A stretch of 64,000 nucleotides of DNA from Pholiota molesta (lineage: Eukaryota; Basidiomycota; Agaricomycetes; Agaricales; Strophariaceae): positions 25,439 to 89,438 of the forward strand of contig JACGCK010000180.1 in the NCBI GenBank assembly GCA_014925825.1, given 5' to 3'. How positions within the stretch are numbered: the first letter of the stretch is position 1; every line of letters begins with the position of its first letter. Made by a program: the position numbers and the translations under genes. Below the pieces are notes generated by a model. That model did no database searches, was not told where the DNA came from, and saw nothing but the letters and a program-made list of their open reading frames with translations. Shown in pieces: positions 1 to 64,000 of this stretch.

Positions 1-169
1 TAGCAGCTCCACCCCCGCTGTTCCTATTATTGGATCCTTCGTCATCGTCGTTGTCATCTCCGTCTTGTTTGTCTTTTATTTTACTTTCATTCGACGACGT
101 TTCTTGTTCCTCTACATGCCAGGGGCATACCGATAACTGATGATCCTCCTTCCCTCTTCCTCTTTCCAG
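1..169 (+). other. T-rich 5' flank, probably intron end of the PH gene
   Basis: This stretch is pyrimidine-rich and ends in a good 3' splice site: a CTGAT branch-like motif near 136-141, a polypyrimidine tract and CAG at 167-169. The first ATG of the long downstream frame (140) sits between branch point and acceptor, so it is unlikely to be the true start. The first exon is then outside the window or within the first ~66 bases. A short frame at 2-136 reads like a hydrophobic segment, but T-rich DNA gives that by chance. Confidence 0.5.
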
Positions 170-3100
170 GCTCATCCGCAACACTCTGCGTTTATCGCGC
201 CTCTTCAAGCACCGGCGTTGCACGTACTGACACCCACCCCAGCCACAACGCAACAACAAGACTACCACCATCACCCGCAATCCCAACCTCCACTCCAACC
301 GACGAAGCGGACGCACGGGTTCAGCGCGCTGAACCGCATCATCCGTGTGCCGCTCGGGGGCAGGAGCAGCGAACGGGATAAGAAAACCCAGCAATCCGAG
401 AAGGAGAGACCAGCCGAAGCGACCCAAAAACAACAACGACAGAGGCAACAGCAGGACCAGCAGCACCAGGACAGGGAACGCGACTCGGAGGCGCACCGGC
501 GGGCGCAGTCGCACGGCGGCGCGGGGTCGTTCGCGGCGCTCGTGGACGCGCCGGCGCGGGCGGGGCAGGGGCCGCGGACTGGGCAGAGTCCGTATGAACA
601 CGGGTACAGCGCGAGCGAGAAGGCGGGGCGGAGGGAGTCGCGACATGCGTCGCAGCCGCATCTGCTCGGGCCGATACGGAGGGGCGCGGAGGAGGAGGAC
701 CAGGATCGCGAGGATGAGGAGGAGAGCGACGAGGACGAAGAGGAGACCGCGGATGCGCCCCCGCCGTCGCAGCAGCGAAACGGGGCCGCGGGCGCGCCTG
801 CATCGCCCCCAGCGGGCACGCCCATGGACAGCCGGCACCGGCCGCCGCGCCCCTCGCGCGCGGTGCCGCCGCCGCCGCCCGACGGTGTCTCGGTCCCGCC
901 CGCGGCGGATGGTCCCGATCGGGGGCGCCATCAGGCCCAAGCGCAGGCTGGGACGGGCAGGGAGGGCAGCAGCACTGCGCCGCGGCACGTGGCGGACGCG
1001 CTGTTCTCCTATCCCACAGGTCTCTCCACAACGCCAACCACACTCGCCGCCGCAGGATCCACTTTGGGCTCCATCTCCGCCGCGCCCCCGCATCCGAGCG
1101 CCCTCTCGCCTGGAGCGAGTGTACCAGCTAATAACATTGCCGACGGTGCATTCCCCCCACCCGCTCCAGCTACCCACACCCACATGCGCGCCCCGCCGGG
1201 GTGGTGCCCCGACGACACCCCCCCTCCCACCACCACCACCACCGCTAAAAGCGCTCCAGCCACAGCGCACACCCACGTTCCTCCCCCCTCCACGTCCTCC
1301 TCATCGGAATGCGAGGTCCGGGCCCTGCTCCTCGGATCCCCACCGCCTGCGCCGCCGCGGATCGCGCAGAGCACGTCCGCGGGGTCCGCGCTCCCCGCTG
1401 GCGCTCTAGTTGCGTCTGGCGCCGGGTCCCGCTCTATCGCCGCTGCTGCTCAGACACTCGCGGCGCACACGAATGCGCACATCGACATGAATCCCACGGT
1501 GACAGCGCCCACCAAAACCGCCAACACCAGCACCAATACCAACACCAACACCACCACCAACACCAACACCAAAAACAACACCACCACCACCACTACCAGC
1601 CGCCCCCCGCGCGCCCTCCTCACGCGGCTCTCCTTCTACGGCTCGTCCGCGCTCCCGACGCTCCCCGCTCTCCCCGTGCTCGGCACCGGGCCCAGCGCGC
1701 TCGGGCGGAGCCTGTCCGCCGGGGGTGCGATCGGCGGTGGTGGGGGTGGGGGCGACAGCGATACGCTAGGACGAAGACGAGCGGGGACGGAGGGAGGGAG
1801 AGGCGGGGAGGAGGATGAGGCGGCAAAGAGACGGCGGTATGCGCGGCGCAGATTGAGCGCGATGCCGGCGCTGCCGCTGTATGGGGCTGGGCGTGCTGGG
1901 GAGGAGGAGGACGAGGAGGAAGAAGAAGAAGAAGAAGAGGACGATGAGGACGAAGGGGAGGGGGAAGAGGGTGTGGGAGAGGAGGGCGGGGACGAGGAGG
2001 GCGGAGACGGGGAGGACGCCATCACGGAGGGCGACGAAGACGACGACGGCGCGCCGCTGCGCTCGGGCGCCTCGGACGACACGGGATCGTCGTCGCTGTC
2101 TGCGGAGCGCTACACGTTCGCGTACACGTACCCGGACGACCGCGAGGACGTGCCCGCACACGACGACGGCACCGACACGGACGACAGGTATAGCACCGCG
2201 CCGTCCTCGCGGAACCCGTCCCCGCACGCGACGCCGGGCGGTGCGCCCGCGCCGACGTCCTACCCCGCGGGCCTCGCGGCGTACCTCGCGCGCTCCGCGT
2301 CGAGCGCGTCGTCGTCGGCATCATCGTCGGCGGCGTCGGCGTCGGCGTCTTTGGGGAGGCTGGATATGAGCTTTGCCGGTGCGGGTGCGGGTAACGGGTT
2401 CAGCTTCCTGGAGCAGGACCCGGAGGCGGCGCGGCGCGCACGAGGGAAGGGCCGGACGGAGGACGCGGGGCGCACGCCTGTCGCTGAGAAGGGCGGGTTC
2501 GGGTTCGGCGGCAGACGCGTGGGGAAAGAGAGGGGGCAGGAGGGTAGGGGAAAGGGAAAGGAGAAGGAAAGGGAGACCGAGGACTATTTCCATGCTCCCA
2601 CCGCTGCCGCCGGCGCGACTTCGAACGCGCGGTCGAGCACGCCCGTGCCCGCGCGCGCGCACGCGAAGTCGCCTGGCCCACCGTCGCCGTCGCGCACGCC
2701 GCGGCCCGGGGACCACGTCCGCGCGCCCGCCTTCCTCGCCGGGCGCGCGGGCGCTCCGCCGCCGCCGGTGCCTGCGCGCCCGGTCAATGCGCATGCGCTG
2801 CTGCCGGACATCCCGCCGCTGTCCCCGCTGACGGTGGCGCTGCCGCCGGCGATGGGGCGCGCGCAGTCGTCGCAGGCCGCGTTCGCTGCTTCTGGGTCGG
2901 GGTCCGGATTGGGGTCGGGGTATGGGTCGGGGTATGGGTATGGCACGGCGGGGTACGGGTCCGAGTACGGGACGCCGCAGCCGCGGGCGGCGCGCCCGGC
3001 GTTCGTGGCGCAGCAGACGGCGACGCCGGAGAGGTGGAAGGCGCAGTACCAGGAGCAGCTGCGCGAGCAGCAAAGTTCTCAACAGCACGATGTGCAGCAG

Positions 3101-6100
3101 CAAGGCCATCTACAGCAGCCGGCAGAGGAAAAAGTGAAGAAACCAAGTATATACCAGACGCACCGGTTCTCGCAGAGCTTGGTGGACGTCGGCGCGATGG
3201 CGCGGCGTGCGGCGGTGGTGCAGATGGTGCGGGAGGGCGAGGAGGAGGAGGAGGAGAGGCGGAAGCTGGGAAGGCGCGTGTCGCGGCGCGCAGGGGACGC
3301 GGGTCCCGGTCCAGGTCCGGATGGGGATACCGCGGCGGGTGGCGGCGGTGTGGTGCCGCCCTGGAGTCCGACGCTCGCTGAGATCGCCGTCGAGCTCGCG
3401 AAGGAGCGCGCGCGCGCGCACGCACGCGAGTGCGCGCTGGACGCCCGGCCCGGAGGCAAGGAGGAGGCGTGGAAGGCGACGGATGGGGTGGAAGAAGCGC
3501 GCGGGGACGTCCGACCCGGAGCCCGAGGCCGAGGCGAGGCTTATTCAGAAGTGCTTGTCAGTGGCACGACCGCCGGCTCGGAGGCTGAGAAGCCCGGTGA
3601 CGTCAAGCACCTCTCCCCCGCTGGTGCGCTCGGTCAGCGCACGGCGACGACGGCGGGCGCGGGGGAGGTGACTGAGCAAGTCGGATATGGGGGGCTGTCA
3701 GTGGGATCTGCATTGCTGGCTTCTCGGGGTGCCAATGCGGGCCTGGGTTCGGGTCTTGTGCGTGCGGGGGACGGGGTTGGTGCGGGTACTACTGCTTCTT
3801 TCCCTCTTACTACGACCACCACTGCAAGTGCGACTGCGACTGCGACCCTCACTGTACCAGCCTCGACTGCAGCGACACCAGCGACCATGGGCAACGTCCC
3901 GTCTGCGTCCCTCGTGCAGGGCGTGACACTCGACCTCACCGGCGCCATTGCGAACAAGCGCACGAGCATGGCGCCCCCATACGATGCCCTCTCCTACCCC
4001 CTCCGCAAGCGCCGCTCGATGCCCACCTTTACCACGCCAGACGCCGCGCCCCCGCCGTACCCCGCACTCGAAATGGAGGGCCTCGCCGCGTACAACACGA
4101 GCCAGTGGAGCGCCCGAGCGAACACGTCGCACGCGGATGACGAGCACGACGGCGACAACGACTCGGAGATGGAGCATGACCACGACGACACCGACGCCCT
4201 CGCGCGCGCCACCGCCCACGCGCCGCCCGCCGGCGCCGGCGCCAGCACGCACCCCTACGCGCACCTCGCCGCGCGCCCGTACGCGACCTCCGCCTTCGCC
4301 TTCCCGGGGGGCGGCGCGCCGCCCACGATCGCGCCGCGCGAGGACGAGGGCCGCGAGGCGCTCCCGCCGTACAGCAACGCGGTGCACATGCGCGCGGAGA
4401 TGCTGCGCAAGCGCGAGTTCGACGCGCCGGGCGTGCAGGCGCGCGACCGCAAGTGGCGCCGCGTCGTGTGCGAGCTCGACGGGACGGTGCTGCGCGTGTA
4501 CCGCCCGGCGCGCGCGCGCGAGCGCGGGCCCGTCGGCCACCTCGGCGCGTGGTGGGAGCGCGCGGTGGGCGCGGGGGACCGCGTGGGCTTTGCGCCCGGC
4601 GCGCAGAAGACGGCGGCGTTTGGGGTCGGCGGGGGCGGGGTGGTGCGGCTGGATGCGGCGCGCAGGGCGCCGGCGGGCGGGCAGAGCAGCAGGCCGACTG
4701 TGGAGGGCCCGAGTCGGGCGGTGCGGGAGGCGGAGCGCGCGCGGGAGATGGAGCTGGATATGGAGCGCGCGGCGGCGAGGGCGAGGAAGAGCGGTGAGGG
4801 GGGTGCAGAGGGCCCGCCGGTGCTTGAGCTACGCAGTCCGAGTCCCAGTCCGATGGCACACACGTATACCCCGACGCACAGACACACGCAGAGCACGCCG
4901 AATGCGCACCTCGGCTCGCCGAACGATCCCTTGCCAACGAGTACGACCAGCCCAGGGACGCTCAAACGCTCCGCGCTCGCGCTCGCCGTGCAGCTGCTCA
5001 AGCCAGCACCGAGCCCGGCCTCCTCGCGCTCGTCGTCGCGTTCGCGATCAGGCCACGCGCGCGCGGCGAGCGAGCTTCCCCTGCGCAGTCCCAGCGCAGA
5101 GAGCCGCCCGCGCACGTCGCTGACGCTGCCCACGCCCACCGCGAGCGGGCGCAGCTCGCCGAGCCCCCACTTCAGCCCCGCGCACAGCCGCACGCAGAGC
5201 GGGCACTCGACGCCCACCAGCGGCCACCGCTCCTCGCACAGCCAGAGCAGCAGCAGCGGGCACGGGCCGTACGGCGCGATGCACGCGCTCGCGTCGAGCA
5301 GCTTCGCCATGCTCGTCGGCGGGGGGCACGCGCGCGCGGGCTCCGTCGCGGGCGAGGACGGGCGCCTGAGTGTCGGCGGGCGGAGCAGTATGGCGAGCAC
5401 GTTTGGCGGGGCGGAGAGCAGTATGGGGCGCAGCTCGCCGGCGCCGACGATGACGCTGACAACGCCGTCGACGTCGGTGTACGAGCACTCGCGGCCTGGG
5501 ACGCCCATGGGCGGGTCGAGCGTGAATCTGCATGGAAATGTAAATGGAACCACGGCGACAGCGATATCGGCTACACACAGCAAGGCCAAAGGGAAGGGCA
5601 AAGAAAAAGAAAGGGTCAACGCTGGTGGCGACGACGAGCTCGACCCTGCGGACCTGATTCGCAGCTACACGATGCAACACGCGGAGAGCGGGTTGGGCGC
5701 GGACTACATAAAACGGCGGAACGTGATCCGCGTGCGTCTCGAGGGCGAGCAATTTTTATTGCAGGCACAAAATGTGGAGATGGTTGTAGAGTGGATCGAG
5801 GTACGTTCTTTTTCTCCTGTCTCGAAGTTCCATCAGCGCCATCTTTCACTCTTATTAACGTCTATTTTTTTTGTCTTCTGCTTAGGCACTGCAAGCAGCG
5901 ACGAACATTGCGCTGGATCTCGACGAACGGCCGATGCCGCGTGGACCACTATTCCCTCGGTACGTTATTGTTCACCCACTCTTCTCTTTTTTTACACCAT
6001 GCTTACTTATGCGGCCCCCTTTCCTGTAACCTTTAGACGACGACGGCGCAGACGCCCTGCAGCGATCACCACAGCTACTCCCGGTACAGACACATCAGGC

Positions 6101-6211
6101 TTGGGGGCTGCTCAGGCGACTGGATCAAATGTGGCTTCGACGTCGCCGACGGGCCAAACGCCTGTATCAGCGACATTCTTAGCGCCGCCGTTGGCACGGA
6201 CAAGGCGTTAG
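170..6211 (+). CDS. PH-domain protein, Skg3/Caf120-like, 5' partial
   Basis: The exons in the window are 170-5800, 5886-5959 and 6037-6211. Both introns (85 and 77 nt) have GTACGT donors and TTAG/TTTAG acceptors, and the phase is consistent, giving about 1,959 residues. Most of the protein is low complexity: Gln/His, Pro, Ser, acidic and Thr/Asn runs (the last at about 1500-1600). Two conserved islands form a split pleckstrin-homology domain. One lies at about residues 1405-1450 ([19 protein letters not shown]). The other is at about 1828-1895 ([20 protein letters not shown], then [20 protein letters not shown]). The C-terminus begins with a poly-Arg patch. This split-PH layout is known from fungal Skg3/Caf120-type proteins linked to the cell cortex and cell-wall or CCR4-NOT functions. 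The role here is inferred. GC content is far above the rest of the window, so long antisense frames are open by chance. Confidence 0.8.
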
Positions 6212-7220
6212 CGCCGCGATACGACGAGCCACGATATATGAATCCGATATGACCACCACTGCTACACCACGACCTCACAATCTGCATTATTACGACGGCA
6301 AACTACGACTTACATCAAGAGAAACTGACGTTGGGCATTTATTTACATAGTATTATACACATCACTATCACGCTTGCATTTTTCTGCATTTTTTTTCTTC
6401 TTTCTTTTCCTTTTCAGAATTTCAACGATCTCAATACATTCAACTGCTTTAGCTGTCCGGAGTGCCTAGACTAGTCTACCTTGGCTTGTACATACATATC
6501 ATATACATACCTACCATTTTTTGTCAAGGTGTTCCTTTTTCGCTTTTCGAGGTAACTTATTCCATACACATAGGGATTGCAATGTACATCTATTTTCCTC
6601 GAATCCAGCAATCTCAAGTTCGATAAACATTTTTATATGTGAACCCGCCCCGTTGTACTTGACTTCCCCTGAAGATTGTGATGCCGGAGCAGGTATGTTA
6701 CGCGGAGATTTGAAAGTCGACAAATGTCACCACCGCTCATATACGGATTGCCAAGTTACGTCCACTTAACCTCGGACTGGGTGTGAATAAAACCCGATGA
6801 ATCTAGTAAATTCCCCCAAAATCGTACACAACAACCATTATACTGACCTGTGCGGCATCTCTATCCGGTAGCGTGGACGAGAAAGGAAGGCACTTCGTGC
6901 TGCAGAACAATGATTCATGTCCACACTAACAAGCCCAAGACTATGAGAGCAGTTCGCAGAACTTGATATGTGCTTATTGCCCTGCTCGCCATGTGAATCG
7001 CCCAGCTGCGCCCCACCGTGGAGTCCAAACGATGAAAGCATGGATAGTTCACACATTCAGCTAACATTTTTCATGGTAGACGTCATGCAGGCTTTATAGA
7101 CACATAAAAAAATCAAACAACCCTTCGTAGGCGATAAATACGGCGACCAACACATTATATACTGTAGGAAAGCTGGAAGCTGCGCGGACTGGGGTGTAAC
7201 ATGACTGGGATGTTAAAACC
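6212..7220. repeat. Intergenic DNA with relic of the 13-17 kb repeat family
   Basis: No gene is supported here. About 6800-6890 resembles 13689-13770: a TTCCCCCAAAA stretch, then a TACTGAC-type branch region and a GCRTCTCYRTC stretch. The intron donor and acceptor seen at 13.7 kb are mutated here. About 6955-7020 resembles 15238-15300 and 15950-16010 (TATGCTTATCGCCC-like, then AAGCTGCGCCC-like). The piece looks like a decayed, dispersed copy of the element that forms the array at 13.1-17.0 kb. Confidence 0.5.
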
Positions 7221-7540
7221 GCAATGTCGTGTTGGAACTCCCACCGCGGGGGCTGGAACTCCTGCCACGGTGGCGTACTATTGATAATCATATACATAAT
7301 ATTAATGCTAAAACTCCTGCCGCGGCGGGTCAACGTGAACATACTAGTAGTCGAAACTGTGCCGCGGTGGGGCAACATCTGTGGAAATCCACGAGTCGCT
7401 GCTGATATTAGACCTGAGCCCAGCGGTCAACCGTAAGCAACACGAATGACATCATCATCATGCTCGAACTGAGGTGGGGGCCGTGGGGCATGGAACTCTC
7501 GACGCGGTGCGGCAACATGTTGTTGGAAATCCCGCTGCGA
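7221..7540. repeat. Cluster of CGCGG-centred imperfect repeats
   Basis: Several imperfect copies of a GC-rich motif occur near 7240, 7265, 7316, 7353 and 7500 (CCACCGCGGG, GCCACGGTGG, GCCGCGGCGG, GCCGCGGTGG, GACGCGGTGC). Each is followed or preceded by GGAACTC- or CAACATGT/CTGT-like words. The cluster overlaps the last exon of the truncated NLR paralogue and runs on past its stop codon. It appears to supply that protein's unusual Arg/Pro-rich tail. It does not occur in the full-length NLR. Confidence 0.5.
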
Positions 7541-8832
7541 GGTTTCCTTAAACCTTCGATGTGCCTTGATGATCAATCTTCTATCAAGCTTCCGAGTAAG
7601 GTCGTCACAAGTTTTCTGATATTGCTTTGTTCGAGTTTTCAAATCGCCAGAAAATTGGGCTCTCGCAGCTCGACCTGTGAGATGATTTCCATTGAATCAA
7701 GATTAGATTATTGGGCAAGTAAATGACATAGTACACCAACTGACCTAGGAAAGATGGCATAGTAGTATACTCGTGAATGAGAGATGCGACCTGCAGCGAA
7801 GTACGTCCAATCTCTCTGATAACATCAGTCGTGCCATCAATGTTGGGCAAGTCCGCAACATCCTTCGCAACACCCAGCATCTCTCGCATGCTTTCAGCCA
7901 GGTCTTTGACAGCGTCGTCCAGGTTCTCTGTCTGTTTTACAGCCTAATTATGGGGTATTTATTCATATGGGCAGTTTGGTATATATTATTAGAAATTATT
8001 CACCGTATATACAACCGATAAGATGGTCCAAGAGGCTTTTAGAATGGGATGCGCCTATTGATTTAATCCTCAAGTCACTATGGTGAAATATAAAAGGAAT
8101 GGGAATGACGTACCTCAGTGACTACATCCATGATACCCTTTGTCAACCGTAACACTTTACGAAATATGCGGAGCACCGAAGTGACAGGAGATGGTAGGCT
8201 GGCACTGTCCAGGCGGGAAATATCATCGTCCACAGTTTTCATAAAGCTTTTGAAAGTATCTTCGAACTTGTCGGGACCAGTGGCTAATTTGATCTTTACC
8301 TTGATCTTGGATGCAATATCGACATCTTTCCTATTTTTGAGATCAATGGTTGCGTCTACATAAGTCAGCTTTTGATAACATGCCGCAGGCAGAATATGTG
8401 CTCACTATTGTCGAGCAAGTCAATCACTTTTGCTGTGTGCTGGCCAACTAGATGCTTGGCGAAATCGAGGCGCGTCCAGCTTGCTCGGTAGATTGCAATC
8501 TTGATCGTCGACGAGGGGTGGAATCGGCTAATGTAAGAAAAGTCGATATGGATTATGGCTGGCTCTGTGAGGACATGGACACTCACAAGTCGTCTTTGTC
8601 TTTCAATTTCCAACGTGGGGTGGAGCCAAACTTTTTTTCCGATTTCGAAACCTTTTCATCGTCAACAGAGATGATCACAAAATGGCCTCGTTGGTCTTTC
8701 TTAAGATCGCCCTCGACCTTGATACCTAGCATCAATAATATGAGGTTGAATGAAGTCGTACGGCCCTGAAGACTTACGTGCTAAGAGAGCACGCATCGGT
8801 ACTACTGCAGAATTGAGCGTATTGTTGACCAT
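7427..8832 (-). CDS. N-terminal-only NLR paralogue (C2-like + helical domain, no NACHT)
   Basis: Seven exons give an open frame of 351 residues: 8832-8778, 8725-8587, 8527-8406, 8355-8114, 8054-8004, 7943-7745 and 7674-7427. It matches the first exons of the NLR at 19257-24494 exon for exon; four of the first six exons have identical lengths and the other two differ by 3 nt. Shared blocks include FRFHPSS-IKI-IYR, DFAKHLxGQxTxKV, HPILxASW, IREIGRTSLQVASLIHEYT and QKTCDDL. All donors, acceptors and phases are intact, although one exon start and the 50-nt intron at 8405-8356 differ in sequence. After the QKTCDDL helix it diverges into a Lys/Arg/Pro tail (REFHAPRPPPQFEHDDD) and stops; no P-loop or ankyrin follows. 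It may be an expressed signalling-domain-only protein, such as a partner or inhibitor of the full receptor, or an early pseudogene. Function is inferred from homology to the neighbour only. Confidence 0.7.
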
Positions 8833-9849
8833 GTTAACAACGAAAGGATGAGCAGGAGGGTATCTTTGATATTGGTCGGATGGGAAACACGACGCTGTTT
8901 TGTGTCGCCTTGACATGGGAAAAGCGATTGGAAGGCTGTGGGGAAGCGACGTTCTGTCACAGATATAATTAATACTGGAAGGTTGAATATCAGTAGCAAG
9001 AAGGCCATGTTACCTTCCTCCCTTCATTGCGGCCTGTCTCCGGGGTGGCTGCAATCCCATCCCGATTCGAAGCCTGTGAATCCTTGCCTTCTACCAGGTT
9101 CCTTCCAAATGCTTTGTCTCTCAGCAATCTTTTGTATTGGCTTGCGAGTACTTGGACTCGCGAGTTCAAAGTTAGACTTCTCTTTTTCGCATATGAAGTG
9201 GTACTTAAGTATCCCCCCAGATGCTGTGTTGCATATAATGACGCTACTGTGGACAGTGGCACGAACTCGGTATAAGGCATTGCCTCACTACCGAAGGTCT
9301 CCTATCGGGCCTTGAATCTCTGGCGCTTAGCGCTTAGCTCTCGTGTCCCAGGCTGTGCTCCACCCATGCAGTCCGCCAGACACATGACCAACACCCTACC
9401 TATTTCTGGAACGTCGACGGCCCACGGGTTTGCGTTAGGCGCCAGGCGCCGCCAGAGATAAGGGAGAACCAAGGGAGAACCGCAAATAAAAATCTCCCAG
9501 GAGCTGATGCCATTCAAGCGACTCTGTCAGGCCCCGTGCGGGGTACCCGCACTGGCTGATCCATCGCCAAATATGCACCGGCACTGCGCGCTATTGTTGT
9601 TCCCGTACCGCTCAACATCAGCGCTCGTCTTCTCCTGTTCCCGTCCTGGCAACTGTCGCCGCAGCCGCCCGTTGACCTGAGTTAAAGGAAATCACAACAT
9701 CAGCTCTTGAGTCCATACGACACAACAATGCGGCTAAAGTGCGCGAGGCATCGAACAGAGTAGTGTACACGGAAAAATCATAATCAAACAAATAAAGCGC
9801 ATGCATGTGTCACAAGCAAAGAGAATCGACATGTTCGAAAGGCAACGTT
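8833..9849. other. Upstream region of the NLR paralogue, no gene seen
   Basis: Positions 8833-9010 hold the presumed promoter of the minus-strand NLR paralogue and show weak similarity to the region upstream of the full NLR (24.50-24.72 kb). The rest carries only short frames in both directions with no coding character. I see no RNA gene or terminal repeat. Confidence 0.4.
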
Positions 9850-10840
9850 GAATATGCTCACTTTGCCCTGGCCCACCATCTGCGCAATATACCGCCGAAG
9901 TCTCAGGGCGGAATGCGGTTTCACGATGCACATGGATGATATCGTCGACCGTGGCGAGGCGCGGACAGATTGTGGTATCGGAGAGAGTTCTGTGAGAAAG
10001 ATCGTACCATTATGTCAGTTTTCGGCATGGGTGGAGGGGAAGAGACGAAAAAACAAGGTGAACGCGGTGGCGAAGTAGGGGCGGAATAAAAAGAAATTGA
10101 TATACAGGATATAGATTTTTTTTTAGAATAAAAAATAGATGGATCGATATACGAACCATCACTGGAAATCTTGAAACTTTTTGAAAGGCTGCCAGCTACG
10201 ATGGGCCAGTAAAAATAGCGCACACCTTCTCGGCCTTCTCACACTGGCGGAGTTGAGGGTCAACATGGCAGCCAATACTTTCAGGCGCCTTCTGGCTGCG
10301 CCATGCTTGCTGGCGAAGATAGAATAGAGTTGACGGCGGCGATGGAGGAAATTTATGCGGCCTGTTGAATAGGATAAGCATCTCCACAGGTTAAGAAAGG
10401 GGAGTAGACAAGAAATAAAGGGACCAAACGAAAGGGCGTAGGTAGATCATATGTAGACTTACTTTTGCCTTTGCCAAATTGCCAATCTCGTAATAAACCC
10501 AACAATCAACTAGTCGGGATAAAGATCATCTCGTTATCCATGGTTTTTGCCAGCAAATAGAGTATCGACCGTGTATTGTCAGTGGCTGGGTCTTTAGCTT
10601 GCTACAAATCCAAGTTAGCTCAGGAATACTGGAGGAAAAGAATGGAGGCATACGTAGCAGGAAGGCGTGTCTCCAAGCCATATCTGAGGAACTTGTACTT
10701 GTCATCGTTTGCCCATGATATATTGTCCAGATGCGCGTCTTCGAGTTCAAGGTTTGGCTCCTGGACTCAAAGTCAATTAGTCCCGAAGAACACAGGCTGT
10801 AGGCTGCACCAGGTGCGAGAACATAATCCACGCACCTAAC
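9850..10840. repeat. Duplicated block, copy A
   Basis: Collinear with copy B at about 24.95-26.1 kb. Matching words include GCCCACCATCT.CGCAA (9867 and 25048), GTCGTCGACCG-like (9945 and 25100), GAACCATCACTGGAA (10155 and 25289), GCTGCCAGCTACGA (10187 and 25326), GGAGTTGAGGG (10247 and 25390) and CCTGGACTCAAAGTCA (about 10761 and 25963). Divergence is substantial and indels are frequent. On the minus strand, copy A keeps a short open exon-like piece (PQLRQCEKAEKVCAIF, about 10200-10260) that is interrupted by a stop in copy B. About 10455-10550 also matches about 17998-18095. The origin (old gene or transposon) is not recognised. Confidence 0.6.
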
Positions 10841-13099
10841 CTGGCTGCTGTAGATTTGCTAAGAGGCGGTTTGAACAAGGCAATTGGTGATGCCTTTTGC
10901 GAGCCTTCCATAATGATGGCCATAACATAATCCCTAGGACGAGAATAGACGCGTTGGCAGGCGAAAAGAGGAGCGCACTTGGCATAGCAATGCAGTACAC
11001 GCCATTGGATGGTGGAGAGTCCAAAGTCGCGGAAATACTGTGGGAGCCTATCAACTCTGGCGGTGCTGAAGAACCTGGGGGTGCAACTTGAATGTGGATG
11101 TGGCTGCCGTCGGCAATTAACCACGGGAATCCGCTGTAGGGCGGTGTATGATCAGGTCGAGATAATATTAGTACTTTGAAAATCATACGTACCTATTTAT
11201 GAATTCAAGAATGACGGTGCTGACTTTGAAGGGCCAAACTTTGGCGCCTCGAGTGCTTGAGCATATGCGAGGCAGAGAGGATATGCTGCTTGGGAGAGCC
11301 TAAATCAGAGAGTTGAAAATTTAGACATGAGTGCGTAAAGAGATAAGAGTGCATAATCACAGTAGGCGATGAAGAATGTGTTAGAATTCGCGAAATTTTT
11401 TCACCAGGTACCTGCGACTGGTACCTCGGACAGCCCATAGTTCGCTTCTGGTGCACCAACTACATAAAAAATACGAGCCAGGAATTCCTTTCCGACAGCG
11501 ATGTAATAAGTCACCCTATGTATTCAAGTCTGGCCGCTTCGAGGCAAGAGCGATTGCGATGACAGTTGATAACAGGAAGTTCATTGCACAATTAAGTCCG
11601 TCATCCTAGTGACAGCCTTGGTTGATTTATCTAGAGGGGGCAAGGGTGTCAGTGAGATTTGCAGTTAGAAAACAGAAAAATGTGCGAACATGCCTTCGTG
11701 GCTTGGCCACTTTAGTGATTATGACTTCGGCATTGTAAGCAATGGTGCGAGGATGTGTATATACACGATACTTGGTATCAGCTTTCCATGCTGTCGATTC
11801 GGGGCCGTATGTATTTCTAGGGAATACTTTCATTGACAAGTCAATTTCGGCGCTTCGAGCATTGGAAAATAACTGTTGCGCACCTTGTCGTCAATTCTCA
11901 TCAAATAGCCAGATTAAGCTATAATTAATATTTCTGATTGCCCTTCTGTTGTATTTCCTGCTTCAGAAGGCAGCTATTCTGATTTGGCCTGCGCTATTAA
12001 TGTGTTGGAGTTGGAGTGCGTGAAGACGGGGTGATGCAGCTGGTACACCTCAACGAGACCTCGATGCATGGGGCTATGCAATTCGAAGAAATCGTAGGAA
12101 ATAATTGAGATCTTGAGAGATACGAGTACGAGGCTGAGGCTGGTTGAGGCCTTGAGCTTGAGCTTGGGGCCTGAGGTGGGTGGGAGTCTGGTGGGAGTCA
12201 CTGGCCAAATTCAAGTTGCGAACATATGTGTAACCCCGGGGTTTCCCACGGCATCGACATGTTTATCCAAAGCCATCTTTAGCACACACATCCTTCTCTG
12301 CCAATGCGTTCATTTGTCTTGCCTCACTCGTCATTGCATCAACAGTAATTCACATCCACTGGCCATGCATTCAGATGGTGCTAAGTCAGTGACATGCATG
12401 AAGTACAATTTTGCTACAGGCTAACATCAGCTGTCGTCTCTAGAACGCGCATGGCAACACCCACTCAGGCTCTCTTCTTCGCGCCATAGGTCTAGCCCTT
12501 GGATTTTTTTGTTCGTGACTTTCCAGGCGTCCACACCCGCAGCCATCCGGGATCCAAATCTTTATGCATATGCTGAAGAACCTGGATTCCTCACGGCCAC
12601 CAGATCCTCGTTTCAAACCTATCGCCGCCGATGCCTCCCTCGCTCTGACAAGGAGCCAGCTCGACTTTCTGTGAATAGGAATCTGGCTCGGGTCTTCCGC
12701 TTTACGTTTCAGTATCGAAATCGAGGAGCGTGCACTCAACTTCTCCAACCCGTTGGCAGGGGCGCCGAGTCCATTGAGGACGGATGTGGCATCTACGCAC
12801 ATCCCACAGTATAGGGAGCTTAACGACGTGGCAGCGATCAAAGAGGGCTCGAGGTGGCGCTGTATGGGATGGTCTTGGGTGTGGGCGTCGAGATAATCTC
12901 GCGGCGCCTGCTCTGATACTCGCTTCCGCGGGAATCTCAGCAGGCGCGTAGAGTTATCCTCCGACTTGATCAACGTGCGGGTTTTTTACTTGTTCTTCCT
13001 TGTCGCCCACCTCACATTCCCTTGCGTAAATGTGCAGCATCTCATCTTCGTCTCATCCTCGAACCTATGCTGCATCGCCTATACTCTACTCAATCATCT
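10841..13099. other. Accessory DNA without a supported gene
   Basis: Only scattered coding-like fragments occur. At about 12540-12890 (+) two frames together read like exon debris (ADASLALTRSQLDFL, then SIEIEERALNFSNPLAGAPS), but stops and a frame change separate them. About 11805-11850 resembles 17128-17165 (TATGTAT.TCTAGG.AA.CTTTCATTGA). I recognise no family. Confidence 0.35.
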
Positions 13100-16000
13100 A
13101 GAAACATGTCGGCAACCCTGTAGACCCATAATCTGCTTCATCTATAAGTTTTCAACACGGCTGGCCCTCAATGAATGCCCACCATGAAGGCGCAAAATCA
13201 TGGGAGTCGTAGATTTTGCACAAATTTCGCCCTCGCCCTCCGAAAAATCTCTCCGGATATTCACCAGCGAGGCTGTAACGCTCGTAGCTGGCGGGCATGG
13301 TCCGAAGCACATGCGAGCACACGGGCGTTCATATCCGAAGAAAATAGGTATGTTTGGTCTAAACATGACCCATTAGCGCCCCTACTCACTTGTTCTGCGC
13401 ATAAGTGGCATTCAGAGATCCCAAGATGTCGAACCATCGGCGGCAAACCGGTGCATCTCGAAATTTGAGGACATTACCCACCTCAGCAGTATTTCTGCGC
13501 TTGCAATCGGCCAGCATGGACCCTGTGAACTCATCCAGGGCATCCGCATTCGACGGAAATCCAGCAAACGCAACTGCACCTCTGCTGAACGAACTCAAGC
13601 ATTGTCAGTGACTTTCACAACACCGGCCACAAGTCCCAGCAACGTGGGGTTGTCGGACGGCTAGACGCGGAGAAAACCTCTAAACAAGGTAATTTCCCCC
13701 AAAAATCAGACAAAACGACCGACATACTGACTTGTACAGCGTCTCCGTCTAGCGGCGAAGACGAGGATGGCAATTCCAATTTTTTGCTGCAAAAAATCGG
13801 ACGAAATCGGTCGATGTCCACCAAAATATCCATACTTGGAGACAACGCTTACCTGCGTAGCATCAGCAGCCTCGTATGTACACGGCGAACAAAGCGTTCT
13901 GGAGGGCAGAGTCGGCGATGGTGCTGGCATCTACGTCGACCAAGCCGTAGGAGCACTCGGACCGTACATCACACCTCATCGCGCCGCATTCTCGTCGTTC
14001 ACATCATGGGTCCCTTTGCTCCCCTCGCAACTCGCCCCATCCAACGCGACATCGAAGCCTAGTTCTCCAGTACCGTAGGGCAGCAAAATAGGCGAACAAT
14101 ACGAAGCAGGCCGCGAGCAGCGGGCGTGCTCTCGACTTTATCCACCTGTCGCATTATCAACGGACTCGAAGGTGCAGCACGCGAAAACAGGTCCAACAAT
14201 AGGCTGCCGAAGAAAGAGGTGGTATGCACAAGCTACCTATGCAGAACCTGATAGAGGCGGCTCGCCAAGCTGCACCCGCTGCTTGGATATGCGGAGGTGG
14301 GCATGGCAGTGGGCAATGAGCATCTCAGTCGCTCGGAAGCGAAAGACCCCATCGATACCAACAAGTACACGACCTCCACCTGGCCGCGGACTTTGCCAAC
14401 CTTATGGGTCCCATTCAACTACGCTTCTCGCTGGCCGAGAAGCGAGGAGATGTACGAACTGTTCTCGGGGGCAGCTGAGGATGATATCGATTACGTAAGC
14501 ATACACGCTATACGTCTGACATCAATTTGACATTTTCTTTTAGCTTATTTTGCTTTCTACAATACCTGCTGTTTCTAACTCAGGTACTCCTAGGCCGCGA
14601 CTATAGGCACCAATCTACACCGCCGTCGATTGCTCACTTGTGGTTATATGGCGATCTCCTTTGTCTCCGCCTCGAGGATATGTGACGAGCGCATGACGAT
14701 GTTGAATATGGCAAGAGGATGATAACGAGCAGATGTTGACGAGGAGCCGAGCTTCTATACGGTAAGTTTATATTTTACAAATCGATCGAGTTCGCGCCCG
14801 GGCTCTTGATTTGTTCTCTGCATATCGACGAGACACTCATCATTGCTGTATTATTTTATTAGCTTCAGAATCCAATCTCATGAGGAGCATACGTACACGC
14901 ACGGTGACACACCCCGTCTCGCAAGCTTACAAACTTACGGACGAATGCCGCCAATATCAAATACTGTTGGTACTGGAAGACAAATTTAAAGTGGGCTGCG
15001 CCATACTATGCCATCTCAAAAATGACTTCAATGACGATCTCAGTTCCGGAGCCAACACCCGCCCTCGACGTCGAACCAGCAAATTTTGTACGACGTCTCG
15101 TCCGACTGTGCATCCTGCAGACAGCAGAACGATCGCTTCGTTGAGTTTCGGCGATTTATGCCTGCGGTGAATTATAGGCTGGCGATGAGCGAGGATCAAG
15201 AGGCGCAGTTGGACCTCGTATCAGGGCTTAGCACGAGGAACTCGATATATGCTTATCGCCCGGCTCGTGGCGTGGATTGCCAAGCTGCGCCCATACTCAC
15301 TCTCGGATGGCGGCGGTACTTAGGGATGTCAGCAACGAGCATCCCAGGCGCTGCGCAGCGAAAGATACCATCGACGTCAACAAGTGCAAGACCCTCACCT
15401 ATTCGCGAGCTTTTTAAGCCCTAAGGACCCGCTCAACTGGGCTCTCGCCGACGAAAAGGCCTACAGTCATCCCATCGCCCATTTAAGCACGATATCGATT
15501 ACGTAAGTATACATCTGCTGTCTAATGCTGGTACATCTAACATGTTCTTTTAGCCTGTTTCGCGGCCTGCAATGCCTGCTGCTCCTAGGCTCAGGATGAC
15601 TCGGACCGTGCCTTGCACCACATTGCTCTTTGTTACCATCATTCAGAGCAGCGACTCACCTGTTCGGCTCGTAAAATGCGCTCATAGCTACCAAGGGCTC
15701 TTATCATCCACGGCTTTTTGACGCATATCGAATTCGAGGGCCTCACTCAAAATCTCTGCGCTAGTAACCAACATGCATTGTTTCTATAAATTCGCCTACA
15801 TCGACAGAGGGTCCGCCGGCATTCGTATTCAACGGAGATTCCTCAAAACAAGACCCTGCCGTCGGTAAACGAACCCAGGCAGTGTTAGCGACTTTCACAG
15901 CGAGCGGTACAGGTCTCAGCAGCACCGGAGGAAGCTCGCAGAGCTCAATATATGCTTATCGCCCTGTTCGCGGGATGGATTGCCAAGTAGCGCCCACTTG

Positions 16001-17000
16001 ACCTCAGGTGCTTAGGGACGTCAGCGACGAGCATCCCAGGCGCTCCACAGCGAAAGATACCTTCGACATCAACCAGTGCGAGACCTCCACCTAGCCGCGA
16101 GCTCTCGCGAGCTTTTCCAATCCTTGGGACCCGTTCAACTGCGCCCTCGCCAACGAAAAGGCCTACACCCTTCCCATCGCTCAGTTAAGGATGATATCGA
16201 TTACGTAAGCATACGACCTACTGCCTAATGCTGGTACATCTAACATGTTCTTTTAGCTTGTTTCGCCTCCTGCAATGCCTGCTGCTCCTAACTCAGGTCC
16301 TCACCGCATGTGCTACCTTCCAGCGTCGTCGATAGCTCGATTGTACGGCGATTTCCCTCGTCAGCCTTGAGGAAATGGCGATCAGCGCGAGCCTGGCACG
16401 ATAATGAGGACGAGCACTGAGATGTTGACGAGGACGAGGGCGAGGACGTGGAGCCGAACTTACATAGTGAGTTCATCTTTTGCAACTTGATAGAGCTCGC
16501 GCCCGGGCTCTTGAGTTGTTCTCTGCCAATCCACACGACCACTCATTACTGTATCATTTTCTTAGCCTCAAACCCAACCTCCCACGTTGTCGTTAAATAG
16601 GACACACACCCCATTCCGCAGCTTTATAGCGAACGAAAGCCGCCCGTACCAAATACTGTTGGTGCTGGAAGCTGAATTTAACGTGGGCAGCGCCATACCG
16701 TGCATACCTCAAAACCAACCCCAATGATGATCTCAGTCCTGGCGCCAGCACCCCGCCCTCGACATCGGACCATCCAATTCCGCACAACCTCCCGTCCGCA
16801 CTGCGCATCCTGCAGAACGAGCACTTCGTTGAGTTTCGGCGGTTTTATGCCTGCAGCGGGCTATATGCTGGCGTCGAACGAGATAGGCATGCTATGTCAG
16901 CCCGGTACGCGCGTAGTTACTGGAGAGTGGATGAGAATTGGCTGTAGACGAGTCATCTTCGACGATTTGTAGGATTCAGCGTTCCCTTGGTGATGAAAAC
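13100..17000 (+). repeat. Array of decayed gene-like repeat units
   Basis: At least three diverged copies of one unit lie in tandem on the plus strand. The clearest shared block is GATATCGATTACGTAAG followed by a 50-60 nt intron-like stretch ending CTTTTAGCYT. It occurs at about 14484-14550, 15490-15560 and 16194-16258. The coding-like piece before it (DDIDY at the exon end) and the GCATCCCAGGCGCT region (15338, 16041) also repeat, as does GCGCCCGGGCTCTTGA (14791, 16499). One unit keeps a clean 54-nt intron (about 13689-13742). Frames are broken in every copy, so these are relics of a duplicated gene or element. The family is not recognised. Confidence 0.55.
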
Positions 17001-19256
17001 GAAGAAAAATACACCGAGTAATCCAAAATCCAGGTCTGATTCATGGTGTCGATGATGTTCGCGACTCGGATAGAGTACGTTTTCAGCATGAATGGGATCT
17101 TTTTTTGGGAGCATGTTCTCCGGTACCTATGTATCTAGGAAAGCTTTCATTGATAGGATAAATTTTATATTTCGATAACAGTCAAGGGTACAGGCCAGCA
17201 GTACTGATCACGATATCGACTGCTGCGCCTAGATGGGCCACCTAGATCGTGTGGTCTCCATACTGACAAGAGCAGCGATTGATACTAATCGACGTATAGA
17301 TAGAGGCACACTTCGTCACAATTTTCGTGGACCACACCTCGAATGTCATTCCCACTGTTGCCTTTCTTCTGGCCCACCGTCTCCACATGGCCTATTTCCC
17401 CATGAATAAAGTTCCACGGTCTAGAGGGTGTGTGTCGTAGCCCGTAGGTCTGTGAGGACGGATTGTAGATTCAAACGAGAGTTCTGGAGGGAAAGTTGTA
17501 TCAGTCTGTTTGTTTTAATGAAGAGTAGAGCAAATCGAAAGGAGGGATATAAACACAAAAACGAAACAAAGAATCAACGAACAAACCTTTCTTGAAATCC
17601 GTTGCACATAGAGAGAAAAGTCGAATGAAAACCAAAGTATATTCCGACTATATCATGCGATGTACGACAAAAAATACGAAACAACGCTTGGTTAACTCAC
17701 TAATTCAGAGTCATTTCACAGAGTAGAGGGCGTACTTCTGAGCTTTCAATGTGTCTTCGTCAATAGGTGGCTGAGTAGGAATTTACGAAGAACTGGCAGC
17801 ATGCGCTCATATAGTCATTCTCGACGTATAAAAGATACCAGGTTGAATGTCGAGCAACGTTTCTATGGCGTAGGAGTACTTAGTGTTGGGGAAGTCGACG
17901 CAGCCAAGTGCTCATAGTAAGCAGATTGGTTTGTCAAAAAAGATGACGACAACTATGTAGTATGGTGCATGGGTCCACGTTGAGAGGAAAGTATGGAAAG
18001 ACATAACATCATGAAGACTTACTTGTGCCTTTGCCAGATTTCTGATTAGCAGTAAGCCCCCAACTATCGAATGACAGGCATCTGTGAGGATCATCGTGTC
18101 TTGGAATTAATCAGTCTCTAACTGACGATTAGTTCAAATGACGATAATACGAAAATAAACGCAGAACCTACATACCAGAAAGTCACGTCTTCAAGCCGCC
18201 TTGAGGAAGTCGCGCGTCTCTTCTGCATTCAGGCGAGCTTTTAACGGCCGGTACAGGTTGGCTCTTGATGCCACCGAACTAGTTCCTAGTACCAATGGGC
18301 CAATTTGAGTAAACTAAGTAGAAACTCACGAAAGGACCGGTTAAAAGAGACCAATTGCCGAATAGTACAGTTGGTATCACGGTAAGGCTGCCAAAGCTTG
18401 ATGAGAGCAAAGATGCATATTGTAGGTTGTAGAAGGCCCAGGGGACGGAAGGCGAAGGTGAGTATGTACTTACCAGGGGCACTTGGAGAAACCTGCTCGC
18501 AGAAATTCACAGTCTCAAACAGGTGGGACACAGACACGTAATTCAAGTGTGCACTTGAAGACGCCTGTGACGATGGCGGCTGTAGTGCATAAGGTGGAGA
18601 GGACGCGACCTGGCGATATACATATCGAGGCCGTGGTAAACAAGATTTGACGCGTGACGCTCGTCTAAGCCAAAGAGAACTTCAGGAATCAGCACTTCCA
18701 TGAATCCATATCCTCCCTGCCCAACCATATTCAATTCAAATTCTTCACTGTCCTCGTATCCCGTAATTCCGAGATGAACAACCTCCACAGAAAACTGCGG
18801 AAGAGCCGCTAGGGCCTAGACTATTAGGAGGCGATTGTAAGCCGTAGCTGCCCAAAGCACTACTGCACGGCGACCTCTCAGAAAATCGCTGAACGCTACG
18901 AATTTCTCAGTCCAATGCGTGAGTTTCGCAGTCCTTATTCTCGTCGCTTTGTATATCCATGCTAAGAATCTAACTTTTCCGCACAGCTCCCTTCAAATGT
19001 TCAATAAATTCATCATCTAGCAACCTAGCTCGTTACAGCGAAATTTACATGTCCTAGTACGCCCACCTACAGTATCTGAGTAATTACTCAAGTCCAACCT
19101 ATCAATTTCTGAGCAGCGACCAGCGTCATATCTGGTATCACTGCGGAATTTATCAAGAGGTACGCGCAAACACTTTTCCTAATACATATTCCCGCAATCT
19201 CAGTATGCACCACTCCGCAGCGATTTCTCCCGTGCCCTGGCAAACGGTCGCCGTCA
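17001..19256. other. Accessory DNA with a partial third copy of the duplicated block
   Basis: About 17998-18095 matches copy A at about 10455-10550. On the minus strand it reads an open exon-like piece (DACHSIVGGLLLIRNLAKAQ) with a GTAAGT donor; the copy A version has an in-frame stop. At 18790-18545 (-) another open piece with good composition (FSVEVVHLGITGYEDSEEFE at its start) follows a CGCAG acceptor. Neither belongs to a family I recognise and no full gene can be assembled. Confidence 0.35.
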
Positions 19257-21350
19257 TCACATCATTGCAGAAGCGCCGTGCTCCATCAACAGCTGTACGA
19301 TCGACTGATATCCGAAAAAAGACGCCACCTGGAGTGCATCGCCGAACTCGCCTCCCGGGACATTCGGATCCGCACCATGCTCCAAGAGCAGCTTCACAAT
19401 CCCTTCCTGCCCGCCAGCTGATGCAGCCTGGAGTGCATTGCTGTAGTCGCCTCCCAGGACATTCGGATCCGCGCCATGCTCCAGGAGCAGCTTCACAATC
19501 CCTTCCTGCCCGGCAGCTGATGCAGCCTGGAGTGCATTGCCGTAGTCGCCTCCCTGGACATTCACATCCGCGCCATGCTCCAGGAGCAGCTTCACAATTC
19601 CTTCCTGCCCGGCAGCTGATGCCGCCTGGAGTGCATTGCCATCGTCGCCTCCCTGGACATTCACATCCGCACCATGCTCCAGGAGCAGCTTCACAATTCC
19701 TTCCTGCCCGGCAGCTGATGCCGCCTGGAGTGCATTGCCATAGTAGCCTCCCTGGACATTCACATCCGTGCCGTGCTCCAGAAGCAGCTTCACAATTTCC
19801 TCCCGCCCGCGAGCTGATGCCGCCTGGAGTGCAGTGCCGTAGTCGCCTCCCTGGACATTCACATCCGCGCCATGCTGCAGTAGCAGCTTCAAAATCCCTT
19901 CATCTGCGCCAGTGATTGCTCCCTGGAGCGCATTGCCGTGCTCGCCTGCCTGGACATTCACATCTGCGCCATGCTCCAGAAGCAGCTTCACAACCCCTTC
20001 GTCTCCGCTGGCTATCGCCGCCAGGAGTGCATTTCCATACTCGCCTCCCCGGATGTTCACATCCGCGCCATGCTCCACAAGCAGCTTCGCAATCCCTTTG
20101 TCTCCGCCGGCTATCGCTGCCAGGAGTAAATTGCCGTGCTTGCCTTTCTGAACATTCACATCCGGGCCGTGCTCCAGGACAAGCTTCACAATCCCTTTGT
20201 CTCCGCCAGCTATTGCCCCCTGGAGTGCATTGCCATAGTAGCCTCCCTGGACATTCACATCTGCGCCGTGCTCCAGGAGCAGCTTCACAATCTCTTTGTC
20301 TCCACCAGCTATTGCCCCCTGGAGTGCATTGCCATAGTAGCCTCCCTGGACATTCACATCCATGCCGTGCTCCAGAAGCAGCTTCACAATTTCCTCCCGC
20401 CCACGAGCTGATGCCGCCTGGAGTGCAGTGCCGTAGTCGCCTCCCTGGACATTTGCATCTGCTCCGCGCTCGAGGAGCAGCTTGACAATGAGTCCGTGTC
20501 CGCCAGCAATCGCCGCCTGGAGTGCATTGCCGTACTTGCCTCCCTGGACATTCACATCGGCGTTGTGCTCTATCAGCAGCTTTACAATCCCCTCCCACCC
20601 CCAAGTTGATGCCATCAGGAGTGCATTGCCGAACTCGCCTCCCTGGACATTCACATCTGTGCCGTGCTGCAGTAGCAGCTTCACAATCCCTTCGTCTCCA
20701 CCAGCTATTGCCCCCTGGAGTGCATTGCCGTACCTGCCTCCCTGGACATTCACATCCGCACCATGCTCCAGGAGCATCTTCACAATTCCCTCCCACCCGC
20801 GAGCTGATGCCACCTGGAGTGCATTGCCATAGTCGCCTCCTTGGATATTCACATCCATGCCATGCTCCAGAAGCAGCTTCACTGTCCCTTCGGCTCCCCC
20901 AGCTATGGCCGCCAGGAGTGTATTGCCATACGGCCCTCCCTGGACATTCATATCTGCGCCGTGCTCCAATAGCAACTTCACAATTCCCTCCCGCCCGCGA
21001 GCTGATGCTGCCTGGAGTGCATTGCCGTACTCGCCTCTCTGGACATTCACATCCGCGCCATGCTGCAGTAGCAGCTGCACCATCCCTTCCTGGCTGCAAA
21101 TTATCGCCGCCTGGAGTGCATTGCCATGGAGTGTATTGCCATAGAAGCCTCCCTGGACGTTCACATCCGCGCCATGCTCCAGGAGTAGCTTCACAGTCCC
21201 TTCTGCTCCGCTAGCTATCGCCGCCTGGAGTGCGTTACCGTACTCGCCATTCTGGGTATTCACATCTGCACCATGCTCCAGGAGCATCTTTACAACCCCT
21301 CTATGGCCTTCACGCGATGCTGCCTGGAGTGCATTTCCGTACCTGCCTCC
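19257..21350 (-). repeat. 99-bp tandem repeats encoding ankyrins
   Basis: There are 21 units of 99 bp; one carries a 15-bp insertion and the last is one codon short. The encoded consensus is GGxYGNALQAAS, then a helix IVKLLLEHGADVNVQ. Units 17-20 are nearly identical to each other. Units 10 and 16, each followed by the same GGYYGNALQ start, suggest a multi-unit duplication. Variation concentrates at a few positions of each unit (residue 3 and the GxxG turn), as expected of a binding surface under diversification by unequal exchange. Confidence 0.85.
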
Positions 21351-24300
21351 TTGTACATTCAGACTTCCACCCTTCATTAACTGTAGTGACAGTTGTTCAA
21401 GGCCGGCTAATGCGGCATAATATAGAGGTGGAATATCATTGGGCTGGTTGTGAATCCGACCTCTCATAAATTCATATGGCTTGTCCAAATCCCAAATACG
21501 TAGCCAATTAAGCCATGCATTGCTCTTAGGTGTGAATAGCTTCTTGGCCAATGTCAAGGTCGAAGAAGGCTCGGGTTTGTCAATCCCACCAGAGTGTGCA
21601 TGGAAGATCCAGTGTTCAGCTGCATAAAGTGACAGTGGAAATGAGCCAGCCACATTTTCGTCCACCAAGTCAAACCCATCAAAGTGTAGCAGGTAGGCCA
21701 AGCATGTCTGAGCCATTAAGGAATGCGAGAGTTGGTCACTGATTAGATGGAATTTCGAGCCAATTCCTTTATGCTCCTGGAGGTGTGTTGAAAGAAGGTA
21801 TTCCTTGATGGAGACGTGGGCTAACTTAATTTGCCCTTAAGTCATGGTTGAGTCATGGTGTTCTTTAGCAAATATACTGTCAAAATATTGAAACTTGATT
21901 TGGAACATACCTTCAGATTCGACGATAAGACCGGAACATTTCTTCAATACATCCTGATTATTCCAGTACCGATGCGATGGTGAAAAATGTGGGTCATTTT
22001 CGGGATCGAAATGAACAGAAATGGCTTCTGCGATTTCGGATAGTCGCAATGGGCGAACAGCAAAACATAACCAGCGAAGGAATGTCTGGGTATCGGTATG
22101 ATCCATCTCATTAACCTTCAGCAAAATTCGATCGTAGGTTTCGTGTAAACCTTTGGGCAAGGTGACAACCTGCTTTCTCGCTGTATGTGGGTTCGAGCAT
22201 GTTTGTAATTCCATGAGCTGTAACGCGACCCATCGGAACCTGAAAGCCGTAAGTTACAATGCTGCGAGGCTCGAGCAGCAGAAAGATTCGTACATTCCAT
22301 CGGCACTCCCTGCCAGCGTTAATTTTATGAAATCCCGTGTCTCTCGGTCCCACTGTGTTGCCAGTGCTAAAAGCTGCTGCTCGAGATATATCATGATGTC
22401 ACTTTCAGACTCTTCCGCCAAGTCAACGCTACGTTCGTCGAGCGTTTGGAGAATCTCATTGATATCCGGCTCCGGCCGACTCATTACCATCATATGCAGG
22501 GTGCTGATCTTAGGTGTTTGAATTCCTTTGATCCACACCAATGTCTCCCCTCGTTCAATACATTCGTCGAGGGAATCGATGATGACATAGGTGGAATGCA
22601 TTCCATTGATGATATTGTATAGGATGTTCTCGAGGGAGTTGGTGGATGGCTGTTGGTTTCCATGGCCATGCTGATTGTACAATTCCACTAAGGTAGCAGG
22701 GATACCGTCGCATTGGACCCAGAGTTGTGAAATAAGAGAGCGGATGAGCTTGTCATGTAACTGGAGATCTTTCTGCGCGTCCCTTCCATCAAAGAAGAAA
22801 TATGCGTAAGTAGTCGATGGGTTTTCCTCATGAAGTTTCTTGATCTTGTCTATGATGGATGAACTAAGAAGATGTGTTATTTACCATATGGTCAGAGGTC
22901 TCGGACTCGAAGCGTACCATAGGATAGTCTTCCCAGACCCCGCTGTAAAGTTCTTCAATAAAATTTAGAGTCGCGAATGGCATTATGCTGCTTACCTTTT
23001 CCCTTGATCCAGAGAAAGTCGGCCCTCTCCTGGAATTCACGGAAACGCTCGCCGTCGAGAAACCAGGAACAAGTGTCCTTCTGATGCTTCTTGCGTGCGT
23101 CATTGTAGTTTCTGGAACTATCTGGAGCATCAAGCCATTTCTGAATATCCCTGGCTGAAAAAGAAGGATGTTCAGTCATAATCAATACTGGATATTATCA
23201 AAATCCATCCTTACCTAGCTGGTCGTCCTTGATTATTTTCAACTGCAGATTCGTGTCCATGTTCACTCTTCTATCAAACTTCTGCTTAAGGTCATCGCAA
23301 GTTTGCTGACATTGTGCAATACGCGATTTCATATCGTCAGATAACTGGAATTTCGCAGCTCGGACTACAAGACAACCGCCATTGAATATGGTTAGATTAT
23401 TCCATAATGTTGCCCACTTACAGGGGAAAGGCAACCTCGTATACTCATGAATCAGCGACGCGACCTTCAGCGATGTGCGCCCAATCTCCTCAATGACATT
23501 GTCTGTGCCTTTGATTAGCAAGAGGTCCGGTTTTTCCTTCGCAATCCCTAGTGTTTCTCGCAGAGTGTCCGCTAAAGCTCGAACAGAATCATCTAGGATC
23601 TCTGTCTGTTGTACGGCCTATTTGTAGGATTTACATCAGTGATTCCAGTTTTATTACAAAATTATTCACCGTGTACACGGCCGACATAACGCTCCAAGAG
23701 GCTCCCAAAATGGGGTGTGTCTATTTATCCAATTTTCCGGTCACTACAGCACAAAATAGGAGAGGAATAAAAGCGACGTACCCCAGCAACTGCATCCATA
23801 ATGCTCTTTGTAAGCTGTAGCACTGTACCGAGTCCACCGAGTATCAACGTGTTACCAGCAGATGCTAGGACGCCACTTTTCATGTGGGAAATATTATCAT
23901 CTACAGATTTCATGAAGATCTCGAAGGTGTCCTTTGATTCTGGAACGAGACATAAATTGATTTTGATCTTGGACTTGCTAGTGACCTCGGCGCCATGTTC
24001 GTCTTTGAGATCAAAAGTTGCATCTACGTGAATCAGATTTCCGCAACAATGCAGACCGAATATGTGCTCACCATTATTGAGTAACTCGCTGACTTTTCCT
24101 GTGTACTGTCCAGCTAGATGCTTGGCAAAATCGATGCGCGTGCGGCTTTCCCGATAGATCACAATCTTGATCTTCGACGAGGGGTGGAAACGACTAATGT
24201 AGGAAAGCCGATATTAATCCAGGCTGGCTCTACGAGGACATGGCCGCTTACAATTCAAGGTCTTTCCATTCCCATTGAGGGGCAGGTTCAGATTTCTTTT

Positions 24301-24494
24301 CAGATTTTGCAATTTTTTCATCGTCGATGGAGACGATCGCAAAAGAGGCCTGTCGTTTCTTCTTGAGATCGCCCACGACCTCGATACCTAGAATCGGTAA
24401 TATAGGGAATGAACTCCTACTGCCCAGAAGACGGCTTACCTGCTAAGAGGGCGCGGATTGGTACTACTGCAGGATTGAGCAAATTCTTGTCCAT
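19257..24494 (-). CDS. NLR-type STAND receptor: C2-like, NACHT, 21 ankyrin repeats
   Basis: Twelve exons: 24494-24440, 24387-24252, 24193-24072, 24023-23782, 23720-23670, 23617-23422, 23364-23215, 23154-22996, 22942-22918, 22863-22294, 22239-21911 and 21835-19257. Phases agree throughout and give 1,537 residues. Residues 1 to about 150 resemble a C2 domain, followed by a helical region (HPILGASWSVMSAVYTAV) typical of basidiomycete NLRs. The NACHT NTPase has a P-loop GKAGSGKT (about 369-376) and a Walker B YVIIDSLDEC (about 471-480). The winged-helix part ends with IKLAHVSIKEYL (about 681-692). From about 841 to the stop there are 21 ankyrin repeats of 33 residues, preceded by one degenerate repeat. 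Such proteins are cytosolic signal-transducing ATPases of fungal innate immunity and incompatibility; the trigger is unknown. The 48-nt intron at 24071-24024 is a multiple of three, so its retention would add 16 residues without breaking the frame. The model is intact, with no sign of decay. Confidence 0.88.
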
Positions 24495-24949
24495 GTTGTG
24501 GGAGCGAAAGAATAAACAGGAGGGTATTCTTTGATGTTAGTGATATTCGGATAACGCGGTGGGCAATGGGAAGGCTGTGGTAAAAATAAATTCTGCTATG
24601 TACAGATATCAAACATATATAATTAACATCGGAAAGCTGGGTAGCAGTGTCAAGAAGGCTGTGGTAACTTCTCTTTATCGTGTCTGTCTCGAGGCCTTCC
24701 CATTATCTCGCCTCTTTTTTCGCATACCGACAGGCGTGTAGTAAAAAAAAAATGCTATAATCATTCTGGACAAATGGACCATTAATATTACCCATTACAA
24801 TAGAGCGGAATCCCTTCGGATGATGTAGTGGGTGCAAGGATGATCGTGGCACGCTTCGATTACCCCGTGCGGTGGTGTCAAAGTTCGACGTCAAATCCGC
24901 TGTCGCCGGCTTGTTCACGCACGGCCACATCATGATTGTACGCAGAAAA
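24495..24949. promoter_or_regulatory. Upstream region of the full NLR gene
   Basis: This AT-rich stretch lies directly upstream of the NLR start codon at 24494 (-). It has short T/A runs (24744-24753) but no motif I can name. Similarity to the region upstream of the paralogue (8833-9010) is weak but visible around the GGAAGGCTGTGG word (24569 and 8930). Confidence 0.35.
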
Positions 24950-26100
24950 GATCTAAACACAGATTCTCGCCAGCTCCCTGTTACGCCTTTTCGCCTCGCT
25001 AATCCACGTCTACAGGCTCTCCAGCACTGCGCGGAGGCGATGACCAAGGCCCACCATCTCCGCAACATAGCACCGGCTCCACGATGCGCATGGATGGTGT
25101 CGTCGACCGCGGCATGGCAAGGTCCGAAGCTGAGGTTGGATAAGAGTTCTGTGATATAACTTGTGTCAGCACGTTGGCAATTGGCGTCAATGGATAAGAA
25201 GAGAGACAAGATGAACAGAATCGCGAATCAGGTATGAAATTGACCAGTGATATCGAAATCTTTGAATAACAGAAGAATCAATGTACGAACCATCACTGGA
25301 ATGCTTGAAGCTTTCTGAAAAGCTGCCAGCTACGATTATGGTAGGCCAGTAGGGTTCCGCGTATGTTCTCGGCCTCCTTGCACTAGCGGAGTTGAGGGGC
25401 AACCTGGGGGGCAACAGCGAATTCATTCCGGCTGCACTGTGCGTAAAAGGTGGAGAGAAAAAAAAGCGACGCAGGCCGAATGCACCGATTATTTGAGCGC
25501 ATGGATTTCCGATAGATGTCAGTATCGAATTTGAATGCCACGATGGGGTGTGTGAGGTGTTAAAGTTTTGTCATATACCAGGTTTAGGTCGAATGATGCG
25601 TACGAGGCGTGAAGATAGGAACAAGAATAGAGCTGGCGGATCAGGAGGATACCTATGCAGCAGGATAAGCCTCTCCATAGGTTATAAAGAGAATCTAAAT
25701 AATACATCCCGAGATGGATCCGACATTCAACTAGCTGGTGTTCTGCACGGACTATCTCGTTGATTATCGGTTACCCAGCAAGTTCGTGTATTGTGAGGTT
25801 TCTGACTCGCTATGAATGCAATTAGCTTAGAGATACGGAGGGAAAGAACAAAGGCATAGATAGCAGAAAGGTGTGTCTCCGAGCCGTATTTGAGGAACCT
25901 GCATTTGTTATCGTTGGCTCATGATATATTGCACGGGAGCATCTTCGTTTTCAAGGTCTGGCTCCTGGACTCAAAGTCAGCTAGTTCCGAAGAATACAAG
26001 CTGAGAGCTGCCCCAGGTGCGAAAAAGCGATCCACGCACCTAGTTTGGCGGCTGTAAATTTGTTCAGAGCCATCCATAATCTCTAGCCTGGTGGGTGGGC
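24950..26100. repeat. Duplicated block, copy B
   Basis: Collinear with copy A (9850-10840; matching words are listed there). The left part, AGAAAAGATCT through CCTTTTCGCCTCG to a GGCGATGACC-like end (about 24945-25045), also resembles about 29480-29600 and, more weakly, about 30040-30090. On the minus strand the exon-like piece kept open in copy A carries TAG in place of CAG (about 25388). The block sits upstream of the NLR in the same relative position as copy A does for the truncated paralogue. Confidence 0.6.
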
Positions 26101-26920
26101 GGTGCTGAAGAATCTGGGGATGCATTCTGGATGTAGGTCAGCTTCCATAATTTGTGAATAGCAAGGCATACCATACTGTAAAGATTTTCGAGAATGCTCT
26201 TGGAAATGACGCCGAAGTACGCCGCGTGAATGAAAAGACCTACAACTTCAAGTGCTAGTATTTTACAGTCGTTTGCACTTGGTTTGCACATAATGTTTTG
26301 CACTCGACAATTGAAGTAACAATTCTAAATCGGGTGACAAAAAGGTCCGACGGTGATCCACGCTGGGTTGAGACGACGACTTGAATACAAAACGAGGTCC
26401 GCTCATCCATTTCGGGGAGCGAAGGTGTGGAGATAGCTCAGGAATTCCTTGCTTGGTTATCGCACACCGGGCGGTCAAGTCTGCGTGAGAAAGAGATTTG
26501 ACGGTCACATCACGCTGCTCGCTGATTCAGACATCGTCGAGTTATGCAAACGACCAACAAACGACTGTAAAAAGTTGCCCGATTCCTGTAATGCCATGGA
26601 CACAGACAGTACGTGAACCCTGCTTTTTCGTTTCTCTCCCCCAAAGTCTGACTCTGCCCTTCTTTTTGTGAGTATAGATAGGAAAGGGATGTATATTTCG
26701 CAATCAGCCGAAGTAATATACATAGATAATGAAAGTTGGGAGTGAAGTAATATTGGTACGAGAATAAGTATCGTTGGGATGCGGAAGCACGCATGACATC
26801 GATAGGGGGGGGGGGGGATGGAAAAGTGGAGGAACGTATCTGATGTGCTCACCTAGTCAAATCAAATCTTGTGTCATTCGCAAGCGCATGGAAGTGTGAA
26901 TGTCAAACCAACGCAGCAAT

Positions 26921-26963
26921 TCAGACTGGCGACCGGTTATATATCAGACTGGCGACCGGTTAT
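26921..26963. repeat. Two 20-bp direct copies, 3 bp apart
   Basis: TCAGACTGGCGACCGGTTAT occurs at 26921-26940 and again, unchanged, at 26944-26963. ACCGGT inside each copy is palindromic. The perfect identity in otherwise diverged DNA suggests a recent slippage event or a paired binding site. Confidence 0.8.
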
Positions 26964-29900
26964 AATAGACACTGAAATCTGACAGGTAAATCCTTTTTAC
27001 ACCAACTGCTGCACCAAGACATGGCTGTGTACTTCGCGAAGTTCTGTTAGAAAGGAAGAAAGGTCAGGCTCATGCAACGTCCTTCACAATCAGGTTGGTA
27101 CAACTATAGGCATCAATCCAATGAACCCCCCTCGTATGTCGTTCAAGCAACATAGCTACAGACCCCTCGCAAAACGGCATTATGATTTGTTGATGAGCGT
27201 CCACGTTTGAGAAAGGCATTCCTCCGAACTGCAAGGGAATGGCTTGCAGGACAAGCCAAACCTTGAGCAACGATACTCAAACGTGGATATTATAAACCTA
27301 GACCAGTGGGTCGTAAGATTCAGCTCTGATCAATGGTACGTGAACCATCATGCAAGGGATCCTTCGAATTGAATCGAATTTCTTTGTCAGCTTTGTGCAA
27401 GGAGGATAAATACTCGGTCGAGAGTACATTATCACTGGTGTCTCGAGACAGCGTGACACCGATAGGGGTTTCGGGAGATTGAAGGTACGAAGAAATACAG
27501 GGATATCTGAATAAACTTACCTCACCAAGCCGTTTTTCAGGACGTGATTCCTAGATTGTATGCAACCTTGATAGGCATAGTGATTACGACGGGCGACCGC
27601 CATCGAATGTGCTCTGTCAAAAAGGAGAAAAATGCATTAGCCACTTATGTATATTTCAACAGTGAGATTGATATAAGAAATATCGACGTAAATCGACGAA
27701 ACCGCTGAAATCCCCGCGTATGTCATTCGAGCAACGAAACGACGGATCCCCTACGAAATGACGGCGACAGAATACGGCAACACCCACATTGAGAAGAATA
27801 ATCATACATCAGGATAATGCAAACATCTTCCACCCTTCACGTTACGCGCCTTCGAGAAGGCCCGACGTCCCCTTCGAATAAGCTCCTGTTACACTGGCGT
27901 ACCATTGCAACCTGAGCAGCTCCGTTTGTCAGGCACTCAATCAAAGATGACCGGCAAGAATCTGCCCATGATAAATGGCATACAGAAGCTATCTGAACGA
28001 CGCGTATAATGAATCATGCACATACGTAACTCGGGGAAGAATGAAAACGGTAAGGTGCGAGGCACTTTAGGAAGACATCGAAAATGTATCTCGTTCTATA
28101 TGTTTTCCACGTCATGACGCAGAAGCACCGATAAGGGCACCCAAAAAATAGCAAAGGGAAGGTCGAAATTTTTAAAGAGAGAAAGTTTGACTATGACCAC
28201 GTACAGCAAAATATGTCCTATATGTTTGTGTTAACAGTATTTCGACAGAGATCTGCAAAATCGGTCAGTCACGAGTGAAAATGAACTAGCAAAATAGCGC
28301 AAGGCAAGATAAAAGCGACGGAATTTCCAAAGGAATCCACAGGAACATGTAAAAAAGGCAAATAATGTCGTCAACCCCCTCATATACTGGATCATCAACA
28401 ACTCCGCCCACCATTCACCTGAACTCCAGGTCGGCATCCACCCAACTGTAGCACAAGATCACATCCAAGATGTCTCTGCCTAATGGCAAAGTGATCAAGT
28501 GTCTGGGACTATGACGCCAACGTTTCTTTACTCAGTGTAACTGGGTATTTGAGATGAATAGCTTTTGCCCTGAATCCAATGCAATCCGCCTGCAGGTGAT
28601 CTTCGGCCCCTTTCCCACTGCCTTGCAAGAGACCTCACATATGCACATTGTGAGGGCACCGCAATGACGGCGAAAATGACCGCCGAAGATGATTCCGACA
28701 GCTGAATGACACCAACAAACAGACAAAAAATACAAAGTTGACGATGACACAAATGGCAGGCCTGTTGCAGCCCACCACCACGAATACACGCACGCAGCAC
28801 GATAGGGGTTGACAAGCACGGGCAGAAACATCCAGCACACAGCGAGAAGAAAAAATGACGCGGACGTTCTAGTGGCCACTCACCGAGTCACTCGAAATGT
28901 TGGCCCAAGAGCACCGCCAAGCTGGAGCGGCTTCACGCATTCAGATGCATGCCAAAACAGTGTCTTCAAATCATTCGCACAAGTTCGAGAGAAGGAGGAT
29001 GTTGGTGCCCATGATACAGTACTTGCAGAGATCAGATAGCACGATGCAAGAACGACGAACCAAGGTTGCGCGTTTGCAGTCTGATTCAAGCTCAGCTTGA
29101 TCCCGGATATGCCGGCTTGTTCCCTTGTTGTTTCCCGCTCTCATATGCGCACCTTCGAGGCCTCTACCCCCTAGCTCACTCGGTCTCGGTCTCGGTCTCG
29201 CACCCTCGTTCTCGACCGTCAGTAAGAATGGGTCAATGGGCACTAGGGTAAAAATCCAGGCTACCAGCAGCCAAAAGAACCAGATGTAGTGTTCGTCGGT
29301 CCACGCATTCCAGGAGGAGAGTATCGATCGAAGCAGCGATCGTTAGGCCAGTGAACTTGCTCATGCTCTCTATTCGCGGCGCCCTCCTTTGCACCCTCCT
29401 CGCCCTCGCGTTTAATCCTCCGTCGCTGGTCCCTTCAAGCACGCGGATACTGCTTCTAAACATCTGAATTCAACTCATGCAGAAAAGATCTACCAAAAAT
29501 CCCTCGCCTGCTCTCTAGTGCGTCCTTTTCGCCTCGTCTTGCTATATCTAACTGATTTACATCCACAGGATTTCCATCGTCGCCTGAGGCAATGACCAGA
29601 CATAGCACACATTTTTACGACTAGGAAATTGCTATTGTTTTACGGGTGGAGCTGTACCGCCATAATAAGTACGCTCTTCGATATTTGACTCTCGGCCAAC
29701 TCGCTTAATCGCATACCAGGCATGCGGAAGGCCTCGCAGAAATTGTTCATTCCACCTACTGCCGAAGACGGCCGACAAATAAGTGCGTATATGGTTTACT
29801 TGTACCTACATTAGAGCATTGAGGATCCCCGCTGCAGGAACGTGCTACTTGTCGGCAGCATCGCATGAAGCACGGCGAGAAATGTGTCTTCCCCAAACTG

Positions 29901-31195
29901 AGCTTGAGGACGCTGGTTGCGCAATCTGCATCCAGATGTTTAAGCCTGACCTTATCGGAGGAAGGTATAAGCTACGGGCAATTACCTGCAAGATCTCTAA
30001 CGCTCCCCTTCATCTCTCCCTGTACATACGCCGTTCAACGAATCTATCCACATCCACAAGCTCCTCAGCAGTGTCCAGAGACAATGACTAGCTTTCTAGA
30101 GCATTGCATTATCTACCGTCTACAAACCACGTACATACAGCAGCAAACTGCTCAAGCTCTCTGCGCCATAAGCCCATGGCTTGGATGTCTTTCATTTGCG
30201 ACCTTCCAGCCGGCACCCAATTTTTACACCCGGAACTGGATGCCGGATAACACGGATTCCTCTGTCTGCTTAGCTAGATCCTTGATGGGCCGTCACTTCA
30301 GATTGGCCCTTTCAGCTCGCCTAGGCCAGCCACGACGTAGGCGCCAACCCACGTCCACAGGACGTGCAGCAACGTCCTGAGGACCGGTATGGTATATTTT
30401 CTCTGACTAAGAGGTTGCCATCGTCAAAGAGCCCCACTCTCCACGGAATCCGTACACTCTTCGCTAGTTTCACCGAAGTCTTCTCTGTGCCAGGCTGGCA
30501 TGTAGGAACGGAGTTTGAAGCATAAACAATCGGCTTCCCAACTGAGCTGTGCTGGACCAACTCACAAACGCTCCTCGCCAAGAGATTTGTATCCTCGTCT
30601 CAGTCCTTTCTGCGCCTTGTGCGCCGTCCGACCTGGTATATTACCGTACTCCAGGGTTTTCACATGGATGGCTGCCGCAGAGCCGCGTTTAGCGCGATCG
30701 CCCGCCGTCTTCCTCTGCTGCATGCGTGCTCTGGCCTCCCCTTGCTTCTGCCCAGTTTTCTCGTTTCGCCTCTGGCAAAGTTGGCCTCGGGCGTCTTCGG
30801 CCATTTGTGATAGGCGATGGCCCTTGTCCGATGTCGCGGCAGTCTCTATGATGCTGCCAGTAGCGTGCGTCTCACCCTTGGAGGATGCTGCCTTCGCGTA
30901 TCTGGGCTGGAAAGGGCTTTTATAGCAGTGGTCTCTGTACTACGGTAGTACCGTTGATGAAGTAAAGAACAAATTGTTGAGATGTCGTGAACATCCACCT
31001 TGCGACTTATGGACAATGCTCAGGCGTTGCCCGTGCGCTTAGTCGTCGCGTACAAAAGGCCAAAGCACTTAGTGCATTGGCCGCCTTCATTTCCCCTCGC
31101 TAGCTCTGCCTGCGTGTTCGGACATTCGGGCCTCTGTGGCCCTGAACCAATTTGTAGAATAATATATATACCATAGATATTTTCCCCCTCACCTC

Positions 31196-31356
31196 AGTCG
31201 TTTGTTACACGTCTGAGGTGAGCTATTTTCCCCCGTCCTCGTACTCTCCTTACTTACAAGTACCTAGTATTATTCTCTCTGTCTATACAGGTACTTAATC
31301 TACAATATAGTCGTTTGTTACACGTCTGAGTATTATTCTCTCTGTCTATACAGGTA
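31196..31356. repeat. Two-part direct repeat
   Basis: A 22-bp word beginning AGTCGTTTGTTACACG occurs at 31196-31217 and 31309-31330. A 26-bp word beginning TATTATTCTCTCTG occurs at 31268-31293 and 31331-31356. The two words are 50 bp apart in the first copy and directly joined in the second, so the second copy looks like the first with its spacer removed. Confidence 0.8.
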
Positions 31357-31868
31357 TACCTTTCTACACAAATGAGGTAAAATCTTTAGCAGTGCACTGT
31401 TGGCCCGCCGTTCGGATGTGTCGTCATAGTGAGCAGCCAAAGAAAACGTTGATGCTCTATACTTACGGCATGTTGATTGGCATACTAATCAAGTAAGTAG
31501 TATGTACTTAGCGCCCTGCGCAGCCCTAGCGCGCATGCGGCTGCGGTCGCGCACCTGCCTTACGAATGCTGAGATGGCAACATTTATGTGGCACTGATTT
31601 CTATGGGGGCACTCGTAGTTGCCAATTGAAATGCCCTACCGAGCAAAGGCTTAATACTTAGAGAATATCATAAACATGATGATCGTAAGTAATAGTATAG
31701 TAGAGTACATGCCAGTGTTCTGTTCCGTCCTTGATTGTCCTCCAAGTCTCCGTTGACATATGTTACGTTGTGATAGATCATAGTTGTTTAGTCGTTAATA
31801 AGCGTCATTCCATCCGTGTCCTGACACCAAGGTTTTTTTGTAGTGACTCAATGTTCGAGATGACTGTA

Positions 31869-34800
31869 TCAGGTAGGTTCTCCATCATGCGGCAGCAATG
31901 GCTGACTCCCCCACACCATAGAGCGGCTATCAGAGGATATCAAGTGCGTATGGCCCGACTGAAAATCGTCTAACGAAAGCGAACTTCCGGAAATGTTTGA
32001 ACCGAGCTGGTAAGGTGAATGCGACCTTTGATGGCGAAACTCCGTTATGTTTGTTGGGGTCGAGTCCGACTCATCAATGTCATGATCGCTTGGATGTCGT
32101 GTCCAGACGCGTACAGCCCCGTCGTGACTTCCAATTGCGAACATGAAGGGCTCTGAGGCAGCGTGATTCCAGGCAATGCAAGTCATATCTCCGCCATGCG
32201 ACTGGGCACGGACGACGTGCAGTAATGTCCCGGATTCTTGGTCCCAAATGTGTATATCGCCAGCTAAATGAATAGTAAAGATATGATACGAGAGATAAAT
32301 ACTGGGTACTTACCCTGTCCAGCGCACAGTACAAGTTCGTTGTTTTGGCCTCCGAAGTAGCTAGGTCCTGCAAAATCAACGAGGACCTTCGGCATGTACG
32401 TATGTCTAAAACCAAGGTCGGATAAAGAAAGGAGCCGTGAAGAAAGAAATACCTACCGTAGTGACAACCTCGAGGATATGATTGCATTATTTTCTTTGTC
32501 TTTGATAAGCTCTAGCTTCCATAATTGTGGAGGCGCCTACCAGATACAGGATTAGTCAACAAAGAAAAATAATAGAACTAAAAGGCAAACCTTATGTTCA
32601 TAGCTGATTAGGGCGACTAACCCACTGCGAGCTGTCTGCGCGATGGTAATATCTCTCACGTCGTCAAGCACTGGAGTCAGACTGAAATTCTTGTTAAGCG
32701 TATGAAATGCAGAGAAAAACTATCAATCACTTCTCAATTTGCTTGGTTTCCATGTTAAATACTAAACAAGATATAGAATCAGTTATATCGGAAAGGTTTC
32801 ACGTGCGGATATTTACCAACGAGCCGTTTTTCTACTCTGGATTTACTCGGTTGCAAATTATTAGGAGAGCGGAGGAGAGGGCCTACACCCAACAGACGTT
32901 GAGAATCTGGAGTAATGGCCACATTGTGGAGCTTCATGTTTCCAAAGTCGTATTGATCGAGGACCTAGTGTTGGATATTTCGAGTGAGGAATAGGGAAAA
33001 CAATAAAACTCGGGCTCATACTTTTCCAGTCAAATCCTTTAGGCCGACATTAATGCAAGAGATCCACTTGGAATACTTGACAGTAGTGACGTACCAATTT
33101 AGTGACTATGGAATCTTCAATCGAAAGGAAAGCTAAAGATTCAATGATAGCATTAGTTACTTTATCATAGACGGGTAAATCTGTTAAGTACCCTCGCCTG
33201 TGGGGCACCAAGTAATAGCCTCAATAGAAGTATTGCGGTTAATAGTTTTTCTGCAAACGCCCTCCTGAATAAGAAGAAAATATTCAGCAATTTTTGCAGA
33301 CCAGGAAAGTTTGTTTATGACTGACTTCCGCCGTCCAAACTTTGATTCCTCTTGCCATCTTTGTCAAAAGAATCTTACCGTTAGGGGACCTGAAAAGTGA
33401 TTAACAAAACGCAAAACAAGAAAACGAAAATATATAATCTCACCAAGCAACCTGCCCAACAAAGCCTTGCGCATGCGCCAGCGTGCGGTGAGGTACAAAA
33501 GGATGCTATCATTCTCCGAATCAGCAGCCATAAACCTCATTGTGATATGAAAACCATACTCCAACTTTGAAGATAACAGAAGTCTTGTCCCAGCTGAGTC
33601 GCATGCATCAGAAAATCTCTCCCTGGACTCTGGACTGAGCGAAAGCATACCTCGAAGTAGCCAAAAACCTGCCATCAGGAGAGAACTGCATGTGCCTCAC
33701 CAGCGCCGTATGCGCCGCCAAATCTTGTGTCGCCTCCAGCTCTTCCAGCTTCGGGACGAGCGTCGACACCCTCGAACGCGTAAACGGTACCGATTCGCCA
33801 GTCTTCCTCCCGATATCTGGCAATCCGATGCTTGATGACAGCGTCCTCTGGCGCATAGGCTCCGTGCGTGGCTTGTTGAGCACCGTCGCCACGCTCCCAG
33901 CGGACGTCGCCGTGCCGATCGCGTTCCGCATTTTCACGTTCCGTACGGCGTTTTTCCAGAGCTGTTTGCCGATAGAGGGGGTATTGGGGCTGACCGCGAT
34001 TGAAGGAGTTGGAAATGCAGTTTCGGCATCAACGGGAGAATTGACGGGGGTAGGGGCAAGTGACAATGAAGGGAATCCGAGAGACAGTTCACTAGTGATT
34101 GCAGTGCTGGTGGCATCAGATGGGCGACGTTTTTTAGGGCTCATGCCGTCTTTCGGTTCCTCGTTGTATGGGCTCCCTGGTACGGTAGTGGGTAATCGAC
34201 TTGCTTCTAGGTCGTCCTCGATGTCGCTTGGGTGTGGCCAACATTTCACTTTTTTTGCATAGCCCGTAAAGCGTCGGTAGGCACGCAGTATAACTTTCCG
34301 AAGCTTGCGTAGCTGTATATGCAAAACTTGAAATGGTCGCTTCGTCCTAGTGACTCCAGGGAGCATAAGGAAGCGATCGTTGGCTTCTGATAAAATGTCG
34401 CTTAGCCATTTCTGACCCTTATGGCGAGAAAATGCCCAACGCTCAGAAGCAAACCAGGCAGAGACGGCTGCAAGACCGAAAGAAGTAAAAGCAGTTAGTA
34501 CAGTTGTTACAGTTGAGGTAACATGCGCCTTCGGAAGATTTGTTAATCAAATGAATTACACGAGGATGATAAAATAACGTACCTGGTGCGAGGCGTACGC
34601 AAAACAAACAAGTCCAATAGAGAAACATGCGACGGATAAAACAAGGAAGACAAGGGGAGAGCGTTTGATCCAGATCAAAACCCACCAGGGCACACGGTGT
34701 CCTGGCGAACGGCTATGCGCAGTAAGATGATGTCAGAGCCTTATTGAAGTTATCATGAAATTATTGAAACCAAAGCAACATACTACATTGCTTGCTTCCA

Positions 34801-36256
34801 AGTGAGCCCAAGAAGACTGTTAACGGCAGCGGCAATGCTAAAAACCATGGAAGCGAACCAGAAACAATTCACTGAATCTGATATCCTAGCGCGATCTAAT
34901 TGATAAGAAAATTGCAATGTTGTCGCTGTGACGGCTGAGAAGAATGTAGCGACGGTAGAAAGGTTTAGAAGGTTATCCGCGCCATGCTTTTGTGCAAAAC
35001 GAATGGTGGGTACACCTTAGAAGTTGATGTTATTTATTTACTGTTAACCTACGACTTTGCGGATATTGGAAAATAAACTCACCGACTTCGATGAACATTG
35101 ACAAAGATGATGTCAATTCATCAAAATGATTTCCCATCTCAGAGGAAAGGTCATGAATGTATCGCTGCACAGATGGATAACGGAATTGACCTAAGCGTGA
35201 AAAATCGACGGATTCATAATCAAAGCCAAAGCGCCCGATTAATCTTGACTTACCTGCGTACTCCTTCAAGCAAGAGGACCAATACTTCAGGACAAATGTT
35301 TCGGTTAGTATAAATCTTTTCGCTCCAAAAAAGCTATGGATCTCACTTTGAGGTCTCCTTCAAACGACAAAATTGAAGCATTGACGGCTTCGTCGGTAAA
35401 CTCCGGGAACTCATTCAAACACCGCAGAAAAGTTGTCACCTCCTTCGCCAGATATTCCAACTGCTCTGGGTATGATTCAGGATCCACGTTCTCTGCCACC
35501 TGGGGTCTGGGGACATGCAGTTGTGCTTTTCCTTTGACTCTTTGAAAGCCTCTTTTGCGCTTGTTTGATATAGGAGAGTCGGACACGGTTTCACGAACAA
35601 TGTGCGATATCTTCCGCGGGAAAAGGTCTGCCGCGTTTTCGTGGTATAGGAATAGAAGTTGCGCCAGTCGCTCTCGGAGATGGAATGCAGATGAAAGGAT
35701 TGCAACAGAGCTGCCCAGTTGTCGAGCCGCATTTGCGAAGTTTCGTAACTACTTATAATCATTTAGTGTGGGGTCAACATGTCAGAACGTGAGTGAACTG
35801 ACCTCTTTATCCAGGCTGTTGATCCTCCTACGCTAATTTTATGTAACCGCCCAACGCGGACACAAATAAGCGAAGGATGACTTACCTTTCCAGTATATTG
35901 AATTCTTCTGCTCCAACAGCTTGCAGATGCTCGTCGACAGAAGCTATGACATGAGTTGATCAGTCGGACGATTACGGACAGGCGGTTTTGAGTACGCACG
36001 GACATCTCGGTCGTCCTCAAAGGATGAAAGCTGTATGTTTCCGTTTCCTATTGCAAATATTTGTTAAACAAGATCTATGTCAAGCATACGGCCACTACTC
36101 ACTATGTTCGTTGCTTTCATTGTTCTCCAACAGCATCTCCACCAAGCTCAAAATTGTTGCTCTTCGATTTGGGTCAGGAGAATGACGTCCAGAGGATATT
36201 TTCGGTGTTCTATTCTCATATTCATTAGGGACATAATTCGGAAGAGGAGATTTCAT
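31869..36256 (-). CDS. WD40 beta-propeller protein with N-terminal membrane segments (WDR26/Gid7-like propeller)
   Basis: A gene of about 23 exons, several of them tiny, encodes roughly 1,050 residues; the last exon is 32263-31869. The N-terminal third has a helical part (SVDEHLQAVGAEEFNILE) and three or four hydrophobic segments around 34980-34470 (NLSTVATFFSAVTATTL, FWFASMVFSIAAAVNSLLGL, SPLVFLVLSVACFSIGLVCF and VTTVLTAFTSFGLAAVSAWF). A low-complexity Ser/Pro linker follows, then a propeller that begins HTALVRHMQFSPDGRFLATS and ends DMTCIAWNHAASEPFMFAIG and VRVWTRH. The propeller repeats resemble WDR26/Gid7. The start at 36256 is the first in-frame ATG of the open first exon. Function in this membrane-linked form is not known to me; association with a ubiquitin-ligase complex would be only an inference from the propeller. 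Splice phases that I checked agree. Confidence 0.75.
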
Positions 36257-36930
36257 GAAGATTGAAGTCCTGGTTCTGGTTCTTTTTCAAGTCACTGGAG
36301 GGATTAAATCGGAGTTGGGGAGTCGGCCAGCGCGCGAAGTTGGAAACAAACAAGGAAAGTACAGCGGTAGGGGAAGGTATAAGTCGTGTATTCGTAGAAC
36401 TCGTTGGTCAATGTATAGAATAAAATCGTGACAGTCGTGGCGAAGATGATGAGGTGTGTTGCAGGGCTTCACCACACCACCCCCACGCATCGCAAATCAA
36501 TTGATAGCCAAATTAGGCAATACAATGGACAGAACACGTCCATCATATTGTCCGTCATGTGAGTGGCCGACTTGGCGGGACCAATCGCGAAACGTGTTCA
36601 AATTTTCAAATTTGGGGCGAAGAAATCAAGTTCTCGGCCTCGCAAGTACAATTGCATAGTACGTGACACCGGGGAAAGAGTGAGGATTCAAATGCAAAAG
36701 TTCAAACGTTGAAACCCAAAGGCTAATAGTAAGCAACTTGATATCTTGATAATTTGGATGCATTAAGAAGCAGAAAAATCAATCAACAGTATCTACATAA
36801 ATAATAAGAGGGGTTGTAATAGGCCCCTAATGTGTACGAAGACATAGCCAGTCAGATTATTCAACAATTCTCTTGTATTGCAGATAAACTGGCTCTCCAA
36901 TTGGCCGCGCCTGACGTAGACACAAAAAAA
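36257..36930. other. Intergenic between WD40 and P450 genes
   Basis: This contains the presumed promoter of the minus-strand WD40 gene (start 36256) and the 3' flank of the P450 gene (stop at 36931). No other gene or motif is seen. Confidence 0.5.
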
Positions 36931-38856
36931 TTAGAATTGAGAGCTCTTGAAACGGAAAATCCATACCTGATGAATGTCGTTTCTATCTGGCTGCGGGAGC
37001 TGCTTCGGCGTCTTCCCATTTGCGTCCACGACATCGAAGTCATATCCAGCAATCATCATAGCCACGATCAGCTTTATCTCCAACTTCGCGACCTTCATTC
37101 CAGTGCAAGGATGACGACCTAGAAACACGGCACCCTAAGTTACACATCATGGCAGGTGATTTGAAAAGCGCTTACCAGCTCCCCAACCGAGGAATGCGAA
37201 CGTAGAGCTTTTGTCTTCTTCACGTCCAGGAGCGAATCGAGCTGGGTCAAATTCGTCAGGTTGATTATAGATCTCTGGGTTTCTGTGAGCGTCTGCGAGC
37301 GAGTAAGCCACGAAGTCTCCAGGTTTGATGACGCCACGAGACACAGTGAGGTCCTCAACAATATTGCGTCGCAATAGCGTTGAGCTGAGGACAAGGCGAA
37401 GTGTTTCTCGGATGACAAGTTCCATGACTGGCATCTCATCCTCCCATACAGAAATGGGAACGGCCGCAAGTCGCTTGTGCAAGGGTTCGCCGGACGTCGT
37501 GTTGGTGTGTTTCTCGATCATGGCGTCCACCTCGGCCTTGACTTTGGCCTTCCATTCAGGATGAGAAGCGAGGAAGACCAGGGCCCAGCAAGCTACATAA
37601 ACATTTATAGCTTAGATCAAATCACGAAAATAGAACGTAAAGTGACACACAGTTAATTCCCGTGTTAATCACTCCAGCGAAAATCACACTGAGAATAAAC
37701 TGTTACAGTCATCAGTATTCGTCAACGGAAAATCGGGCATACCCACGCACCTGGACGATGTCTGGTGTCGACAGGCCTTGACCTATTAATATATCAATGG
37801 AATCAGCAGATGGGACCTTCGCCTCCCTTCTCAAATCGATAAAGCTTTTGAATTTCATAAAAAGCTCTCTCGTCGCAATCTCCTTGTTCTTCTTAGCCGG
37901 GGACGGAAACCAAGGGAGCAGAAGTGCGGTCGGTGTCGCGCTCTTTTCAAGAGTCCAGTACAGGCTCTGGATCTCTTCAATTGCCTGAAGGTCCTTCGAC
38001 AGTTCATCGCATGTAGCCATCCGGGTGGTCATCTGAAAGACGAGCTAAATACGCGCGTTACACACGTTATTATTAGCAAATTCGTTTCCCAAGAGATTTG
38101 TAACAGTGGAATCAATCACGTACATCATATATGTTCTTGAACGGATCCATTCTTCCTTCCTTCCCCCAGAGCTTCATGCGATGATTGACATCGTCAAATA
38201 AATTCGGGAGAGCTTAAGTATTATATATGTATTGATATCAAATCAAGCTTCAAAGGACTTTTGTTAAATGTTGACTTACCATCCGTCAATCTCCGTTTGT
38301 TAGTGAATAGTATGGCGAGTTGTTTATTGAACCAGGCAACACCCTCGCCATCATTTGCTGATTTCATGTCGATATCGTTTAAAGATGGGGACTGAGCGTT
38401 GAACAATGGGTTAACTCTAGACATAATTTAGAAAAACAAAACTGCCCACCGCGCCCATTAGGATCTTATATCCTTCGGTGAAGTTCAAGCTCTTGGTATC
38501 AAAGAAAGTTTGGCGAGCTTCTTCGCCCCGTATCGCGACAACTTGATGCTAAGCATGTAATTTGTGGTCAGCAAGAGATATTACGACTTGGATCATACTA
38601 GGGAACATACATGGAGAACCTGGAACTTGAAGTGCGGGTCAGAGCTCTTGGCGAAGTTGGCCCATAAAAAATCGTATCGCTTGGTAAAAAACGTCCAAGC
38701 CGTCAGAACAGGAAAACCGCCCAGCTGTCTGATGGATCCTCTCTTTGAGGGAGAGAGTGCAGCATAGACCAAATAGGCGGAAAATGCAAGGACTGCTGAC
38801 GAGGCATAAGTGAGGATTCCGAACTTGTCTTGCGACAAGTTCTGTAGAAAAGACAT
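36931..38856 (-). CDS. Cytochrome P450 monooxygenase
   Basis: A multi-exon gene of about 500 residues starts at 38856 with an N-terminal membrane anchor (ILTYASSAVLAFSAYLVYAAL). P450 landmarks appear in order: I-helix IFAGVINTGIN, the ExxR motif ETLR (in VIRETLRLVLSS), the PERF-like FDPARF, and the heme-binding loop FLGWGAG joined across an intron to RHPCTGMK, with Cys as the heme ligand. It is therefore a likely active microsomal heme monooxygenase using NADPH-P450 reductase. The substrate is not predictable. It lies about 1.5 kb from an MFS transporter on the same strand, a pairing seen in secondary-metabolite or detoxification loci, but no synthase is nearby. Introns are short and phases agree where checked. 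Confidence 0.88.
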
Positions 38857-40385
38857 CAGAGAACTGGGTTGGAAACGGGGCAGAATTCGAGTTTTCTACT
38901 TATGTATGTTACAGTATATAGCCGTCTGTAATTCGTGGGACATTTATTGTCGGGGCCCTGATGGTAAGCAACGTCAGATAATTTCGTGGAGAAGAACCGC
39001 AGTCCTGGTGGAGTCCCACATCTGATCATAAGACTTTCTTAAAACTTCCGATCCGAAGTGCATTGCAAGTGAACTGCATCCAGATTGTAGAATTGTACAT
39101 ATCTGTAACGACCGGGCAGACTTGCCCATGCAATATGATGCATTTCACTGGAGCCTTCTACTGATGCATGTGTTCCTTGTCCGACCCTTAGCACTATCTG
39201 AGAACGCATACGAGGCTGTGTGCTGGTAACGGAAGTGACGACGACGTCAAAGCCAGCTCGGAAGGAAGGCAGTTGAGCTGCAGAACAAAAACGAAAACAA
39301 GGTTCGCCACCTTTGAATCAATGGTAATCGATAGCCGGACGTTTGCGCATGTTCGATTATCAAGACGGCACAGATATGAAGAACTTTCCTCACTTGAATG
39401 GCTTGCGAAAATAGCTGAGGATGGGCAAAGAAGTGCTCACTCCAAGCTCGTCGAGGATGAAAGAATAATAAGAGGAAGGTTCAAGACAGAATTAGACATG
39501 AAAGGCAATTGAAAACACTTGCAATTCCTGGAAATGTCCTGGAGTGTGCAAAGGATAGCATTAACATGGCGACTGACCCGAGACTTGCACGAGACATCCT
39601 GACGAAGGAGAGACGAGTACTAGAACATGCGCTCTCAGATTTCAGCAATCTGCGAGTTCCAGGATGCTGAATTTGCTGACAGGTTAAGCGAGGGAAGGTC
39701 AAGAAAGGCGTCGAGATGAAAGATCGAGGACATTCCGACATCCCTGTCAACCGCTGCGCCCTGGGACTTCGGATCTCGGCATGGGCACGGGCACCGTATC
39801 CACGGCCCGAGTCTTCAAGTGATATGTATTCCAGTCAGATTCCAGTACGTCTACTTAGAAGCCACATCAACTTACATCAACATCCAACCAGCTTTATGAT
39901 GCTGGTGTATACTAGGTCAGCTAGGGAAGTACTCTCGCGTTCGTTATCACTCCAGCATACTTAATCATTGCTTAAATTGGGGCGATTTTATTCAAATCTA
40001 TAAAATTATTGTCATCCAATGCATGGGCTAGTAGGGTACAGTGCGGTAAATAAGAAGGAATTTGCTGCTTTACACATTTGAATCACCAGGTTCAATATGG
40101 TATGCGAATGCGAGTGAGTCTAAATCCAAAAATGATATATGTAGTAAGTAGCAAAATCAACGAAACGACAGGTCTAATTTTAATAAATGTATAAATCCTG
40201 AGAGACAGAGGGTGCGTCGGTTTTGAAACTTGGGTTATGACGAACCCAGATGAAGCTCAAGGAGCATCTTTTCAACAAAGACGACACGGTTCTTGGGATA
40301 TACGAGTCGTGGATCGGCACAGTAGATATTGGCGGCCCAGTAAAGAATTGAAACCCAGATCAAAAGAGGAAATATAGCCATGCAA
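38857..40385. other. Intergenic with a coding-like relic
   Basis: At about 39285-39670 (+) a Lys/Glu-rich helical frame (YEELSSLEWLAKIAEDGQRS) is followed, in a different frame, by another (NVLECAKDSINMATDPRLAR). Both have good coding composition, but no splice site joins them and I recognise no family. The remainder shows nothing. The stop of the minus-strand MFS gene is at 40386. Confidence 0.35.
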
Positions 40386-42677
40386 TCATGATTGTGGGCG
40401 CTTCTTGGGCAAAGTAGAGTCCCGTGTCAGAGGATTGGCGGCTCGTAATTTCTCTCCGTTGTAGTAAATCCAGACAGGGAATGGAATACCAAGGATGATA
40501 GCCAAACCAGCCAATAGCTATGATTGGTGTCAGACGAAGAGAAATGGAGAAACACGGGAAGAATGTGACTTACCGAGTTGCCACCTCCTAGACCAAGCGC
40601 ATCGAACATTTGCTGTCCGAAAAGGGGGAAGGCAAATCCGAACAGAGAACGGAAAAGCTATCAAACAAGCTTGAGAATTAAACATCATTTATAAAATTTG
40701 ATCACTTACAGCAGCAGCAGCGGTGGCGCTGGCGGCATAGGTAAACGAGTCAACAAGGTATAACTGGATAGGCAGGCTATTGATGTAAAAAATTGGAAGG
40801 TGTCTTTGTTACAGGAAGTGCTTGAGGCTTACAATGTGGTCATCATGCCAAATCCAAAGATCCCAGAACCAATGATGGGCATGATCCAATGAATCTTAGC
40901 TTGCGCGGACCAGCCATACCAGAAAAGGCCTATAGGCACAAAGAACGATCCAAAAAAGAGTGCTGGGATACGCATTTCAGGAGTGGTGACGCCTCCATTT
41001 TTGGAGCCAAGCTAGATATACCACGTAAGTTTCTCGTGCTATCGAATCACAAAATAGTTCACCCACATATTTGTATACTTGGTCAGCAAATTTGGCACCA
41101 AAGAGGGTTGCAGCGAAGAAGCCAAGTCCAAGTCCAATATATGCAAGTCCTCCGACGCCGGCCTTGAATCCGTAGGTTTCGCTGAAGAATGCTGAGAATC
41201 TGTCAGAATATGAAATAGCGATGGCAGTAAAAGAGCTCACCGGCGAAAGTCGTGAACATCAAGTAGAAGATACCGTACATGCTATACCAAATAACGTCAG
41301 TTTGATTCATGAGCCAAATATAACAAAGGCTGATACTCACAAAGCCATGTATAAGCTAAGCATGAATAAGATCAAACTGCGGAAGAGCAGCGTAATTGGG
41401 CGCGTGAGGTTGACGTATAGTAAATGAATTTTGCTGCTGTGTTCTTGGAGGAGGTGAGGATGCGCTTTTGCGAGTTTCTCGGGATCGGCAGATTTGGCGG
41501 CGCGCTGCAAGCGAATGATAGGAGCATAGGTCTCCCTTAGCAGCGGAATACCGATGGCGGATGCTGCGCCACAGACAACTGAAGTCTCACGTTTGAGTAA
41601 AGGAGGTAAGAGAAAGTGACGATGTTTTTATACGTACTCGCAATGACGATAAAGACCCATTTGATTCCAATTGACTCCGTAATGAATCCTCCAGCTATGG
41701 GACCGACAACGGGGCCTATAATCATAAGTCGTAATGCATAAGTATCCATTTTGTCAATATCTGGGGGTTGTTCCTACCAATTAGAGGTCCTAGACTGTAA
41801 AGCGCCATAGCGGATGCGCGGTCGCGCTCCGAAAATAAATCACCAACAGAGCCACCACCAATGGCGATAGGCGCACTTCCCGAAAATCCAGCTACGATAA
41901 AGGGTAAGGATATCGATCCACTAACGACTAAAGTTGAACTCACAAAGGAATCGGAAGGCAATAAGAGCCCCCGTGTTCGGAGCAAAGGCGCACCCGAAAC
42001 TGAATGCCATAGTAAAGATGTTGGCAATATGAAGGACCTTTAGATAGTCGATCAGTGAAGCCCGTGCTTGAATAGGATTTATGACTTGAACATACCCATG
42101 TCCTCCCGTACATCTCAGATAGAGGAGCAAGGATTAACGGCTAAGACAGGGTCCCGAAGTTAGCACGCTTGAATACAGTACATGGTGACACGATGCTTAC
42201 CCCGATGGCATATGAGAGCAAGAAGATACAGAGCGTAAGTGCCATAATCGTGGGGTTGGTGATGCCGTATCTGACTGCTACTTCTGGAATACCAGGCGCC
42301 ATCATTGAACTAGCAAGAGGTGAAACGAAAGTATAGGCAGAAACCTAGGAAGTTAAATACGAAATTCGACGTTAGTACAAAAAAACGATAATAGAACGCG
42401 CGGCACGTACTATGCAAACAGCCCGCCATTTTTTGCCACTTGGCCAATTCCTGGCGTTGTCCGGATCGTTCTCCCAATCATCCTCAAGATTCTCAAGTTC
42501 CTCCTCGCTTTTGTCTTCGGGTAAAGCTGACTCTCCATGTCCTTGAGGTACGGGGTGCACTGTTGATCTTGCTTCGCTTTTCTCGTTAACTTGTACATGG
42601 GTAACAGAGGAGGCGATGGAAGCCGTAGTCGTTACGAGTGCAATGTCCTTATTAGTGAGGAAGTCGGAGGAGGACAT
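40386..42677 (-). CDS. MFS drug/polyamine-type transporter (DHA1 family)
   Basis: The start is at 42677 and the stop at 40386. An acidic cytosolic N-terminus contains DDWENDPDNARNWP, the usual lead-in of fungal DHA1 transporters. About twelve membrane segments follow, with the loop 2-3 signature LSEMYGRTWV, then ALIAFRFL, GSAPIAIGGGSVGDLF and PLIGPVVGPIAGGFITESIG (the antiporter-type motif C). The last helices include GGLAYIGLGLGFFAATLFG and LLAGLAIILGIPFPVWIYYN, and the tail ends LPKKRPQS. It is a proton-coupled plasma-membrane exporter by family; the substrate is unknown. Short introns interrupt the helices. The gene follows the P450 in the same orientation. Confidence 0.88.
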
Positions 42678-44495
42678 GTTTCCGCGAAATGAAAGACGGA
42701 AAACGCCTATAAGACAGAGAGAGAAATGAAAGCGAGGAATAATACGACACAGTAACGAAACTACCCCACCTTGTACTTATGCATTGCTCAACCAGTGGAA
42801 AGACCGCTCGATCGCAATTTCACGTTATGACCTTTGTGTAAGGACATGATAGTCACGGCCCGTTGACGAGATCGGCCATCTCGTCATATCTTAAGTTTAT
42901 TTCCCACATTCTATGTACTTACCACAGCGGGAATTTGGGGTATTGCTGGCCTTTGCTGGCAAAACTGAAGGCATCCCCGTATTTACCTTGAATTTTAGGC
43001 CGTGGACTACATCTTTGCCACCTTCTTGTTGAAGAATTTCAACTGCTTCGATTACTTGCGACCCGCGCTCTTGATGTGAATGAACGAGTTCATCGGTTGT
43101 GGAGATGCAATGCAACTGTTATGTAAGTAGTCAGGAACCGTCATATGACATTGATGGCCCTTAGAAAGCAGCTCAAAAATTGTAACTTCGATGTTCGCAG
43201 TGAGTATGGTACAAGATTGTACAGAGTGGCTTGGTGCACCCAAAATTTGTTCTCCCGTTGTATAGGAGACTCCTAAATTTCTGGATGTATGTAGGCAAAG
43301 GTCGCAAACATTTCACCTACGACGTATTTGGAGAGGCACGAGCCCGGGAGCTTCGGGACCCGCTTACACCGTGGATCTCAAACTAGCACGGAGTCAAGCG
43401 GACCTATACATAACTGCCTACGACATATCGTTCAGTTGATTGAAGTCTCTATCGGTATGTCACAGTTCACTACATAACCATGTGGACCTCCGAAATTGTA
43501 TTACTGGTTTTATCATTGACTGTGCGTCGTCGGATCAGCAATGCTATGCCACCAGGGTAGGACTCGTACGTTCCCAACCACCAAGGCAGCTGCGTGAGAG
43601 AAGTTCGAGACATACATGACAGAACCAGTAATCAGATGCGACCTTTGCACAAACGGTGCTCCCAGCTGATCTTTGCAGATAGGCATTTGGATGATAACAC
43701 TGATCTATACTGATCTCCTGTACCCAGTGAATTTACCGATGCCTGCTCTCTTTCTCCGTGCTCCTAGACCCTCACAATTGAGACCATGCATTCATTTTAT
43801 TTCAAGAGAGGCTATCATGTCATGGAAACAATGGGAGAATTCAGCTGGGCGCCTATCTTTGGTGGCCTTGGCAAGGAAAGCATTTACCCGACCCATTCTA
43901 AAATTAGTTGCGGGTCGGCTCGACAGTGGCAGACACCGCTCCGCGTACTTCCAGATCTTTTCGAGATCCTGACGTACTTAGGACGCAGTGCAGATCCATT
44001 ATCGACGCATCACGCATCATCAGCTTCGAACTACATACATTTATCCCTCGCAAGGCCGATGATCATGGAAGGATAAATAAGATTATGCAATATCTCTATA
44101 CCCAGATTAACATATAAAGAGTGCTTTGTGTAGTCTATAAAAGCGTGTATGTGGTTCCTTTGTCCGCAATTAGTGTCTTTGTACAATGGGAGGATGATGT
44201 CCAGGCGCAAGAGGATGGTGTAAACCGGGCAGGGAAGATGATGTAGTTTGAGGGTGCGTCGAAAGGATGGATAATGATGCTTGGGAAAACAATAGTGGAT
44301 GCGACGGGACGAATGTAAGGGCAATAAACAAAAAATCATGTCCTATCCAAGAGAAGCATTGGCGAGGCAGAAGGAAAGCAATACTAAATATGAAGTCGGT
44401 GCGCATTGTCCGAGCAGATATCAAGAAAGACAAGGCAGCAGGTTCCGCTAGGTCAAAGCGATATGCGGCCAACATAAACAAATGGCAGCGTCAGC
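42678..44495. other. Intergenic with an exon-like piece, no gene model
   Basis: On the minus strand about 43125-42990 is open with good composition (DELVHSHQERGSQVIEAVEI) and ends at a GTAAAT donor. Upstream and downstream exons could not be joined to it. The plus strand at 43670-44120 has short frames without family features. Otherwise nothing is seen. Confidence 0.3.
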
Positions 44496-46355
44496 CTACG
44501 ACAGAGCAAGAGCTTCACGGATGGTCGATAGCACAGTATCCACATCAATATAAATCGGATCGTCATCTGTTGGTGGTAACACAGGGGGGAGATCCCTGCT
44601 AAATGTACTACAACAGCATTTCATGTTAAATTAAGACGTCTCTCCGAAGAGAACAGGATATGAATGACTTACGTGCTTGTCCATAGCGCGCGATAGTGCA
44701 AACCAACGGAATGCGCAGCAAGCTCGCGGTCGCGAACGAATTTGTTCGTTGGGAACAGTTCCACTAACGTGGATTGTGGTGTTCGGCGCATGAATAGGGC
44801 ATCCATCAAGTGATTTCCATGTACACCAACGATGACCTATAGGATATGATAGATCACATTGGTCATTGCATCCTATCGAATCATACTTTGCCACTCACTG
44901 AAGATTTGGCTATGGCAGTCATCCGAGTCGGCCAATCTGTTTCGAAGGTCTCTGTGGAAACAACATTGATCTCATACCCGCCCTTCTTGCCAAAGTTTTG
45001 CAAGCCGTTCACAAGATCTTCATGGTCGCTTTCCGATAGCTTAGGACCTTGAGCGCCTTGACTATGCAGATACGCGATAGCCGGCTTCGCCTTCGGTTTC
45101 ACGTCGTATTCGCCAAGGTATTGAGCCAGATTCTTCCGCGCAGGCTCCCACCAGTTCTCTGACGTCTCGAGCAGCATGCAAGGCGCATACGCAGGCTGGC
45201 CCTCTTCGAGCGTCGTAACGGCGGCAGAGCGGTCGGCTACCACCAGCCGCTCGAAAACAAAGGGAACTTCAAGTTTATGATAGTCTTCCCAATCTTCCTT
45301 ATACATCATCGTGAGTGATGGGAAGGCCGCTTTGAGGGTGTAAGGATGGAAGCCGGTATCAACACGTTTGCGGCGTGTTAAGTACTCTTCGTGTGGAGGA
45401 TCGGCGTCGGTAAAGGAGAGACTATGGGGAAATATGAGTCGCCGCGGAGGAGGTAGGGCTGTGTTTCCTGAGGTATCTATTGAGGTATCGAGAGACGTAT
45501 AGGTTTTCCATAGAGCAAATATAGTGGAATTATCTAAAATAATATCAGCCCGATTCTAAATACCCAGCAAAAATTCAACGTACGTGGTTGCAAGTCTGCG
45601 GTCAGGAACGAGACGCCGCGTATTCTATTCGAGACGGTTAGTTTCCAATACAACTTAGGAGAAAGAGGACATACGTTGCGCCGTAGTCTCCAATAATCTT
45701 GCGGCCTTGCTCGATGGAAAGGATTTTCCATTCCTTGAAGTCGGGTCCCGTACTCGAAACCATTGTCGACATGGGTGGTAATACAGTCGCACTGTCTGTT
45801 ATGAGATACACCGTCCCGTTGAACATGTACACATTATCAAAAACGGTATACCCTAGACCTTTTTGAGGAACGGAGAAAAGGGGAGGATAAGTCAATAGAC
45901 ACACCTGACGCATGGTTCACCACTCTCGTTTGCGGCAAATCACCGCCCCAGTGCTGCAGCGCATCGTTGACGGTTGAATCTCCAAAAGGTTTCTGTATGC
46001 CGGCGATCTCTGGAACGTCCTTCCGGGCTATCCACTTGGCGCCATGCCTGCCGGAGCCCTTTGACTGGCTCCTTTCCACTCCGTCGCCTGCAACATGCCC
46101 TGGCGTCCACTCCCAATCTCCAAACACCTCAAGCTCGAGCTTGTCTCTCCACCCAGCCGGCCGCAGACCATCCTCTCCGATAACCGTATTCCCCACACCC
46201 AACCGGCTCAGAACAGCTCCTTTTGCTTTTGTGGCCGCGGCGTCTATGCCGAGAACTTGAAGGGTGACTTCAATGTTGTATGCGAGGAAGTAGGCAAGGA
46301 AGCATAGCAGGATGAATCCGATCTCGCGTCTTTCCGGAGGGGCGTTCCACCGCAT
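44496..46355 (-). CDS. Glycosyltransferase family 61 protein (DUF563)
   Basis: A type II membrane protein of about 530 residues starts at 46355: a short cytosolic tail, one signal anchor (IGFILLCFLAYFLAYNIEVTL), then a lumenal catalytic region. Family landmarks include GYTVFDNVYMFNGTVYLITD, FPSLTMMYKEDWEDYHKLEV and the conserved C-terminal block VGVHGNHLMDALFMRRT, with VELFP and HSVGLHYRALW after it. This block is the DUF563/GT61 signature found in EOGT-like and xylosyl- or arabinosyltransferases. The Golgi or ER lumen is the likely location. Donor and acceptor sugars cannot be read from the sequence. About five short introns; the stop TAG is at 44496-44498. Confidence 0.85.
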
Positions 46356-46978
46356 GTCAGAGGAGAAAATGAGAGCTGCGTCTCAAGTCGTCTTCGTCGT
46401 TGTGGTGGTCGAGCGTCACGATACGAAGTTGGGATCAAGGCCAGCGCCGTCGGGACCTATAATAATAATGGCAAATAACGATCCAAAAACCTAGGCTCAG
46501 AGCAAGGCCGCTTTAGCCACACCAAAAATTAGAATTCGATTTCGGACGACACGAAGACACATTTCAAATTCGTTGAGCATTGGTCCGCCGCGTAATCTGA
46601 ATGAACTCGTTTTTTTAATAAAAAAAGAGCTCAGTCAGTGTAAGAGTTTGGTAAAAGTAGGACAATCTAAATGCAGCTGGAGGTTTTCACGTACCCCAAG
46701 TGCCAGGGCTTTCATCAATTACACGATGTACTGTTCATGTGTCATGAAACCAGAAACAAACGCGATTTATTGATTATTTAGTAGCTTTTACAAGACGAAT
46801 TCGCTGCTGATAAAAATACATGGAACAAGAGAGTTGGATACAGAATGTTTTATACAACAAGGCTTCGGCCAATCGACCATGAAATAATGCTAACAGGTAG
46901 ACAGCGTTAAGCTTCCTCGGTTTCCCTCTTTTACTAATAAACTTCGTCAGGTAAATTCATCAAATGACGGAGCCAGAC
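46356..46978. other. Intergenic between GT61 and H2A genes
   Basis: This holds the promoter side of the minus-strand GT61 gene and the 3' flank of the minus-strand H2A gene. No further gene is seen. Confidence 0.5.
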
Positions 46979-47642
<664 letters not shown>

Positions 47643-47894
47643 GGTTTATATCTGGTTTGTTAAGCTCAAGTGGCAGACGCTGGGTCAGGGGATGGTGGTG
47701 GTTTAGCTCAAATATGACCGTGCTCCTGAAACCTGGCGTTAGATGCAAGTCACTAGACGCCCTAGATATTGTATCACGTGATGGGCGCGTTTCCCAAAAA
47801 TTCCCGGCATGCAGGGCCGGCCCGTGAGCCTAGGACTTCAGTGACATTGAACCTGCCATTAACCTCCATCATCTAAGTTGTACGGTCGATACCC
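47643..47894. promoter_or_regulatory. Divergent H2A/ATP10 promoter with CACGTG site
   Basis: Only about 250 bp separate the two start codons. A palindromic TCACGTGA lies at 47774-47781. CACGTG is the E-box bound by basic helix-loop-helix factors such as Cbf1 in fungi. Use of the site here is inferred. Confidence 0.5.
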
Positions 47895-48980
47895 ATGTCT
47901 GTTTTCTCTCAATGGTCGATATACAGGGCCTTGGCTAACCCGCGAATGTGCCATGCACGCCTGGCGCGCACCATCCACGCATCGAGCTCAAAGCTTCAAG
48001 CTAACGAAGATCAAAAGGCGAAGAGCGTCGAGAAGCCTGCTGAGGATTCAGGTTGGATAGACAGCCCTACCAATCTTGGTCCTCTTAATCGGCCACTGGG
48101 TGTTCGCCAACGACCAACAACGGTAGTCAAGTCGCGGACAGAGAGGATGAAGGTCCTCCTTGACCAGGAAGCACGGATGGCTCAGCGGAGACATTTGTGC
48201 GTGATTTAAAATTATCACTGCTTGTACTCAACATCTGTTCAGAATTAAGGAGGCGGGCAAGGGGTATTTCCATGACATGAATATGACTAGGAGAAACGGA
48301 GGCAAAACATGGATTGCACCGAATGTGCTCATTCGTGAAGATGTACGTGGCGTCCTTGTGTTTTTTATGAAGTCTAATTTCATCCATCAGAAAGCTCTTT
48401 ATTTCCCCAATGTGAAAGGTCAATGTCTGGAAAATGGCAAGAGCAAAGATACAACACCGCTTGCTTCGGACGAATATCCTTAATTGCCATGCTAGGAAGC
48501 CAAATATCTCAAGTGAGTTAACTAACATTCCTCTCCCCATCAAGACTCAGCCTAGCAATTCAGGTACATGCAGCGTCATTCGCATCGCCTACATATACCC
48601 GCTTCCGCGATAACTCACTATTCCAATACATCCAAGTCAACCTCCAGGAAAACATTCTCAAAGCCTTCCTCGTTCGGATATTCTCCAACAGCCTCCGGAA
48701 CACCGTCCCCAAAGAGCTTCAATCGACCTATTTAGTTTCGAACCAAAATATGGAATACGTCCACGATCCCCTCGGCATGACTAACAACAAAGTCGGCTAC
48801 GTGTATCTTGTTGACGAAAATCTGAAAATCCGCTGGGGTGGATGTGCAGATGCGCTGCCGAAGGAGGCGCAGGCTCTGGAGAGCTGCACTGGAGTCCTCT
48901 TGAAGAGGCTGGAAGAAAAACTAGCAAACTCAAAGACGGCGGAGAAGGAGAGCGATCCTGCTGGGCCAGCGACTTCGTAA
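47895..48980 (+). CDS. ATP10: Atp10-like mitochondrial ATP synthase assembly factor, with an apparent frameshift
   Basis: Exons: 47895-48196, 48243-48342, 48391-48512 and 48564-48980. The N-terminus is Arg-rich without acids (SIYRALANPRMCHARLARTI), as expected of a mitochondrial presequence. Family blocks are WIAPNVLIREDKALYFPNVK, ISLIAMLGSQIS and, near the end, GYVYLVDENLKIRWGGCADA. Atp10 acts in the mitochondrial inner membrane on assembly of subunit 6 (Atp6) into the F1Fo ATP synthase. Within exon 3, at about 48455-48470, the frame changes by one between the ALYFPNVK block and the ISLIAM block, and no intron explains it. This is either a sequencing or assembly error or a true disabling mutation. 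Everything else, including splice sites, is intact. Confidence 0.8.
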
Positions 48981-49293
48981 TCCTGTGTATTTCATGCGGC
49001 AGCGGAATACGATGTCTGTCACTTATTCTCGTCACCCATACTTATATCTACTGATTTATGCCACAGTGTAGAAATGACATACCTCGATTCACATTTTGTT
49101 ACTCAAATAAACCTGGGATCATCGTGCTTCATATTTAAATGTGTGGGTTCAGGGATCCGGCCACGGGAACATGAACATCCAATTGAGGCTAATCAGTTCC
49201 CATCAAACATGATAAGTAAGGTCGCTGACGATTGACCTCACAAACGAACCATCCTTCTCTCACATAGCCATCGACTCCCTTAAACTCGATGAA

Positions 49294-50378
49294 ATGGCTC
49301 AACCCGCCCCAATATCATCGCCATTTGATCTGCATCACAAGATAGCCATAATCACAGTAAGTATTTTCATCCATATTCATTGAACTCACATTTATACTGT
49401 CCGATTATGAAGGGCGCTGCTAGTACGTGTCTAAAACATTCCCAGTCGAAGAAAATCTTCTAATGAGACATATTCTGCAGGCGGTATCGGCCTAGCAACA
49501 GCGAAAGGATTTCTGCGATCCAAAGTCGAGGGTCTCCTGTTAGTCGACAAATCCCAAGAATTGCTCCAGACTGCGCTGTCAAGTTTCACGCCAGAAGACC
49601 AGCAGCGCTGCGAAATCTTGGTAGCCGATGTCAGCTCTGAAGCCGATTGTACCTATGCGGAGCGAGCACTTGAACGATGGGGAAGACTAGACATTGCAGT
49701 GCTCAACGCTGGGATATGCTTTCCGACTGCTAGCATTACGGAGACAGATGTGGAAGTGTGGGACAAGCTCATGAGCGTGAATGCGCGTGGAGGTAAGTAA
49801 CGAGATATTTCTCTAAATATTCATCTTGTTATTTGAGCTTCGATCATCTATGCAGTCTTTCTTGGTCTCAAACACTCTGCGAAGGCCATGCTAGAGAAGT
49901 CCCAAGGATCCATAGTGATCGTGTCCTCTCAGCTAGGACTCCAAGGTACAAACTATGTCGTCTTCAGTTCTTTGCTGTAAATTAATCAACATGGACAATG
50001 AATGATTCCAGGATCTCCTGGTTTATCTGCATACGGAGCCTCGAAATGGGCAGTACGAGGGCTTTCCCTCACCGCAGCAGAGGAACTCACGCCCCTTGGA
50101 ATCCGAGTAAACAGCGTATGTCCTGGACCCATCCTGACGCCCCTGATAGATGTCTTCGGGAAGGACTCCATACCAAAGATGGAAGAAGCGACGCTGATGA
50201 ATCGAATGGGAAAACCTGAAGAGATTGCGAATGCTATAATCTATCTTGCCTCCGATGCTGCATCGTACAAATAATTCTCCGTCGTTTGAGAGCAACCGCT
50301 CACTGAAAATTTTATTTCTACAGATTTTGCTCAGGAACTACTTTGAAGGTCGATGGAGGATATGCGAAGTTTGGCTAA
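49294..50378 (+). CDS. Short-chain dehydrogenase/reductase (SDR, classical)
   Basis: Six exons (49294-49356, 49413-49422, 49481-49792, 49856-49945, 50012-50264 and 50324-50378) give 260 residues, normal for a classical SDR. The cofactor motif TGAASGGIG is assembled across three exons. NAG follows in LDIAVLNAGICFPTA, the catalytic Ser in IVIVSSQLGLQ and the YxxxK pair in SAYGASKWAVRG. PGPILTPL and TTLKVDGGYAKF close the fold. It is an NAD(P)-dependent oxidoreductase; the substrate is unknown. Exon 2 is only 10 nt. All phases agree, so the gene appears functional. It is followed by a hydrolase gene on the same strand. Confidence 0.92.
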
Positions 50379-51109
50379 CTAGAAGGCATAAGGATGAAAG
50401 AATCAAAATATCGAACATTGCATTCATCCAAGCTACGATAATTTTACCATCCATGTAAAAAGACAATCAACATTGAGATTTAGATTTTGTTCAGAACAGA
50501 TTCATCATGTATAAAATTGAATGCGGCTTCGAATGAACTTCAAAATACTTTGACTTAGCACAATTCCTCATTTGAAATGTTGCAACAAGCGCCCAGTAAG
50601 TGCCATGTTCTCGATAATATATACATATGGTTGTGTATCTAACTCGACTGGCTTTGTTCGAATCCGTCGGTGTAGATCATCTTCGTCGAATTTTACGGCA
50701 TCCTCTCTCGTTTTGGCATTGTTTGCCGCTATGGGCGTCATCCGATTTGGTAGTCTGGAGAGGTGTCGATGGTTCGGTTTGTATTTTAGGATATTCTGCG
50801 AATAATCTGCGGAGTGGCAGTTTGGAGGCGTGTTGCGACCAGCATTGAGATTCCTTCCGCTCAGCGCCGCAGATTGGCATCGGATTCTTAAATTATTTGT
50901 ACCTACTTTTGTATGCGCATCTGTATCGACTCTCGAGTCATGTAAGTTTATGTAAGTAAAGGTCGAAAGGGTAGGGGTTGACATAACGCCTTTTATCGAA
51001 ACCTATGAAACTGTCTTACTCCGTCGCAGTGGTCAGCCTCATTCAACCATTACTAGTTCCAACTATCATGCATTCCTGAAGTGACGTGAACCAGTATCTT
51101 CAGGCCAGA
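50379..51109. other. Intergenic, no gene seen
   Basis: Short frames occur on both strands at 50570-50985, without family features or splice signals that would join them. The end of this stretch is the promoter of the hydrolase gene. Confidence 0.45.
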
Positions 51110-52236
51110 ATGGTTTCAGAATCGTCAGGAACGGCTCCGTTCAAAGTTGGGTCAAAAACCTACCACACCTGGTATAAAGTCTTTGGCGACCTGAAGCGTA
51201 GCCACTACCGTCCTCTCATAGCTCTTCACGGTGGTCCTGGCATGTCTCATCATTATATGCTGTCTGTCTGTTTATTTTGTGGTCGCTAAAGCGCCGCTGA
51301 TCTGCCAGATTTCACAGGTCAAGCAAATACATATATGAGCATGCGGGGTGAGCTGCATGTCTTTATATATCCGATCTTGCATTTATATACACTCTTCGCA
51401 GGAGACCTGTTGTCCTCTATGATCAACTTGGGAACGGTGAATCGTCTCCTTGTACAGATGTACCTCCAGAGTTCTGGACAACCAAGCTGTTCATCTTCCA
51501 ACTCGAAAATCTGTTGAACTGGCTCGAAATATCCGACAATTATGACCTTCTTGGACATTCATGGGGAGGTGTGCCGGCATTTATTTCGTTCAAACTACGT
51601 AAAAGATTTTGACTCCGTCTAGGGATGCTTGCCGCAGAATATGCAGCGAGCCACCAGCCACGAGGATTGAAACGTCTGATTATTTCCAACTCTATGGCAT
51701 CAGTACCTCTTCTTCTATCTGGCCTAGAGACACTGCGCGACAAGTTTCCTGGTAACTACGCACAGATGATGCGCAAACACGAAGAAGAGGGAACGTTCGA
51801 CTCACTGGAGTATAAGCATGCGATTACGCAGTTCTGCAAGAAGCATCTCTGCACCCTCGATCCACTTCCTGAAGACTTCCTAATATCGATGGCCGATGCA
51901 GTGAAGAAACGGGACATTTATCGAATCATGTCAGTAATGTGCTTTTAATTGATAAGTTGTTCTATCATATTTATTTATTCCGTACCTCTTAGGTGGGGAC
52001 CATCCGAATTCTCTCCTACTGGAATCCTCAAAAATTGGACGATTGTTGATATTCTTCACCGGATCAAATGTCCAACACTCCTGATATCCGGTGAAATGGA
52101 CCAAGCGCAAGAAGTGGCTTACTTACCCTTCTTTCTGGAGATTCCCAAGATCAAATGGGTTCATTTTGAAAATAGTTCGCATCTTCCCCAATATGAAGAG
52201 CCTGAAAGGTACTTGAGGAGATATCTATACAATTAA
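51110..52236 (+). CDS. Alpha/beta hydrolase, proline iminopeptidase type (S33)
   Basis: Exons 51110-51261, 51318-51347, 51402-51568, 51623-51929 and 51993-52236 give 299 residues in one frame; an in-frame ATG at 51086 is an alternative start. The family signature is clear: oxyanion-hole HGGPG (ALHGGPGMSHHY), VVLYDQLGNGES, the nucleophile elbow GHSWGG with Ser, the acid in LLISGEMDQAQ and the His in NSSHLPQYEEPERY. The S33 family releases N-terminal proline from peptides or acts as an amidase or esterase; the actual substrate here is unknown. No signal peptide is seen, so a cytosolic enzyme is likely. Confidence 0.9.
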
Positions 52237-52752
52237 ACTAATTAACCGGTGATTTGCGATGATCCAGATATTATAGTGTAATCCTTGCTTTTTTGAAGGC
52301 GACAGAACCTTTGACCTGATAATTCGGAGGATTAACTCAACTATCATCCCGCCAAGTTATCAAGATCCTTAGTATGGAGTAATTTTGTACTTTTTATAGG
52401 ATTATACAGGCGATCGCATGATCACGACCTTCTCCAAGGCAGAATCTTCCTTCCTTAAATTTCCCGTCTATCCTCATCTGTCAGTATCAAGATAGCGAGC
52501 ATCGGCCGGTGAGTAAGCCACTTCTATCTTGAACTAGAAAATCAAAGGTGAAGTTATTTTGAGATTTTATGTCAGATGCCACATGCCACAATGTGCCCAC
52601 TGTGGAGGCAATGTCATTCGCCATTATTGTTCACTTTTTTCGGGATTAGGCTTAGGCCCTCTTAGGCACCGGACTCAATCGATAACTTATCTAGAATGCA
52701 TAAAATCCGCCAACGGACGTTGAATCGTTGATTCCCCTACCTATTCTGCCCC
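52237..52752. other. Intergenic, no gene seen
   Basis: This AT-rich region between the hydrolase stop and the F-box-like start shows no feature on either strand. Confidence 0.5.
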
Positions 52753-54156
52753 TTGTCTGTGATGATGGCTAATAATAGTCGTAGACGTCTCTCTGATCCC
52801 CCCCAACTTTCATACGATGTATACCGCCTCATCGTCGATGAAGTTGCCGCGGATCAGGGGTTTCGTCCTTTCTTGAAGAATCTGTCGCTGGCGCAGAAAT
52901 TTCTGGTACCCCTCTGCCAACAACACCTGTTTAAAAGACTGGAATACCGAACGAAAAACCTCGAAAGACTCATCTTCCTCAACAATGTCTCGCCCCATCT
53001 TATCGCTTATATTCGTGGCTTTTACTACACCTTTTCTGGCAACGACCCTATTGTAGTGCAGTTCATTCGGAAACTTGAATGCATTAATTCATTTTTGTTC
53101 AGCAGAGGCAGTCACGACCGACGAGATACCAGGGACTTCAGAGTTCTAGAACCTCCATTAATCATGGCGATTTACGGTATTCTATATTCCTCCGATTTGC
53201 GGTGGCTCAGCCTAAACAAGGCCGATAATTATCCTATGGAGAGCCTGCTGCACTTAGGGAACGCGCCAAATCTACGATTCCTTGAAATCCGGGAGCTTGA
53301 AACCAGTGACAATGACACCGGACCAATAAATATCCAAAGCTCGAATGCTCCCTCTGCACCACTCTCGAGTCTCCACATCTGCCCAAGATCCAGCGAAGTA
53401 GTGACCTTGCTCCTTGGTGGCCCCGCGTCGCCTGGAGGTAATCAACCCGTCTTTGATTTCCCTTCGATACGCGAGCTTGATGTCGAAGGGGATTCGGAAG
53501 CAGATACCGATGCCAACAAGCTTTTAATTCAAGCTTGTAGTGGAGTGGAGGTGCTTACCTGCACAAGTGAGTACTACGATCTTGACTTTCAAGAGAATTT
53601 CCAATATTTATTCACGTTATTTTATACAGTGGAAGAGGAAGCCCATATGGATTTTGAAGGCTTCGCAGATTGCATCCTTTCTGGACCTGCTGAGACGCTT
53701 CGAAGCCTACATTTTCAGAGAGCAATTCCTTGGATAACGCCAGAAGACGATTTTTGTGGCATTCGCGAGGAGATCAAACAATTATCTGATTCTCACAAAC
53801 TCAATGTTCTCGAGTCGCTCGAGATCACTCTCGGTATCTACAATGCCGAACCAACTGCTGGCGAGGCGAAACGTATATGTGAAGACGCAGAGAGTTGGGC
53901 CGCAGAGCTAGATGACATTTTTGGCGAAGATTGTGGATTTCCGTCGCTTCGGGAAGTATCAATATGCGTGACTATCTCTTGCGTGCCGCATAGGGAGTAC
54001 AAGTACAACAAGAAGGTCAGAACTCGAGTCAACAAGATTTACAAAACCACAGCTAGGAAGATCAAAGAGGAGTGTTTCGACAACTTGTCTGCCCTCAATT
54101 TTGATTTCGACATGGAACACGATTGGGACCTCACTGACTGGGACATGGGTCGTTGA
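52753..54156 (+). CDS. F-box/LRR-like orphan protein, intronless
   Basis: A single open frame of 467 residues without introns, unusual in this window. The N-terminus (PPQLSYDVYRLIVDEVA, then LKNLSLAQKFLVPLCQQHLF) has the helix pattern and spacing of the degenerate F-box found in the large basidiomycete F-box-like families. The middle has irregular leucine-rich stretches (LRWLSLNKADN, LRFLEIRELE, IRELDVEGD and LRSLHFQRAIPW). If the F-box is real, it would act as a substrate receptor of an SCF ubiquitin ligase. The family assignment is by pattern only. An alternative first ATG at 52762 or 52765 is possible. It converges with the HECT_2 gene, 220 bp away. Confidence 0.6.
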   Translation: MSVMMANNSRRRLSDPPQLSYDVYRLIVDEVAADQGFRPFLKNLSLAQKFLVPLCQQHLFKRLEYRTKNLERLIFLNNVSPHLIAYIRGFYYTFSGNDPIVVQFIRKLECINSFLFSRGSHDRRDTRDFRVLEPPLIMAIYGILYSSDLRWLSLNKADNYPMESLLHLGNAPNLRFLEIRELETSDNDTGPINIQSSNAPSAPLSSLHICPRSSEVVTLLLGGPASPGGNQPVFDFPSIRELDVEGDSEADTDANKLLIQACSGVEVLTCTSEYYDLDFQENFQYLFTLFYTVEEEAHMDFEGFADCILSGPAETLRSLHFQRAIPWITPEDDFCGIREEIKQLSDSHKLNVLESLEITLGIYNAEPTAGEAKRICEDAESWAAELDDIFGEDCGFPSLREVSICVTISCVPHREYKYNKKVRTRVNKIYKTTARKIKEECFDNLSALNFDFDMEHDWDLTDWDMGR

Positions 54157-54376
54157 ACTGGTCTTATGACGTTATTCGTGTTTTTAAACCCGGTGCGAGA
54201 CCGGATTCCTTGTGTATCGATGATGGTGATTTACATGTGTATATTCCTACAAATAATATGGAGCGAAAAAAGACTAGGAAAAAAGGAAGATATAGTGTAA
54301 TTTTGTACAATTCCACGGCATCAAATACACTCGAGAAATTTGAAAAACGAGACGAATGAATAATCAACCGCAAATG

Positions 54377-57300
54377 TTATGCCCGTCGAAGCCATCCAAC
54401 TTCCAGACCGGTCATTGTGCGCAGACTTTCCGGATACGCAGAGTTACTTTCCTGCAGCAGCCCTGCGAGACGACGGCATATCGCCATAGGATAGGAAAGA
54501 TATTCCGCCTGCGGGAATCCCGGATACTTGTTCAGGATGCTGTTGGCGATGCATATTGTGAATCCATAATTCCTTCGATGAAAAGAGGGACAGGATCAGG
54601 AACGCACCTCTTGATATCCACAACGCCATTGACGGGTTTGATGAGTTTGTAAAGGACCTTGGCAGCGTTGATGCTCGCACTCTTCGGGATGGCATGGGAC
54701 CGAGGAGTAGTATATGCCAGTCGAATCCGAGGTTTGAATAACCAGATCTATTCAGAATGAGCAGGCGCTTAGCATTAATCGACAAATAGACTTATGTGAA
54801 CTAACCAAAATCCTGGGTTTCTCTTCCTCCTCATCTTGCAGGACGAAACGATAAGAGGCATGAGCCTCGACAAACTCCGTCATGTCTTCGACAATGAACG
54901 CCGACAAGGGAATTCTGAGGGGCCTGATAAACAAATTCGTAAGCTATTTGACGCAGGAGGAAGACAAGAAACGCACTCTGCATTCGAACTAATCGGACGA
55001 ACGGCGTACTTGAGAATCCTATGCACGAGTGTTTCCCCTCGTTCCGTCTTGCGTTCTATACACCGACCAACCACAGCGCCGCAGAGACATCGCGTAAGCC
55101 GCCAGTTGTCATTATGCTAGGAGTAGCAAAAAAGGGTCAGTAGACAGCATCGAAAATAACATCATTCCAAGAGAACATAAAATATTGGAAAGAATTTTTA
55201 GAAAGGTTCAAATCAGAAAAAATGTGCCCTCAATGGTAGCTCCCATGATGTTGACCTCATTATGCATGTGAGTTGTTGAAAGAGTAGCTGGCTCCGACAG
55301 AGCTCAATCTTGGGCATTTTGTATCAACTGGTATAGCTGGATCGACCACCGTGACCTCTCAGACGCATCTTATCATCTACGCAAGACGACTAGACGCGCC
55401 GATGGTCAGGCGAATGGTCGATCTCAGCCGTTGGTGGAACCCCAACGCCAGTCTTCTTGATGCCCGATAAATCATGACAAAAGCAAAGAAGAAGAAAAAG
55501 ATAAAAATAAAACCAAGGCTCGGAAACCACTCACCTTACTATCGCCAGCCACAAGCAAATTCGCCTCGTTCATCGCCGACTCATCAAACAAGATATAACT
55601 CCCTCCAACTAACGCCACGCCCTCCGACGGCCAAAAGCCCGCACGCGACTGCTGCTGCACATGGTCGTGCAGCTTCTGGTCCCCATGGCACATCCACGCC
55701 TCCACGAGCTCCTCCCAGTGCTCCGATGGCAGATCGCGCCACGCGCCCACCCTCGCGCCCTGGACCACCGGCAGCGAGCACGATGCGCAGAGGAACGCCG
55801 TCGGGCGGATGGCGGCGAGCTGCGCGGCATCGAGCAGGGGCGCAGGGGACTCGGGTTCTGGAGTGGGTGCGGGGGTCTGGGTCGTGAGTTTGATCTCATA
55901 GTATCCGCGTTGGTCGCGGACTTCTTTGGGGCCTGGAGCGGTATGGCCAGGGAGCAATAAGGGCAGAGAGGTGTTGGGGCCGGCTTTGATGATAAGGTGC
56001 TCGCCACCATCGCCGGGGGCGTCGGGTAAAAATCGTAGGACCTCCGCTTGAAGGTCGGTGCCAGGTTTAAGCCCTGTTACAGTGAAGAAGACGAGAATGT
56101 GGTGTAGGTTTTCATGGTTCTCAGCGACGTAGATGATATCGAAGCCTACAGGATGATGACGATGTTAGCATATATCAGATATTGTTCGTAATTCAGAAAG
56201 AGCAAGTTTTACCATGACTTTGGGTAGCTTTCGCCTTCCCTTTCGACAACCCACTGCTACTGCTGCTACCGGACTGTGATGAGTTTGATATCGATCTCAG
56301 CCAGGCGAGCGGGGGTGCCGACAAGCTTCGATGTCGTTTCTTGTCCTTCTCTTTCCCGTTATTCGTCTGGAAGTCCGGCAGCTCAACATCAGGTTCTTCT
56401 TCTGGATGCGACATATAGGGTGGCATCGCCTCCTTTACGAACTCCGGCAGTGTGAGCAGCGCCTCAGAGTCTCTGACGCGCTCGGAAGGTGGGAGGGACT
56501 CGCGCATGAACTCAGGAAGTGAGATGAGTTCTTGTGGGTCCCTAACGCGGGGCTGGAAGATAGCATCTTGGCCGTGCAAACGACCTGCTTCGGAGTGTCG
56601 GATTAACTGCTCAACAAAAGCGCTTTTCTGGGAGGAGAAATTTGAAAGAAAAAAATTAGTTGAGTAACAAAACGAGAAAAAAAGGGGGACGAACTTTAGC
56701 CATTTCTCGACTGCGCGCGCGTTCCATCAACCTCGCCTGCATTGTCCCATCCATAACCACAGACTGATCCTTCAGCGTCCTCTCCGACGCTTTCCCGATC
56801 AATTTGAGAAGTTCCTCTAGCTCCTTCGCGTCCTTCTGCTTGCCCTTCCTCTGTGCCGCACGTGACGACGAGGCGGACGAGGCTTCCGAAGAGGGGCCCT
56901 CGCGGCGCGCTTTCTCCATCTGCTCTAGCTTCGACGACTTCAGCTCAACACGCTGGTTGTGCAGCTGCGGCGCGGCCGAGTAGAGGCGGTCAATGGCCAT
57001 CGTTACCGCCTCCAGGTCCAGTCGCATCTTCTCGTCCGTCTGCCTCGCGCTCGTTGCTTGCAGCGAATGCCGCGCCTTGCTTTTGCTGTCGTCGAACGAC
57101 GTCCGCCCACCCAACTCATAACCCGGCGGGTGCTCAAAGTCCTCATAGTCCGCCAGGTCGTACTGCGGGGGAAGAGTGTGGTCGTGCAGGAACTTGGGCA
57201 GCGTCTCCGTGCGCTCGCGGCACATCGCGACGACGTTGTCTAGCTCGGTGTCAATACGTGACCACAGTAACGCCGTCTCCACAGCGAGCAGCGGCGAGGC

Positions 57301-58141
57301 ACCCGGGGAGAGCACCCCGGCCTGCGTAGAGAGGCGCTGGATCTGCAGGTCGCCGAGCTGCCTTGTGAGCGTGTCGAAGAGATCGATCGGTGGAGGCGCC
57401 TCGAGGATGCTTGAGGTTTCCTCGCTAAACGCTTGGCTTGGCAAATATCGCGTGTTTGCACGTATATCTGATAGGCGGTTCAGGTCGGAGAGGAGAGACA
57501 CAAGCGCCGTGGCGAGGGCGGCGTCGGAGGCGGACAGAGAGCTGGAGAGGTTCTCTACGCGCTGGTGGAGCTCGCTCAGGAGCTCAGCGTCGGTGGCGGA
57601 TGCCTTGGCTTCGATCATCTCGCCATTAGCTTCGTGGTTTCGCAGATTGGCAACAAGGGTGTGTAGGGCAGACCCTGGCGTTGAGTCTTCGGGAAGTGTG
57701 GCAGATGCCTGAGTCGGAGAAGATGGCATTGAGTGCCTACGATCGGGGAGAATTGGGCTCCAGTGTATTGGCTCGGAGAGGAGGTTGTTCAAGGTCATCA
57801 AGCATGACCGCTGGACGTGTTGGATGGAAGGCATCACGTCTTTCTATAATGGACATATGAATCATTCACGATTTCAGACGTTGATAGATGAATGTACTCA
57901 CGAGCGCAACAGTCGTCGAGCTTTCTGCTGCGAGTTCGATGGGTGCTGATGCTGCTGGTGATTCATCTTCGATTTCAGGCTGTGCAACATGGGGAACAAG
58001 GTCCTCTGACGATGGGCGGTGTTCGGACCCCCTCTGTGCCAGCAGTTGTATAGGAAATGGCGACGGTACTTCAGAATCAAGAAAAGGGTTCGTCGCCGAC
58101 TGAGATTTGGTATGGGTTTTCGGCCGCGTTAAGGTCGCCAT
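54377..58141 (-). CDS. HECT_2 (UBE3D-like, E2-binding) protein with long N-terminal extension
   Basis: A multi-exon gene starts at 58141 (MATLTRPKTHTK) and stops at 54377. The first part, about 500 residues, is Ser/Glu-rich with predicted helices and coiled coil (VENLSSSLSASDAALATAL; RLDLEAVTMAIDRLYSAAPQ). It includes twin motifs LISLPEFMRESLPPSERVRD and LLTLPEFVKEAMPP. The C-terminal part matches HECT_2: FLCASCSLPVVQG, DLPSEHWEELVEAWMCHGD, the Cys-rich RCLCGAVVGRC, LKYAVRPISSN, YRFVLQDEEEE, KPRIRLAYTTPRSHAIPKSA and EYLSYPMAICRRLAGLLQES. UBE3D-type proteins bind ubiquitin-conjugating enzymes and are proposed HECT-like E3s. I treat both parts as one gene because the reading frame and splice phases connect; a split into two genes cannot be excluded. 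The two LPEF motifs suggest short binding repeats. Confidence 0.75.
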
Positions 58142-58832
58142 CTGAATGATTGAGCCAGGAACACGATAGTTTGAATAGACAGAAACGCACAATACTGTGA
58201 GTAAGAAGTTTCTCGTCGACCTGTCTACTTCAGGCACTGGATATCGGATTCAAGGTGGCTCTCAGAATCGTTGTGGTCGACAATTAAAACTTGGCGGTCA
58301 TAAAGGTTGGGATATTCGTGGATTCTAGAGTCTCATCTAAAAGAAAGCAAAAGAAAGATGAAAGTTGAGATGGGGGATGGTTGGAAGATGGAAAATCAGA
58401 AACATAGCTCATTGACCTGAGAGGTCGACACGTGATCGCACATAATTAATTTATTAGGTTATTTATAGGATTAACCTTCTTACTTATAGACACTTAACAT
58501 ACTTACTTCTAACTTGGCTGGTTCCTTGGAACAATCATTATAGCACTAGGCTAGTACTATCTATGTTTAAAAATTCACGTTGAATTGGAGTATTGCCAAT
58601 GGCTTTAGATCCATTTTTTAACAGACCGAGGTCGGAACATCATGTGAGACCCACAAGAGACCCAACAAAAGCAAATGACGCCTCACTTTCTCGTGCACCA
58701 CTGTAGCAAGCCTTACTCACCGACGACGACGCCAACACTATTATCAAACGACAACTAAGACACGCTGAAGTAGCCCCTGGGCCTTGATACCCCTCACAAA
58801 CTCGCTGCGGTTCAAATCTACGCAAAATCCAG
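58142..58832. promoter_or_regulatory. Divergent promoter region with CACGTG
   Basis: This lies between the start codons of the HECT_2 gene (-) and the DUF155 gene (+). CACGTG is at 58429-58434, followed by AT as in the H2A/ATP10 promoter. There is no other gene in this stretch. Confidence 0.45.
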
Positions 58833-60882
58833 ATGTCGAACGCCCCTACCGCGACACCTACAGCCAGTCGGCTTCCTCCAAGCACCCGTCTACCTAAGAG
58901 GAAGCCAGTGTCGCGACTCGCATCTTTAGGCGTTCCAAAGACGGCCCATGACCTAAGAAATCCATCGATGTCGCGGCGGGCGTCGGTCGCAGGTCTTGTC
59001 TCGGCCAAGGCCCAACGCACGTCCAAGACCACCCACAAGCTCGTGGAGCTGCCCTCAGCACCGCAAACGCGGCCATTGCTCGCGGATAGAGAGGAAGATC
59101 TGACGCTGGGACATGAGATTGACGGCGAGGTGCGGGAATACAAGAGCCAGGCGGAGCGCATGAGCAAGGACCAGCGCAAGGAGGCTGGGTTCAAGAGGCT
59201 AACGGCGTATTGCGTCGCGGAGTCGTTCAAGATGAAGCTCCTATCGTCATTTCTCAAGCGCGAACATAACGTTTCGCCCCGCGCGTTCGACGAGGCACTG
59301 TATGTGGTGAGTGGTGATATTTATAATTTAGCTACACTCCTTGAACTTCCATATCCCGCACAGATGTATCATCTGCCTCTGCTGCCAGGCTACGGCCCAA
59401 ACGCAAACGTGCGCTCTTCGGCCCCATCTAAAATGAAAACCGGAAGGTCCTTCCTCGCACATCTCTCCGAGGCCGAAGAGAACGGCTACCAAGGGACCTA
59501 CTTCACCACGCCGACGCGCAGGCTGACAACCTCGGCGGGTACATCTCGTCCAGCTCCCCTGTCGAACCCCGTAAATCCAGCGCGCGCCACCATTTCCTAC
59601 CCCCAGTCGACCTCCCTGTTCCTCATCTCCCGCCACACGCAGAAACGGACAACGAAACGGACCTTGACGTCAGTGGGTCGCAACTGAACCCGAAATAGAA
59701 ACACCCTATTCCGAACAACTTCCTGGAGAGACGCCCCAGCAGCTGGATATCGACCCAGGTGCAGAGACAGACCCCGGTCCCGGTATTTACAACAGGTGGA
59801 AGCCTCCCCGCGACGAAGTGCCTTCCGAGGCGTCAAAACGGAGCGACGACGATGTCGCGGAAGTTGTATTCTTCGAGTACGGAGTGGTCGTGTTTTTCGG
59901 ACTTGCAGAGGACCAGGAGCGTGATATTCTTGAGGACATCGATAACGCAGGAATTATGAAACGCAAGATGGAAGAGGAGGACTGGGAAATTGAAGAGTGC
60001 CATTTCACGGTGAGCCAACTTCAACACACAGGCTACTTATCATCTTCTGGTATTAATTAAACACCCTATAGCACGATCCATTAATCGCATACCCACGGAT
60101 ATACAACGATTTCTTCAGTGCGTCCTTTAATGTCAATTGTTTCGTCTTAGAAGCTAACAACAGCGCCTCCAGCCCTGAAATCACGCTCGCACCTTCTCAA
60201 ACTCTCCATCGCACATGCCCTCGCACAATCCACTCTCCTCGCACGATACGAAACCAACGCCCAGCGCGTGCTCTCCTCCCCCTTGACCCTGTCGATCCCG
60301 AAACAGCTGGCAGTGTCCGGCGCGCTCAAGCTGCGGCGGCACGAGGCGCTCAAACTGACTGGCCGGCTGTTCAAGCTACGCAGAGACGTGAACCTGGTGT
60401 CGAACGTCCTTGATGTGCCGGAGCTTTTCTGGAGCGAAGCGAGTCTGAAGGAGCTGTACGATGCTGTAAGGGAGTACATGGAGATCAAGCCGAGGGTTCA
60501 GGTGCTAAATGACAAGTTGGGCGTGGCGAGTGACTTCGTGCGTATCTGTCTCTTATTATGGTGTTCGTGTTGGCATTAATCTATCATTAATGCAGTTGGA
60601 TGCGATACATGACCATCTGAATAGCAATGCCATGGACCGCATTACGTGGATTGTCATCTGGCTCATCGTCGTAGCATGTCTGGTCGAATTGGTGCGTCCC
60701 TTCTGTCCATTGGCGTGTCTCGTAAAGGAATCACGTATTGATGTCTGTCTTAACAGGGTGAAGTTGTAGCGCGTCTCATATTCCACGCAGCATCAACTGA
60801 AAAGATCCGTCTGGCATCTGCCGCCGTTTCGCGCGAGGATGCATTGCGGACGCTGGAGCGGATGATGGTAGTTCAGTCATGA
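58833..60882 (+). CDS. DUF155 protein, RMD1/RMND1-like
   Basis: Exons 58833-59306, 59364-59538, 59699-60009, 60072-60117, 60173-60537, 60596-60691 and 60757-60882 give 530 residues with agreeing phases. A basic Ser/Thr/Pro-rich N-terminus precedes AYCVAESFKMKLLSSFLKRE. The DUF155 core follows: VVFFEYGVVVFFGL, EEDWEIEECHFTHDPLIAYP, FFTLKSRSHLLKLSIAHALA, LPELFWSE-like VPELFWSEASLKEL, and NSNAMDRITWIVIWLIVVAC, a C-terminal membrane segment. Relatives (yeast Rmd1/Rmd8, human RMND1) are membrane-bound, the latter in mitochondria, with a role in organelle translation. The third intron-exon junction uses a 160-nt intron (GTACAT donor, AAATAG acceptor). This intron also contains a coding-like frame (GYISSSSPVEP), so another splice form or a local frameshift is possible there. 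Confidence 0.85.
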
Positions 60883-61408
60883 AGTTGAGGTTCTTTGATT
60901 CGGTTTTCTACATTAGCTTTATAATATGGGATTTTTCTTGTTTGTTTTTTTTGGAACGGAGGACGAAGACAAAATTCACTTCTAATAGTGAAAGTACCAT
61001 GCATAAGCAAGAGATATGTACTTGGGCATGTACACAGTAGAACCGCCAATTCTTTGTGTGTTTCGATGTCTATGCTTCGTGTTTAGCCACTGTGACACCT
61101 TCGCTACTGAAATTAATATCGTTTACTTGGAGACCTGATATGAGATGATATATACATATACAGTGGTGTTGTAGCTAACTATAAAATTTGAGCGTGTTAG
61201 TAATTAATCCACTACGAAGATATATAGCTCTAGGACACATTATGTGTCTGAAGATACTGTTATAGGGTATCATGAAACGGGAAAGGAGAGATGTACATAT
61301 TTTACGAATGACTTGATAGTTATGGGATGCGATGATAAGAGGTTAGGTCGTATTCTCGGCGAGATTTATTTTGCTAGTAGTCAATTGGGACATAGCAGAT
61401 GGCGAAGA
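60883..61408. other. 3' flank, no gene seen
   Basis: AT-rich DNA downstream of the DUF155 gene. Only short frames are present and no motif is recognised. Confidence 0.45.
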
Positions 61409-62290
61409 TCAGTGATAATTTCGAAACTTGAAACTGGACCAACTCACCTTGGTATCGCCCCACTGTCGTCTTTGCGGAATGCTTGAGATCGTGGAACATC
61501 CGAACCAACGTTTCCATTTTGCAGTGGAGAAGATCGATAACGAAGGAAAATCTTCCCGAAGTCGATGTCGATCCTCAAGGTGTATCAAAGTCGACAATAT
61601 ATTGCGCTGCATCAATGATGCGTCGACTAGACTTTTCGAGATCGGTGATATCTTGCAGGCAACTTATGGAAGGCCGGTTTTGCCAATGCAGCTCGGCCTG
61701 TTGCTTTTTCTCCTCGAATTCATTATACAGCAGGACGATGCGTGCATATTCTGCTTGGAGATCTCGGAGCATCCTGTGACCTAAAATACGTCAAAAGATC
61801 AATAAAACGGCTTATCCATGACATCGGAGGAATCAAACACTAACCAAAGGATTCTGTAACGGGTGTGGAAGACTGCGCAGACTCCGATCAATGCGCGCTG
61901 CGCTCCGCAAATCCAGGATGTTTGGCGCGTATCACGGACACCCGTCGCCATCACCTCATCAGTGCTTGCCGAACCATGACTGGGGTGTCGCTGCTCCTCC
62001 GGCCGAGAGTAAGGCTTTGGTTGGCGAGTTTGCTTCTCGACTTTCGGAGAGCCGTTGCCGACTCGCAGGAGGTGCTAGGGGCTCGATTCCACTGAGCCAT
62101 GATGCTATCCGCGCGGTAAATTCGTCTTGGGCAGACTTAGGGGCGACATTGGTGGGGTAGAGCTCGTAGCTCACTGTGCGTGTGGCTACGTGGGGGCATT
62201 GCGAGACATCGTTATCTCTGACGTTTTCGAGGAGAGGAGCGATTCTGGGAGGTGGATCGGAGGAACCCCTGGCAAACTTATAGGCGGTTC
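61409..62290 (-). CDS. Unrecognised minus-strand gene, incomplete model
   Basis: Two stretches look coding on the minus strand. One is at about 62250-61960 (YELYPTNVAPKSAQDEFTAR and then ASRQRLSESREANSPTKALL). The other is at about 61780-61575 (MLRDLQAEYARIVLLYNEFE, DLEKSSRRIIDAAQYIVDFD), a strongly helical, coiled-coil-like segment. The second is followed by ETLVRMFHDLKHSAKTTVGR at about 61530-61450 and a GTGAGT donor. The junction near 61950-61800 has several possible splice choices and none is clearly best. I do not recognise the family; a small coiled-coil protein is the most that can be said. Confidence 0.4.
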
Positions 62291-62486
62291 GTCGTGAACG
62301 GAGAAAGAGAAGGTGACAATGAGAAAGGCGAGGTCTACTTATATATGTTGGTAAGTGAAAGGGGCTTTTGTCCATATATGATACATGCAGGGCGACGTCC
62401 ACCGTTAAAGCGCATGTCAACATCCCTGGTCCTGATGCAATCGATATTGATGCGAAGTATATTGTAGAATCGTGCCCATTGCTCAT

Positions 62487-63794
62487 GTTCTGCCCATTTT
62501 CCGCTCAAACCGGTCCATTTTCAGACGTTTTTTTCTTTTCCAACTTGGCCATGACCAGGCATGCATGAACATTTATGAATTTGTATCAGAATCACTAGGC
62601 TACGTGTCTTGAAGTTCTGGCAACCGTATGCTACCGTATGTACATAACTCTACTCAAGCGACCCTAGTGGTGGTCGTTGTGCCTACCGTTGGTCGAATAG
62701 GTTCGACTAAGGCATCACTTAAATTCACTTAGTGATCAATTCTGACAAGCAGGAATGATAATTTAAGTAAAGCACCTCTGCGAAATCCGAAGATGAGTGT
62801 CAAGGAAAGGACTAAAAGTGCCAAGTGGTGCTCGGATGATTCGGATGACCGCTGATGACCGCTGCAAGTTTTTTTTTTGCCAATGGCCCGGCAGGTTTCT
62901 TTGCTACGTTTGAAGTGGGCCCACCTTCAGCTACTTAGCCACGTCTACTACATAATCCACTGATAATTCCACAACGTCCACTGCATGATGTGAGGTTGTG
63001 AACGTTGTGAATGATACTTGGTCGATTATTGTAAAGCTTGATTTTTAGTTTTATATCATAGCAAGCTCGATCGCCGTTCCAAAGCTTGTTTATTTTGTGT
63101 CAATCCTCAGGCCTGTTTCCATATTTTGGCGTCGTGGTCAACACATGGCAGGGTTAACTGATAACTGGTGGAATGTAAGTATGTATGACAGCACTCACGA
63201 CAGCCGTAAAAACGGTGCGGAACGCCGGCACCGTCGGCGGGTCCAAAAGACCCTGAAATGACACGGTTTCTGGAATCTGAAGACAGCTATTGTCAAAGCG
63301 CTAGACCGCCTCGTACTTTTCGTTCGATTGACGTTGTCCACTGTTCTGAGCGGCATGGTAAAGTGGGGCAGAGCAGGGTCGTCGCGTGAATTGGGTGTTA
63401 AATCGATAAATAAAGCAGTAATTTGGATTGAAATACATATACATAGCAAGCTTCACGACCGGAGTTGAGCGAGAACACGGCCTGCGCTTGGCCTGCGCTT
63501 AGGGAACAATCAAACTATCTAATCTTCGGTTTTTGCCGGTTCTCTCTATCAATTTCAACTTCGTGCGACACAACAGCGCTTAGCACTCGGCCTTCCATGC
63601 TTCAATAATTTTGCTCATATTTCGGATGCGAATTGACTAACCAGTGGATACACTTATGAATTTAACAGGTTGGAGGTTTGATTTATAGAAGTACCACAGT
63701 CTATGGATTCGAATCAGCGCTCTGCCACTACCCTCTGTCTGCATGGAACAACCAATTTTAAAAGCTTCAGTGAAACTATCGGATGCAACCACAA
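62487..63794. other. AT-rich region without a supported gene
   Basis: No frame with coding character is seen, and no terminal repeats. A 10-base T run is at about 62869-62878. A tRNA B-box-like GATTCGAATC word near 63707 is discussed among the rejected items. Confidence 0.4.
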
Positions 63795-63992
63795 CTAATC
63801 CGATTTAGGATCAGTAGCCTTCGTTCCCAATTTCTTCAGAATCTTACCACCGCCACGATAGGACACATGATCGCGCCACGGTAATTTCCTTTGGAGAGCC
63901 TACAGATTCCCTTTTATCCAGTATAGATCGTAAGACTGTACCTTTCTTGCAACATTCCAATCAACGACGCTCCTTTCTCGATATTCTGACAT
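63795..63992 (-). CDS. Very small basic protein, or 3' end of a larger gene
   Basis: Two exons, 63992-63942 and 63899-63795, encode 51 residues with a 42-nt intron (GTACAG donor, CTGTAG acceptor). The protein is MSEYRERSVVDWNVARK joined to ALQRKLPWRDHVSYRGGGKI, ending KATDPKSD. The frame upstream of the ATG stays open to the window edge (at least two codons), so this may be the C-terminus of a longer protein. Composition is Lys/Arg-rich and coding-like. I do not recognise the family. Confidence 0.4.
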
Positions 63993-64000
63993 GCTCTTAA

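Follow-up and report, generated by a model that had tools for sequence, protein, structure and literature searches.

An intact short gene for a C2-like and helical module near a full NLR-type receptor in Pholiota molesta

NLR N-termini that combine a C2 domain with a Goodbye-like domain are described as specific to Agaricomycetes, and Goodbye-like domains as relatives of HeLo and MLKL domains, with reservations about their cell-death activity (PMC9815663). Pfam annotates the N-termini of NLRs in 23% of cases in Basidiomycota versus 72% in Ascomycota (PMC9815663). Stand-alone NLR-type N-terminal domains are already known in other basidiomycetes, where the same paper reports hundreds of singular BaMLKL/HeLo-like proteins that are expected to be controlled by other proteins. 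The HET-S/NWD2 system consists of a separate pore-forming HeLo protein and a receptor, linked by an amyloid motif at the N-terminus of NWD2 (PMC12881547). Truncated NLRs of plants, such as TN10, contain TIR-NBS domains, retain the nucleotide-binding part, and have been reported to pair with full receptors from their cluster (PMC8069298).

Here we examine a 64,000-nucleotide stretch of the genome of Pholiota molesta (hereafter the window: C91:25439–89438, in a 65.6-Mb assembly) that contains a short gene 10.4 kb from a full receptor of the same family. In a split NLR/effector pair, the receptor is devoid of an effector domain that the neighbor supplies. The locus resembles HET-S/NWD2 (PMC12881547) in that a small putative effector gene lies near an NLR gene, but HET-S/NWD2 signals to a separate effector via a shared amyloid motif, whereas here the receptor itself has the domains of the short protein. 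As exons 1–7 of the receptor encode the same module, the locus does not fit a split pair of this type in that feature. Like the Agaricomycete C2 and Goodbye-like NLRs (PMC9815663, PMC4986451), the short gene encodes a C2-like domain followed by a helical part; unlike them, it ends before the NACHT domain, into which the family members of this genome continue, those that were checked also reaching ankyrin repeats. With the singular BaMLKL/HeLo-like proteins (PMC9815663) it shares the stand-alone NLR-type N-terminal domain without a P-loop, but those proteins were chosen as MLKL-like and the short protein carries a C2-like domain ahead of its helical part. TN10 (PMC8069298) offers the precedent of a truncated paralogue within a receptor cluster, in that case with the nucleotide-binding part that the short gene lacks. 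The titles and abstract openings of the literature that we surveyed mention no C2-helical truncated paralogue beside its receptor.

Anatomy of the short gene and its neighbor

The short gene occupies positions 7427–8832 of the window on the minus strand and consists of seven exons separated by six GT-AG introns, which together encode 351 residues followed by a TGA stop codon. Exon 1 (8778–8832, placed by gene model and blastn homology) starts with the ATG at 8832. The C2-like domain is encoded by exon 2 (8587–8725), exon 3 (8406–8527, also backed by genome-wide relatives), and the first part of exon 4 (8114–8355), which contains the first helices as well. Exon 5 (8004–8054) is a 51-nt mini-exon with the motif HPILKASW, and exon 6 (7745–7943) encodes the helical domain. 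Exon 7 (7427–7674) completes this domain and then runs, from about 7569 to the stop codon, into an Arg/Pro tail that is allele-specific, as judged by the gene model, blastn, and comparison with a second contig (C212, below). The introns measure 52, 59, 50, 59, 60, and 70 nt, and their phases (1, 2, 1, 0, 0, and 1) are identical to the phases of the first six introns of the receptor. The original prediction of an exon-for-exon copy with six introns that keep working signals is correct. The sixth donor reads GTCAGT in the short gene and GTAAGT in the receptor. The third intron measures 48 nt and is open in the receptor; in the short gene it measures 50 nt, so that splicing is needed to keep the frame open. 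Apart from the missing 3′ part, neither allele of the short gene contains a stop, a frameshift, or a lost splice site, and all 12 splice sites are retained in both.

The neighboring receptor (19257–24494, minus strand) is encoded by 12 exons and comprises 1,537 residues with C2-like, helical, NACHT, and ankyrin-repeat parts (Pfam: NPHP3_N, E 5.7e-33; NACHT, E 1.7e-8). Its frame is intact throughout in the window, and its first seven exons carry the C2-like and helical module. As anticipated, the short gene does not reach NACHT: its frame closes within exon 7, the P-loop of the receptor is encoded by a 25-nt exon 9, and no NACHT match occurs in the 351-residue protein. The predicted distance of 10 kb between the two genes also holds (about 10.4 kb to the receptor 3′ end). 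Without a NACHT or NB-ARC domain with a P-loop, the short protein falls outside the NLR (STAND) class. The ankyrin array of the receptor (19225–21420) is built of 99-bp units and contains 20 staggered 300-nt copies that are 60–94% like the reference copy. Similarity between adjoining 300-nt copies reaches 94%, which points to recent homogenization or turnover of the array. The same strand carries another full receptor of the family, which begins some 2 kb beyond the left edge of the window. In the interval that separates the short gene from the receptor, a block of ~0.3–0.9 kb is present in three diverged copies in tandem (14313–16882, 66–80% identity), and the left part of the window contains a plus-strand open frame of 2,024 codons that is largely low-complexity (137–6211).

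By homology and exon structure, the short protein belongs with the C2 and helical N-terminal module of Agaricomycete NLRs. The first domain is predicted to adopt a C2 fold, judged not on the window protein but on a Galerina homologue (P0001, 43% identical). In the model of this homologue, a beta sandwich precedes the helices (mean pLDDT 60.9, higher in the beta part). Foldseek ranked the C2A domains of dysferlin and otoferlin first and second (E ~3e-5; TM-scores by target 0.61 and 0.50, respectively), with many further C2 domains lower in the ranking, among which stand a few large proteins of other kinds (syNOS, PI3K). The helical part, modeled from a Phlegmacium homologue, forms a fair bundle (pLDDT 77.8). 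Comparison of this bundle with MLKL/HeLo folds by Foldseek or VIA gave no clear match, although the bundle may still have such a fold. In sequence-based searches, Pfam returned no match above cut-off for the short protein, C2 and Goodbye included, no Goodbye or C2 family was among the first 25 of 39 Pfam families for 11 homologues, and PDB returned two weak matches (best E 0.21).

Duplication, alleles and relatives

Positions 7569–8876 align with 23259–24541 in the receptor region at 70.5% identity over 1,329 columns (blastn, E 7e-159), which is far beyond chance. This match stops inside exon 7 near 7569. On the other side, the copied block exceeds the gene: the upstream DNA (8833–11085; blastn matches and genome-wide block search) was partly duplicated along with it, as further collinear matches lie at 9916–9995, 10131–10268, and 10598–10865, with weaker ones at 8959–9017 and 11059–11085 (E 1e-4 and 3e-5). 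Collinearity thus reaches 11085 upstream of the short gene and 26124 on the receptor side. These common upstream blocks point to a segmental duplication in which the short gene arose from the 5′ part of the receptor. One of them (10550–10865) occurs in at least three places in the genome, one ahead of the short gene and one ahead of each of the two receptor alleles. As it was found only at these positions, a transposon origin of the duplicated upstream block is disfavored. Within the duplicated upstream DNA, third-codon periodicity (17/24/17) gives no clear coding signal. Phylogenetic trees group the short gene with the neighboring receptor at moderate support (77.7/47 for protein, 93.9/79 for nucleotides). 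The short protein is 58% identical to the receptor, 59% to L013, and 48–59% to other family proteins. Since tree support is moderate and L013 is equally similar, a specific relationship between the short gene and this receptor is better argued from the upstream DNA that they have in common.

A second contig (C212) aligns collinearly with the window (87–94% identity over the main blocks) and carries both genes; it probably represents the other haplotype, from the other nucleus. Its allele of the short gene is intact and encodes 395 residues. Since C212 has the same truncation with a different tail, we can eliminate the possibility that the short gene is an assembly artifact. At the junction, the C212 allele lacks 30 bp and the other gaps, as far as the point at which the window passes into unlike sequence, are multiples of three, although repeats make this alignment uncertain. 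In the window, the frame takes its final codons and its stop from that unlike sequence, a remnant of a terminal inverted repeat (7379–7436) that is not seen in the C212 allele. This segment matches both inverted ends of a ~2.5-kb element on contigs C467 and C28. The two copies of this element (G000:C467:155885-158392 and G000:C28:106611-109082) are 92.6% alike and have inverted ends of ~45 bp; in the C467 copy, the longest among the listed open stretches is 133 codons. The repeat unit of the tail itself was found in five places, four at the short-gene locus on the two contigs and one on C541 with three mismatches, while the reversed pattern used as a control gave one match. As the unit is at home at this locus, with one weak match elsewhere (C541), we rejected the idea of a tail common to other genes. 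The new Arg/Pro-rich tail of the original prediction does exist, but it is specific to one allele and takes its stop codon from the remnant of a transposon end. A tail that differs between alleles is not a conserved partner motif.

The receptor allele on C212 (L010, G000:C212:260500-269500) contains an 11-bp insertion in the NACHT exon after the P-loop that shifts the frame, possibly owing to an assembly error. The public model of this allele (P0006, 665 aa) has no P-loop. Between the contigs, exons 1–8 of the receptor differ at 1 of 1,111 sites (window 21900–26202 versus L010), compared to 17 of 914 in the shared exons of the short gene. This disparity is a case of unequal coalescence within 15 kb.

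Genome searches, which were seeded with the family's own sequence and hence may miss more distant stand-alone copies, recovered 26 family loci with allelic pairs counted in. NACHT sequence was present at 23 of these (tblastn alignments); the remaining three, the short gene, its C212 allele, and C57:431352-432623 (L036), are N-terminal only. L036 also breaks off in exon 7, contains a frameshift in exon 2, and lies directly upstream of L020, a full receptor copy that needs seven frame shifts to align. It follows that truncation in exon 7 occurred more than once, and the other product shows signs of decay. In a further family receptor (L016, G000:C298:7600-16600), about 5 kb of other DNA interrupts the gene after the fourth exon and ahead of the fifth.

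Outside this genome, a search with the product returned five proteins, from Galerina (335 aa), Laccaria (322 aa), Phlegmacium (193 aa), and two other sources (262 and 193 aa), none of which has a precomputed Pfam domain. This search admits proteins of 0.55–1.75 times the query length (193–614 aa) and places full receptors outside its range, so the shortness of these homologues, which may be truncated genes or incomplete annotations, arises partly by construction. A profile search brought the total to 12 proteins. The protein searches, covering about 193–614 aa, contained no protein equal to the product, and public annotation in this size range is therefore probably without the short gene. One of the 12, P0015, comes from a contig of 1,775 bp, where it forms an open frame with 142 residues, and groups with both alleles at 99.7/100 support. 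P0015 is 68.7% identical to the short gene versus 51.8% to the receptor. At this level of identity P0015 is probably from another species, which suggests that the lineage exists outside this genome.

Constraint or decay of the short gene

The original prediction proposed selection on the product and named a dN/dS value near 1 as the mark of a pseudogene. The main alternative is that the locus is a young truncated relic that lost receptor function with its 3′ part, stays open by chance and through recent ancestry of the alleles, and owes its low omega to the period when the gene was still complete. We regard this reading as possible, though rather unlikely, and a constrained gene as likelier. 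In a branch codon model with 12 of the 26 rows, omega is 0.30 in the background, 0.52 on the stem of the short gene, and 0.35 on the allele tips; these values come from our own script rather than an established package, and one background row (L020) contains seven apparent frame shifts. A value of 1 is rejected both for the stem (lnL −6509.77 free versus −6514.32 at 1, p = 0.0025) and for the tips (lnL −6509.72 versus −6512.02, p = 0.032). A model with 10 of the 26 rows gave 0.48 for all branches of the short gene (p = 0.0002 versus 1), with similar values for the C2-like half (0.49, p = 0.019) and the helical half (0.45, p = 0.002). Selection on the product is supported by these omega values, which lie below 1 for stem and allele tips alike, by two open alleles, and by the lack of indels described below. 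The related open frame P0015, the C2 fold predicted for a homologue, and, within the size limits of that search, the short proteins of Galerina, Phlegmacium, and Laccaria also speak for a real gene.

The stem value is also higher than a single common omega (p = 0.009). The receptor stem stands at 0.34 (10 of 26 rows), and in the protein tree the branch of the short gene measures 0.51 versus 0.23 for the receptor. The raised stem omega fits relaxed or altered constraint and as such favors a relic, but this branch covers a period on either side of the truncation. As both alleles have the truncation, the simplest view is that the tips postdate it. The 0.35 observed there, albeit from few changes (17 substitutions), argues against a relic.

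Direct comparison of the alleles leads in the same direction. Positions 7569–8832, exons and introns together, contain no indel, and the adjoining upstream DNA (8833–10233) contains 20–22 indels and 62–64 substitutions, depending on the gap penalty. At the upstream ratio of indels to substitutions, about 5 to 6 indels would be expected in the shared exons, where none is seen (P 0.002–0.005); this deficit and the 12 of 12 splice sites kept in both alleles also argue against a relic. The shared exons differ by 17 substitutions in 914 nt (1.86%), with nine changes per 211 synonymous sites versus eight per 669 nonsynonymous sites (Fisher p = 0.009). The introns differ by five substitutions in 350 nt (1.43%), and the body of the gene is less diverged than the upstream flank (22 of 1,264 versus 64 of 1,348 sites). 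Since the introns are as alike as the exons and equally free of indels, recent common ancestry could explain part of this pattern. Three more observations are consistent with a relic: the family does decay in this genome, as illustrated by the frameshift in C57:431352-432623 and the seven in L020; tail and stop differ between alleles, one stop being derived from a transposon end; and no annotated protein of 193–614 aa matches the product.

Possible roles of the short protein

We favor the reading, with a probability of roughly 0.6 judged from sequence data, that the short locus is a constrained gene for a stand-alone protein of a C2-like domain and a helical bundle, produced by segmental duplication of the 5′ part of the receptor. 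The duplicate would have lost everything past exon 7, ahead of the P-loop exon, and its product would consist of the C2-like domain, the helical bundle, and a repeat-derived tail that varies between alleles. The C2-like domain may take this protein to membranes. There, the helical domain could signal alone at a low level or join receptor assemblies via the same domain–domain contacts. Within such assemblies a protein without the NACHT switch would be a modulator, either a brake or a sensitizer.

The predicted function as a pair with the adjacent receptor finds no backing beyond proximity. As a dedicated signaling-only partner or decoy, the short protein would bind the N-terminal module of this receptor and be either needed for its signal or titrate it. 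Both genes lie near each other on the same strand, they have duplicated upstream DNA and perhaps regulation in common, both domains of the short protein are constrained, and a truncated TIR-NBS protein of plants is on record as pairing with clustered full receptors (PMC8069298). We nevertheless consider a dedicated partner doubtful and less probable than a relic, since the receptor still contains this module itself and the tail is not conserved. The receptor is frameshifted on C212, where the short gene is intact, so that a working pair is not always present. In addition, the position of the short gene does not define its partner, given the further family receptor to the left of the window. 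Because of this second receptor, the cluster rather than one neighbor is the natural context of the short gene. A role as mere DNA, donating N-terminal exons to family receptors by gene conversion with the protein incidental, is very improbable: unequal crossing-over and conversion are considered sources of diversity in NLR clusters (PMC12258605), and the near identity of receptor exons 1–8 on the two contigs is a sign of recent homogenization between haplotypes, but the short gene sits on its own long branch at no more than 59% identity to the receptor or any other family protein.

The favored reading of a constrained stand-alone protein can be extended to the family, and here we are tentative. 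Selected C2-helical proteins, cut from receptors in exon 7, could, anchored at the membrane, restrain or sensitize several receptors of the family in trans, and would then form a signaling-domain-only class in basidiomycete immunity. Retention of intron 7 in the full receptor would give a similar product, as the frame would end a few codons into this intron, and the duplicate may have made permanent a product that first arose by splicing. The tail-variant alleles and the frameshifted receptor of the other contig offer a natural test case for whether the C2-helical module needs a receptor in order to function or can do so alone. If this extension is true, the NLR clusters of mushrooms would keep a signaling-domain-only class under selection.
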